Assembly: GCF_964204645.1 (NCBI RefSeq)
Contig: NC_134027.1
Span: 24,354,485-24,418,484 of the forward strand
DNA from: Tubulanus polymorphus
Taxonomy: Eukaryota > Nemertea > Palaeonemertea > Tubulaniformes > Tubulanidae
Length of the DNA: 64,000 nt
Reading direction: 5' to 3'
Every line of letters begins with the position of its first letter. Position 1 is the stretch's first letter. Position numbers and translations under genes: made by a program. Under the pieces are notes generated by a model, which was given only the letters and a program-made list of their open reading frames with translations, was not told the origin of the DNA and made no database searches. Shown in pieces: positions 1 to 64,000 of this stretch.

Positions 1-3000
1 TCAAGGAAATCAATGCCACGATGACTTTACGAGAGGATAAGACACTAGTCGTGTAGGTTGAGTATACTGTGAATTAACCCTCAACCTGCTATACCCTATT
101 ATGTCTGTCATCAAAAATACATACCCGGTATTGTATTTTTGCTATCATGTAGGTTTAGTATAGTGAATTAACCCTCAACCTGCTATACCCTATTATGTCT
201 GTCATATAGGTTTAGTATACTGAATTAACCCTCGACCTGCTATACACTATTATGTCTGTCATATAGGTTTAGTATACTGAATTAACCCTCGACCTGCTAT
301 ACACTATTATGTCTGTCATATAGGTTTAGTATACTGAATTAACCCTCGACCTGCTATACACTATTCTGTCTGTCATGTAGGTTTAGTATAGTGAATTAAC
401 CCTCAACCTGCTATACCCTATTATGTCTGTCATATAGGTTTAGTATACTGAATTAACCCTCAACCTGCTATACCCTATTATGTCTGTCATATAGGTTTAG
501 TATACTGAATTAACCCTCGACCTGCTATACCCTATTATGTCTGTCATATAGGTTTAGTATACTGAATTAACCCTCGACCTGCTATACACTATTATGTCTG
601 TCATGTAGGTTTAGTATACTGAATTAACCCTCAACCTGCTATACCCTATTATGTCTGTCATGTAGGTTTAGTATAGTGAATTAACCCTCAACCTGCTATA
701 CCCTATTATGTCTGTCATATAGGTTTAGTATAGTGAATTAACCCTCAACCTGCTATACCCTATTATGTCTGTCATATAGGTTTAGTATAGTGAATTAACC
801 CTCAACCTGCTATACCCTATTATGTCTGTCATGTAGGTTTAGTATAGTGAATTAACCCTCGACCTGCTATACACTATTATGTCTGTCATGTAGGTTTAGT
901 ATAGTGAATTAACCCTCAACCTGCTATACCCTATTATGTCTGTCATGTAGGTTTAGTATACTGAATTAACCCTCGACCTGCTATACCCTATTATGTCTGT
1001 CATATAGGTTTAGTATACTGAATTAACCCTCGACCTGCTATACACTATTATGTCTGTCATGTAGGTTTAGTATACTGAATTAACCCTCAACCTGCTATAC
1101 CCTATTATGTCTGTCATGTAGGTTTAGTATAGTGAATTAACCCTCAACCTGCTATACCCTATTATGTCTGTCATATAGGTTTAGTATAGTGAATTAACCC
1201 TCAACCTGCTATACCCTATTATGTCTGTCATGTAGGTTTAGTATAGTGAATTAACCCTCAACCTGCTATACCCTATTATGTCTGTCATGTAGGTTTAGTA
1301 TAGCGAATGAACCCTCAACCTGATAATTATGGATATTTTTTCAGGGATGGTGTTGAAATAGCCGTCGCTTACTTTAGAACTGGATACACGGAAAGTGACT
1401 ACTATTCGGAAGAGGTAAATATCGTATTGACAAAAAGAGATTTAACTCCCATATTAAGATATATTCAAAAATTTGACTAGAAATATTTTAGATTTGACTG
1501 AAACCTGTTGAACAGGTCATCAAGACTCATATGCAGGTTTAATTTATCCATATTCACACAAAATCGGCATTATTTCCCAATTCACGGATAAAGAAAAATT
1601 TACAATTCTCTACAGTTCTGATATGATAGGTGTAGCCCGGCAGTTGAACCTTAAGCGATATTTATGAATTTTTTTCCACAAAAGAAAAACCTTAAAAATT
1701 GATTACGATACTTCCCTGCATTCAGATCGGTGTTAGATCAGATGTAATGTTTTGATTCAAGGAGTGGTCGGTGCGTCTAACGTTGGAACGATCAAAAGCT
1801 ATAAAATGTCCGACGATCCAGTATCAGCTGTCCGGTTGTAAGAAGGTCCAGCAGGAACTGTGTCGCGACGGCGTCATCGAGAAATATATACCGGACGAGA
1901 ACGTGGCTAAACAACTGAGGTTAACATTCGCTCGACAATATTCACTAGATCAGGTAATTACCGTTACACCATTTACTGGTTTTGAGCAAAATGACCCAGT
2001 TCCAGTTGCAGTGTTGTGTGGATTGGTTTGATTTGACACTGGATCCAGTTCCACTGTTGTGTAGGCTTAATTTGACTATGGATCCAGTTCCACTGTTGTG
2101 TAGGCTTAATTTGACTATGGATCCAGTTCCACTGTTGTGTAGGCTTAATTTGACTATGGATCCAGTTCCACTGTTGTGTAGGTTTAATTTGACTATGGAT
2201 CCAGTTCCACTGTTGTGTAGGCTTAATTTGACTATGGATCCAGTTGTTGTGAAGCTTAATTTGACTATGGATCCAGTTCTACAATTGTGGCTGGGTTAAT
2301 TTGACTCTGGATTCAGGTCCGCAGTCTTAAAGGTTAAATTCAACCTCTGGTGTCAGTGTTTTTCGATGAATTCATTTTTTTTCAGGGTCCTGAAGGTGAT
2401 CATGCAATAAGTATGGCATTAAAAGAACCAATGATGTATGTTATGAAACCACAGAGAGAAGGAGGAGGTATGTCTAAATCATGATGCCATCATGATCAAA
2501 TCCCTGCCAGGGAGAGTGTGGTAGAGTCTTCCATGTCATCAGGTTCAAATCCTTGTGAGGAAGGAATGTGGCTGAGCCTCACTTCGCCATCAGCTTCAAA
2601 CCCATGCCTCGGAGGAATGGAGTATAGTCTCACGATGTCATCGGGTTCAATTCCCTGCCGAGAGGAATTTGGTATTCTCACAATTTCATCTAGTATGAAT
2701 CCCTGTGGGGGGGGGGGGCGTGCTATGTGGTCTCTCGATGTTATCAAGTCAAAATCCTTGTAAGGGATGCTATCAGATTCAAATCCTTGAACGACGGGGT
2801 GTGACAGAGGCTAATGCTGATTAAAGAAAAGCCCACAATATGAAGAGTCTTACTTGTCTATCTCAGCTAATACTAATGTGTTTCATATTAATTCTTGCAG
2901 GTAACAACACCTACGGATCTGACATTCCACCGTTGTTAGAACAGATAAAAGACAGCGACGAACGCAAGGCGTATATTCTAATGCAGCGGATATTTCCGTG

Positions 3001-3348
3001 CGAAGGACAGAACTACCTCATTTATCAAGGTGCGCCTGTATCATTGCGCAATACAATATCCGAGCTAGGAATCTATGGAATTTTACTCGGGTGAGAAACA
3101 TGTCTTCCTTCATATTCCGTCTTAAATTGGTCCTGGATGATAAGATAAAAAGTTGTTAGATCGATTATCCATTTAACATTAACTTTTAAACTGATGATGT
3201 TATATGTTTCTGTATTTTCAGTTCACCCGAAGAGGTCATGTTGAATAAATCAGTGGGTCATATGTTACGCACGAAGACCGCCGGTGCTGATGAAGGTGGT
3301 GTTATGGCCGGTGCATCGGTTATAGACAGTCCATTTCTCATAGATTAA
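1..3348 (+). CDS. GSS: Glutathione synthetase, 3' half (5' exons outside window)
   Basis: Eukaryotic glutathione synthetase is a cytosolic ATP-grasp enzyme that joins gamma-glutamylcysteine and glycine. Six exons are in the window: 1-52, 1345-1414, 1762-1953, 2386-2467, 2901-3090 and 3222-3348, all with GT-AG borders and matching phases. They give about 236 C-terminal residues of a family near 470-480. Recognisable family stretches in order are LVVDGVEIAVAYFRTGY, LERSKAIKCPTIQYQLSG, KKVQQEL, the ATP-binding KPQREGGGNN split between exons 4 and 5, ISELGIYGILLG, VGHMLRTK and the glycine-rich DEGGVMAGASV. The stop is at 3346-3348. The protein part looks intact. Three of its introns carry tandem arrays (57-, 39- and about 50-bp units). 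The start codon and N-terminal half lie upstream of the window. Confidence 0.95.
53..1320 (+). repeat. 57-bp minisatellite filling a GSS intron
   Basis: About 22 head-to-tail copies of a 57-bp unit that begins GTAGGTTTAGTATA and contains AATTAACCCTC, CCTGCTATAC and TATGTCTGTCAT. Variants differ mainly at a few positions (gtagg/atagg, tatact/tatagt, ctcgac/ctcaac, tatacc/tataca), and they recur in blocks, suggesting block duplication. The array starts at the exon's own splice donor (GTAGGTTG at 53) and its last copy runs into the acceptor tract ending at 1344, so almost no non-repeat intron sequence is left. Confidence 0.97.
2030..2310 (+). repeat. 39-bp minisatellite in a GSS intron
   Basis: About six to seven copies of a 39-bp unit containing GGATCCAGTTCCACTGTTG, TGTAGGCTTAATTTGACTAT and close variants; the last copies are degenerate. 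Because 39 is a multiple of three the array is open as a 13-residue repeat in one frame, but it lies between a normal donor at 1954 and acceptor at 2385 and is not GSS coding sequence. It is the same repeat family as the larger array at 30410-31165. Confidence 0.93.
2478..2790 (+). repeat. Degenerate ~50-bp tandem modules carrying a tRNA-like B box
   Basis: Five to six diverged modules of about 50 bp, each with a version of ATGCCATCAGGTTCAAATCC followed by a CTGYGAGG-like stretch. The core GGTTCAAATCC matches the RNA polymerase III B-box consensus GGTTCGANTCC. A run of G interrupts the array near 2707. No full tRNA cloverleaf is present. Similar modules occur at 32566-32897 and near 49600, so I read it as a tRNA-derived dispersed repeat expanded in tandem inside the GSS intron. 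Confidence 0.6.
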
Positions 3349-3374
3349 CAACAATTATCTATAAATTTGTTTAC

Positions 3375-3592
3375 ATAAGCTACCATGTACTGTCATTTGC
3401 TAACATGTCCTAGCATGTACTGACATGTGCTAACACGAGCTAGTATGTGCTAACATGAGCTACCATGTACTGGCATGTGCTAGCATGCGCTAAGATGTTA
3501 TGACATGTGCTAACATGAGCTAGCATGTACTAACATGTGCTAACATGTACTGCCATGCGTTAACATAAGCTAGCATGTGCTATATATTCAAA
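3375..3592 (+). repeat. Degenerate ~10-bp tandem repeat in the GSS 3' UTR or flank
   Basis: About twenty imperfect copies of a roughly 10-bp unit of the type CTAACATGTG / CTAGCATGTA begin 30 bases after the GSS stop codon. If the polyadenylation signal at 4089 is used, the array is in the mature 3' UTR. Confidence 0.85.
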
Positions 3593-3719
3593 CTTTAAGT
3601 TTTAAGTTTAAATTTTTTCATGAAACTAGACTAAGCCTGGTGTCTTTTCGAATTATTGTTTCTTTGTCGCTCATAAATTGTTAGTAGGATCACAATTCAA
3701 CATATGGTTTAAGTCGAGT

Positions 3720-3804
3720 CTGGATCCAGTTGCGCAGTTGTGTGGGGTTGAAGTTATGCTAGACCAGTCTCAAACTAAACCCACACCGCTGTCGAACTGG
3801 ATGG
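3720..3804. mobile_element. Short palindromic MITE of the GGATCCAGTT family
   Basis: An imperfect inverted repeat of about 85 bp. The left arm reads GGATCCAGTTGCGCAGTTG then TGTGGGGTTGAA; the right arm ends with AACCCACACCGCTGTCG then AACTGGATGG. It is the compact palindromic form of the sequence seen in tandem at 2030-2310 and 30410-31165. Confidence 0.55.
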
Positions 3805-4088
3805 AGACCCAATCTGTATGATATTATAGATTGTTAAATTATTTCTTTTTATTACAATCAATGTTATCATCATGAACAAAATTTAAGTTAAAATCATGAA
3901 ATCATGATCCTCCCAAATATTGGGGGAACAGTATTGAGGATTAATTCTACCAGTCTTTCTATAAAAGGTACTTTTTACTTAACATTTAGCATAAATCTTT
4001 GTATTTTCAATGGAATAATGTGGTTGATGGTTTGCATGTTTATGAATTGAAATAATGAAACTATTGTTTTATATACTATTTTATTTTG

Positions 4089-4094
4089 AATAAA
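4089..4094 (+). terminator. Candidate GSS polyadenylation signal (AATAAA)
   Basis: First AATAAA downstream of the GSS stop on the same strand, about 740 bases after it, followed by T-rich sequence. Use of this site is inferred, not shown. Confidence 0.4.
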
Positions 4095-6163
4095 GAGTTG
4101 TTTATAGTTTCTATCGTTAGTTCGAAGTTTGTAGCCTCTGATATCGTGCAGTTTTTGATACGTTGTTTGGTTAGTTTGAGAAATAGATTTTTTGAGAACA
4201 ATTTAGCGAGCAGCCCTGACCCCCATATCGCCCTGTTAACTAGTCACCCGGAATACTCTAATAATTTGAAATGCGTTTGAGTAAGGTAAGTAACGACTTG
4301 ACATACAATGGCCACACAATGGGATAAATAGTCCCAGGTTTCAGTTTTTTTGGACACGGACTAAAGAGTAAAACAGGGATGTCCCAGGTTCAATCCTGAT
4401 CTATTGATACCGATTCCAACTTGTTCGGAAGCCGACAAGAGGATTAATAGAGTGCCTGGCGTGTGATGGAGCCAGTTGACGTGATTCCGGATCCGTATGG
4501 TCTGGATGATGCATAGAAGATAAATATATAGCTCAGGGCCGTCCTTCAAGGGGGCATATGTTGCCCTATTGCACCTGCTTCTGCCCTTGAACATCTTACG
4601 ATTATTGTAATATCCAATATAGATTTAATGTAGAATCCTTCACTTGGGACTGATAAGCATTTTGATATAGACCTAACAGAGTTTTTGTTAGGGCTTATAA
4701 AGAAGGATCGTTATATCGGTGCTTAACTCTAACTGTCCGGGTTTCTCTGCCCCCTACAACAACATTTGAATCCTAGGCGCAGCCGTGGTCTATTAGTGCT
4801 GATTCTGTTGCTCGGATGCTGAGTATAGGATGGGTTGATCAGCTTGGTTCTCACTAATATTGGGGTCTCCGATTACAGGTAATTGTATCAGCAGTTTGAC
4901 AACGACTGTCAGACAATTTGATCGAAAATGGAACTACACCCACAGTCGTTTTCAAATAAGTTCAATAATGAACGAGAAATGGTTACGTTGCCTAATAAAC
5001 AATCTTACGAGTTATATGAACAGGTTTTGAATTCACTAGTATTTTCCAATCATTGTCTAGTTTCATTTCGGGGGATTTTTATCAACGTATCCGGGGTCTA
5101 AAGGGTCGTTCGATGCTCTGCCCCCTCTAGCGGATTTTCAGCGAACTCATATCACAATAGACCCTTTGTGCGCACGCGATAGACGTTTTATGTAGAAATA
5201 TGAAGTGAATGAGTGTGCGGGGAATCTGGAAGCATTGGTCAACAAATCAGCGATAACTGGTTTCCTGACTAGGTGCGCTCTCCTAGTTCGAAATGAAGGG
5301 AATTGTCCGCCAACGCACTGGATACGTCATATTTGGCAAAACCAAGATTTTGGACGTTTACTCCGAGCTAGCAACTCGGAATGAAATAGTTTACTCAATC
5401 GAAAGTTTAAATTTAAAATTCACAAAGTATTTTTCTAGGTTTGTTCCGGGTCAGCTCAATCGGAATGTTGGTCAACAGCCAAAACGCGTACTTTCATTTT
5501 GATAAATCTACGAAGTTGTATCTCGCATGGCACATTTTATTTATCTACCGTTAACAGGGATTTAAATGCCACAGTGATTGTGACATTTGTCTGATTAAGA
5601 GGTTCTGGTGTAGCGTTGGTAAGCGTAGATTTTATCGTGAAAATAATCGGTCAGATTTTTCTATTATAGTTTGATTCGCAAACGTGAAAAAATGCTAAAT
5701 GTTAAAATTTATGTGATAAAAATTGTTTAAAAAAGTGAAAATTCGCAAAAATGTGTGAAATTTTACGAAATTTGTTTGTAAGAAATTATGATGTGCTTTT
5801 CTACAGAATGCACTTTCTGATCTACATTAGGATCTAGCACATGCATGCATCTTTTGTGCTCCCCTTCATTCAGGTATATTGTTTTGAAATTTATTCCGTC
5901 AAATTTACAAACCACGACGCCTTCTTGACATCACACGGCGACGGAAGTTTTCTGCTGTTTCTCGCAATGGGGCCTATGAAAGTAGGCCTACTTTGAACAT
6001 TTTGATGTGAAAAAATCTAGATTTTTACGGCGAATATGAATATGCAAGGATTATGTAAAAGAATGTGAAAATTTTCACTACAAGATACCAATCTCACCAC
6101 TTCATAATCATTAGTCTACTCGCTATCTACTTGTATCATTGGTCTGTCATATTTTCAGCGTAG
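4095..6163. other. Intergenic stretch and 5' UTR region with no recognised gene
   Basis: Only short, unrecognisable open frames occur here (the longest about 69 codons at 5293-5502, with no family resemblance). A TTTTCAG acceptor ends at 6158, just before the acetyltransferase ATG, so the end of this stretch probably contains a 5' UTR intron of that gene. Confidence 0.5.
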
Positions 6164-6898
6164 ATGTCGACCTCTGATTTCGAAGTTGTAATACGTCCTT
6201 ATCGGCACGGTTTCGACGACACGGAACGAATAGTTCGAATATTTGACGTGAACTTCCGAATCGGCTACACCGATGGACTGCCACACGCGTTGAAACAGAC
6301 TTATATCCAAGTGACTTTGCTCTGCCTCGCGCTGGTCACTTACGCGCTGACCTCATCACTTATACTGGGGTTAGCTGCACCACTGCTATTCCTCTTCATA
6401 AGAACCTCATACAACTGCTTTCATTTCGGTATCTTTCACAAATATTGTTGCAACGATTTGAAAGATATAGCGTATGTTTACCAAACCGAATCGGATTCGA
6501 ACTTTTTCGTAGCCGAAGTGAACGGTAGAATCGTCGGTTACGTGGCTATCGTTAACGAGGATTGTTTGTACGAAAGATTCGACGAATATTCGAAATACAG
6601 AATCGTTTCCGATGGAAAATCCGATTCCGACGTCGATGTTGTAAAAGTAGCGGAACTGAAGCGAATGGCGGTCGATGTATCGTTTAGAGGTTTATCGATA
6701 GGTCGTAAAATGCTGGATCACTGCGTCAATTTCTGTAAACGAAATAACTATGATCGCATTCACTTGTCCACAGCCACCGAACAGATAGCGGCTCTAAGGT
6801 TGTATTCGAGGTACGGATTTAGACGTGGTTTAGTTGAATATGAGATATTTTATTCTGTTTTTATAGTATGTGTCCAACACATGTGGCTCGACTTATAG
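6164..6898 (+). CDS. NAT8-like GNAT N-acetyltransferase, membrane-anchored
   Basis: A 244-residue single-exon reading frame with the layout of the NAT8/NAT8L family: a short N-terminal segment beginning FEVVIRPYR, a long hydrophobic hairpin at about residues 45-83, then a C-terminal GNAT fold. The fold shows NFFVAEVNGRIVGYVAIV (beta strands 3-4), AELKRMAVDVSFRG and GLSIGRKMLDH (acetyl-CoA pyrophosphate loop, here R-G-L-S-I-G-R), and LSTATEQIAALRLYSRYGF near the end. Family members acetylate amino groups of amino acids, cysteine conjugates or lysines at ER or other membranes; the substrate cannot be told from sequence. The ATG follows an acceptor-like TTTTCAG ending at 6158, so a 5' UTR intron is likely. 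It is tail-to-tail with the speriolin-like gene. Orthology to one vertebrate NAT8 paralogue is not claimed. Confidence 0.85.
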   Translation: MSTSDFEVVIRPYRHGFDDTERIVRIFDVNFRIGYTDGLPHALKQTYIQVTLLCLALVTYALTSSLILGLAAPLLFLFIRTSYNCFHFGIFHKYCCNDLKDIAYVYQTESDSNFFVAEVNGRIVGYVAIVNEDCLYERFDEYSKYRIVSDGKSDSDVDVVKVAELKRMAVDVSFRGLSIGRKMLDHCVNFCKRNNYDRIHLSTATEQIAALRLYSRYGFRRGLVEYEIFYSVFIVCVQHMWLDL

Positions 6899-6966
6899 AA
6901 CTTTGAACTTTGTCATTCAATGGGTGAACACAAATTTCAGGACTTTGCTCATTTTTAATCGATCAA

Positions 6967-6972
6967 AATAAA
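6967..6972 (+). terminator. Polyadenylation signal of the NAT8-like gene
   Basis: AATAAA lies 69 bases after the stop codon, the usual spacing for a short 3' UTR. Confidence 0.6.
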
Positions 6973-7234
6973 AAGTACTTTTGAGTTATTCAACCTCGTT
7001 ATGTTATCAAGCGAATGATTTAAAGTAGAGTCTATTCGTTGGTCGGCCAGTTTTTCGATTCAAATATGCCAAAATATCAATCGAATTTGTTTGACAGTTG
7101 TTTCTATATACTGATTCGGCGGGGACATGACAATATTTCGTTTTCATCCTTCACGAACGCACAAAAACAAATCTTACCGCACAAAAAGAATCTTACCGCG
7201 CAAAAGCAATATTTTAACGTGTAAATTATTTCGT

Positions 7235-7240
7235 TTTATT
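7235..7240 (-). terminator. Polyadenylation signal of the speriolin-like gene
   Basis: TTTATT on the plus strand reads AATAAA on the minus strand, about 150 bases past the stop codon at 7390-7392. Confidence 0.55.
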
Positions 7241-7389
7241 CGTGAACAGAAATATTTCTAATAATGGCAAAATACAAAGAGGAAATAAGTATCAGAAAGT
7301 TCGTGTTTGTTTTGGTAAAATGAGGAAATTCTGCATGTCCAGTGAAGACCAATTGAAGTTAAGTGTGAGATTGGATTCGCGGACGATCA

Positions 7390-10300
7390 TCACCAAATAA
7401 AGATCGGTTTTCCGTCGTCATTCGCCAACAAAACTAAACAATCCAACATAATTTTCAAGTCGTTCAATTCGTTTTCTTTCGCGAGTTCTTGCACCATGGC
7501 GTGAAGAGCCGCCGGGTCTTGCAACATCAAATTCGTGGCTTTGTGCCCGAGAGGATAGTTCAACAAGCCGTATTTGTTGACCATGTTCGTAGCGAAATGT
7601 GGATGGAATTCCATGCGGTAACCGCAATGCTTCAGGATATGGAATATGTACTGGTATCGATAAGACATGGCTAGTTTCGATTTGACGTCCACGGTGCCCG
7701 TCGTTTCGTCCGTAGCTTCCGAGTGAATCATCGACGCGATGTTGTTCAACGTGAAACCGTAAAATCGCCGGCGTCGGCGCTCGTCCGTCTGTTCGCGACC
7801 GTTGAATACGTAATTCAAAATTCGCCGATCCAGCTGGAAGCAAATTTCCCCCAAAAGACGAGCGGATTTCTTGTTGGCGGTGTCTTGGTCATCGTCGCCG
7901 CTGGTCGAGCGTTTGGTGTCGGTGATTTTGTCGTCGCAAACGCATTCAGCTAGAAATCGGTGAGAAAATGAATATTTTGGTGGATCTAATCACAGATTTC
8001 GAATTTTGAAATACCCGAGATGTACCAAATAGATACAAGGGAAAAATGCAATAAATATGTGTCTGGACCTAGTTCCACGCTCGATAGAGGTTCTGAAAGT
8101 GTTTAAATTTGAAGACTGGTCTCGAGTCTTTTTATTGACTACATTGAACTTAGATTGTCCTGACACTTTAATGTTGGCAATGAGCGTTTCAATTGATGAT
8201 TTTTGGGCGTTTCGAAAATTCAGGGCACTAAGTAATGGGTTACGTAGATTTTAGTTAAAAATGTTCAACTCCAAAAATAGTGATAAAACATTCGTGTGAT
8301 ATAACACTGGGTCTAGTTCAACTCGGAATTGCGCGTATTTTACCTGATAATGTCGAGTCGCATTTACATCTTTCGATATATTCAGCCAAAGATTTCTCGT
8401 TTTCGATCGATTGGTTCAGCAATTCCATACTGGTCATTCTTTTCGAGCTACGATCATTTCTTGACGCTGAAGAGATCGTAATTTTCAAGTAAAACCCGTT
8501 ATACACTCAGACGTGGAGAATCGATAATCAGATTTAAGCCTATTCGGTGGTCTCCACTGGAAGTCCGAAGTTTCGTGTCTCTTAAGCCTAACGCACATGA
8601 CCCAGGGAAACAGAGAAACATGGAATCAAACACGTTTGATCTCGGAAACGTTGTTTGCTGAAACCTGTTTCTTGTTTCGGACACGGTACAGGGAAACGCT
8701 CGGGTTTATGTCTCCTGTCTCCGCGTTTCCCTGCGTCATGTGTTTTATTTTAACCATGGATAGGTAAATTGATAGGTAAATTTCGATGTTAATCTTTTGA
8801 ATTTGTAAATAGTTTTATCAAAGATATTTAAAATTCACAATACACTGTTAAATCTCCGACATGACCCTTATATTGATTACGGGATTTTGATAATGATTCG
8901 CTTCAAGTTTAAGAACTATTCGGCTCTACCTACCTGGTTCATGTTGGGAGGAGTTGTCGACATATGTCGGGGGCTCGCTGATTTCTGATCGGTTCACCGG
9001 TGGTACCGTGGCAGGGGGCGCTGGGGTCGATGAAGTTATCGGCTGAAGGTCCGACTCGGACGGGATCTGAGCGCGCGTTGACGGTAGCCAATAATCCCCG
9101 TGTCTGGGACGATTCGCGTCGCGGATAAAACTTCCCGAATCACAACTCATCAAATATTCATCGTCTGCGTCGCCTTCGATGGCCGTACTTTTCTGAATAC
9201 AAACGAAAAAGTATTAACCATATGAATTGCCTGCCTTCAAATCTACACCAAATCCGCTACAGCTATGGCGAACTTCGGTCATCGGACTATCTGCTAATAA
9301 CTAAGCCCGGAAATTAGGCAGCCAGAGAAAAATTCATCCCAATCAGTCGCTTGCCGGTTCAGACTGACTGGAAGATTGTTTGGATGAACCGGAACCGAAT
9401 TTACAATTATGTGCTCCGATTTAAAAAAAACATTCTGTTAACTCGACCGCCGATCACACAACTAGGCTGTACTTCGATTTCCGATTTCAAAATCAAACCC
9501 CCTGTTTCGCTCCCGGCAGGTGTGGTGGGTCTGTAAGGGACACTCAATCAAAAAATCAAACGAAATTTACCAACCAAATTAATAAATAACGGGGACAATC
9601 CCTATTTTAAGATCAAAAAATCTAAGCCCGGAAATAACGGACCACGCAACTGAGCACGGTCTCTGTAGTTCGAACAGTTCTATATGACCGACGCTGTGAA
9701 ATGCGTTAATACCGAACTATATGTTTTGCTACGTCGACACCACTAGTCGACTAACCACGAAATCCAAAGTTCGCCAAAATGGTAGAAATAACCATGAATT
9801 ACCCATCGATGAAACACCGTGTTCGGGTTGGAAGATAGTACATGTACGGTATAAAATCCATAATTTATGAAATTGTTTAGTTAAAATAGTTCGATGATTT
9901 CAAATACTTGACTGACTGTACTTTTCAGAGTTAAAAGACAAATCTCACAGTTAACTTCGAAACAGTGTCAAATATGAATTGTGGGTTTGTTCATTAACTT
10001 CAAAATATATATTGATTCCCGTACAACCCCTGCATTACACCGATATGAAACTAGGATTCTTCACGATCTATGCCGGTAGAGCAATTTGCAATAATTTTTC
10101 TTCATCAGTTAAAAGGAATATTGAAAATCTAATCCCCACGAACTCCATGAATCAATTATAAACGTGTATGTTTCACTGTGAACCCGATCGGGACAAGATG
10201 AAACAAACCTCTTTGACTGTAGCCGGATACCACGCGGCTATTGACCCTCGCCTGCCGTCTGCCGAACGAGTAACGATCGGAATCTCTTCATCGTCTGCCT

Positions 10301-11428
10301 CAGATGCGCCTAAATACGCGTTACTGTCGTCAAACTTGACGTGCTTCGATGAATCGACGCCGTTACGATATTTCTGCGGGCTTTTCGACCGCTCCGCCTC
10401 TGACCACCGGTCGCGGCTAGCCGATCTATCGCGCCGTGACCGGTCGTAGCTCGTATCACGTGATCGGTCGTAACTGGAGGCCGATCTGTCACGTGTCCGG
10501 TCGAAGCTCGTCGATCTGTCACGCGACCGGTCGAAGCTCGTCGATCTATCACGTGACCGGTCGTAGCTGGCTGATCTGCCACTCGATTCGCCATCGATGT
10601 TGTCGTAGCTCGTGGAACGGGTATCGTAACCGGGGCTCAGCGAACGGGATCTGCTGGATTTCCCCGTCTCCGGGATGACCGTTTGGTGGAATTTATTCAA
10701 CGCTTTTTCGCCGAGATAATCATCAGAATCTGCGAAAATAAAAACCGGGGACTCGGGATCAGTTGCACAATGGCCTAGATTACAGACCTTTGTTCTAAAA
10801 TCTAAACAACACAACACTATATTCAATAGAATATTCAATAGAAAAATAAAACTCATTCAGCGGGACCCTCCTAGTATCATCTTTCATATTTTCCATATCA
10901 AGCAAATAGAATCACCTAATGTATCGATGATATCACACTGATGATATTTTCTGAACTGTGTCTGAATATTTTACGTGAAAAAACTTTGAACTTTGAACAT
11001 CATGCGGGGATTCGTCGTCGTCCCCTCCAAGACTTTGTAAAAAAAAAAACGTTTCCTGCTGTATTTACTTGAAAAATATAGATATTGAATCAAGGAGCAA
11101 TAAATATCATATTAATCAAATCTGTCTTCATCGCGGAGTCCGAGATAAAAACAAATTCCTGCTCCGTATTTTTACCTTCGGTTCGCCGTCCATTTTCCAA
11201 CCAGGTCAGAATTTCCGAAATGATAGCGGCCGATTTCAGTTCGGAATTCTCGTTGGATAGCCTCAGTTGTTTTCTGATCAGGTAATTCTGCGCTCTCAGC
11301 CATTCGATCTCGTGTTTAATGCGATCGAGCTCGTGGTCCAGGGCGTCCCGCGGGTGGGCCTGAACTCCCGTCGATCTCAGGTCATCGGTAAGCAACGTAT
11401 CGACGCTTTCGATAGAGTTCGGTTCCAT
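7390..11428 (-). CDS. Speriolin-like protein (SPATC1/SPATC1L family) with an RS-repeat region
   Basis: Four exons on the minus strand, 11428-11176, 10729-10209, 9192-8934 and 7949-7390, with consistent phases, give about 530 residues. Speriolins are centrosome-linked proteins best known from male germ cells. Exon 1 holds the N-terminal helix, rich in charged and leucine residues (EIEWLRAQNYLIRKQL, then NENSELKSA), as in the family's coiled coil. The last exon holds the C-terminal speriolin domain at about residues 378-530 (GEICFQLDRRILNYVF, YGFTLNNI, CGYRMEFHPHF, LNYPLG, DGKPIFIW). Between them, exon 2 encodes about ninety residues of SR/RD/FDR repeats, and exon 3 a disordered acidic and proline-rich segment. 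The RS-rich stretch is unusual for the family as I know it. The ATG at 11428 gives the conserved N terminus; no upstream coding exon was seen. The family assignment is strong; the germline role is by analogy. Confidence 0.85.
10425..10620 (-). repeat. Coding ~30-bp minisatellite (RS/RD decapeptide repeat)
   Basis: Within exon 2 of the speriolin-like gene a unit of about 30 bp (plus-strand core CGGTCGAAGCTCGTCGATCT) recurs about five times, encoding variants of DRSTSFDRSR. The unit keeps the reading frame, so copy number can change without frameshift. Confidence 0.8.
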
Positions 11429-11759
11429 TTTTCAAAAAAAGCGGAATCGATAGCCTTAGGCAGGAAAAACGAATCAAACTGTCCTAATTTGGCCTTGAAT
11501 ATCTGCTGGCTTTTGTTTTTCCGCAGCTTACATATCCTTAATTTGTCCCAACGAGAAAAGAAACCAGAAAATGGTTACGTATGAAGTCGTTTCTATGGGT
11601 GATCTTTCAATAGCAACTTGTTGTCAAGGTTCCATTCGATCAATACGCTCGTCAATGGTTACCATAGATATTCTAAATAGAGTCCACCTCGGCGGTAACT
11701 TTTCATTTGCAATTCATTCTATCAGAACTTTGCTCTAAATACAGCATCATATACAGATT

Positions 11760-12240
11760 ACATCGTACTCGTAATCCATGATAAACTGAACACATTCACC
11801 CAGTCCTGTTTGATAGAGCGCCAGGATTACCAACGATCTGTTTGACTTATTGACACCCTAGAGAAGGCAAAGACGACAGATCATTTTCAGGGAGTATCCC
11901 CTGATAGCATTTCAGGTCAAGTATCCCTAAAAATACGTATCGGAATCTCGCATGTTACCAAAATGTTAACCAATATTGAGAGATTTGACCGTCCTTAATT
12001 TCGTCATTTTCTTTCCGCTATGAGGTATTTCAAAACAAACAGGCTTAGTTATAGGATATGAACTGAGCTTCTTGAAATGTTTTAGAAATTCGCAAATGTA
12101 TAACACTATCATATCGAATCGGGTTTTTGACGAATGAATTGCGTTCATTGGCAATAATGTCTTTACTTCTCTGATTGCCATCGCGAACTTTTGTGTTTTA
12201 CAGTTCATCGCAGATTGGTCAAAATATCATCCATAACTCA
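11760..12240. repeat. Diverged remnant of the GPCR-array spacer (left edge)
   Basis: This stretch shares its order of short matches with the spacers at 17620-18130 and 20700-21220 (ACTGAACACATTCACCCAG-like, ACGAATGAATTGC, TTTCGTCATTTTCTTTC) at clearly lower similarity. It marks the left limit of the duplicated array, about 330 bases beyond the speriolin-like start codon. Confidence 0.6.
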
Positions 12241-12827
12241 ATGAAACATGAAGCCTTCAAGTTATGAACACAGGGGCACTGATAACACTGCCGCGTTTCC
12301 GTTAATGAGTTATTGTGCCCTCAGAAATTACTCGACTATATTTAATTGATTTTATGAATAATCGAATACAGGCATCGCTCCTATTTTCAAGCGAGCCTTG
12401 ATTGATGAGAAGAGGCTCTTGCCAATCCAAGTTCGAATCCCATGTATTTTCGTACCAACGTACTGGTTCTTACAACTTTCAAACCTAAAGGTACCTTTTG
12501 TCAAAACCGTTTCTACGTACATGCATCGAATTCCTACGTGAAATCTATTTATCTGAACGCATCCGTGCGGTACCCAAACCTTCACAACGTTCATACCACA
12601 TTATGCGCTGTTGAATTTATTCATTTCTTCGACAGTTATCAAAACAACAAAACCGTCAGCCATTTATGGTGAATTTTTCATACGCAATAAATGTGTGCGA
12701 TTATTTACTCTCGTGGGATTTATTTGAATCAAATAAATTACATAAAACTACTGATGACGGTATAAAAATGCATTGTATTTCTACTCATTCCGGACCCGAT
12801 CCGCCAAATTTGTTTTGTGGTGCAGGA

Positions 12828-13898
12828 CTACAGTTTGCTGTTTGTAGTTCCACGAATCACATTGGTTACAATATCAGCAGCTACTTTTCTGAATTTTTCA
12901 TTTGTTACACAATACACGATAAAATTTACAGATGAATCGATGATAGAAAATCCTAACGCTATCAGGCTCATTGTGTTTACCCTTGGGATGTAACTTAATC
13001 TCATTAAACGGTCGATAAAACCAAAACCTTCGCAAATGATGAACAACAAAACTACTGATAAAACCATCCTTAAAACCCCCATTTCCCTTCTAGACGATTC
13101 ATCGGTTATACCGAGCTCTGTACGTCGAGTAACCCGACGGTAAAATATCGCAGAAATAAGAATTACATTGATGAAAACTAATAAGCTAATTGGGACCATG
13201 ACAGTAAGATACATGAATAGATATAGGTCGGCAATACCAAAACGCCATATTTTCAGATTCAGCCTCCAGAAATACCGGAACTTCCTAACACGCAGAGTTA
13301 TATACGGCCAACTGATGGGACAATTCATGAATTCAAGATGGTGATCAGGCAAGAATTGACCACAATGTCCGCAAAAACTAACTAGTGAAATGAACAACAT
13401 TGCCCTCAATGAAATCAACTTCATTGGTAATGTGCGAGATTTTATTGGAAACAATACGACGATTAACCGCTCTAGACTGAGCAGTACAGTGCACCAGTTA
13501 CGTGTCATCTGAAACATGTAGAAAAACGGCATGGCGACTGAGATGAAAATCCAACCAAAATTCCAGTCATTCATGCGAAACACAATATCCCCCAAAACCG
13601 CATAAATGTACGCAGTTCTCAGCGGATAAAGAATGAATGTAACGATCATAAACAAAAGATCGTTTACGGCAAGAATTCTAATGAGAAAGTAAATATCAGA
13701 TTTAAACTGTTTTAGAACTAACAACGTGAATGCGTTGAATATCATACCCAGCACAGACGCCGGTAGATACCAGCCTAGATACATAAAAACATTGAATTTG
13801 TTAATCCATTGAACAGGAATAGTTTGGAATCTCTGACACAGGTTGAGTTGAGATTTTGTCAATGCGGTTGTTGTGCTAGTAACGTTTTGATCAGACAT
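12828..13898 (-). CDS. Divergent class A GPCR, array copy 1
   Basis: An intronless 356-residue seven-helix receptor. Estimated helices: TM1 39-62 (with GMIFNAF), TM2 73-97 (LAVNDLLF), TM3 115-139 followed by SLERLIVVLFP in place of the DRY region (R144), TM4 163-184, TM5 226-252, TM6 275-297, TM7 308-331 (SSVNFIVYC in the NPxxY position). N5 in NVT is a potential N-glycosylation site. The TM7 motif resembles that of FMRFamide-type peptide receptors, but the ligand cannot be inferred. There is one cysteine in the second extracellular loop (C193) and none at the usual top of TM3; TM6 lacks CWxP. Against copies 2 and 3 the first two thirds are nearly identical, while residues from about 212 on differ much more. 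AATAAA in minus-strand sense at 12724-12719 lies about 100 bases past the stop. Confidence 0.88.
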   Translation of the reverse strand: MSDQNVTSTTTALTKSQLNLCQRFQTIPVQWINKFNVFMYLGWYLPASVLGMIFNAFTLLVLKQFKSDIYFLIRILAVNDLLFMIVTFILYPLRTAYIYAVLGDIVFRMNDWNFGWIFISVAMPFFYMFQMTRNWCTVLLSLERLIVVLFPIKSRTLPMKLISLRAMLFISLVSFCGHCGQFLPDHHLEFMNCPISWPYITLRVRKFRYFWRLNLKIWRFGIADLYLFMYLTVMVPISLLVFINVILISAIFYRRVTRRTELGITDESSRREMGVLRMVLSVVLLFIICEGFGFIDRLMRLSYIPRVNTMSLIALGFSIIDSSVNFIVYCVTNEKFRKVAADIVTNVIRGTTNSKL

Positions 13899-14811
13899 CT
13901 CATGAGCTGGAACCGCAATCTCTACAAAATTACCTTTAATGCGTTTCTATTTCTTAAAACGTTCACGCGTTGTGAATAAAGGATTGAATGGATTTATGAA
14001 ATAAAGAACAGTAACTGAATGCAATTCACGTCGGTCTACTGTAATTAGTGCATCGCGCATACATTGTGTCGTCTTCAACTTCTAAACCGCGTAAAATTCA
14101 TTCATCACAAATTTGACAGAATTTGTGCTCGTGAATGCAGTATATTATGTATATGTATGCGCGAAACACGATAATTTTCGTTTTACCAGATATGAATATG
14201 ACGATTGTTAATATAGACGAAACAACCTGACCATCTGATGACGGCTATTAGAATGTAGCCTTGCGTGTCTGTCCACACGATTCATGGCTCCTCCAGGTTC
14301 AAGGCTATAGGATGATGCCAAATGGTTTATGGCTGGTCCGTAGCTAACCCTGTAGATTCGGATTCAAGGGGTCTATACTCCCAAAAAATGTTGACAAAAT
14401 GTTGAATATTTCATTGAATTTACCGGTATCCTGATTCCGTCTTACGATTCGTGATGAAGATTCATTTTATAATGCCTCGAAAGAGCCTAAGAAAACACTG
14501 AAACCTCAGAATTCAAGATTTTCCACTCTTGTGATGGTTTGATCTATGAGGAATCCAATTTTTCAAGGGTTAAACAAGATTTTTGGTCATGCTTCACAGC
14601 GGAGCCAGCCAGGGGTCCAGACGAGGTTGTGGATCAAGCACTGAGACAGTACTCTGTGGCGGATCCAGGGGTGGTTTAAAGGTCCGACCCCCCTCCTTTA
14701 TCAGAAGAGTTCTTTTGTAAGAAGTTGGACCATTTATCGATTTCTGCCCTCATTACGTCAGTCTCACCTTAGGCCGACTTTCTGAATCAGGGCCGATAAT
14801 AAGACTCTTAA
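13899..14811. repeat. 5' flank of GPCR copy 1, shared with copies 2 and 3
   Basis: About 0.9 kb upstream of the copy 1 start is almost identical to the flanks of copies 2 (16699-17580) and 3 (19780-20660), including the run through TGTTGACAAAATGTTGAATA and a block at about 14655-14700 resembling a hAT-type terminus (GCGGATCCAGGGGTGG). No coding exon was seen. It presumably holds the promoter of the copy. Confidence 0.75.
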
Positions 14812-15627
14812 TGAAGTAATGAATACACACATTTCAATACGAACAGGTCTAGTTCAGATGTTAACTGACCTTCTCAGAATACAAAAATGAATCACAAATA
14901 AATCACAAATCGCAAATATATTACGCTGACATATTAGAATGGTTTTTCTGACGAATGAATTGCTTTTATCGGCAGTGATGTCTTCTGGAACTTGGTTCTA
15001 GAGTTCATCACAGATTTACCAAAACATCATTCATAATTCAATAGCGCTTGTAAACCGTCCAAGTTATTACCACGGGATATTGATAACACTGGTGCGTTCT
15101 CTTTAATGAGTTCTTGTTCCTTAAGAAATTAATTTTATTATTCTAACTTGATTTTATGAATTATCTAATACAGGCATCGCTCTTTCAAGCGATCGTTGAT
15201 TGATGAGAAGAGGCTCTCGCCAATCCAAGTTCGAATTCATGTATCTTCGCACCAAAACGGTTCTTACAACTTTCAAACCCAAAGGTACCTTTTGACAAGA
15301 CCTTACCTAAACGGGCATGCATCGAATTCATGCGAAATCTTGCCTCTATTCATCTTAATACAACGGTGCGGTACCCAAACCTTCACAACGGTACCACATT
15401 GTGCGCTGTTGAGTATATTTATTTATTTCCTGGACAGTTATTAAAGCAATGAAACCGTCAGCTATCTATGGTGAATTTTTCATGCGCAATAAATGTGTGT
15501 GATTTTTTACTCTCTTGGGATTAATTTGAATCAAATACATTACATAAAACTGATGACGGTAGAAAACATGTATTGTATTTCTACAAATTCAGGACCCGAT
15601 CCGCCATATTTGTTTTGTGGTGCAGGA

Positions 15628-16698
15628 CTACAGTTTGCTGTCTGTAGTTCCGCGATTCCCATTGGTTACAATATCAGCAGCTACTTTTCTGAATTTTTCA
15701 TTTGTTACACAATACACGATAAAATTTACTGACGAATCGACGATAGAAAATCCCAACGCTATAAGTGTCATGCCTTCAATCTTGCGGATATAGTTCAAAC
15801 CCATTAAACGATCAATAAAACCAAAACCTTCGCAAATAATAAACAGCGAAACTACTGATAAAACCATCCTTAAAACCCTCATTTCCCTTCTAGACGATTC
15901 ATCAGTTACACCGAGCTCTGTACGTCGAGTAACCCGACGGTAAAATGTCACCGAAATAAGAATAACATTGATTACAACTAAAAAGGAAATTGGGATCATG
16001 ACAGTAAGATACATGAATAGATATTTTTCGGAAATAACGAAACGCCATTCGTGCAGTTTCAACTTCCAGAAATACCGGAACTTCCTAACACGCAGAGTTA
16101 TATACGGCCAACTGATGGGACAATTCATGAATTCAAGATGGTGATCAGGCAAGAATTGACCACAATGTCCGCAAAAACTAACTAGTGAAATGAACAACAT
16201 TGCCGTCAATGAAATCAACTTCATTGGTAATGTGCGAGATTTTATTGGAAACAATACGACGATTAACCGCTCTAGACTGAGCAGTACAGTGCACCAGTTA
16301 CGTGTCATCTGAAACATGTAGAAAAACGGCATGGCGACTGAGATGAAAATCCAACCAAAATTCCAGTCATTCATGCGAAACACAATATCCCCCAAAACCG
16401 CATAAATGTACGCAGTTCTAAGCGGATAAAGAATGAATGTAACGATCATAAACAAAAGATCGTTTACGGCAAGAATTCTAATGAGAAAGTAAATATCAGA
16501 TTTAAACTGTTTTAGAACTAACAACGTGAATGCGTTGAATATTATACCCAGCACAGACGCCGGTAGATACCAGCCTAGATACATAAAAACATTGAATTTG
16601 TTAATCCATTGAACAGGAAAAGTTTGGAATCTCTGACACAGGTTGAGTTGAGATTTTGTCAATGCGGTTGTTGTGCTAGTAACGTTTTGATCAGACAT
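15628..16698 (-). CDS. Divergent class A GPCR, array copy 2 (hybrid)
   Basis: A 356-residue intronless receptor with the same helices and motifs as copy 1. Residues 1 to about 211 match copy 1 with only a few differences (I27F, M52I, R165T). From about residue 212 (KLKLHEWRFVISEKY) to the end it instead matches copy 4, as does its 3' flank. It is thus a mosaic of copies 1 and 4. It differs from copy 3 by one residue (I195 against V195 in NCPxSWP). The frame is intact and probably functional; the same start methionine (MSDQN) is used in copies 1 to 4. Confidence 0.88.
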   Translation of the reverse strand: MSDQNVTSTTTALTKSQLNLCQRFQTFPVQWINKFNVFMYLGWYLPASVLGIIFNAFTLLVLKQFKSDIYFLIRILAVNDLLFMIVTFILYPLRTAYIYAVLGDIVFRMNDWNFGWIFISVAMPFFYMFQMTRNWCTVLLSLERLIVVLFPIKSRTLPMKLISLTAMLFISLVSFCGHCGQFLPDHHLEFMNCPISWPYITLRVRKFRYFWKLKLHEWRFVISEKYLFMYLTVMIPISFLVVINVILISVTFYRRVTRRTELGVTDESSRREMRVLRMVLSVVSLFIICEGFGFIDRLMGLNYIRKIEGMTLIALGFSIVDSSVNFIVYCVTNEKFRKVAADIVTNGNRGTTDSKL

Positions 16699-18708
16699 CT
16701 CATGAGCTGGAACCGCAATCTCTACAAAATTACCTTTAATGCGTTTCTATTTCTTAAAACGTTCACGCGTTGTGAATATAGGATTGAATGGATTTATGAA
16801 ATAAAGAACAGTAACTGAATGCAATTCACGTCGGTCTACTGTAATTAGTGCATCGCGCATACATTGTGTCGTCTTCAACGAATCAAATAAACCGCGTAAA
16901 ATTCATTCATCACAAATTTGACAGAATTTGTGCACGTGAATGCAGTATATTATGTATATGTATGCGCGAAACACGATAATTTTCGTTTTACCAGATATGA
17001 ATATGACGATTGTTAATATAGACGAAACAACCTGACCATCTGATGACGGCTATTAGAATGTAGCCTTGCGTGTCTGTCCACACGATTCATGGCTCCTCCA
17101 GGTTCAAGGCTATAGGATGATGCCAAATGGTTTATGGCTGGTCCGTAGCTAACCCTGTAGATTCGGATTCAAGGGGTCTATACTCCCAAAAAATGTTGAC
17201 AAAATGTTGAATATTTCATTGAATTTACCGGTATCCTGATTCCGTCTTACGATTCGTGATGAAGATTCATTTTATAATGCCTCGAAAGAGCCTAAGAAAA
17301 CACTTAAACCTCAGAATTCAAGATTTTCCACTCTTGTGATGGTTTGATCTATGAGGAATCCAATTTTTCAAGGGTTAAACAAGATTTTTGGTCATGCTTC
17401 ACAGCGGAGCCAGCCAGGGGTCCAGACGAGGTTGTGGATCAAGCACTGAGACAGTACTCTGTGGCGGATCCAGGGGTGGTTTAAAGGTCCGACCCCCCTC
17501 CTTTATCAGAAGAGTTCTTTTGTAAGAAGTTGGACCATTTATCGATTTCTGCCCTCATTACGTCAGTCTCAACTTAGGCCGACTTTCTGAAGGGCCGATA
17601 ATAAGACTCTTAGCGACTCTGAACTGAACCCGTTCACCCAGTCTTGATGAATAGCGCTCCATCCAGGAATACCGACTATCTGTTTAACGATGACACCCAT
17701 ACGGAGGGCAAAGACGACGAACCATTTTCAGGTAATATCTCCTGATATCATTTCTGGTCTAACAATTATCCCCTCAAAATACTTATTCCTCTTATAGCAG
17801 TAATAAATCTCGTATGATACCAAAATGTTTACCGATGTTGAAAGGTTTGACCGTCGTTAATTTCGTTAAACATAATTTCATTTTCTTTCGGCTGAAGTAA
17901 TGAATACACACATTTCAATACTAACAGGTCTAGTTCAGATGTTAACTGACCTTCTCAGAATACAAAAATGAATCACAAATAAATCACAAATCGCAAATAT
18001 ATTACGCTGACATATTAGAATGGTTTTTCTGACGAATGAATTGCTTTTATCGGCAGTGATGTCTTCTGGAACTTGGTTCTAGAGTTCATCACAGATTTAC
18101 CAAAACATCATTCATAATTCAATAGCGCTTGTAAACCGTCCAAGTTATTACCACGGGATATTGATAACACTGGCGCGTTCTCTTTAATGAGTTCTTGTTC
18201 CTTAAGAAATTAATTTTATTATTCTAACTTGATTTTATGAATTATCTAATACAGGCATCGCTCTTTCAAGCGATCGTTGATTGATGAGAAGAGGCTCTCG
18301 CCAATCCAAGTTCGAATTCATGTATCTTCGCACCAAAACGGTTCTTACAACTTTCAAACCCAAAGGTACCTTTTGACAAGACCTTACCTAAACGGGCATG
18401 CATCGAATTCATGCGAAATCTTGCCTCTATTCATCTTAATACAACGGTGCGGTACCCAAACCTTCACAACGGTACCACATTGTGCGCTGTTGAGTATATT
18501 TATTTATTTCCTGGACAGTTATTAAAGCAATGAAACCGTCAGCTATCTATGGTGAATTTTTCATGCGCAATAAATGTGTGTGATTTTTTACTCTCTTGGG
18601 ATTAATTTGAATCAAATACATTACATAAAACTGATGACGGTAGAAAACATGTATTGTATTTCTACAAATTCAGGACCCGATCCGCCATATTTGTTTTGTG
18701 GTGCAGGA

Positions 18709-19779
18709 CTACAGTTTGCTGTCTGTAGTTCCGCGATTCCCATTGGTTACAATATCAGCAGCTACTTTTCTGAATTTTTCATTTGTTACACAATACACGA
18801 TAAAATTTACTGACGAATCGACGATAGAAAATCCCAACGCTATAAGTGTCATGCCTTCAATCTTGCGGATATAGTTCAAACCCATTAAACGATCAATAAA
18901 ACCAAAACCTTCGCAAATAATAAACAGCGAAACTACTGATAAAACCATCCTTAAAACCCTCATTTCCCTTCTAGACGATTCATCAGTTACACCGAGCTCT
19001 GTACGTCGAGTAACCCGACGGTAAAATGTCACCGAAATAAGAATAACATTGATTACAACTAAAAAGGAAATTGGGATCATGACAGTAAGATACATGAATA
19101 GATATTTTTCGGAAATAACGAAACGCCATTCGTGCAGTTTCAACTTCCAGAAATACCGGAACTTCCTAACACGCAGAGTTATATACGGCCAACTGACGGG
19201 ACAATTCATGAATTCAAGATGGTGATCAGGCAAGAATTGACCACAATGTCCGCAAAAACTAACTAGTGAAATGAACAACATTGCCGTCAATGAAATCAAC
19301 TTCATTGGTAATGTGCGAGATTTTATTGGAAACAATACGACGATTAACCGCTCTAGACTGAGCAGTACAGTGCACCAGTTACGTGTCATCTGAAACATGT
19401 AGAAAAACGGCATGGCGACTGAGATGAAAATCCAACCAAAATTCCAGTCATTCATGCGAAACACAATATCCCCCAAAACCGCATAAATGTACGCAGTTCT
19501 AAGCGGATAAAGAATGAATGTAACGATCATAAACAAAAGATCGTTTACGGCAAGAATTCTAATGAGAAAGTAAATATCAGATTTAAACTGTTTTAGAACT
19601 AACAACGTGAATGCGTTGAATATTATACCCAGCACAGACGCCGGTAGATACCAGCCTAGATACATAAAAACATTGAATTTGTTAATCCATTGAACAGGAA
19701 AAGTTTGGAATCTCTGACACAGGTTGAGTTGAGATTTTGTCAATGCGGTTGTTGTGCTAGTAACGTTTTGATCAGACAT
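18709..19779 (-). CDS. Divergent class A GPCR, array copy 3 (twin of copy 2)
   Basis: A 356-residue intronless receptor identical to copy 2 except for V195, the residue also found in copy 4. Helices, ERL motif (R144) and VNFIVYC motif are unchanged. Both flanks are shared with copy 2. It is either a very young duplicate or an artefact of assembling two haplotypes in tandem. Confidence 0.87.
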   Translation of the reverse strand: MSDQNVTSTTTALTKSQLNLCQRFQTFPVQWINKFNVFMYLGWYLPASVLGIIFNAFTLLVLKQFKSDIYFLIRILAVNDLLFMIVTFILYPLRTAYIYAVLGDIVFRMNDWNFGWIFISVAMPFFYMFQMTRNWCTVLLSLERLIVVLFPIKSRTLPMKLISLTAMLFISLVSFCGHCGQFLPDHHLEFMNCPVSWPYITLRVRKFRYFWKLKLHEWRFVISEKYLFMYLTVMIPISFLVVINVILISVTFYRRVTRRTELGVTDESSRREMRVLRMVLSVVSLFIICEGFGFIDRLMGLNYIRKIEGMTLIALGFSIVDSSVNFIVYCVTNEKFRKVAADIVTNGNRGTTDSKL

Positions 19780-21801
19780 CTCATGAGCTGGAACCGCAAT
19801 CTCTACAAAATTACCTTTAATGCGTTTCTATTTCTTAAAACGTTCACGCGTTGTGAATATAGGATTGAATGGATTTATGAAATAAAGAACAGTAACTGAA
19901 TGCAATTCACGTCGGTCTACTGTAATTAGTGCATCGCGCATACATTGTGTCGTCTTCAACGAATCAAATAAACCGCGTAAAATTCATTCATCACAAATTT
20001 GACAGAATTTGTGCACGTGAATGCAGTATATTATGTATATGTATGCGCGAAACACGATAATTTTCGTTTTACCAGATATGAATATGACGATTGTTAATAT
20101 AGACGAAACAACCTGACCATCTGATGACGGCTATTAGAATGTAGCCTTGCGTGTCTGTCCACACGATTCATGGCTCCTCCAGGTTCAAGGCTATAGGATG
20201 ATGCCAAATGGTTTATGGCTGGTCCGTAGCTAACCCTGTAGATTCGGATTCAAGGGGTCTATACTCCCAAAAAATGTTGACAAAATGTTGAATATTTCAT
20301 TGAATTTACCGGTATCCTGATTCCGTCTTACGATTCGTGATGAAGATTCATTTTATAATGCCTCGAAAGAGCCTAAGAAAACACTTAAACCTCAGAATTC
20401 AAGATTTTCCACTCTTGTGATGGTTTGATCTATGAGGAATCCAATTTTTCAAGGGTTAAACAAGATTTTTGGTCATGCTTCACAGCGGAGCCAGCCAGGG
20501 GTCCAGACGAGGTTGTGGATCAAGCACTGAGACAGTACTCTGTGGCGGATCCAGGGGTGGTTTAAAGGTCCGACCCCCCTCCTTTATCAGAAGAGTTCTT
20601 TTGTAAGAAGTTGGACCATTTATCGATTTCTGTCCTCATTACGTCAGTCTCACCTTAGGCCGACTTTCTGAATGAGGGCCGATAATAAGACTCTTAGCGA
20701 CTCTGAACTGAACCCGTTCACCCAGTCTTGATGAATAGCGCTCCATCCAGGAATACCGACTATCTGTTTAACGATGACACCCATACGGAGGGCAAAGACG
20801 ACGAACCATTTTCAGGTAATATCTCCTGATATCATTTCTGGTCTAACAATTATCCCCTCAAAATACTTATTCCTCTTATAGCAGTAATAAATCTCGCATG
20901 TTACCAAAATGTTTACCGATGTTGAAAGGTTTGACCGTCGTTAATTTCGTTAAACATAATTTCATTTTCTTTCGGCTGAAGTAATGAATACACACATTTC
21001 AATACTAACAGGTCTAGTTCAGATGTTAACTGACCTTCTCAGAATACAAAAATGAATCACAAATAAATCATAAATCGCAAATATATTACGCTGACATATT
21101 AGAATGGTTTTTCTGACGAATGAATTGCTTTTATCGGCAGTGATGTCTTCTGGAACTTGGTTCTAGAGTTCATCACAGATTTACCAAAACATCATTCATA
21201 ATTCAACAGCGCTTGTAAACCGTCCAAGTTATTACCACGGGATATTGATAACACTGGCGCGTTTCGTTAATGAGTTCTTGTTCCTTAAGAAATTGATTTT
21301 ATCATTCTAACTTGATTTTATGAATTATCTAATACAATACAGGCATCGCTCTTTCAAGCGATCCTTGATTGATGAGAAGAGGCTCTCGCCAATCCAAGTT
21401 CGAATTCATGTATCTTCGTACCAAAACGGTTCTTACAACTTTCAAACCCAAAGGTACCTTTTGACAAGACCTTACCTAAACGGGCATGCATCGAATTCAT
21501 GCGAAATCTTGCCTCTATTTATCTTAATACAACGGTGCGGTACCGTCCCAAACCTTCACAACGGTACCACATTGTGCGCTGTTGAGTATACTTATTTATT
21601 TCCTGGACAGTTATTAAAGCAATGAAACCGTCAGCTATCTATGGTGAATTTTTCATGCGCAATAAGTGTGTGATTTTTTACTCTCTTGGGATTAATTTGA
21701 ATCAAATATATTACATAAAACTACTGATGACGGTACAAAACATGTATTGTATTTCTACAAATTCAGGACCCGATCCGCCATATTTGTTTTGTGGTGCAGG
21801 A

Positions 21802-23668
21802 CTACAGTTTGCTGTCTGTAGTTCCGCGATTCCCATTGGTTACAATATCAGCAGCTACTTTTCTGAATTTTTCATTTGTTACACAATACACGATGAAATT
21901 TACTGACGAATCGATGATAGAAAATCCCAACGCTATAAGTGTCATGCCTTCAAACTTGTGGATATATTTCAAACCCATTAAACGATCAATAAAACCAAAA
22001 CCTTCGCAAATAATAAACAGCGAAACTACTGATAAAACCCACAGGGGTTTGGCGATGGGCTTGGATTTTATTTCCGGGTCGTTGATAATCTCGCGAGAAT
22101 GGCGCTAAATATGAACTGCGAATAAATTCAAAATATCACGGAAATACCTTGTGTTTATATTGTTTATTTATCCGCTATAAAGTTCTGATAAACAATTGGT
22201 CGTTAAGAATCATTATCAGACGGTCGTCATGCTTTACTATATAAAATCACAAGGGATGAAACGCCAGGCCTCCGCTGTACTTAAATTTTCAGCCAGAAAG
22301 TTGGGACAGTCACGTGACATTCTGATGACGTCATCGCATTTAAAACTTCAACACGAAAAGTTAACATATTCACAGACCGATATCAATTGTCAGATTATGA
22401 TTCATATGAAATAAATAACTTATAAGGAATAAATTATGACGAAATATATAATTCATAGTAAAAAAATGCATTTGAATGTAAGTTATTCTCAAATATTTTT
22501 CGTATCATAGTTTCCATCTTATATGCTTCAGGTTCGCGTTCATTCAAATAAGAAGCGTTAAGTCACGTGACTGTCCCAACTTTCTGGCTGGCACAACTAT
22601 GAAGGCGTTTCATCCCTTGTTCTTTTATATAGTAGCGTGACGACCGTCTGATAATGATTCTTAACGACCAATTGTTTATCGAAACTTTATAGCGGATAAA
22701 TAAACAATATAAACACAAGGTATTTCCGTGATATTTTGAATTTATTCGCAATTCATATTTAGCGCTATTCTCACGAGATTATCAACAACCCGGAAATAAA
22801 ATCCAAGCCCATCGCCAAACCCCTGTGATAAAACCATTCTTAAAACCCTCATTTCCATTCTAGACGATTCTTCAGTTACACCAAGCTCTGAACGTCGAGT
22901 AACCCGACGGTAAAATGTCACCGAAATAAGAATAACATTGATTACAACTAAAAAGGCAATTGGGATCATGACAGTAAGATACATGAATAGATATTTTTCG
23001 GAAATAACGAAACGCCATTCGTGCAGTTTCAACTTCCAGAAATACCGGAACTTCCTAACACGCAGAGTTATATACGGCCAACTGACGGGACAATTCATGA
23101 ATTCAAGATGGTGATCAGGCAAGAATTGACCACTATGTCCGCAAAAACTAACCAGTGAAATGAACAACATTGCCCTCAATGAAATCAACTTCATTGGTAA
23201 TGTGCGAGATTTTATCGGAAACAATACGACGATTAACCGCTCTAGACTGAGCAGTACAGTGCACCAGTTACGTGTCATCTGAAACATGTAGAAAAACGGC
23301 AAGGCGACTGAGATGAAAATCCAACCGAAATTCCAGTCGTTCCAGCGAAACACAATATCTCCTAAAACGGCGTAAACGTACGTAGTTCTCAACGGATACA
23401 AAATGAATGTAGCGATCATAAACAGAAGATCGTTCGAAGCGAGAATTTTGATGAGAAAATAAATATCAGATTTAAACTGTTTCAGAACTAACAGCGTGAA
23501 TGCGTTGAATATTATACCAAGCACAGACGCCGGTAAATACCAGCCTAAATACATAAAGACATAGTATTTGTTCACCCACATAACAGGGTGAGTTTGAATT
23601 CTCTGACACAGGTTGAGTTGAGATGTTGTCAATGCGGTAGTTGTGCTGGTAATGTTTTGGTCAGACAT
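21802..23668 (-). pseudogene. Class A GPCR, array copy 4, split by a MITE in TM6
   Basis: The N-terminal 281 residues are encoded at 23668-22828 and the C-terminal part at 22039-21802, matching copies 2 and 3 to the same stop. A 788-bp element sits between them, in the TM6 codons after RMVLS, with the target ATAAAACC duplicated on both sides. Read through, the frame takes 27 unrelated residues and stops inside the element, losing TM6 and TM7. I saw no other disabling change, so the insertion may be recent and could be polymorphic. The 3' half and 3' flank are close to copies 2 and 3; the 5' half and flank are diverged. Confidence 0.88.
22040..22827. mobile_element. 788-bp foldback MITE with ~280-bp inverted arms, 8-bp TSD
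   Basis: The ends are CACAGGGGTTTGGCGATGGG and its complement. The arms run about 22040-22318 and 22560-22827 and pair almost perfectly over most of their length, around a central unique stretch of about 240 bp. The 8-bp duplication ATAAAACC lies at 22032-22039 and 22828-22835; the empty site is visible in copies 2 and 3. No transposase frame is present, so it is non-autonomous. An 8-bp TSD with CA...TG ends suits the hAT or P superfamily; I cannot decide between them. Confidence 0.93.
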
Positions 23669-24554
23669 CTCATGAGGAGCTGGAACCGCAATCTCTGCAA
23701 AATTCATTGCCTAATGCGCTTCTATTTGGTGTTACTAATGCTAGTCATGATAATGAATTGAATAGATTTATTAAATAATCTATATCAAAGAACTGTAGCT
23801 GAATGAAATTTTAACATGCTGGAATCAATTATCGCGCGCCCTGTTGCTTTGAATCAACGAATCAATTTAACCGCGTAAACTCCATTCATCACAAATTTGT
23901 CAGAATTTCCAAACGCACGCGAAACACGATAATTTGTGTTTTAGAGGATTTACGTACTAGTATAGAGGAAACCTGTCCACCTGATGATGGCTGTATTAAA
24001 ATGTGGCAGTGTCCGTTCACCCGGATCATGGGTTCTTAGGTTAAAGGCCATTGTTGTTTCAAATGGTTGTTTCACCTAAACTTGTAGGTGGTCGGATTCA
24101 AGGCATCTACTCCCCCAAAATGTTGATGAAATATTGAATATTCATGGTCAATTAACCGGTATTCGAATGTTGGAGATTATGTTATGAAATGACCTCGGAA
24201 GACACAGAAATTTTAGAATTTCAAAATTTCCACTTCTACATATACGGTTTTGATTTGTGAGGGATCCAGTAATTTTTTCCCAAGGGTTAAAGCAACGTGT
24301 TTGGGTCATGATTTACAGCGGGGTCAGTTATCAAGCTTGGGGTCAACGCGTTAGAACGCGAGGATGCGGTACCTAGCACAATGGAGTAATCAGTCTGATT
24401 ACTCCAAGCTAGCATAGAGACAGTACACACTCCAGCGGCAGAGATCCAGTGGTGGTTAACCCTCCATTTAACTGAAAGAGTTTCTTTTTGGAAATAAAAG
24501 AAGTTGAACATTTCCAGATTTGTGAAGTTAAAGTATATACTCTTACGTACGCCA

Positions 24555-24765
24555 GCGTTTTGCCTCGTGATTTCAAACCACTGTAACAGAATGTCGTAAT
24601 ACGAATAACTTAAGAAATCAAGCTGGCAAACGATGTACTGTTTCCGAAGCGTAGCCGAGATTGAGATGCGGCTATGCTATCAGTAACATCAAAATCGGAC
24701 TGATGTTGTAAGCTTTGACAATGAAATACAAGACTTTCTTGCTATCGAATCGTAGATTTTGACCG
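24555..24765. repeat. Spacer block duplicated on both sides of GPCR copy 5
   Basis: The block running from GCCTCGTGATTTCAAACC through GAGATTGAGATGCG to GACTTTCT recurs in diverged form at 26445-26680. The two occurrences bracket copy 5, so copy 5 was once part of a tandem unit of about 1.9 kb. Confidence 0.55.
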
Positions 24766-24913
24766 CCATTTCTTTTAGATTCAAAAACGAAGAACGAACA
24801 TGCCTCTTTCGCCTAACGGAAGCGGATACATAACAATAATGCATTCTTACTAATTCGGGACTCGATCCGTCTTAATTTCGGCGATACTAGTTTGCTGTTT
24901 GTAGTTCAACGCT

Positions 24914-25960
24914 TCAACGAATTATGCTGCGGAAAATACCAATGGCTACTTTTCTGAATTTGCCATTTGTCGCGCAATACACGATAAAGTTTGCTGACGA
25001 ATCGACGATAGAAAATCCTAACGCTATAAGTCTCATACCCCAAAACCTGTGGATATATTTCAAATCCATTAAACGATGGATGAAACCAAGATTTTCACAA
25101 ATAATAAACAGCAAAACTACAAATAAAACCATCCTCAGAACTCTCATCTCCCTTCGAGACGATTCGTCCGTTACACCGAGCTCTGAACGTCGAGTAACCC
25201 GACGGAAAAATGTCACTGAAATGAGAATTAGATTGATGAAAACTAAAAGGCAAATCGGGACCATAACAGTGAGATACATGAATAAATATTGTTCGGAAAT
25301 AACGTAACGCCATTTGTCCAGTTTCCACTTCCAGAAATACCGAAACCTCTCACCTAGCAGTGTTACATATGGCCAATTGTCGGGACATTTCATGAACCCA
25401 AGATGATCTGCAGGTAAGAATAGACCAAAATGTCCACAAAAACTAACCAGTGAAATGAACAACATTGCCCTTAATGAAATCATTTTAGTTTGTAATGTGC
25501 GAGATCTGATTGGAAATAATACGACGATTAACCGCTCTAGACTGAGCAGTACAGTGCACCAGTTACGCGTCATCTGAAACATGTAGAAAAACGGCATGCC
25601 GACTGAGATGAAAATCCAACCAAAATTCCATTCGTTCCGGCGAAACAAAATATCTCCCAAAACCGCGTAGATGTACGCAGATCTCAACGGATACAGAATG
25701 AATGTAGCGATCATAAACAAAAGATCGTTTAAAGCGAGAACTTTGATCAGAAAATAATTATCAGATTTAAATCGTTTCAGAACTAACAACGTGAATGCGT
25801 TGAATAGCATACCCAGTATAGACGCCGGTAGAAACCAGCCTAAATATAACATCACATTATATTTGTTACGCCATTTAACAGGAAGAGTTTGAAATCTCTG
25901 ACACAGGTTGAGAGATGTTGTCAATGCGGGAGCTGCACTGGTAATGTTGTTATCAAACAT
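24914..25960 (-). CDS. Divergent class A GPCR, array copy 5 (oldest paralogue)
   Basis: A 348-residue intronless receptor starting MFDNNITS; an in-frame ATG 14 codons upstream (26002) is possible, but the chosen start aligns with the other copies. It keeps NIT glycosylation near the N terminus, LALNDLLF in TM2, SLERLIVVLFP after TM3, one extracellular-loop cysteine (MKCPDNWP) and NFIVYC in TM7. It differs from copies 1-4 at many sites along its whole length and lacks the C-terminal tail GTTxSKL. It is an older member at the right side of the array and looks intact. Confidence 0.87.
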   Translation of the reverse strand: MFDNNITSAAPALTTSLNLCQRFQTLPVKWRNKYNVMLYLGWFLPASILGMLFNAFTLLVLKRFKSDNYFLIKVLALNDLLFMIATFILYPLRSAYIYAVLGDILFRRNEWNFGWIFISVGMPFFYMFQMTRNWCTVLLSLERLIVVLFPIRSRTLQTKMISLRAMLFISLVSFCGHFGLFLPADHLGFMKCPDNWPYVTLLGERFRYFWKWKLDKWRYVISEQYLFMYLTVMVPICLLVFINLILISVTFFRRVTRRSELGVTDESSRREMRVLRMVLFVVLLFIICENLGFIHRLMDLKYIHRFWGMRLIALGFSIVDSSANFIVYCATNGKFRKVAIGIFRSIIR

Positions 25961-26439
25961 CTCGTATATACGATCTGTAAGCCACAATCTCCGTAAATTC
26001 AATTATCTAATGTTCCTCGGTATTTGGTTAGACTGTCAGTGTGAATCGAGAAGTTTATACAATAATTTACTCGACAGAATTGTATCCGAATAAACAATTG
26101 GTTTTCAAGAATCCACGGTTAGGCTAATGGGAATTACTCGCCACTTTCGCGATGCAGTCGGTAATGTGGATGGCATAGTCTGTCTCGGCCAAGTTTGTCG
26201 CGGTAAATCAAAGCTCTTCTATCATAACGTGCATACGTTCTACGGAATTCTGACGTATCCGAGATAATGGCAGAGTATCTGAAATCACAATATATGAAGA
26301 GAAAAGAAGACGAGAATTTAGCAAACTTCCAGCTGCGTTTGGTCTTTAGTTGAAGGTGCGAATTTAAATATCGCTAAGACTAGTCGCGCTAAGATTTTAC
26401 AACGCTGATGGCGTGATAGGCTCACGCATACGCAATCTC

Positions 26440-27900
26440 TTTGCCTCGTGATTCCAAACCGACGCAACACGATGTCAAGAAACCACTTATATTGTCTATT
26501 ACAGCAATTACATTGTCAACCACGATGCACACGCGGTCTCCGAAGCGTTGCCTCGATCACCAAAATGAAAAGAAATGAAAGCCGAGATCGAGATGCGACT
26601 TTCGACTATATCCATAACAATCATATGCGCGCTGATGTAATTTTTCATACATGACTTTCTATTGATTCGTGCATTTTTTCATAGTAATTTCTCTTAGTAA
26701 CATTATGTCACGAAAAAGCCTCGGGCCCTGAACGGAAGCGGAACAGGTCCCAGACACACCGATTGGCAAAGCGTTCCCACCTAAATGTTGCCATAGTGCT
26801 ACAAATAGGATATTAAGAGTAAGGGTTATGTGTATGTAATTCCTGGGTCCTGAGAGACAGATTGATGACGAAATTGGGGATTCCCTGGTATTGTCTGGAG
26901 TAGGGGTGTCAAACGCGGTGGAGATTCCCTTCGATATTCGGCTCGGATGTACGGGCATACCTGTACTGGGATACCCCTCCTTTATAAAGCTTTGATTATT
27001 TCAAAAGTTAGGTTGGGTATGTGGGTCGAAAATCACTTCAATGCGTAGCTAAGATGCTGGCCTCGCTGCTGTTATCACGATTTCTCCTGGATTTACGCGC
27101 TTATATAAACTAGCGCTCGTATTTGTTTTTACTATAGGATATATATTTTGGAATAGTGGCCTGAGCTCTGATCTTTGAGGAATCTAGTATTTTCCCAAGG
27201 GTTGAAGAAACATCCTGATCACGTTTAGGACACAGGGCCAGTGATTATGCGAGTATAGTCCACCACGAAGGCGTGGAATCAAGCAAGGGGGACAAGCATT
27301 CCTAAACTAAAACAAACGCGACGCCATTTTCTAACACGTGTCAAATTTATTGTGGTTTCAAACAGATAAATCCGAAAATAGCGACAAAAACAAACAAGAA
27401 AACAATATTTCACAATTCGATAAGAAATTCGTGTATACGCAAAGACCTCAAACCTCGTTATAACGCAAACCCCGTTATTACACCAGTCTCATCTTAGGCC
27501 GACTTTCTGAATCAGGGCCGATAATAAGACTCTAAGCGACTCTAAACTGAACCCGTTCACCCAGTCCTGATGAATAGCGCTCCATCCAGGAATACCGACT
27601 ATTTGTTTAACAATGACACCCATATACGGAGGGCAAAGACGACGAACCATTTTCAGGTAATATCTCCTGATAAAATTTCTGGTCAAACCCCCTTGAAATA
27701 CTTACTCCTCTTATAGCAGTAATAAATCTCGCATGTTACCAAAATGTTTACCGATATTGAGAGGTTTGGCCGTCGTTAATTTCGTTAAACATAATTTCAT
27801 TTTCTTTCGGCTATGAAGTAATGTATACACACATTTCAATACGAACAGGTCTAGTTCAGATGTAAACTAACCTTCTTAGAATATTTTTCTGATAAAATTT
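26440..27900. repeat. Decayed sixth GPCR unit without receptor coding sequence
   Basis: 26445-26680 resembles 24555-24765. About 27150-27290 (TCTTTGAGGAATCTAGTATT, CCCAAGGGTTGAAG, ATCAAGC) resembles the 5' flank of the receptor copies. 27480-27870 closely follows the intact spacer at 17570-17950 (GCCGACTTTCTGAATCAGGG, CCAGGAATACCGACTAT). No receptor sequence lies between them. This marks the right limit of the array. Confidence 0.6.
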
Positions 27901-27999
27901 CTGGTCAAAAGAAACTATCCCCTCAAAATACTTATTTCTCTCATAAAAATTTCGCTGGGTACAGAGCTTTTCGATATAAAGAGGTTTGGCAGTCTCGTT

Positions 28000-29190
28000 G
28001 ATTTCGTTAACTTTCTACAGGGAGGTAATTAATACACGTTACAATACAAATAATCTAAATCGAATTCAAATTCAGATCGGAATGTTTTGAGATTAAGAAC
28101 ATATAATGTATAACTGTCAATATAGCTCTGTTAGCCTAGTTCGGATAAACAAACAAACAAAATCTTGGGAATGTTTTTTGGACGAAATTACCACATTCAT
28201 TGACAATACTGTTAATTATAATTTTCTTTGTTACCATTGGATTTAGTTTCACAATATTGTGGATTTATCAAACCCCACGATCAAATTTACAATATTTTGT
28301 TTTAAGATTTTGGCAATGAAATGATTGTAAGTCTTAGAGTCAAACTTAACGATTTCTGTAGCTAGGTCCTGCATAGTAGTTCCAGTTCCAGTTGAAATCA
28401 ATTCGCTTTTGATTAGTTAACGCTAGATTCAGATTCTAACTCGGAACTACGGAACTCACGAGTCCTAGATAGGTTAGATCAGTAGTCGCCAGGCCTCAAT
28501 AAACTCTCACGGAGGTATGCGAATTTCATGGCATTCGGGGCAGGGTCGTTATCACGATGATTTAGAATAAGCAGATTTATAATATATTGCCAGGCGGGAC
28601 ACGCGACAATCCGAGGCAATCGACTGTATTAGGGGGCCATTAATCCACAACATTGTTTAACTAGATCCAAATCCCGTTTTCAAACTATCAATACAGAACA
28701 ATATATCTATTCGCGTTTTAACCTTTGTCCCGTAAGCAGAAGACCCACAAAATCCTTACGAATAATCATAATTACATTATCTATGAATATCATACGTTGC
28801 TAATTTACAAACAGATATTTTTCAGAAGTCATCAAGTCAGGGAGAAAATAAAACAAAAATTCAAGGCGAAAAGCCAATTTTTGATCGCAGTATATAAGCG
28901 ATGTCGTTTACACATCGGTATTTCATATCCACCGCAAAAGCAATAAGTTCAAAACTGATGAAAAAGATGTTCACAAATTTACCGAACAATGTGTAATTCA
29001 AGTTGATGAATACGTGGGGAAAGCTAAGGAATTGTGGTGTGACCTCGTTTAAATGAACCAGGGCTCCTCCGCTATCATGGCCTTGGCAGAACACAAACGG
29101 GAAACGCAAAGACAAAGATTAAATGTACAGCTGCAACCTCTTCGTTGGACCTTTGCTCAAGCAGGACTTACATTAACTGCCACTTTAAGC
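28000..29190. other. Intergenic sequence, no recognised gene
   Basis: AT-rich sequence without a supported gene. A minus-strand open stretch at 29115-28861 has a weak likeness to TLC-domain membrane proteins but no second exon or clear splice pattern. Confidence 0.4.
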
Positions 29191-29194
29191 AAGT

Positions 29195-29935
29195 TTTGCT
29201 GTGACAATTTGTCAAAGTTAAGCAAGTTTTGCCGTGCTAAATTGAAAGGCTGAATCCAAGAACATGTCTATCGCACTTTTGAGCCCAAAATGGTCACTTT
29301 TCAATAGTTGACTTTTAGAAACGATGTGTTTTGAGAGTAGCTGCTATGGTAGGAGTTACTATCACAAAGTCACTGTAAACAGGCGGGTGGTTTTACAGTC
29401 ACCTCTACTGCTAGTGTGCACTATCGTAACCAGATGTTTCAAAATGGTCACTTTTCAATAGTAGACTCTTCGAAACAGCCACTACAGAAAACCAACCGAA
29501 TTGAAAGGAATACAATTTCAGAGTGACTGTTTTGAAATGTATACTTCTACTGGAAAAGTAGCCGATATCGTTAATTGCTTATTGTTCTCAAGTGGCTACT
29601 AAGTAAAAGTAGACGTTTGGGCTCAAAAGTGCGATAGACATGTTCTTGGATTCAGCCTTTCAATTGTCCAAAATTGCCCAAGTCAAGCAGGTTTTGCTAT
29701 ATCAAATTGTCTTCAAGTTAAGCAAGTTTTACCATGCTCAATTGTCAAAGTTAAGCAAGTTTTGCTGTGCCATATTGTCTTCAAGTTAATCACGTTTTGC
29801 TATATCAAATTGTCAAGTTAAGCAAGTTTTAACATGCTAAATTGTCCAAGTTAAGCAAGTTTTGATGTGCCAAATTGTCTTCAAGTTAAGCAAGTTTTCC
29901 TTGTCAAATTGTCTTAACCAAGTTAAATGGTGACA
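29195..29935. repeat. ~36-bp tandem repeat (AAGTTAAGCAAGTTTTGC) interrupted by a MITE
   Basis: About nine imperfect copies of a unit containing AAGTTAAGCAAGTTTTGCTG then TGCCAAATTGTC lie on both sides of the inverted-repeat element at 29241-29664, about two on the left and the rest on the right. The element therefore inserted into, or was enclosed by, the array. Confidence 0.75.
29241..29664. mobile_element. 424-bp MITE with ~50-bp terminal inverted repeats
   Basis: Left end ATTGAAAGGCTGAATCCAAG, continuing to TTTTGAGCCCAAA; the right end is its exact complement over about 48 bases. Internally, AAATGGTCACTTTTCAATAG occurs twice. No open frame; the target duplication is ambiguous because AATT is palindromic at both borders. 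Confidence 0.85.
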
Positions 29936-30409
29936 CATTTTGTGATCTACCTTTTCATAGCTTCATCCACCAGATACAAAGGAAAAATTACTTGGCAATA
30001 AATAGAACAATAAGCGGAAGTCGGAAGTCCTTTCAAACACACGGTAATATCGATGAAGCAAATCGGAGACATCTAAGTTACATATTCGTTTGTTTTGTTG
30101 TTGTTTACGATTCGTTGCGAAGATCAATAAAAAATAGACACATCCTAACGATCTAAAACCTAACTGTGACGTCGCACAGGGGCTGATCGACAGACGAACT
30201 ACTTTCATCAGTAATCATATAATATGGCGACGCAAATTTCACAAAAATCACCAATGAAGCAGTGTATTCAGCTATGTCTACATCAAGTGTCTCTCAGACT
30301 ACTGAAGCCTGCAGCATCGAGAACGAAAACTGTATCTTAGTTTATCTAACCTTTCGATGATACGACTTCAGTTAAACTCAGTCTGGTTTCATAGATTGGG
30401 ACTCCTGGA

Positions 30410-31165
30410 ACCTGTTGTGGTTTGATATTAATATGGATCCAGTTCATCAGTTATAGAGACTTAATTTGACATTGGATCCAGTTCCAAAGTTGTGCGGGTT
30501 TAATTTGAATATGAATCCGATTCCACAGTTGTGTGGGTTTAATTAAACTCTGGATACAGTTCCACAGTTGTGTGGGTTTTATTTGAATATGAATCCGATT
30601 CCACAGTTGTGTGGGTTTAATTAAACTCTGGATACAGTTCCACAGTTGTGTGGGTTTTATTTGACTCTGAAACAAGTTCGACAGTTGTATGGGTTTGATT
30701 CATCTCTGAATCCAGTTCCACAGTTGTGTGGGTTTGATTCATCTCTGAATCCAGTTCCACAGTTGTCTGGGTTTAATTTGAATATGAATCTGATTCCACA
30801 GTTGTGTGGGTTTAATTTGACTCTGGATCCAGTTCCACAGTTGTGTGGGTTTATTTTGACTCGGGATCCAGTTCCACAGTTTTGTGGGTTTTATTTGACT
30901 CTGAATCAAGTTCCACAGTTGTATGGGTTTGATTCATCTCTGGATTCAGTTCCACAGTTTTGTGGGTTTAATTTGAATATGAATCCGATTCCACAGTTGT
31001 GTGGGTTTAATTTGACTCTGGATCCAGTTCCACAGTTGTGTGGGTTTAATTTGACTCTGGAACCAATTCCACAGTTTTGTGGGTTTTATTTGACTCTGGA
31101 TCCAATTCCACAGTTGTGTGCGGGTTATATTCGACTCTGGTTCCAATTTCAATTCATTTCATAAG
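30410..31165 (+). repeat. 39-bp minisatellite (GGATCCAGTTCCACAGTTG unit)
   Basis: About nineteen copies of a unit of 38-40 bp, mostly 39, containing GATCCAGTTCCACAGTTG and TGTGGGTTTAATTTGACTCT. Variants such as GATTCATCTCTGAATCCAG and AATATGAATCCGATTCC recur in a higher-order pattern. The unit is a multiple of three, so frames stay open on both strands as 13-residue repeats; these are not genes. It is the same family as 2030-2310 and the arms of the palindromic MITEs at 3720, 34856, 37520, 55829 and 61362. Confidence 0.93.
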
Positions 31166-31861
31166 AAAGCAATTCCACAGTTGCGAGTTTTAAGTGGACT
31201 ACTGGGACTGTAGACATAGCTTTCGAAAGAGACTTTAGGATTACGTAAGAGCAATATCGTGCAACAGTTAGTCCAGTCTTAAGACATGCGCGTGAAAAAC
31301 GCCTCGCTTTTAAACCACAAAAAAGCATCATTCGTCAGTCAAAAGCGAAGCAAACAAATTTACATCATATCCTATAATATCAGGGTATTCAATCCCTAAT
31401 AAATCGGCGTCATCTTAACAACAATCTTTAATAACAACAAAAACCAAACAAGAAAATCATTACGGCTATGATAATAATAATAATAATCCGATATAATAAT
31501 AATATACACAATGTTTGTAGCACATATGATGTAGAGATCCCTCCTTGCCTTGCAGTTATCGCGATAACTCATAGGAGGCGTATTTAACAGTTTTTACCAG
31601 ACTAAATCAGTAAACCCGAAATACCTCGCCGCGAAAAATCGTGATGAAGATTTTTCAGCGGCGCTATCGTTAAGAGATCGTTTAATTAAAGCCCAAACCG
31701 AACGAAAAAATGCGTACTTAATCTACATGAAATCACTTTATTAATGAGTTAATTTCTCGGTTATAACACTACGTATATCTAATGTATAAGCGCCATGTGT
31801 GTAGATGCTTATTTCGTAATCGATCAAACATTGACAGCCATCTTGCCAGATACCGAATCGA
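31165..31861. other. Intergenic sequence with short AT microsatellites
   Basis: Contains (ATA)n/(TAA)n tracts near 31470-31503. No gene or structured element seen. Confidence 0.5.
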
Positions 31862-32091
31862 TGTAGAGAGAATCCCACAATTATAACGAAAAAGTCCGAA
31901 AATGAAACTTCGAGATAGTAGTTTATTTCAACGTTTCGACTATATCCTAATAGTCATCTTCAGGAATAATTACCATTAACATCATTATTCCTGAAGATGA
32001 CTATTAGGATATAGTCGAAACGTTGAATAAACTACTACCTCGAAGTTTCATTTTCTGACTTTTTCGTTATAATTGTGGGATTCTCTCTACA
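31862..32091. mobile_element. 230-bp perfect-hairpin foldback element
   Basis: Arms of about 105 bp, beginning TGTAGAGAGAATCCCACAAT and ending with its complement, surround a short AT-rich loop near 31970-31985. Only a few mismatches are visible, so it is young or constrained. Each arm contains CCTGAAGATGACTAT followed by ATAGTCGAAACG, also discussed under findings. No coding capacity. Confidence 0.9.
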
Positions 32092-32565
32092 TTGCGTCAA
32101 CACGGATATAGTGTTCTATCAATCGTGACCAAATCGATCAGCGTTCGGCTTATGTTTCGATAAAGAAGAAAAGTACCGCGAACCTCGCCTGGCGCAAATG
32201 AAAAGGAAATTATCTTTACGAGTTCGTCGATCTCATTTTTTCGATCTTTAACTCGGGATTTCTTTCGCCGCGGTCCCAGTACGTCATTAGTTAGGCGAGG
32301 TTTTTAGTAATTACAGACCCCAGAATTCAGTGTAGACAAGCCTATTTGCTGTCATGTTGAGATACGGTACATATATATAATACTGATTAGTAAATCTAGT
32401 CAACATTCATAGAGTCAGGGAAAAACAAGTAGGATCCACAGTTCCACAGTTGCGAGTTCAGACACATTTGACACTCATACAGTTTAAAGCTCATTAGCAA
32501 CTTATTTGGCCTTAGAATAAAATTGTAATGGCACAACTGTGGAACGGCATCTGAGGCATACATAC

Positions 32566-32897
32566 ATCCATCCTCCCTCGCCAGGGATTCAAACCTGATA
32601 GCATCACTAGATTCAGCCACGGCACGAAACCCAGCCATAGTAGACCGGGTGCGCAGGTACATGCGTAGATTTGCCGCAAGAAAACTTTTAGGACCAATCA
32701 GATTGCTTGTCGTATAATCGATTAGGCAAATTTCATGGGAAAACTATAAATGGAAAAACCCGCGCTGAAATAAAACAGGATTTCTGATTGGCTAATAATG
32801 GCATATACCTGCGCACTCGGTCTAGTGTGGCAGGGTTTCGTACCATGGCAGTCTCGATGCCATCAGGTTCAAATCCCTGCGAGGGTAGGATGACATA
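32566..32897. mobile_element. ~330-bp foldback element with tRNA-like B-box arms
   Basis: The left arm (about 32566-32700) and right arm (about 32770-32897) are diverged inverted copies. Read outward from the centre, each has GGTTTCGTACCATGGC-like sequence, then GATGCCATCAGGTTCAAATC with CCTGCGAGG, and ends near a CATACAT motif. GGTTCAAATCC is a near-consensus Pol III B box. No full tRNA is present. Confidence 0.65.
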
Positions 32898-33389
32898 CAT
32901 CATACAAGAATGCATCTGAGATGCTGAAATTTTTCAGCTGCAAGATGTAAATATTTGAACAAAATTCAGTCGACTCTGACTCTCTCTCTTTACTGACTGG
33001 AAATTTATCTTATACCGATTAAGTGTCACGGGGCAGGAGTAAGGAGACATTCACACTATGGATACATATTTTTTAAACAGATCATTATCACAGCAATGTT
33101 AGAAATTGAGAGGTGAAAATAGTGTGGCTCCCACGACCTACGTTTATCCCAGAAATGCTTTTTAAAATATAATTTATAAATAAATGACAGTCAGCTCACG
33201 GAATAGCGATAATAAGAAGAATAAATTAATACTAGGAGCCATTCATAAAGTGAAGTACGTGTCCATCAAGAATGGCCACTTCAACGTCATATTTCGTTCC
33301 TGGCATATGTGATGGGTTAGTAAGGGACACCCCAGACAACTATACAGAACCAAATGTATAAGAGAGACAATCATCCCTATTTCAAGATC

Positions 33390-33653
33390 TTAAACCCATT
33401 CAGTGCGCTGTATGGATCGGTGATGGACTTTGCTAGAACAGCAAACCGCGGTGTATCGATGTAATTAGTAATTAGGTTTTGTCTCCAATGATAGATGGCA
33501 ACTATTATCAAACGTTATAAATATTAGTAACTAACAATACACCGCACCACAGTGTAGATACACTATAGTGGTATGACCGTTATACAACGCACTGGGGTGG
33601 AATTTCTTAAAACTTTCAAATTATCATTAGGACTAAAACAGTGGGAAAGGGGG
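33390..33653. mobile_element. Diverged piggyBac-like MITE
   Basis: Begins TTAAACCCATTCAGTGC and ends near CAGTGGGAAAGG. Internal order matches the better copies at 49135, 61524 and 62730: ACCGCGGTGTATCGATG, TAATTAGTAATTA, ATTAGTAACTAACAATACAC, ACACTATAGTGGTAT, GCACTGGGGTGGAATTTC. The right TTAA has decayed. Confidence 0.7.
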
Positions 33654-33815
33654 CATTTGAAAATTGGGGCAATTTCGCGTATGCACTTTACGAACGACCC
33701 CTTATGGAATGTGATGGGTCGAGAAAGACTACTTGAGATCAGAAAAAATTCTACAAAGAAATATTTCACGCGGTAGTCGTCGTCGGAGTCATCGTCGAAG
33801 TCATCGGCTGGTTCA

Positions 33816-36800
33816 TTAGTGAGCGGCCATGCCGTTCATGATGTATTCCATCGGCGTTTCCATGGCGACTTCGTTGTGTTTTTTCATCGTGTAGTGATCG
33901 CGCGTGAATTCTTGTATGCGTTTACAAGCTTCGACCATCTGCTCTTCGGGAACGGTTAGAACGATGCGTACGTATCCCGCAATACTGAAACACTGAAATA
34001 GAAATACCGCGAATTAAAATACAAGATTGCAGCTGGATTTTTTCTGGAATGTCTAATGTCTGATGTTCGTAGTTCATTTTCAATTAGAAATGTCTCTAGA
34101 CGAAGTACTGAACGCGTGTGAAGTGTGAACGATCAGTTTTTGAAAATATGCTCATAAATTGTCTGTTCAATGTTAGTAGTTCGTTTTCAATTAAAAATGT
34201 CTCAGGTGAAGTACTGAACACATGTGAAGTGTGGGCGATTAGTTTTCGGAAGTGTGCTGATAAAATGTCCAATAGCTGGTGTTCGTACATTTCCAATTAG
34301 AAATGTCTCAGACGAAGTACTGAACACAAGTGTGGACGATCAGTTTTTGAAAATGTGCTGATGTCTAACGTCTGGTGTTTGTAGTTCATTTTCTATCAAA
34401 AATGTCTCAAGTGAAGTACTGAACACATTCAAAGTCAGGATTATCAAAATTCGGTAGAATACTTGAGCGATCAAGTATAGATTATTTGAGGAGGGCGAGG
34501 GTCCGACATAGAAAATAATGGTACCTTTCCAGGCAGACAGAACACGGACTGCTCAGATACAAGAGCCTCGACCAGTTCCAGATCAGTCTTATACTCGGGG
34601 AAATGAGCCATATCGAATCGAACCTGCAAATAATAATTCAATATAAGTTTCGTTGAAAAAGTCGAAATCATTCTGCAAACGATGGAAATGCGTTTTGTTT
34701 TATATGTAATCGTACCATGAAATACATGGCTCCTTGAGGCATGATCGGGTGTAGACCTTTAGCTTTCGACAGCTCTTTGAAGCAGATCTCAGCGTTTTTC
34801 TGTAAATCATAAAAAAATCATGATAATTAACAATTTGAAGAATGCTTTTGACTTGGGACCAGGATCCAGTTCTGACTGAATTGATATCAACGCCAAGTTA
34901 ACTCTAACTCACAACAGTGGAACTGGATCCAGTCTGATAGAGTTGTTATATCAACTTAAATCGAGTTCAGCCCAGGGTTAAAGCAAAAATACATAAAAGA
35001 GAAAGTTTTTATGTAATTTAGGTTTAAGTTAATACTAGTCCATAACACCGGGCCCAGTTCTATGATGTGTGTGTCTGTTTTCACTCTGATAGCCCCGATA
35101 AATGATGTTTCTTTATAAGAAATTCTCAAATCTAACAATCTGGGCCTGGTTCTACAGTTCTTTGAATTTGGTTCGAACAAGAGATATGACTCAAGGGCGA
35201 AATTTTATCCCGTAGTGTACTATTCTCACCTGACAGTGAATGGCTGTCTGCTCAAAGAACGACTCTTTGGTATTAGCGAGAATAGCAGGAACGGCGGCTT
35301 GTATCAGGGTATTCGGTCCGAGGAATCGCGTGATCAGATTCTGTAGACCGAGTCGAACCTAAAATGCATCAGAAAACTTTCACATAACCGTTTTTGTTCG
35401 AAGAAAATTTATCAACCCTCATAGAATTACCGTACTCACTTCGGCGCCAAATATTCCCTGTTTGTCGTTGATAAGAATCCAACCGCACCTCCAGCCTGGC
35501 ACTAAGTACCTACACGAGAAGAACAATGATTTACATTTCATCATAAAAACAAAGAAGTGGTCGAAAGTCATTGTAACAATGCCCGAGTGGTGCTCAATGG
35601 GTTCATGGGAAGAAGGAAACTTAAACCTGCTAATTATACTCCGAGCGGTGCTAAGGTTGAAGGGAAACGTAAGAAATCTATATGTACCGTTTAGTGAGTC
35701 CACCGCACGATAGGACTGGAACCGTAGTTGTCAGAGTAGCCGTGAAATGAAACTCATTTCCTGGGAATGTCTGAAATATATGAATCTTATAAATGAACGT
35801 CATCGTAGTTTCAATACGTAAATCTCTTCGGCCCTTTTTGATTGCGTGCTTCCTGATGATGGAATAACTTTCTCAGGAGAACATTTCTACTGTTACGGAG
35901 ATGGAAGAATTGGCAGAAACTGCAAGAAGCTAATTCATCTCCTGGAGAGCGCAATCGAAAATGGCCATAGTTATCTTTAGGACGTATCGGAATTGCTACT
36001 GTGGCTGCAAATAAGAGGACTAGGCAGTGTTCAAGGGGGTAATCTACATGCAAATATATGGAAATGGGGCTATAGAAAAACTTTTTAGGAGTCCTAAAAT
36101 CTAAATGAACAAAATTTCAACCGAGTCATTGAATAGGTAAGCCATTTTGCCGGCAGCTTGTAGGTTGAATAAAGTATTGATAATTAACTACTTACGAAAA
36201 ATGCGTAAATCTCGTCGGCGATGACCGGAATTTTGTACGTTTCGCAGATCTCTAGGATGTGTTTGATGTGCTGTTTACTGAACACCGATCCGCACGGGTT
36301 CGACGGACTGTTCAAAACGATCGCAGCTGTTTTGTCGTCGATCAACGACTCGAAATGATCCAGATCTATTTCCCAACCGCGTTCGGGCTATTTCAGAAAA
36401 AATACGAGGAGAAAAATATTTCGATAAATGAGTTTCGTATCTAGTGTAGTCTGGAAATTTCACTGGTTTATCAAAATGACATTGTTGGATTTGATTTGTG
36501 AAACGTTTCAAATTTTTCTCATCATCATGGGGATTATATGTACGAATGCTTTGATTTTGAAGAAGTAGCCTAGAGATACAGTTAGCGCAACTTGCTCACT
36601 TTAAAAGACCAGATTCAACTGTCCTTATCTAAATCCACCCATATTGCTTCAAAATTTAAGTCTTGAATTATTCAACCATCCCTTTTCGGTCAAATCCTAT
36701 TCGACGAACTCACCACGAGGTCGTAATGCTTGGTTTCGATGCCGATCGAGTTGGCGAGCGTCGTATAGAGGGGAAAACCCGGACGCGGTACGAGGATATT

Positions 36801-39800
36801 CTGTCCCGGATTGGCCAACACGGTAATACACATCTCTAACGCGCTGGAACATCCGCTGGTTAGTATTACATCCTGTAAATATCGGTAATACATACTTAAT
36901 CAGGTATAGGGCCAATCTAAACAACGTCCATCTTACGTTTTGCATACCGGTATCTAAATAAGTCTATCATGTACACCTGCATTATGTTACACATATCTAA
37001 ATAATTACATCATTTACACCTGCATTATGTTATACATATCTAAATAATTCCATTGCTTACATCTGCATTATGCTATACATATCTAAATTATAACATTGTG
37101 TACACCTGCATTATGTTGTTGTACATATCAAAATGATCATATCATGTACACCTATATTATGTTAAACATATCTTAATAATTCTATCTAAATAATTACATA
37201 ACGTACACCTACAATATGGAAAAATATTATCATATCCAGTGAAACCCGCTTAATCTGGATATTATCGATGGCATTAATTTACATGAGACATGATGTTATA
37301 ATCCATCTCATCAACCGTATGAATTTCATCAGTCCTAATGAGGTTTAAGTTACATGCATAGATCACACATCAACACTGCATTTCACTGAATACCGACAGT
37401 TTATATCAAAAATAGATTATCTATATTCATACTGGATAATCTACATCCATATCAAATTGTATACATATGTATATGTATCTCATCCATATCAAATTGTATT
37501 CATATGTATAAGTATCTACCCTGGACCCAGTTCCACAGTTCTGTGTTACGATTTGACTCAGAGTTAACTCATTGAAAATGAACTTATCTTAACTCGGAGT
37601 TAACTCTAACTCAGAACTGTGGAACTGGGTCCTGGTATGTAGCATAAGTTGAAGTGAATTTTAGAATTCATCGCACGCACCTTTGAAGTGAGAGGAGCTT
37701 CTTCAGTGTTGTAATATTGGGCGATAGCGGCTCGCGTAGACTCAATTCCTGCAATAAAAATATCAATCAGGTAAAAGTCTTCAGTTAGGTTTTATTTAAT
37801 TACATTAATTCTGTTTGTTCAGAGGCAACGACATTGATTTCCGCTTAAAGGTGGGCAGGTGGGCGTTTCAGGGTGTGTGTAAAACAGAAAATTATTTTCC
37901 CACTTATCAGTATGTGGTGGATATGATAACATTGTCGGATAAAAAAAATTCAGCCACACAAATGAAGAGCGGGTCGATATAACTGATAAAGTGCAAACAG
38001 AATTCTCGATAAAAAAAAGCAAAAAAGATCCATCCATTCAGATATGAATGCAATACCGACAAAAATCAGCTGTCCCGATTATCGATTCGTAATATAAAAA
38101 GTACATTTTATTGAATAGATTTCGACCAGCTGTTGCATAGCACGGATGACATCGATAAACTTCACGAGCGATATATACACACTATACGATTAGCTAGGCA
38201 GCTCAATATCGGAATACATATATTATAACCAGGCATTTTCAGACGGATAACAATAGAAATACGCGCGAATTCTTAGAAATTTAGAATTCACCGGAAAAAC
38301 TATGACCTGCCATCGCACAGCGGGGTGTGAGAAGACAGTAACTCGACCTTTTACCACCTCAGGGCGGGATATAACCGTACGAGAAAAAAAGATCTATTCT
38401 TTATTTAAGTACGAAAACGTCTAGAATAGATATTAACAGAGAAAATTCGATGAAATCCATTTTTTTTTGGTTGTAAAACAATACTCCTAATTCCATCCCG
38501 CTATTCGACTTGGTGCCGACCGAATAAACCAGATATCAATTTTTTTTTAATGTAAATGCGACGTACGTTCGCACGCAATCCGTCATATAGAATTCTGTGA
38601 AATTTGTCGCGCTGATAAAAATTCCAACGAGGCTAATAGTCATCTGAGTGTCGGATTATTCGTATCAAATTGGGTATTTTAGTCTAATTCGGTCCGGGAC
38701 CAAATTCAAATTTTGAAAAGAGCACAAACTGGTACATAATTTTCAGCTAAATGCAGTTGAATTTACGCGTATAGCATTCTGTGATCTGCAGCCCTGAGAC
38801 ATTTTATCAGCACACTTTCAAAAACTGATCGCCCACACTTCACACTACAATGTTGACACCGGCATCAAACCACAAAATATGAAATCAAGTCTTAATTTTC
38901 ACCCAGTCGAAAATTAGATAATGCTGCCCATTTCCATACGAACTTAATCGAACCGTGATTCATTTGAATTTTTATAAAATCGGTTTAAAGTTCAGCAAAT
39001 ATGAACTCACCTACTGCTGGAACGTAGCCATTGGATTTACCAGCTTCCAAAACCTCTTTTACAGCATTGACTGTATCCGGTGAAGGGGGAAGATTACCAA
39101 AAACTGTCGGGTCGCCTAAAAAATTCGATATTCTTTACATTATATAGAGTATAATATCCTGGAGATGACTGCTTTCATTTGACTCCACTTATGACATTAT
39201 GAATTATCTATTGATTATAGTGTTCAAACTTCAGTCAAAATAATCAAAATTTGTGGACATTTCTATGTCATATAAAACAGCCTGAAGGCTGCTACTGGAC
39301 CGCGTGCTCCAGCTAGGGCACAAACTGTCCTCAGTCAGTGGACTGATTGGAAAAATGGTTGGATCATATAATTAGGGGTAAAATGTGTATGGGGCCACCA
39401 TAATCTTATACATTAATTCAAACAAAAATTCAACAAATGGCTTTATTTGAAGAAACATGTCAATTTCTTCATACAATCATATTTTCCAAACTATCAAAGG
39501 CCACATTTTATCACAAAGAAAGCTTGGAGAAGGGACTAACTAGGGAAAAACAACTCGAGGTTATTTGCAGTCCATGGTCAATAAGGCAAGCACTTACTTG
39601 AACCACCAGTGAACGCGGTTATTAATAAGAAAATCAGTTATGACGCAAATAGCTAAATTAAAAAAAAATAATCCCTAAATTTAAGCCATTAGCCGTTCAT
39701 AAAACTATTGACCGTTAGCAGGTCATCTAAGGACAGGAGTTTCAGGGATTGTATTACTGTCAACTGGCTTTATGCCAGTCTAACCCAGACAAAACACAGT

Positions 39801-42800
39801 GTATGTCACATGTATGCACACATGCAATTAAATAAGTACTTTACGAATATCTACATTCCACGTTGAACTTACACCGACCTTGAAACGTAATTAATCCATG
39901 GTTTATTCAACAGATATAAAAGTTCCTTTCAAATCATGTGCATTTAAAACTTGCCGGTGGCAGAGTTTGTTTGATTCCACTGCCTGCCCGGCTAACGGGA
40001 GACATTCGAAAACATTAATTTCAGCGACTGTCGGTAAATTTGTGGCAAGGTACCACAAAAATTCAAATTCCTTGAATTCTAAGAAATCAGAAAACTCCAA
40101 TTTGAAAAATGACGCCATATATGAATCCAAAATATCAACGTGAGTTTAACAAGGATGAGACATGACTTGCCTAATCTCTGATGTTGGAGGCTAAAAATCG
40201 ATATGGAAATAAAGGCCTTAAACAGGGTGGCCTCTTTCCACCCGCTTACAAACCCCCTGAGTTTTCCATGCAATTACACAATACTCCCTGAGCGAATCAG
40301 AGAAATTTCTAGGTTTAAACTTAAAACCTATTCCTAGATTTCTATCATTATGACGAAATTTGTCAAATTTCCTGAGTTTTCCTAGATTTCTCTGGTTGGT
40401 TCCAAGAGTTTCCCAAGCTTTCGTTCCAGGTCGATGGCAACCCTGCTAATTGCGAAATGAACTAAATTTTCACCAACTTTTCGCACCAATCGGATAGCTT
40501 ATTGGAGCAGAGGGTATTTCAGACATAGTCGTCTGTTTCTTACCTATTGATAGAGCGATCATCGGTTTCTCGGGATTCGGTTGTAAATTCAATCCCTCAA
40601 CGACGCGTCTGATCGGGTTGATCGTGTCGTGCGCTATTTTCGACGCCGTCACTTTCCATTCTCGTCGTTTCGTCGCCGTCGTCGAGCTCTTGATGAACGA
40701 ACCGTTTGTATCGATGCAGCCGATTCCGTGTTGTAGTTCCATCGATAACGCGCTGATCGGCGTTTGCGTGCTCAGTTTCGGTACGGCCAGACGCCCGGTG
40801 CTCGCGAAGTTCGTCGACGAAAACTCGACCGCGGCCTTCGACAGTGGAGTCGGCTGAATGTACTGATCCTGCACGAGAGAAAATACAATCATTCATTTAT
40901 TCCGGTGGCCACTTTGACGTGCACATTGTTTTCCCTGACTTGATCTGCTTAGAATCCATTCAATTAACACAGTCAAATACAAAAGACATAGGCTAGACGA
41001 AAACTATGTATTTGATAATACGCACGATCTAGTAATCTCAAGAAATTTCTGACCTTTGATTTTAAGCTTTTTTTATACAAAATTCCCCGTCTTTTCCCTG
41101 ACATACAAGTGGTTTTACCTGACTTCACCTGTTTAGAATCGTATTGAGCAGTTACCCCCCCCCCCCAAAAAAAAAAATTTCTTTTGCAAAGTACCCTTCA
41201 TGCAAATATTGTTGTTATATTCTATATAACTGCCCTTTTTCGGGTTTCTCTGCCCCCCCCCCACAATTCAAATGCTAGGGTCTAGTCCATTAACACAGGA
41301 AAACTAAATAGGTAAAACATAGAGGGAAACTGTTTGATTATACGCGCGATCTAACAATCTCAACAAATTTCCATGACTTTTTTTTTAGCTTTTCTTTTAC
41401 AAAAAATGAAATTTCCTGATTTTCAGATATGTCAAGATGGCCATCCTGATTATACACTGTTGCTAACTTCAACGAATGTTTCGAGCCTGACTCCAGTGGC
41501 TCATTGTTTGGTAGCAGTCGGACTGAGGCGAAAGTCAGTACTTCTCAAAGTCGAAAATCAGTACTTCCTCCTTAACTCAAAGACGAGTTCCTGACATATT
41601 TTTCAATCTTGAATGATCGAACCTTGGAAATAAGGAAAAACCGTTGCAATCAAATCTTACTTCTATTTTGAAAGAATAGAACCAAGTGCTTAAAATGTTT
41701 GACTCGAGTTGTATCTGGAAAGCACACACACAGGTGACTGTTAGAGACCCGAGTCCAAATGAAACCCTCCCTCCTAACAGGATATTTGAATTACTCCCGA
41801 AATGCCACCGATATACTTGCCGGTTTCATATCAGAAGTTTTTAACGACCACCGAGAGACTGACTATACCCAGGACGTGTCCACCGAGAAAGTGACGTCTA
41901 TTTTCCGTCAATGAACGTCGTTCGATATAAAGATATTTGATAAGTTATCACGACCCCATAGGTCATTGAATACTTAAACAAGATACCAGATAACGGTTTC
42001 TGAAACCGTCACAGACAGTCATTCAGTGGTCATCGCGCCATGTACTTGCCGGGACGACAAACTCTGTCCGGCGCTTATTTCTAGAGTAATAAATTGAACT
42101 GAGCACAGTAAAACACAGAGTTCTAAACGATCAAATTGACAGCTTGATTGAAGAACCCAAATAACCATATCCACTATAGATACCGGTACTGCGTGTTACC
42201 ACGGACTCCAAAACGTGATATGGTACATGGTCTTGCTGTGCGTAAGATAAGGGCTGGTCATTGTTCTGAGTTATAAGTGCAAAATAACAATTCATTACGC
42301 TTCATTTATCTAGGATCAGTAAAATTCTTCTACCATTAAAAAAGACTAAACACTAGGCCATCCAAAAAAAATGGTCTGTTTGCCTTAAGGGTACCGAGGT
42401 ACCGAGTGAAAAATTTTTTTTGGGATTCATTGAAATAAATTTCATTTTTGATATTGTTAAACCTACCGACTCATCCTGAAAACGTGAGTCGGTGTTACGG
42501 CAAACAGACAATTATTTTGATGACAATTTTCCCACCTGAGAGGGATAGTTGAATTGGACAATATACAGTAGGCCCGCTAGACATCAAATCAATGTTCAAA
42601 TCAGATCTTTCTCTTAGCGGTACCATAAAAATTCATTTGACTTTAAGAGCGATATCTAAGTTAAAAGATAGTTCATAGGATCACGAAAAAAGCATAATTA
42701 ACAAAATCCATGTATAAAACAATTAGTACACATCTAAAAATCTATCGGGTTAATCTAAATCAAACAAAGGAAAAAAATATTTTGAGAATATTTCCAATGA

Positions 42801-43000
42801 AAACTCGCAGTCTTGAGCACACTCAAACTCGCTTAATGACAATTTACAGTTAGTCAATTAAATTGTGAATACCCAATTGAGACTAGAAATACTGAGGACT
42901 GAAGTGATGTGACAACTGATCCGATTAAGAACTGTATTAAGGTTTTTCTTTAAAGATTTACGTTTCGAATTCAATTCACACGAACCTGTATTTTCCACAT
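33816..43000 (-). CDS. TAT: Tyrosine aminotransferase
   Basis: A PLP-dependent class I aminotransferase that converts tyrosine and 2-oxoglutarate to 4-hydroxyphenylpyruvate and glutamate, the first step of tyrosine breakdown. Minus-strand exons: 43000-42986 (proposed), 40868-40544, 39115-39011, 37748-37681, 36872-36714, 36387-36196, 35770-35688, 35509-35440, 35358-35230, 34799-34716, 34623-34525, 33992-33816. All phases agree and give about 501 residues (human 454). Family marks: [59 protein letters not shown], the PLP lysine in GGLTKR with YLVPGWR following, QGAMYFMVR, and RIVLTVPEE near the end. The N-terminal tail is longer than in vertebrates and poorly conserved. Exon 1 (five codons after a good TTACC ATG context) is inferred from phase and donor; otherwise the start could be an internal Met in exon 2. 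Confidence 0.93.
34055..34430 (+). repeat. ~100-110-bp tandem repeat in a TAT intron
   Basis: About three and a half copies, each with TTTTCAATTAGAAATGTCTC, GAAGTACTGAACACA and GATCAGTTTTTGAAAATGTG. Reverse-complement copies of the same family are in an FBH1 intron at 54620-54830, and a fragment is in another TAT intron at 38800-38860. Confidence 0.85.
34856..34936. mobile_element. Palindromic CCAGTTC MITE (short form)
   Basis: Starts GGACCAGGATCCAGTTCTG and ends CAGTGGAACTGGATCCAG, with AGTTAACTCTAACTCA inside; same family as 37520-37635. Confidence 0.6.
36950..37215. repeat. ~52-bp tandem repeat in a TAT intron
   Basis: Five imperfect copies containing TACACCTGCATTATGTTA and CATATCTAAATAATTACAT. 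It lies between exons 4 and 5 and has no coding potential. Confidence 0.85.
37520..37635. mobile_element. Palindromic MITE, CTGGACCCAGTTCCACAGTT type
   Basis: Terminal arms CTGGACCCAGTTCCACAGTT and AACTGTGGAACTGGGTCCTG are exact complements, with AGTTAACTC-rich subterminal repeats inside. It is about 116 bp, is non-coding, and lies in a TAT intron. Relatives: 34856, 55829 and 61362. Confidence 0.8.
40223..40445. mobile_element. hAT-like MITE, CAGGGTGGCC family
   Basis: Begins CAGGGTGGCCTC and ends GGCAACCCTG. The interior repeats CCTGAGTTTTCC and GATTTCTCT motifs. No open frame or clear target duplication. hAT assignment rests only on the CAGGG...CCCTG ends. Confidence 0.5.
40895..41460. mobile_element. 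Composite of diverged CAGGGTGGCC-family MITE copies
   Basis: Two partial copies: ATTGTTTTCCCTGACTTGAT with GAATCCATTCAATTAACACA occurs near 40925 and again in degraded form to 41300, and the right end at 41430-41458 reads TCAAGATGGCCATCCTG. The same internal sequence occurs in the complete element at 60257-60511. Homopolymer C tracts lie at about 41155 and 41255. Confidence 0.5.
41461..42985. other. TAT first-intron sequence without recognised elements
   Basis: Most of the long intron between the proposed exon 1 and exon 2. Only short, unrecognised open frames are seen. The stretch around 42400-42540 contains an imperfect inverted repeat (GTCTGTTTGCC near 42371 and GGCAAACAGAC near 42498) that may be another short MITE. 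Confidence 0.45.
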
Positions 43001-45080
43001 GGTAAGATCCTCCGGCAATTAGACCCTTCGAGAAATATGAAACCGCCGATCGAATAAGGCCTAGGCCTAATTGAGAAAAATTCCCGATTAAAAACCGGCT
43101 AAAATTCTTTGAGATGTCAAAACAGTGTCGTCGCGCTCTCGGAATCTATCGTAGCTGTTTGCTAGAAAAACCTACTGCGCAATACGATCAATCGGCGCAT
43201 AAACAAACACAGCGAATCGACGAATCACCGGATTCTAGAACGAACGCGATCAATAATAACCGATACGTTAAAATACAATTAAGTCCCTCGGTGACGTATT
43301 TGATAAATTTTTTCCAGCGCTGCAGCTGTGACTGGAAACATATGCCGCGCGCTTTGGTGTAGGCTGTATGGAATAGTCGGAAACAACCACCTGACTGTCG
43401 AAGATAAACCAGGGGCGGATCGACGATGAGTTACGCGCGTTTTATGCAAATCTCATGTTTTGATGTATCACAACTGCGTATTTTATGCAAATCCCTTGTT
43501 TTTATATCATCACTAGGGCCTGAGTACTAAAGTAGGCCTACGGGCCTGGGAGAAAAGCAATTTATAACAAAAGCAATTCATCATTTAAGGCCTAATTCGA
43601 AAAAGCGATAATTATCTAGCCTAACAGATGGGCAGATCCGATGGTAAATTTTATCTTTAGCTAAGGTTGTATTTTTAAGTGAATTTCGATGTCCTTTATC
43701 GGATAAAAAACTGAACACTTCGACACAAAACAGAAATTTGGTCAAAGCATCGCAGATTTTGATTATTAGGTTGAAAGAATTGGGACTGCAGGTCGAGTGA
43801 CTAACTGAACATAAGTCCAAAACAGGACTTCAGTTTAACTAATTTACTGGACTTAGTCAGTAACAGACAATGCAAATAATAGTCAGTCAGACTGGACTTC
43901 GGTTTGGTTCAACAATCAAATGTTTTTTTAATAAGCAATCCATTTATTTTAAGAAAAACCTGCATTGCCAAATGATTTGTAAATTTTCACGAATACCCAT
44001 CACAAAATATAGAATAAAAATCTTGAAATTAACAGATCAGAAGATTCTGTACATATTAGTAAAAATAACAAAATTGCTATGATTTGAAATGCAATAAAAA
44101 GACTAGAGTTATATTATATAAATAAAATGTAGTCTTATATCAAGTAACGTCATTAAAAGATTAGATAACTAAATGTCAACAAACGCACGTGCTTCATTAA
44201 TGAAAACGTAAACAAACATGTGCGAGAAAAACTGCACGCGTAAAAAAAATACTGTATTCTTTAAACTCGAAATCTCGATTACCTCGACTCGGACGGCGGG
44301 CGATTACGGTTTAGACGTAATCGGTGGAGTGAACTGATAATTCGAACGTTGGTCGGACTTAATTCGATGCTTCTGGTTCGGTAGAAAATAAGGTTTTTAG
44401 ACGATAAAAATGCTGGTTTTTCGTCAATGGAAGAAATGCGTCGTGAGATTTATGGAGTTGGTGATTGGTCGATTCGAGGGCTTGGCTCTCGTGACGTCAT
44501 TCGTCACACGTTTCAGCTCGGAACGAAACGTCGAAACATTGTCTTATAAACCTAACGAGATGTTTTTGGTTTTTATGTTTTTTTTCTCATATTTTCCAAA
44601 CCATCTCTATATTTTAGAGTTCAAGTTCATATAAACTCCCCACAAAACAGGATTTGTCAAATAAACTGCAATATTCGAATTTTTGTTCGTTCCAATGATA
44701 CGTTTATGTTTTTTATAGTTGGTAATAAGTGCAAGGAAGCAGAGGCTGGGACGGCAATGTTTACAGTTCGAACCCCGCAAAAAAAGGGTGGAGAAAAATT
44801 TCATTGAGTATTTTTGTAACCAAGAATTTACTAAATAAAAACGAAGTAGTCAAATTAATCATTGACATCTCTGTGCCATTGAAATGAAAACTATCGGACC
44901 ATTTCGATGAATATAGAATTTGAGTTTGAATTGCACTTGCAGGTTTTCGAGCATATGAATTAATGCTAGCCAGTTAGTTACACTTCCGGGTTCATTTGCC
45001 GTTCAACGCGACAGAACTCTCCTAGTTGTTGAACTTTGATTAAACTGGTACTGAATTGCAGCCCCCTCCTCGTCACAAAA
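43001..45080. promoter_or_regulatory. Head-to-head intergenic region between TAT and cytochrome b5
   Basis: A divergent promoter region of about 2.1 kb. The part next to TAT (43100-43450) is richer in CG than its surroundings and holds an unrecognised 82-codon plus-strand frame at 43114-43362. The middle is AT-rich. The b5 side has an ETS-like site at 44981. No TATA box was identified with confidence. Confidence 0.45.
44981..44990 (+). promoter_or_regulatory. ETS-like site upstream of cytochrome b5
   Basis: CACTTCCGGG lies 91 bases before the start codon, matching the ETS-family core (CCGGAAGT on the other strand) common in promoters of housekeeping genes. The match is by eye only. Confidence 0.3.
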
Positions 45081-48000
45081 ATGTCTCAAGCCGACCTGAA
45101 ACAGTTTACTCTTGAAGAAGTGAAGAAACACAACGACAGCCGCTCGTGTTGGATCGTTATCCACGATATCGTTTACGACGTCACCAAGTTTTTGGAAGAG
45201 GTAGGAGGACTCGACTTATGTCTATTTCAACCTGACTTGAGAGCATATCAGGTGGTCTAGCTCGGTAATTTTTGGTAGAACATACCTGATAAAAGTCTTA
45301 TTGGGACCAGAATGCACTGGCAGCTGACCTAAAACATCGTTTTTTAATCCACTTTAAACTGTATTGAAGGATATCCAAAGAGTCTTTATTGAAAGGGGTT
45401 CACGAGAGAAAAGAGACTCCATGATTTGAAAGTTCAACAATGTCTCCATGCCTACCAACTGAAGTTTGGTATGTAGGCATGGAAACATATTGTTAAACTT
45501 GCAAATCATGGAGTCTCTTTTCTCTCATGAACCCCTTCAGTGAAGATTTTTTGGATATCCTTCACTATAAAGTTTCAAATGGATTAAAAAATGATGATTT
45601 AGGTCGACTGCCTGTCCTTTCTGGTCCTATTAAGACCTTTATCAGGTATGTACTACCAAAACTGACTGAGCTAGGCCACCTGGTATGCTCTCAAGTCAGG
45701 TTGAAATAGACATTAGGTCAACTGCTTTCTTATGAAATAAATCGAAATTGACATCAGAATTCACCTCACAATTGTTAGCAAGCAGAAATAATTAGGTATC
45801 GTCGGTACAGCGGTTAGGTATAGCGGTTGAAATGCAGGGCCTGTTGCAATGAACAGAACATTAAAGACAAAAAGCTGTCAAACGCAGGTCCTCCTTTTTT
45901 GAAGCCCGAAGCCGATAGCCTAACTATGTAGTCAATTTAGCAACAGACCTGTTTTTCTGGGATATTTCGCTTACTTTTTGGGGTACCCAATAGACCCAAG
46001 GATGTCCACTTTTTGATGGATACATGTCATCTGTGTAATTACTTAATCAAGCATCTCTCATTTACAAGGCAAATTTTGCTGTTTAGTCGTCACTCGATCA
46101 CAATTTATGAATATTCTTCAGACCGAGTTCATCACAGATGCGTCCAAACAAGAAAGTTACGCAGTCGGTCTATCATCGGCGCAATGTCTTTCAAAATTAA
46201 TCATAGCATGAAGCCAGCAAGGCATTGGGGTGGCTTAGAGAATATCCAAATTACTATTCAAAGCCATCCTGTCAAAGTTTCTGTTATGGGTTTCAGGCAG
46301 ACTTAGTTTTGGCATCGGCTTTTTAGAATGAGATTGTGCAATGTTGGAAATTTATGTCTGGCTGTGAAGAATGTTGGAATTTTTTTTTCGAAATAAAATT
46401 AAGCGCCTAATTGGCTAGTGTTGATTCATAATGATCATAGATTTGTGTGAAATAATTTTGACCTTTGTCAGTCGCGTGTAGCGCTATAGATAAACCCAGC
46501 TTTATAACGATAGGCGTTAAAGTACGCATTACCATCGAAATCAAGGTATTACACCTCGCTTCAGTATATTACAAAATACATTAGCTAACTGGCTCTTGAA
46601 TTTTATCAGTCCGAAAACGATATCCATAAGGCTGGGGGAATTAATTGATAAATTAATTCTGTTTTCATGTAGCACTTTGTCCTGAAGATTATAAACTATT
46701 AGAATATATATTTTTCATGGAGTCGACTTCGCCGGAGTCGGATCTTTTAAGACTTTTTAATGAAGATGAAGAACTTAAGAAATTGCTCTAGAAAACATCA
46801 GTAATAACTGATATAATAATAACTAATAAGTCACACCTGACGATGATCTCTCTAGGGTGAGATCGAAACGTCGTGTATTCCATATATTTAAGATTGTTCG
46901 AATAAATAAATTCTTGTTTTTAAATTCTTTAAATCTGTAGATAGTGGGTTTTTATCTTATTATCCGTTCACCACGTTTGAGTATGGTTATCGTTCTAAAA
47001 CATCAGTAGTTGCTCAAAAGTTGGTAAGAGTTAACCAACCGGTAGATAACCAGTGCAGCCAGTGGATATAGTTAACATATTGAAAACCTAACTGTTATAA
47101 CAGCATGTATCCGCCGGTTATGCTTAACCAACTTTTGTGCGACTGGCCCCAGAAGCCTAGACTTAAAATATAGGACCTAATACATTGGATTCGTGATTAA
47201 ACGATGGTTCACTGTTGTATCCACTATTAAATCATTTAAATTGCCCTATTCGGAATGGAATTCTAGGATTTGTAATAACCGATAAATTGTTAGAGTTTGT
47301 TATAACGAGGTTCCGTTGTATCATTAGGGATTTGTCGTGAGTGTTGGGTGTTAGGAGTGATAAAAATGGATAGGTTCTACCAAGAGCCTTGATTCGTGCA
47401 TAGGTCCTAGGGTATGATGAATATGATGGCTATGCGTTTAACACGGCAGATTGAAGCGTTGCTATGTCACATGTGTTTATGCAAATCCTAATTCAGACAA
47501 AATGTAGAATGATTCAAAATGTCACTGTTGTTTAGAAGATTTAAGGCATTCAATCTGTCGCACACTGATTAAAATAAGTAAAATATAGAAATGATGAATG
47601 GCCAGATTTCACAAATATACAAGTAGTGAGAGTTTGCCTATTTTAGATGAGCTCATTATCATTTCAACATGTAAGCGCTATTCAATTAGGCCTAGGATCT
47701 GATCAGGGTTAGGATTAGGGTGTCAGGGACCATGTGGTTAGTGCACTGCACTGTCATTCGATCTTTTTTGATAGAATATGCACAAATTGAATAATTCACT
47801 TCTTTTAAAAAGCGAGGCCCGATTGTCTAGATCAGTTACCCTTGGTTAGGGGTAAATCCCCAACCTGAGTGACAACCACCAAATACCGTAGTTAAAAATA
47901 CATCATTTTTCATGTGAAACCCTGATAAGTGACAAATTTCAAACTGTATCCAGCAGGGATTATTTGTCCCCACATCACTCTATGGAATGCTAGGGATGGA

Positions 48001-50318
48001 TCTAGGGTCTGATTCAGGAAGGGTTTACCCTCAAAATAGGATATATATGGTTAAAAGGGCATCCGATCATTGGAAAACATAAGACCATATTTTTTGAAGT
48101 ACATGTTTGACAGGTTGATATTTTTCATTTTCCCTTAAAATTTCTGAGCAATATGATGTATTAGGGCGGGCGATGTAACCTGTCTGTGGTTTAGTTTCAC
48201 GATCGGATATTTTCACAAACCACATTAGAATAAGCCCACCCGATTATAAAAAGCTTACCACCAACGATTTGGTAACTAACTGCCCGAACGTACCCCTTGA
48301 AATTCATTGTTTTCGTGTCTATTTTCAGCATCCCGGTGGTGAGGAGGTTCTACTAGAACAAGCTGGTAAGTTATCTTCCAAAATAACGCGAATCGACGAT
48401 AGATTTTTCGTATTTTGTAGATGAATTAATTTTCTTTGTCGATTATTTTTCCCATTCCAGGTTCATTCGGTACGGAGCCGTTTGAAGATGTCGGACATTC
48501 GACCGACGCAAGAGAATTGATGAAAGACTTCGTCATCGGTGAAATTGTCGATGTAAGTCTCGAGATGGTCCGTCTCAGGGGGGGTCAGTGTTGTAGAATT
48601 GATCACATTCATAGGGCGAATCTAGGAAAATTAGAATGCTGTGGCCAAGACATAAAGTAAAGGCATTTTTAACGATCAAGCAGCCTGTCATAGGCTACTA
48701 GCGGGTTCCAACCTTGGTGTTAGATATTTTTGGAGAAATACATCTGAAAATATGCAATTTCTGTAAGGATGAGTGTGAAATTTGCAGATTTTAACAACTT
48801 CTTTATGTTATCGTTTTTTAGGCTGATAAAGAGGCCCCTTTGAAATCGGTAAGTATTTTTTCCGACCATTTAATTCAAAACCGTATAATTTTCTGATTAA
48901 ATTTCGTTGAAAAATTCAGATAATTAATGATTGTTTCATGTATGATGATTTCAGAGTTCCACAACTCATCCGTCATCTTCAACATCTGAGAGGTAAGTGG
49001 AATTTTTTTGAATTTTAAAAAATTCCGTTGGCAGTCCTTTTGCGAGGCTGTTCCCCAGGATAACAACCCCAGTCCCTCTAGGGATCATTCATTTATTACG
49101 TACGCTTAAAATTTGAATTTTTCATATACATCAACCCTTTCAGTGCATCTACACCGCAGTGCGGTGTATGAATCAGTGATAGATTTTGCTAGTACACCGC
49201 AATGCGGTGTATTGATGTAATTAGTAATTACCTCTCTTGAAAAATGGCAGCACCTGTCAAATATTAGTAACTAACGATACACCGTGCCGCGGTGTAGACG
49301 CACTGTAGTGGTATTCCCGTTATTCAACACACTAGGATGGAACTTTTAAAATTTTTCAAATTATCTCCAGCACTATAGGGTATTAATTAGTCAGCACTGA
49401 AAGGGTTAAGCATTACAGCACGCAATTGCACTGACCCCTCCCGCATACGTAATAAATGGACGACCCCCTACTACTTGATTTACCAGTTCGCTGGTCTATA
49501 AAACCAGTCCACCTGAGCGTCGTATTTCTACTCTAAATATTTTCACAGTTCGTGTAGCCTGAGTTAAGGGAAAGACGGACCGTACGAGTCTCGCCACGCC
49601 ATTAGCTTTGAATCCCCGCGAGGTAGGAACGTGGTGGCCAAGTCAGTGTGACTACATTCACACCTCTTCAATCGTAAACGAATCAAATTTCACTTTTTGG
49701 TTCCTGGGCTTCCGTGAGACCCTTCTTCTCGTTCTAGACCTATTTCTGTGTCTGTCTTTCAGTTATTTAGCTTCATTAATAGTTGGTAGATCTTGCTGAA
49801 ACTCGGGTACAGTGTTGATACAGGGGTCTAGTTATCAATGATATGATAAGATAAGATATAACTTTATTCTCCTGGCTAAAATTAATAGCATAGGGAGGTC
49901 AAAAAAGATGATACATAGAAAAACACAATACAGGAAAGACATGAAATAATATAGATTGATCACTTCAATTTTCAGTTAAAAATGCAGTTATCTAAGTCAA
50001 TGAACAGAATGGGCCCAGTGCGCCACCTAGCGGCAGAACTAGGCATTAAAAACTGTTTTCAGCGATATGACCTTGAATAGGACCTCGCCGCCGAGGAACG
50101 GGGTTGAAATTCGAAAAGTTGTCTTGACGAAATTTAGCTACTAGCCCTAGAAGATACAACGTATCCAAAATGCAAAATTGTTTTTTTACCTTTAAGTTTA
50201 ATCATGGTATTCTCCTTTTGCGATTTTCAGTTCGTGGGCTTCATGGTTGATTCCGATCACGATAGCGATCGCGGCCGCCCTCGTCTACCGACTGGTGGTC
50301 AGCTCGAACTCCAGCTAA
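45081..50318 (+). CDS. Cytochrome b5, tail-anchored microsomal type
   Basis: An electron carrier of the ER (or outer mitochondrial) membrane that supplies electrons to desaturases, hydroxylases and P450s. Six exons, 45081-45200, 48329-48365, 48461-48552, 48822-48848, 48955-48992 and 50231-50318, give 133 residues, the usual length. The N-terminal heme domain has [31 protein letters not shown] with the first heme-ligand His in HPGGEEVL, and [13 protein letters not shown] with the second His. A short Ser/Thr-rich linker (exons 4 and 5, of 27 and 38 nt) leads to a C-terminal anchor [19 protein letters not shown] and the tail SSNSS. The tail has few basic residues, which favours the ER form, but this is weak evidence. 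The loop AGSFGTEPF replaces the common GGDATENF. Confidence 0.94.
45218..45713. mobile_element. ~500-bp foldback element in cytochrome b5 intron 1
   Basis: Inverted arms of about 240 bp, starting ATGTCTATTTCAACCTGACT and ending with its near-complement, meet at an apex near 45450-45490 (CTCCATGCCTACCAACTG / TATGTAGGCATGGAAAC). It starts only 17 bases after the exon 1 donor. No open frame or clear target duplication. Confidence 0.88.
46717..46791 (+). other. 25-codon frame upstream of a CTGANGA...GAAAC motif
   Basis: A short ATG-to-TAG frame rich in Ser, Glu and Leu ([14 protein letters not shown], ending LKKLL) about 45 bases before the motif at 46836. It may be a relic of a transposable element; there is no evidence of expression. 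Confidence 0.15.
46836..46870 (+). other. Hammerhead-like core motif from a dispersed element
   Basis: CCTGACGATGATCTC, a short loop, then GAGATCGAAACG. The order CUGANGA, stem, GAAA resembles a hammerhead ribozyme core and the stem GATCTC/GAGATC is perfect, but there is one extra base between CUGANGA and the stem. A parallel motif is in the foldback at 31862-32091. Activity is not claimed. Confidence 0.3.
46900..48320. other. Cytochrome b5 intron 1, distal part, no recognised gene
   Basis: A block at 48177-48262 (GTAACCTGTCTGTGGTTTAG, TTTCACGATCGGATATTTTC) is shared with 54823-54905 in FBH1 and is a dispersed repeat. Nothing else was recognised. Confidence 0.5.
49071..49480. mobile_element. 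MITE (CATTTATTACGTACGC type) split by a piggyBac-like MITE
   Basis: The outer element's left part is ATCATTCATTTATTACG to CATATACAT, and its right part AGCATTACAGCACGC to ATACGTAATAAATGGACGAC. An uninterrupted relative at 52370-52480 reads straight through CATATACATTAAGCATTACA, showing where the inner element (49135-49405) inserted. Confidence 0.7.
49135..49405. mobile_element. piggyBac-like MITE with internal palindromes
   Basis: Ends CCCTTTCAGTGC and GCACTGAAAGGG. The right flank is TTAA, the left TCAA (one mutation). The empty site at 52393 is TTAA, so the target is the piggyBac-type TTAA. Inside are GTCTACACCG-type palindromes such as TACACCGCAGTGCGGTGTA. About 271 bp, non-coding, in cytochrome b5 intron 5. 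Confidence 0.82.
49580..49640 (+). repeat. Single tRNA-like B-box module
   Basis: GTACGAGTCTCGCCACGCCA followed by TTAGCTTTGAATCCCCGCGAGG, a diverged relative of the modules at 2478-2790 and 32566-32897. Confidence 0.4.
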
Positions 50319-50349
50319 CGACAACACAAACCAGCCGCAGCTCGCTAAT

Positions 50350-50355
50350 AATAAA
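50350..50355 (+). terminator. Candidate cytochrome b5 polyadenylation signal
   Basis: AATAAA 32 bases after the stop codon. Later AATAAA-type sites downstream could be used instead. Confidence 0.3.
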
Positions 50356-50512
50356 TAATATAGTAAAATACCTGCCAATTTTTGTTACCCCCGGTCGGGT
50401 GTGATTGAAATATAAATTCGGGCACAAATCGTGATACGACCTGAAGTTATGATTAGTAAATATGTAAACAGGGTTCCTTCAACGTTCAGGGAATATAAAT
50501 TTCTGGTACCCG

Positions 50513-50692
50513 GGGCCGGTTGCGCAGTCATGGCTTGGACTTAGGACCAGTCTAAGACCAACTTAGATCTATAGCCAATCTAACAACTAAAGACCAGTCT
50601 CAAGATTTAAGACCACTTTTGGACTTAAGTCACGACTGTGCAACTTGGTCTTTAGTCTAATACATGACTATGCAACTGGCCCCTGGTTCTTG
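50513..50692. mobile_element. Palindromic MITE, AAGACCAGTCT type
   Basis: Left end GGGGCCGGTTGCGCAGTCAT, then CTTAGGACCAGTCTAAGACC. The right end carries ACTATGCAACTGGCCCC. Relatives: 58090, 61875 and 62584. Confidence 0.65.
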
Positions 50693-50734
50693 TTGGTGAC
50701 AAGTGCCTCCGCAAGGAACCACTCGTGAAGAAAT

Positions 50735-50900
50735 AGCCCCCCCCCCCCCGCTGAGGATATCTTATAATCTAATCAGAAAATTTGGGTCGCGCAGAATTTT
50801 GGATTCCCTGATCTGTAAGAACCCTGTATAAAATAAATCGCTTGTTAACAATAACATATGCTTCTTTAGGTAATAATAATAATAATAATAATAATACATG
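50735..50900. repeat. Poly-C tract and (TAA)n microsatellite
   Basis: A run of about twelve C at 50739-50750 and about eight TAA units at 50874-50897. Open minus-strand frames here are artefacts of the microsatellite. Confidence 0.85.
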
Positions 50901-52827
50901 TAATTTATTTTTAAACACATTTTGGAAATTTGAATATTTGGTTTGAAGTTGTGAACAATTTGAACTATAGTTAATTGAGTTTGATTCAGAGGCCACATTT
51001 TTACAACCGTGAATTTCCAATTTTTTTTCCTAAAACACAAGATTTCTGCCTTACCCGAGAATAAACGATTTAATATAATTTATAAAATAACCGTGTGTAT
51101 TAGTGAACATTTTTTTGTAATATTATTTTGCACCAGTTTGTATTATCCTATTCAAAGAGCGGTAAAACGCCAGGCGACGATTTTAACATTTTGTCGGCGA
51201 TTCTCGAAATACTACTTATCGTTTTTGTTATCGAGAGGAAACTGTCATGTAAATTGAGTAGAATATAATATAAAATAAAACAGTCGGTTGATCGCAAAAT
51301 TTCGTTTTCGCCTTAATTCGCTTGTATAATTTTCCAGAGGATGATGACTCCGGCTGGACCCAGTAGCCGTCATTCCCAATTTTAGGAATCTCTTTTAGAC
51401 GATTTGATGTTTTAATTGCGTAGAAAAGTGGAAGGTGTTTATTCAACTAAGGATCTAACCCCCGCCCTTATTTATCAATTATTCAGACTAGGGCCATGCT
51501 CAATTATCTTGTATTCACATGAATGTTCTCGAGACAACTATGCTCTTCGTCATAACTAATGTAATACGTTGTTACAATGAACTTCAGGGGCAGCAGCTGC
51601 TAAAGGTTGGATAGGGTTAACCAGTGGATAGTTGACTAAGTTCATTGTAACTGGTATTCATCTGCTGGTTATATTTATCAACATTTGAGCAACTGGCCCC
51701 GGGGGTCCGGAAAATATGTTCATGATAACCACTTATATCTGGCTCGTTCTAACAAAATCTCACCGTAGTTCGATTTCAAGAATTCAAAGAAATTCACTTA
51801 TAACAGAGGAAGCATTTTTAGAATAGAGTATTTTTTAAATCTTTTACACAGTATACAAATAAACTCATTGAAAATAGGAACACAAGTTTATATTGCAAAT
51901 TACACATATGAAATATAGAGACTACTTTAAATCAACTATTGTTAACATGATTGACAATAAGTCATAAATTTGACATGATTTGACTAATTTAGTCTACAAT
52001 ACTGTATTTTGTGAAATGCACGTGCAACAATTTCAATCGCAAACAAAAATATAGTTCCAAATCGAACTTATCATTAATTAACCATAGTATTCAACATGTA
52101 TATGATAGCTCTGCCTTACTCTTAAGGCGAGTGCTTAATTCAGTGAAGTTTACTCAAATATTATGAAAAATGCGCTCTAATTTTCCCGATAGTCAACTTC
52201 GTAAAAAATCTCCAGTTACAGTAGAACTTGCTTAATTCGAATTTTTCAATCCAGATTTTCGCATAATTGCGATGAAATGTTGGCTCCATTTAACCTTGGA
52301 ACCACGTAAGCTATAGTCTAGTACGGGATTTTGAATTTTTCAACCCCCCCTCCCCCTCTGTACGCAAAATCGGCCATTTTTTCATATACATTAAGCATTA
52401 CAGTACGCAATTGCACTGACCCCTCCCCCTCCCTTGATGCGTATGTAATAAATGAATGACCCCTACCTAGTAGTCGTTCCACAAACAACGACTGGTATTC
52501 AGACTACGTAAGCTATCGTTCATAATTCGGATTTTACTTAAATCAAGAGTAATCTGGACAGACTGTAGTCATCCGAATTAAGTAAGTTCTAATGTACATA
52601 GCCAGCGAAATTAAGTTGAGTTTACAGTAAGGTATGCAGCAACAGATTACAATCCACACAACTGTGGAATTAAGTGGACATGTTGCCAGTTTTCTAGAAT
52701 ATGGACCAATATTGAAATATCAGCCTTGGAATGAATGAAAATACCGATTATGTATCAATTACTCTTAGGCCATAATCTGGCCCCCGACAATACGATGCAC
52801 CGCTGTACCGGAATCGTTCATATCGGT
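50900..52827. other. Tail-to-tail intergenic region between cytochrome b5 and FBH1
   Basis: AT-rich sequence with no recognised gene. Contains the uninterrupted CATTTATTACGTACGC-type relic at 52370-52480 (TACATTAAGCATTACAGTAC, TGATGCGTATGTAATAAATG). Presumably holds the 3' UTRs of both genes. Confidence 0.5.
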
Positions 52828-55800
52828 TTACCACAGGTCGACTACGACGTAAAAATTATCATTTTCTTCATCTTCTTCGGTACGTTCAGGTCTCGGGTCG
52901 TCGTCTTGAAGACCGAGCAGTTCACCGAATGCTTCGTTATTTTCCGTTACGTAACACGGCGACAATATACCTCCCGGTTTCTTCGTTCCGTCTGCCTGAC
53001 GTGAAAAGAGAAATTTCGTTCAGCGAATCTTTGACGCGAGGACCTACGTCGCTGGAGACATATACAAAAGTATAGGGTCGGTTGTTCGAAAGTTAGAGTT
53101 AACAGATGGTTTATGTCAAAGTGAAAATTGAAATTGCATCGTAACTGTTGTGTTTGCCCAATGCCTGGCCCCAGTACAGTAGACTGTTCGTGTAGTTAAT
53201 CTGAACCCTCAGTCTTAGACGAAAAAAACTTCTGAAAGTGGCCGTACAATGCAGTAGACTCTGACTCTCTGCATATGTCTGTTCTTAAGATATCAGAGTA
53301 TTATTTGCAAGTCCAGTGTTTATATGCCCCCTTTACCAATTTGGCGCCAAGCACGGTATTATGAGCAAGATGATGTTCTTCCCCTCAGCTTGGTGAGCGC
53401 CACTCAAGCCATCATCAACAAGTTCTATATTTCTTTTTTCCCACCGAGCGCAACTCAAGGCGTCATTAGCAGGTTCAAGGTTTCTTTTTCCCTTATCAAG
53501 GAAAGAGCTCAGAGAAGAGTCTTGAACTCTGGATCGGATATATACCAGAAACGGATGTCGCGAACTCGGCCAAAAAATTCCATGAATTCCACAAAGGACT
53601 CTTCAGAAATTTATTGAAATGGGGATTTCTCAACTCCTATCCTGGGTATCCTGGGTTGATAAGTACACTCAACCCCCGATATACCGCCCTCATCGGTGTA
53701 GAACAATGTTGGCAGTATAGAGAGTATGGCGGTGGATCCGGGGTGTTTTGCTATGTATTTGTTTTAAGATGTACATTGAGAAAATCGGCGGTAAATTTGA
53801 GGGCAGTTCACTGTATTCATCATCGACTAATATCTATTTACCAGTTTGATCGACTGTCTGACAAGCGTCAACGCTTTCGGTTTGAACTCGCTTTTCATAG
53901 CGGAACACACGAGTTTTCCCTCTTTCATCTCCAACTCCGACGACAGCTGCGGAAATTCGAACTTTTCCTACAAACAAAGATGATGATTTACTGAAAAATG
54001 AAATTTCCTCGGCGCCTCATGAATTTTCTGAGGTAGCCGGATGAATACTTACACCGCACAGTTGTAGCACGGTAAACACCGACGCCGAAAGTTGAAGTCG
54101 TTTTTTTGCTCGAGTCGCCGCGACGTACAAAATGTTCTTCTCGTCGTCTTTGATCTGAACTGAAAACGAAAATTTCATAGTCAATAATTTATTGTTTATT
54201 CCACAAGATATTCCGACAAATTTCATATTCATAAAGGATGTTCCAATGTCAATGGTAGGTGTTCGTTTCACACGCATTCAAAACACATATACTCATCAGT
54301 CATACACACTCACACATTCAAATTTACAAATGGCAGGAAGGGGGAAAATATATTATCCCCTAATATATACCGGGTAATAAAGAAGCAAGCAATACAATAA
54401 ATAATACAGGTACGTCATGAGAGATTGTAACTGGTGCGACAATATCAAGTGTGTTAAATTCATGTAGGGTCTTTCGAAATTGGCAAATCGATGGACCTTC
54501 GCGAAACAGATTTCCAAATACCCCGGTTATATTCAGAGTGGATCCTGAACGCCGCGGAGACATTTTATTTTCTATCACTATTCTTCCTCCAATTTTTGAT
54601 CATCCAGACTTCGCAAGTGTTCAGGACTTGACTTCATTTTAAGAGACATTTTTTTAATTGAAAATGAACTACAAACACCAGACATTAGATATTTTATCAG
54701 CACACTTTCAAAAACTGTCATCCACATTTCACATGTGTTCAGTACTTCACCTGAGACATTTTCGATTGAAAATGAACTACAATCACCGGACATTAGACAT
54801 TTTATCAGCACACTTTCAAGTCAGTAACCTGTCTGTGGTTTAGTTTCACGATCGGATATTTTCACTATAAGCCCGTCCGATTTTCATACCACCATAGATT
54901 AGGTAACTAACTACAAACTTTCATAAACTGATCGTTCACACTTCTACAATATCATATGTCTGAAGGGGGTTGAGTTTGGAGGCCACTGGTGTAGGACAGT
55001 GTTTTATACTCACACGACTGATTGCCCTCTCCCGGTAAAACGTTGTAATCATCGGTCAGTCGAACCGTATCGAATTCTAAACCTTTCGATTTATGAGCCG
55101 TACTGAACAACACATCTACAACGGATCAACGATAGCATTTTTTGTATTTTCATACATTTCCATTACATTTCACAGAATTCAAATTTTCTCACAAATTTTC
55201 GAGCACACATCCATTTTTTTCCGAAATTTCTCACATTTTCGATCAATCTGACCGCTACAAGCGCGTTCTTTTGTAAATATGAAAGCTTTCGTACCTGCGA
55301 TTCTCTGGTCCGTCACCGTCTTGCTTCGGATTTTCGCGATATGACTCGGCAAGTTGTGGTTGTAAGTTCGTACGATGCGTATTTTGCCCAACAATTCGTT
55401 ATCCATCACGCTCGACGCGTACTTCTCTAAGTCCGGAAGACTTCGGAAATGCTTGATCAAAGGGTGTTTGATTTGTAGACCGCCTAGAAATAATAGAAAA
55501 CGGCTACGTTCACAAAACCGGGAACTAATTCCAACGTTAAATACACAGCTGTGGGTCAGGGCCCTACTACTGTTGCTTAGTCATGATTCTGCTAGACTAT
55601 GAGTCCAAAAGTGGTTTAAATTTCAATGAGTGATTTTGAGTTGTAAGTTGCTGGAACTAAGATGGTCTTAGATCGGCCTTAAATCTAAGCCATGACTGCA
55701 ACTACCCTTTGATTTAATGGACAGTTCCAAGCCGAAAGCGGTTCGGATTTTTATTCATTTTAATGATTGAAATGTGAATGAGAGACTTCACATTAAGAGC

Positions 55801-58800
55801 TAGGAAATGAGGTTCTTTCATCAACGAAGCCTAGTTTCACAGTTTCGAGTTAACAGTCAACTCTAGAGTTAAAACCAGTTTATTGTCATTGTTTCAATTC
55901 AAGGGTCAAATTTGACTCCGAACTGTGGAACTGGGTCTTGGTTTTTTCAGTCCCGATATCATGAAAATCAAATGGCTAGTTTTTATTCCTCTTTTGCTTG
56001 GATCCCTTCATGAAGTACACACACATGCAAAATCTTCAATACCGGGTAATTAGAATTTTGTACATAAAAATGGCCAATTTCTCACCCTCCCCCATAGACG
56101 TGTACGTACATTGAACTAATCCAAATTTCAGTCATCAAACTTCAAAAGACTTTTGCTGTTGGAAATTTTTTTTTGACATACCTTTCCGACGTTCGGGGTC
56201 CGACAGCTGCAAAGCGTAGATATCCAAAATGGTATTGAATCCGAATGCCTCGGCGCCCTGAAAAAACCAATCAAGTAAATAACCATTAGTATAACCAAAA
56301 TTCCCACGATATTTAAGAAATTAGTTTCAATGTGAAGATCATGTTCTAAAGTACCCCAGACCAATTTCAATTACAGCACTCTTCACAGGAATACATTTTT
56401 GCCCTGAAAGAAGCATTTAAAATAAAGCTGGAAGCCCAGTATTCGTTTTATCGATTCATCAAATACATTCGATAGGGTCAATCACTGGACTTTTTTTAAG
56501 AGATGCTACATAGTTTTTTGCCTTTGCGTTTGAAAGTTGCATAAAATACAAAATCCTTATTTCGTCTTTAAGTTCTCTTGGAATGGTGTTAAAATATTCA
56601 GCTAAAAGTCGCTCATTTTTTTTTCAATCGGATGCGCTATTATTTCTCTTTGCCGAGAAAAAGAGCAAATATAACGATATTTGTCTGTGTGAACTCGGCT
56701 ATACAAAAACTTGTCATCTTTTACTGTAATTATGGATTCATATTTTTGTGCAGTTCCACCAGCTCAATTGTGTGCATCATTTAGAGATAATTTGCCCAAA
56801 TTGTCGAGGTACCTCGCCTCCGTGTTTCAAAGGCCTAAGGCAATTCTAGAAACCACCTTTTTAAGCGGGATCATTTTCCGAATTTTCCAAACCCCTTCCC
56901 TCATGTACGCGAAATCCACCATTTTTTTGTATACTTTTAAGCATTACAGTACATAATCGCAATTGGCCCCATTCCTTAATGTGTAAGTAATAAATGAATG
57001 ACCAAAGAAAAGAAAATTCCCCGACTTTTCCCTGATTTCCAGGGTAAGTAGCAACTCTTAAATGTACCGAGTGCTCATCGCGCCATCTGGTGTTCGGGTT
57101 TCATATGAATACTCATATTACTCATATGAGCAATCTACGAGTTTACCGTGTTTGACTACTTACACCGACAAATGCAACGCGGACTTCCTCATTCGCCGTC
57201 GAACAGCACAGATTGACCGCTTCTTTGAACAGCGTGAAATTACTACGAGTTATGATCGCCAGTTGTCCCTCTCGATCGCCTTCGATGCCACCTGCGAAAA
57301 AATACACCGCGAATCGAATAAAATCTTCAGTCGAATCAACATCCTTAGATACAGTTTCACGGGTATTAGTAATCCATTTTCTAGAAATAAATGCGTCGAA
57401 CAGAGTGACCACTTTCTGCGAATTTACAAATTCCCCGAGTAAATCCAAGAATTTTCTTGCTTTAAAATGTTACAGTTTATTCATTTTCTTTTTATGAATC
57501 GCTTATTGATTAAGTAATGTGAGGTCAATAACTCATTCAAATACCCTGATTTTTTTTTTTGGTTTAATTCCAGAGTTTTCCCTGATTTTTCTGATTCCCG
57601 GAGTTTTCCAGGTCAGTGCCCGCCCTGTCCAAGCTCTCCGGTCAAATTCAATTCACATCTATCTGAAATACAGGACCTGCTTCAACGGCTCTGTTTCGAG
57701 AAAAACTCTTCAATCGGCTAAATGTCTTCGTTATTTGCGTTTATGTTAAGATCGATTAACAAATTTATCCTTTTTATGAAACACAGTTAGCCGGGTAATG
57801 TAGCGTACTTCACGATGTAAAATTCGATCCCAAAGACTTATAGATTTAATCGACTCACAGCTGCTACCGCTAGAAGTAGATTTTAACTCACAACTGTGAA
57901 ACCCGGCTCCGGTTACTAACCTGTTATACCACTCCCGACTAGATTCTTTCTCCTTTCTCCGTGTAAAGCGCTGAGGATGCAGTCGGCAACTTGAGCGATT
58001 TCCGGACCAAATCTGAATGACTGTAAAAACAGACAAATACCCTTATTGGAGTCTAGGCTTTGATTTGATTTCAGTTTAGGCCCATTTTGCTTCTATATAC
58101 CTAGAGCCGAGCCAACAACTTAAGACTAGTCTAAGCTCATTTTGGCTCTATAACCAATCTTACAACTTAAGACTAGTCTCAGCTCATTTTGGTTCTACGG
58201 CAAATCTAACAACTTGAGACCAGTCTAAGCTCATTTTGGTTCTATTATCAATTTAACAACTTAAGACTGGTATCAGCTCATTTTGGTTCTATAACCAATC
58301 TTACAACTTAAGACCAGTCTAAGCTTATTCTGGTTCTACAGCCGATCTAACAAGTTAAGACCAGTCTAAGCTCGTTTAAGGTTTATAGTAAGACAAGGGA
58401 TTTTCTTCCCACAGCTAATCCAATAAACATGATTTAAGGCCATTTTGTCAATTCTGGACCCAATTAAAGAAGCTGTTTTTCGTACGTACTTGAGTCAGAT
58501 AGAAAATTTTCGAAGCTTGCACTTGCTGCATCGAGTTGACCGCACCACGAAAAGCGTAGATTTGCTGACGAGGATCGCCCACCAGTATTTTACCTTGCGA
58601 CTGAGATAACAATACATCGGCTATAGCTAAAAATAAATAATATTGAACAACTTCATTAACCCCAGTATATGGAAGTGTATATAATTTGTGCGTTTTCTAT
58701 GGTACAGACAGCAGGCACTCAACACTATGTCACAAATGGGTCCTCTCCTCATCTAAGTATCATGCACTGCGCTGGAAGGTAGCACATGTTTCTCATACAC

Positions 58801-61800
58801 AAAATAAATTTCCTGTCACTGGGATTGGGTAAGAACAGACGAGACTACCCTGCTACCTGATACCTCTACCCTGGTACCCGATATCTCTACCCTCCTGGTA
58901 CCTGATATCTCTACCCCGGTACCTGATATCTCTACCCTCCTGGTACCTGATATCTCTACCCTCCTGGTACCTGATATCTCTACCCTCCTGGTACCTGATA
59001 TCTCTACTCCGGTACCTGATATCTCTACCCCGGTACCTGATATCTCTACCCTCCTGGTACCTGATATCTCTACCCTCCTGGTACCTGATATCTCTACTCC
59101 CGTACCTGATATCTCTACCCCGGTACCTGATATCTCTACCCTCCTGCTACCTGATATCTCTACCCTCCTGGTACCTGATATCTCTACCCTCCTGGTACCT
59201 GATATCTCTACCCTCCTGGTACCTGATATCTCTACCCTCCTGGTACCTGATATCTCTACCCTCCTGGTACCTGATATCTCGTATTGTAGTAGTTTTCAAT
59301 AAAAGGCGATTAATTTGATATCGAAAACAAACTAGGAATTATTCTTTGATTTTGAGACTTCTGAGAGTAAATGAGCGCTTAAAAAAAGAGTAGAAACTAC
59401 TCTCAAATTGAAGTCAGGTCCAGTTACAGGTAGGTATAATGACTACCCGGCGTCAGGTCGCTGGGGTCCCTTAAGAGGTACATACGTATACATGGGCCAG
59501 GATTTATAGACCGGTATTAACTTAAACCCAGGGGCTCACTCAATTGAAAATGAATTGGGGTGTTAAAATTACTCCCAGTCCCAGAAGTTTACCTGGTGTG
59601 AGGTCCTGAGCTTCATCGATCAATATACAATCGAAATTGTACAGTTTCGGACGCGACAACTGATAGACTTTCAAATAACCGTCGTGCGTGATTTTCATAT
59701 CGTCTCTAACGTCGATCATTCGCTTCCAGATCATTTCAGCGTCTTCTAAAACCATCTAAAAACAAAGCATCGCACACCGATATAAGACTTGCACTAGAAC
59801 TAGAAGATATGTTGCCCAGGAACTAGAAGATATGTAACGCTGGAATTGAGAGGGTTACAATCAGACCAAATTCCACAGTTACGAGTAAAAGAACTGACTC
59901 CAGAGTAAAATGATTGAAAATCAACTACATTAGAATATCGCCCTTATTTAGGGAACATTCTTTATAATATAATAATATAATATGTGTCTTATATAGCGCT
60001 AAATCCAGCCAGGCTGCTCAGAGCACTTTACATTTTTCGGTATTGTTACCCTGGCCAATTTTATACTCTAACATGTATCAGTCATCTATCCCTGGGGAGA
60101 AGTAACACCGAGCTGCTAACAAACGCTCAGGAGTCATCTATCAGGCCAGGCACCCATTTACTCCTGGGTGGAGAGAGGCAATGAGGATAAGTGTCTTGAG
60201 TTCTTTTCTTTTTGGATTTCATGTTATTTTTTAAATAAGGTTGCACAGTGTTTCTACAGGGTGGCCCCTGACTTTTCCCTGACGCGCGCATTGTTTTCCC
60301 TGACTTGATCTGCTAAGAATCCAATCAATTAACATAGTCAAATACATAAGAAATAGATGTAAACTGTTTGATTTCAAGCGCAATCGAAGTATTTGAACTA
60401 ATTTCCCGTGACTTATAGCTTTTTAACTAAATAATCCCTCAATATTCCCCGACTTTTTAAAGACAAAAACATTCCCTAACTTCTCTCTCTGATATCCAGG
60501 TGGCCACCCTGTTTTCAAACAAAGGCTAACCCCCTTTATTCATTAGACGAAGTTGAGAAGTATTTCGAAACGTTACCATTCGATGTTCGTGCGGGACCTC
60601 GACGAGCTGCGGTGAATTCTTATTCATATCGAGACGAGACAGCGGCACGTGAGCGGTCGTCAGATCGCGGTCAGCAGACGCGCAGAAATCGTTGATCGTC
60701 AGGATAACCAACTTCGCGCGTACGAACAGCGACATTCCTTTCTTTAACACGATACTCTCGGAGATTTCCTTCACTTTTAAGTTGCCGGTTAATTTCCTCG
60801 CATACCTACGAGAATTTGAAATTTCATTCAAAAGGTCAACTTGAATGGGAAGGCAGGGCCCAGACCCCCGAGACCACCCTCCGAATTAAAGCTTGTAAAA
60901 TGCCCATATGACATCATCAAAAGTGGACGCTAAATACCAATGCACTTAAGATACTTACATTCGTCCAAACTTGGCGTAAGCGAGGCTGTGACTGGTTTTC
61001 GAAGTAACATTTCCGGGAAAAATTTTAACCGCGTGGTCTGCCATCGATCTAGAAATTCGGTTGAAATAAGTTTTTCTAATGATTTCAGAGGATCACTAAA
61101 TCGTTCTTTTTCTTACTAAACGTGTAACTTGGGAGGATCACTAAAACATTTGTTTTTCTTAATCTACATTTTAGACTAAGTGTCGCGACAAACTGTAGCG
61201 ATGATGATCACAAATATAGTTTTGAGTACTAATTTTCGATCCAATTCATTAAAAGTCATTGTCAATGTAATGATCATCCCAACTATGATGACTTCAGCGC
61301 CACCAACAGTCGATTTCAGTTATCACGGTCAGGAGCGAGTTTTATACACGTAGGTAAAACCCCAGGGCCTCGTTTCACAGTTGTGAGTTAGAGTTAACTC
61401 TCAGTTAAAATTAGTTCATTTTATCGATGAGTTAACTCAACAGTCAAATTTAACTCAGAACTGTGGAACTGAATCTAGGAGTGAATTGCATAGTCAGGGC
61501 TTAGATTCAAGACCAGTGTTTAACCCTTTCCGTGCTGACTAATTAATACCCTATAGTGCTGGAGAAAATGAAAATTTGGGAAAATTCCACCCTAGTGTGT
61601 TGAATAATGGGAATAGCACTATAATGTGTCTACACCGCGGCGCAGTGTATCATTAGTTACTAATATTTCACTATGTTTGACAGGTGCTGCCATCTTTCGA
61701 GAGATAATTACTAATTACTAATTAAATCAATACACCGCAGCGCGGGGTGCTAGCAAAATCCATCACTGATTTATACACCGCACTGCGGTGTAGACCCACT

Positions 61801-64000
61801 GGAAGGGTTAAGCTCATTTCGGTTCTATGAGCAATGAGAATATGGTTAGAAGTTAACGCCAGTCTATAAGACCAGGGGCCGGTTCCATAGTGAGGGCTTA
61901 GACTTAAGACCAGTCTAAAACCAACTTAGTTCTATAGCCAATCCAACAACTTAAGACCAGTCTTAAGCTTTAAGACCACTTTTGGTCTTAAGTCTTGACT
62001 ATGGAACCGGGCCCAGATCCCGGTTACCTGTTGTATACGATAAGTAGAAAGCGTTGACTCGGTCGAACTTGCGTATATTTAACGAGAGTTGTCGTTTTTC
62101 CAGTTCCTAAAAATCATAAGTTACTCGTTAAGCCAGTGGTATATCAAACGGTCACATTGACATTCATCACCATCAATCGTTTACTCATTTACATCAGTTC
62201 TGCTCTTCTAAATTCGAATTGGATCGGTTAAAACGTACAACAATTCAACAAAACTTAACAGAATTCAACAGAACTGAATTCGTTCCACATTCCTACCTGC
62301 GAATGCGACTATTTTGATAGTTTCTCCCGCGTCGATGTTGTGATTTACGATTCTCATCTGCTCGTGAGTTAGACGTAGTCCTTTTTCCGATTGGCTAAAA
62401 TTCGATGAAAAATCTTTCGTTTTTGGGAAGGCTTCATTCATTGACCAATTTTATGTATCAACATACTACATAAGAAACCCTGCACAGTATACTGGGCCCA
62501 GTTCCGTAGATCTTGGTGCAAATGTGACTCTAAATTAGGTATTAAATATAGTCAAACTAAACCGTAAACGATGAATAAGGGTCCAATGCTGGTTCCATAG
62601 TCATTGCTTGGACTTAAGACCAGTCTACGACTATTCAGTTCATAGCCAATATCACAACTTAAGACCGGTCACAAGATTTAAGACCACCTATAGACTTAAG
62701 TCACAATTATGGGACTGATTTGGATTTAACCCTTTCAGTGCTGGCTAATTTAATACCCTATAGTGCTGAAGATAATTTGAAAATTCTGAAAAATTCCACC
62801 CTAGTGTGTTGAATAACGGGAATAGCACTATAGCGCGTCTATACCCTGGCGTGGTATATCGTTAGTTACTAATATTTCACTATGTTTGACAGGTGCTGCC
62901 ACCTCTGAAAAGAGATAATTAGTAATAACTAATAAAATCAATACACCGCAATGCGTTGTACTAGCAAAATCTATCACTGATTCGTACACCACACTGTGGT
63001 GTAGACACACTGAAACGGTTAAGACCAGTCCTAAGATCAAGACCAATCTTAGGATATAAGACCACTTTTTGACACCAGTGATGAATGCGGAACTGGGCCC
63101 TATGGCGCGGCACTGGACAAATCGCTTACACTCGATGACATGACTGAAGTAAAGGGGTTCCTATGGAGGAGTTAAGGTCCTTAACACCTCAATACCGGGG
63201 TAGGTACCCCTTAACTCCTTAGGGGTAGGGATATAAACTGACCTGTACTGCAGTATCGTCTGTTGACCTTTGTTACTAGAGAAAGCCGTCTGCAGCTGAT
63301 CGACCGACGAACGCGACGAATTCTCGTATAAATACAACGCGTAGTAAACTCTATAGTGAATACTGAAATGAAAGATTACCATTTCATTTAATATCGAATT
63401 TTTGAAGCCATTTTTTCCGAAACCAATTTTTCTTATGAATTCACACCTGACAACTGTCTCTAGATTGGGTCCAAAACTTTGTCTTTTATTTCTAATTCTT
63501 GACTAATAAATTTCATCTATAATATTTTAAATCTATGTATAAAGTAAAGTAGGTTTTAAACTAATTATCCATTCTCTTTGTTAGAGTGCGGCCTATCTAC
63601 TATGACTGAGATTGTTTTATTTCGGTCATCCTTCTAGACATTATATCAATAGAGGCAAATTTATCAAAACATACCCAAACGGTGCGGTATCTGACGAGTA
63701 AAGGCTACTCAATTATGAGAATCCTTTGTGGATAAATGAGTATTGGTTTTTGTTGCAACGAATATGGCCTGTCGGCCATTTTCTTTTCTCGCGTATACTC
63801 AGCGTTACCATGCTCTTGAGCATGGTAAAGCAAGTACAGTACTCAAAATTGAGTATACCTTTGGATAAAATGTGCCGAGTACATTCGTCAATAAACGCGC
63901 AGTTGGGGTACTCAAAACTTGAGTACGTTTCGATGACTACCCCTTTGGAAATACGACGAACCTGTTCCACACGCCGACATTTTTAATGCGTTTAAACATC
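52828..64000 (-). CDS. FBH1: F-box DNA helicase 1, C-terminal part (5' end outside window)
   Basis: FBH1 is a 3'-5' SF1A (UvrD-type) helicase and SCF subunit that restrains RAD51 during recombination. Minus-strand exons: 64000-63962 (cut), 63362-63243, 62394-62297, 62106-62028, 61048-60959, 60805-60577, 59755-59593, 58626-58490, 58020-57930, 57291-57164, 56257-56182, 55483-55295, 55115-55014, 54159-54053, 53967-53842, 52995-52828; all phases join. Helicase motifs in order: LTHEQMRIV (Q region), [13 protein letters not shown] (Walker A), [15 protein letters not shown] (Ia), [11 protein letters not shown] (Walker B), [16 protein letters not shown] (III), [12 protein letters not shown] (IV), [18 protein letters not shown] (V), [13 protein letters not shown] (VI). 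Every catalytic motif is intact. The acidic tail ending YVVVDLW is not conserved with human. The F-box lies 5' of the window. Confidence 0.94.
54620..54830 (-). repeat. ~120-bp tandem repeat in an FBH1 intron, shared with TAT
   Basis: Two copies containing ATTGAAAATGAACTACAA and ACATTTTATCAGCACACTTT, reverse-complement relatives of the TAT-intron array at 34055-34430. It ends against the dispersed block at 54823-54905 shared with 48177-48262. Confidence 0.8.
55829..55941. mobile_element. Palindromic CCAGTTCCACAGTT MITE in an FBH1 intron
   Basis: Left arm GCCTAGTTTCACAGTTTCGA, right arm GAACTGTGGAACTGGGTCTT, with GTTAAC-containing subterminal repeats. Confidence 0.7.
58090..58395. repeat. ~45-bp tandem expansion of the AAGACCAGTCT MITE core
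   Basis: Five to six copies of a unit containing CAACTTAAGACCAGTCTAAG and CTCATTTTGGTTCTATA, the internal part of the palindromic MITEs at 50513 and 61875. It lies in an FBH1 intron. Confidence 0.85.
58850..59282 (+). repeat. 21/24-bp minisatellite (GGTACCTGATATCTCTACCC)
   Basis: About eighteen copies alternating between a 24-bp form ending CCTCCT and a 21-bp form ending CC, in an FBH1 intron. Each unit carries a palindromic GGTACC and a GATATC. Confidence 0.95.
59980..60190. other. FBH1 intron sequence with a possible short dispersed element
   Basis: TATAGCGCTAAATCCAGCCAGGC-type sequence and a CCAGGCACCCATTTACTCCTG tract look like invertebrate dispersed-repeat sequence, but no second copy is in this window. 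Confidence 0.25.
60257..60511. mobile_element. hAT-like MITE, complete CAGGGTGGCC...GGCCACCCTG copy
   Basis: Begins CAGGGTGGCCCCTGAC and ends CCAGGTGGCCACCCTG. About 255 bp and non-coding. Its interior (ATTGTTTTCCCTGACTTGAT, AATCAATTAACATAGTCAAA) matches the degraded copies at 40895-41460. No clear 8-bp target duplication. FBH1 intron. Confidence 0.65.
61362..61479. mobile_element. Palindromic CCAGTTCCACAGTT MITE
   Basis: Starts CCAGGGCCTCGTTTCACAGT and ends CAGAACTGTGGAACTGAATC; AGTTAACTC and GAGTTAACTC occur inside both arms. FBH1 intron. Confidence 0.7.
61524..61807. mobile_element. piggyBac-like MITE nested in an AAGACCAGTCT MITE
   Basis: Ends CCCTTTCCGTGC and CCACTGGAAGGG, with TTAA on both sides (61520-61523 and 61808-61811). 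Internal palindromes include TACACCGCGGCGCAGTGTA and TACACCGCACTGCGGTGTA. The flanks GACCAGTG and GCTCATTTCGGTTCTAT belong to the other MITE family. Confidence 0.85.
61875..62014. mobile_element. Palindromic MITE, AAGACCAGTCT type (complete)
   Basis: Ends GGGGCCGGTTCCATAGTG and CTATGGAACCGGGCCC, about 140 bp, with AAGACCAGTCT repeated in both orientations. It ends only 14 bases before the FBH1 donor side at 62028. Confidence 0.8.
62584..63105. mobile_element. AAGACCAGTCT MITE copies split by a piggyBac-like MITE
   Basis: The left part (GCTGGTTCCATAGTCATTGC to CAATTATGGGACTG) and the right part (AAGACCAGTCCTAAGATC to GCGGAACTGGGCCC) surround the inner element at 62730-63018. Confidence 0.7.
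62730..63018. mobile_element. piggyBac-like MITE
   Basis: Ends CCCTTTCAGTGC and CACTGAAACGG, with TTAA at 62726-62729 and 63019-63022. The same interior order as 49135-49405, with decayed palindromes (TACACCACACTGTGGTGTA). Confidence 0.85.

Follow-up and report, generated by a model that had tools for sequence, protein, structure and literature searches.

Copies 2 and 3 of a tandem receptor array in the nemertean Tubulanus polymorphus resemble one neighbour in their first part and another in their last, which raises the question of whether they are recombinants, of which parents, and by what kind of event. The array lies in a stretch of 64,000 nucleotides (NC_134027.1, 24,354,485 to 24,418,484), here called the window. 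A preliminary description proposed that both copies join the front of copy 1 to the back of copy 4, and our analysis bears this out: at 208 of the first 213 informative sites copy 2 has the base of copy 1, and at 140 of the last 150 that of copy 4.

The receptor array and its family

Five receptor units lie in the window, all on the minus strand (Table 1); gene 5 served as an outgroup in comparisons of this array. The family has 106 further matches elsewhere in the genome, of which 26 were not fetched and 5 were fetched and left out of the alignment, which holds 75 paralogues. Against Pfam 7tm_1 (cut-off 30.5 bits) gene 5 scores 31.8, genes 1 and 2 stay below at 24.4 and 26.3, and the 5' frame of gene 4 gives no match. 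Gene 5, the sole member searched against solved structures, has weak matches there, the best being somatostatin receptor 3 (E 0.00037). A structure model made from five window proteins was too poor to judge a seven-helix fold (mean pLDDT 36.2), and helix and loop positions were read from motifs and a variability profile. N55, D80, E143-R144-L145, P236 and the N-x3-Y of TM7, which we take to be class A GPCR motifs, occur in 73-75 of the 75 paralogues. In this family Cys21 and Cys193 occur in all 75 paralogues, whereas in most class A receptors it is a cysteine of TM3 that pairs with the second extracellular loop (ECL2). Across the family both ECL2 and ECL3 are hypervariable. Within positions 10000-30000 no RNA family reached its gathering score, and a scan for bacterial promoters in the 5' flank found nothing, such a model having no bearing on an animal gene.

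Table 1. Coordinates within the window of the receptor genes, repeat units, crossover intervals and insert
Feature	Position	Strand	Remarks
Gene 1 (copy 1, parent A)	12828..13898	-	single-exon 7TM receptor frame, open, 356 aa
Gene 2 (copy 2, hybrid)	15628..16698	-	5' part A type, 3' part B type; open, 356 aa
Gene 3 (copy 3, second hybrid copy)	18709..19779	-	protein as gene 2 except residue 195 (I/V)
Gene 4 (copy 4, parent B), 5' part	22828..23668	-	frame enters transposon, stop at 22742
Gene 4, severed 3' part	21802..22039	-	last ~78 codons and stop
Gene 5	24914..25960	-	open, 348 aa; more distant array member
Crossover interval, gene 2	16065..16163	-	residues 179-212; 16065-16115 with residue 195 at face value
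Crossover interval, gene 3	19146..19244	-	residues 179-212
Repeat unit X1	13346..16145	-	from the 5' part of gene 1 through the spacer to the 3' part of gene 2
Repeat unit X2	16146..19226	-	itself mosaic: left part X3-like, right part X1-like
Repeat unit X3	19227..23115	-	from the 5' part of gene 3 through the spacer to the 3' part of gene 4, transposon included
Second crossover interval, spacer of genes 2/3	17923..17986	.	14842-14905 in X1, plus 3081
Gap point in X1	14810..14812	.	~281 bp absent here, present in X2 (17612-17893) and X3
Non-autonomous MITE-like transposon in gene 4	22040..22827	.	788 bp, inverted repeats
Terminal inverted repeats of gene-4 insert	22040-22265 and 22604-22827		95% alike
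8-bp target duplication ATAAAACC	22032-22039 and 22828-22835		flanks gene-4 transposon

A switch of parentage in copies 2 and 3

Copies 1 and 4 differ at 369 sites; copy 2 agrees with neither at 6, and the 363 at which it equals one of them were taken as informative. The maximum chi-square for a switch along these sites is 303.7, and none of 10,000 permutations exceeded 23.4. The flanks switch with their gene halves, the 5' flank being of A type and the 3' flank of B type: copy 2 has the base of copy 1 at 152 of 156 difference sites upstream of the reading frame and at 55 of 57 within the 5' part of the frame, and the base of copy 4 at 54 of 65 within the 3' part and at 86 of 91 in the 3' flank. 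Wrong-way sites number 5 to the left of the switch and 10 to its right, five of them in residues 260-277. Third positions alone reproduce the switch, and the sequence motifs cited earlier as telling the copies apart were found as stated. The match to copy 4 through the stop and 3' flank holds for the hybrids, with the qualification that copy 4 itself is interrupted by a transposon.

Counts of differences along the alignment change at the same place. Between copies 1 and 2 there are 0-3 per 100 alignment columns from the 5' flank to window position ~13345, and 5-24 below it. Between copies 2 and 4 the 5' flank has 17-27 per 65-90 aligned sites and the first third of the gene 9-16 per counting interval; there follow 2-3 in the 200 bp before ~13345, a stretch alike in all copies, and 1-7 per interval below it. 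Since copies 1 and 4 are nearly alike across residues ~118-185 (just 2 differences per 100 bp), that part of the gene is little informative.

The breakpoint lies between residues 179 and 212, so that of the single switch near residue 211 originally proposed the singleness stands and the position widens to this interval, which in gene 2 corresponds to copy-1 sites 13264, 13316 and 13364, plus 2800. On the motif reading of the loops the switch would fall within ECL2, in line with the earlier placing of the crossover near the end of that loop. The one informative site inside the interval is residue 195, where copy 2 is of copy-1 type and copy 3 of copy-4 type; because of this difference the two hybrids may have different exact junctions, or the site may have mutated or been converted. 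We make no claim of a recombination hot spot at ECL2, as junctions there are easily noticed in any case, this highly variable block lying just after a conserved one. Positive selection in ECL2 as a cause was also considered and set aside: over residues 212-226 genes 1 and 2 are separated by 11 replacement changes and 2 silent ones, and the excess of replacement is not significant (Fisher p=0.39).

Silent divergence, computed separately for codons 1-179 and 212-356, identifies the parents. Genes 1 and 4 are evenly diverged (dS 0.292 and 0.279), whereas gene 2 jumps against each of them, from 0.009 to 0.261 with gene 1 and from 0.291 to 0.031 with gene 4; among these three pairs only 1-4 is even, so copies 1 and 4 are the parents and copies 2 and 3 the hybrids. 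Such evenness is not general across pairs, because dS to gene 5 is uneven (0.301/0.521 for gene 1, 0.276/0.432 for gene 4). Shared derived bases likewise swap sides: on the left copies 1+2 have 21 in common and 2+4 have 0, on the right 2+4 have 15 and 1+2 have 1. Together with the chi-square maximum, these values agree with the single breakpoint and exchanged nearest neighbours that had been predicted.

One tree without recombination, in which the 3' half of gene 1 evolved fast under selection on the loops, draws on the hypervariability of ECL2 and ECL3 and on two features of the right-hand part. There the AU test does not reject the grouping 1+2+3 (p=0.258), and 30 of the 54 sites at which copies 2 and 4 agree against copy 1 are, by outgroup majority, changes private to copy 1, which are uninformative on grouping because private changes cannot group copies. 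The preliminary description had named the same relationships on both sides as the outcome contrary to recombination; the left-hand AU test rejects 2+3+4 (p=0.00038), while the right-hand one leaves 1+2+3 standing. We give such a single tree next to no credence, since the jump is seen at silent sites too and in the non-coding 3' flank (8-22 differences per interval of 80-100 sites), and has its mirror image on the 5' side of copy 4.

Probable unequal crossover and its alternatives

The joins were, we infer, made by unequal crossover, and we put the probability at about 0.88 that a first exchange between A and B gave the array A - hybrid - B and that a second, in the spacers, doubled the hybrid. 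Two adjacent receptor genes about 10% diverged, A (today's gene 1) and B (today's gene 4), would have mispaired and exchanged within the ECL2-coding stretch; after some 1-2% more divergence an unequal crossover between spacers would have duplicated the whole hybrid as genes 2 and 3. The same history would include the loss of ~281 bp from the first spacer and the MITE-like insertion in gene 4, at no fixed place in the order. For genes on the minus strand, a crossover of the duplication type must leave the middle gene with the 3' half of B and the 5' half of A together with A's 5' flank, and this is the arrangement observed. The order 1 - 2 - 3 - 4, with the hybrids between the parents and their halves in the order that the strand demands, is consistent with one unequal crossover.

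The repeat units, whose X1 edges were chosen inside or close to the crossover interval, are spaced at 2800, 3081 and 3093 bp, and their likeness to the outer genes stops at the same gene point in copies 1 and 4. X2 is itself a mosaic. Up to position 14841 X1 has 12 private variants and X3 has 1, from 14906 on X1 has 2 and X3 has 22, and this shift across the second interval is significant (Fisher p=5.9e-7). A second crossover that doubles the hybrid does not figure in the preliminary description. A spacer piece of ~410 bp was considered as a transposon and rejected: a genome search, of a kind that passes over very common words, gave 7 matches, all in the window array.

Genes 2 and 3 are almost identical, a setting in which assemblers err, and false hybrids might be stitched from alleles or collapsed copies. 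Yet each unit carries private marks (the deletion in X1, the transposon in X3), private bases lie in orderly blocks (14 in X1, 23 in X3), the hybrid is present twice with matching flanks, and the contig measures 27.8 Mb; we regard an assembly artefact as very improbable.

Gene conversion would reverse the history, a hybrid-type array coming first and other paralogues then overwriting gene 1 at its 3' end and gene 4 at its 5' end. Patches that apparently arose in this way occur in the family (in gene L007 of a second array and at ECL2 in gene L048 of a third), but here two separate tracts would be required, ending in the same residue window and running out through both flanks, neither of which returns to the first parent as far as the alignment reaches. 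Among the 75 aligned paralogues, the closest relatives of gene 1 in its 3' half and of gene 4 in its 5' half still lie in the window array, and the even silent divergence of genes 1 and 4 also argues against overwriting. Conversion is consequently disfavoured relative to crossover and, though less improbable than an artefact, unlikely.

Under the crossover reading the hybrids, probably driven by A's promoter, would work as receptors that take the N terminus, TM1-4 and the beginning of ECL2 from A and TM5-7 and ECL3 from B, and would so have a new ligand range. The earlier suggestion of a receptor with a new pairing of halves holds for the sequence, with its two runs of parental sites, and may hold for a working receptor. 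If the hybrids do answer ligands unlike those of both parents, the array would show how a large receptor family gains new specificities in single steps.

Comparable arrays and the insert in copy 4

The mechanism is ordinary, being already known from opsin and odorant-receptor arrays. Unequal meiotic recombination between primate L/M (red-green) opsins yields L/M hybrids with altered spectral tuning (PMC3213168); there too, receptor genes stand side by side and hybrids come from unequal recombination. Unlike the single-exon genes of the window, however, L/M opsin genes have introns, and their hybrids are polymorphic within species with measured tuning, whereas the window hybrid has been doubled again and is known from sequence. 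For vertebrate odorant and vomeronasal receptors, published studies attribute tandem clusters to unequal crossover and mosaics to conversion and recombination (PMC1995454), propose gene conversion for a mouse V1R pair (PMC2644715), and report that silent-site tests in strepsirrhine V1Rs found recombination in three pairwise comparisons only, so that it is not universal (PMC3914689). Those receptors belong to another family; in the window the junctions and their order can be read from one array. It is unusually readable in that both parents, the hybrid, its duplication and one broken parent are all in place, so that a single assembly still records much of the sequence in which they arose.

Across the genome, mosaic counts were based on a triple test in place of a pairwise two-rate test. 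On all positions 4 of 11 arrays reach the floor (p=0.001 with 1000 shuffles; up to 114 uncorrected tests per set) and on third positions 3 of 11, mosaics at third positions being found in 2 of the 10 other arrays tested; the fourth floor array (C3:25.016 Mb) depends on gene L081, whose 3' end aligns badly. The pairwise test put 24 of 57 tandem pairs above all 400 simulations, an upper bound because its null ignores differences in selection and three pairs include L081. In the second array L007 has 34 successive L008-type informative sites (23645579-23645730) before returning to L009/L010 type, and in the third L048 has its divergent patch. Junctions or patches lie at ECL2 in the window array and that at C3:24.55 Mb, and over TM6-ECL3-TM7 in that at C3:23.65 Mb. 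We speculate, tentatively and with more doubt than belief, that the family diversifies by repeated swaps of the N terminus and proximal ECL2, perhaps tied together by a putative Cys21-Cys193 pair, against distal ECL2, TM5-7 and ECL3; new specificities would then arise largely by shuffling rather than point mutation.

In copy 4 the transposon cuts off the last ~78 codons and the stop, a break absent from the preliminary description. Within this array a copy-4-type C-terminal half is unbroken in genes 2 and 3 only, and the hybrid preserves that half of the broken gene with the other parent's 5' flank ahead of it. The insert is MITE-like in its terminal inverted repeats, fixed-length target duplication and many copies: its end repeat has 43 genome matches, its own included (the two ends of an element may each count), and 8-bp duplications flank both this insert and 3 of 3 other elements whose sequence was extracted for comparison.

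The receptor array and its interrupted fourth gene

Five receptor genes, each of a single exon and every one on the minus strand, occupy 12.8-26.0 kb of the window, on a contig of 27.8 Mb in a genome of 267.8 Mb. This resembles, as a resemblance only, the tandem layout and single exons described for many chemoreceptor families (PMC11526382). In a Pfam scan gene 5 lies above the cut-off for rhodopsin-family receptors (31.8 vs 30.5 bits), genes 1 and 2 lie under it, and the 5' frame of gene 4 gave no match. A protein search of the genome with gene 2 returned at least 111 matches, some of them fragments, with five in this array; of the 106 that lie beyond the window, 80 were fetched and 75 were aligned, five short ones being left out. 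Receptor motifs are conserved across these 75 paralogues.

Features of the receptor array and related loci (window scale unless a contig or another scale is named; C3 is the contig of the second and third arrays)
Feature	Position	Strand	Remark
Gene 1	12828-13898	-	open frame
Gene 2	15628-16698	-	open frame
Gene 3	18709-19779	-	open frame
Gene 4, severed 3' part	21802-22039	-	
Insert in gene 4	22040-22827		788 bp
Gene 4, 5' part	22828-23668	-	
Gene 5	24914-25960	-	open frame
Low-divergence stretch	13445-13544		codons ~118-151; genes 1, 4 and 5 with only 2-5 differences per 100 bp
Gene 4 stretch	22838-22891		residues 260-277; five bases at which gene 4 departs from genes 1 and 2; near transposon insertion point
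Spacer piece, ~410 bp	17557-17962; 20638-21046; 27477-27883		
Relic of spacer piece	11784-12004		
GNAT acetyltransferase frame	6164-6898	+	left of array
Speriolin C-terminal domain	7390-7989	-	left of array
Minisatellite, 57-bp unit	145-1322		20.7 units
Minisatellite, 39-bp unit	2031-2320; 30461-31145		two arrays 28 kb apart; open repetitive frames
Minisatellite, 24-bp unit	58849-59280		18.8 units; open repetitive frames
Mosaic arrays, third-position test	window array; C3:23.645-23.659 Mb; C3:24.548-24.563 Mb		
Second array (L087-L089)	C3:23641501-23664500		four receptor genes, ~4.55-kb units
Patch in paralogue L007	23645579-23645730 (L010 scale)		
Duplicated fragment of paralogue L008	23660586-23662166		tail and 3' flank, ~1.6 kb
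Third array (L093-L094)	C3:24547001-24566000		with paralogue L048

The insert in gene 4 ends in inverted repeats of ~226 bp, its 8-bp target duplication is ATAAAACC, and the receptor frame enters the insert to stop at 22742. It is a MITE-like transposon. A genome search with the end repeat gave at least 43 hits, that of the insert itself among them (40 of 582 candidates scored); 40 of these 43 are at 97-100%, which suggests recent activity. The three other complete elements excised all carry 8-bp duplications of their own. Because the insert breaks gene 4, only genes 2 and 3 of this array still have an intact C-terminal half of the gene 4 type.

The switch between parental types

When the receptor units were aligned together with their flanks and compared window by window, genes 1 and 2 showed at most 3 differences per window from the 5' flank, which is common to genes 1-3, to ~13345, and 5-24 thereafter; genes 2 and 4 followed the reverse trend, unlike before this point and alike after it. 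At the 369 sites that separate gene 1 from gene 4, gene 2 agrees with gene 1 upstream of the reading frame (152/156) and in the 5' part of the frame (55/57), then with gene 4 in the 3' part (54/65) and in the 3' flank (86/91). With six sites omitted at which gene 2 is unlike both, the best single cut gives agreement with gene 1 at 208 of 213 sites and then with gene 4 at 140 of 150 (chi-square 303.7; maximum among 10,000 shuffles 23.4), which upholds the change of likeness that the preliminary description had proposed for genes 2 and 3.

The switch is seen again when third codon positions are used alone, and there it falls between codons 172 and 214. Codon 179 is the last gene 1-like site before it that both hybrids share and codon 212 the first shared gene 4-like site, so the breakpoint earlier put near residue 211 falls within this interval, though only as its right-hand limit. 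By motif reading the switch sits in the second extracellular loop (ECL2), near the invariant cysteine 193. Codon 195, the sole informative site between 179 and 212, has the gene 1 base in gene 2 and the gene 4 base in gene 3; given this difference, the two genes may have one common junction with a later change at codon 195, or conversion of that site. Past the switch gene 2 shows a few scattered gene 1 bases, five of them within residues 260-277, where gene 4 may be the changed copy.

Which gene is the hybrid is settled best by silent divergence. Between genes 1 and 4 dS is 0.292 in codons 1-179 and 0.279 in codons 212-356; the corresponding values are 0.009 and 0.261 for genes 1 and 2, and 0.291 and 0.031 for genes 2 and 4. 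Since only the first of these pairs is evenly diverged, gene 1 and gene 4 represent the parents. Gene 5, the more distant member, may have a recombination history of its own, its dS being uneven between the 5' and 3' parts (0.301 and 0.521 against gene 1, 0.276 and 0.432 against gene 4). The low divergence around codons 118-151 may reflect silent-site constraint or conversion; family-wide, fourfold-site divergence is 0.21 in codons 121-140 vs 0.48-0.56 in codons 161-240, and other conserved blocks are equally low (0.18-0.27).

When gene 5 and the 75 paralogues serve as outgroup, genes 1 and 2 share 21 derived bases on the left and genes 2 and 4 none, while on the right genes 2 and 4 share 15 and genes 1 and 2 one. 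When gene 5 and 20 paralogues were put to a likelihood test, a 2+3+4 group was rejected for the left part (AU p=0.00038); for the right part 2+3+4 was favoured by 4.6 log units, with 1+2+3 left unrejected (AU p=0.258). The right-hand result is the weakest point of the hybrid case. Of the 54 right-hand sites at which gene 2 equals gene 4 against gene 1, 30 are, by outgroup majority, private changes of gene 1 and hence uninformative on the grouping.

Crossover, conversion and the doubling of the hybrid

A conversion tract is expected to end, with the first parent then returning, but neither flank returns to the first parent as far as the flanks align. The repeat units cease to resemble gene 1 and gene 4 at one and the same point in the gene, and this common end point fits duplication by unequal crossover, which requires it. 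The middle gene has its 3' half from the right-hand parent and its 5' half from the left-hand parent, as the strand demands. An unequal crossover between gene 1-type and gene 4-type copies very probably gave this hybrid. It is very unlikely that conversion from paralogues outside the array instead made the 3' half of gene 1 and the 5' half of gene 4: the nearest relatives of both halves among the 75 aligned paralogues are still array members, which gives no hint of import.

The finished hybrid would then have been doubled whole by another unequal crossover, this time in the spacer. In an alignment of the three successive repeat units X1, X2 and X3 (positions on the X1 scale), X1 has 12 private variants up to 14841, three of them adjacent bases that may be one event, and X2 and X3 have one each; from 14906, X1 has 2 and X3 has 22. 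X2 is accordingly X3-like on the left and X1-like on the right (Fisher p=5.9e-7, X1 vs X3 classes), a mosaic that we read as the mark of this second crossover. The near-identity of genes 2 and 3, spacers too, would follow because the hybrid was copied entire. X1 is without ~281 bp that X2 and X3 carry. In a genome search the ~410-bp spacer piece had matches in this array only (7 of them). The copy adjoining gene 5 shows 91-92% likeness to the rest, in otherwise unalignable spacer; in two copies a GT splice-donor-like site follows a short plus-strand frame, and the third is frameshifted.

Receptor function, precedents and other arrays

The blocks that vary among the 75 paralogues are the N terminus, ECL2, a segment at residues ~299-309 and the C-terminal tail. 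Cys21 and Cys193 occur in all 75, and a disulphide between them would join the N terminus to ECL2. In gene 2 both lie on the gene 1 side of the junction; for gene 3 this hinges on residue 195. The hybrids probably reach the cell surface as receptors that combine outer loops in a new way, and would be driven by the promoter of gene 1.

The array is a well-preserved new instance of a hybrid-gene mechanism already known elsewhere. Earlier reports describe hybrid opsins arising from unequal recombination (PMC3213168), attribute tandem odorant-receptor clusters to unequal crossover and their mosaics to conversion and recombination (PMC1995454), and find such recombination rare in one V1R family of the lemur group (PMC3914689). 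An incomplete search of titles and abstract openings, made without the species name, found no publication on this array.

A third-position mosaic test of 11 arrays gave 3 at p<=0.001, the floor of the test, and 8 without a mosaic. The patches in the paralogues L007 and L048, of the other two mosaic arrays, look like conversion rather than crossover, and selection on hypervariable loops could imitate part of the pattern. In L007 a run of 34 successive informative sites is of the L008 type, after which the gene is again of the L009/L010 type; the run corresponds to codons ~273-324 of gene 2, across TM6 and ECL3 and into TM7. At ECL2, L048 differs by 23 per 100 bp from its neighbour L041 and by 21 from L038, these two being 6 per 100 from L042; the other windows of these units mostly show 0-6, with some at 10-18, chiefly in the 3' flank.
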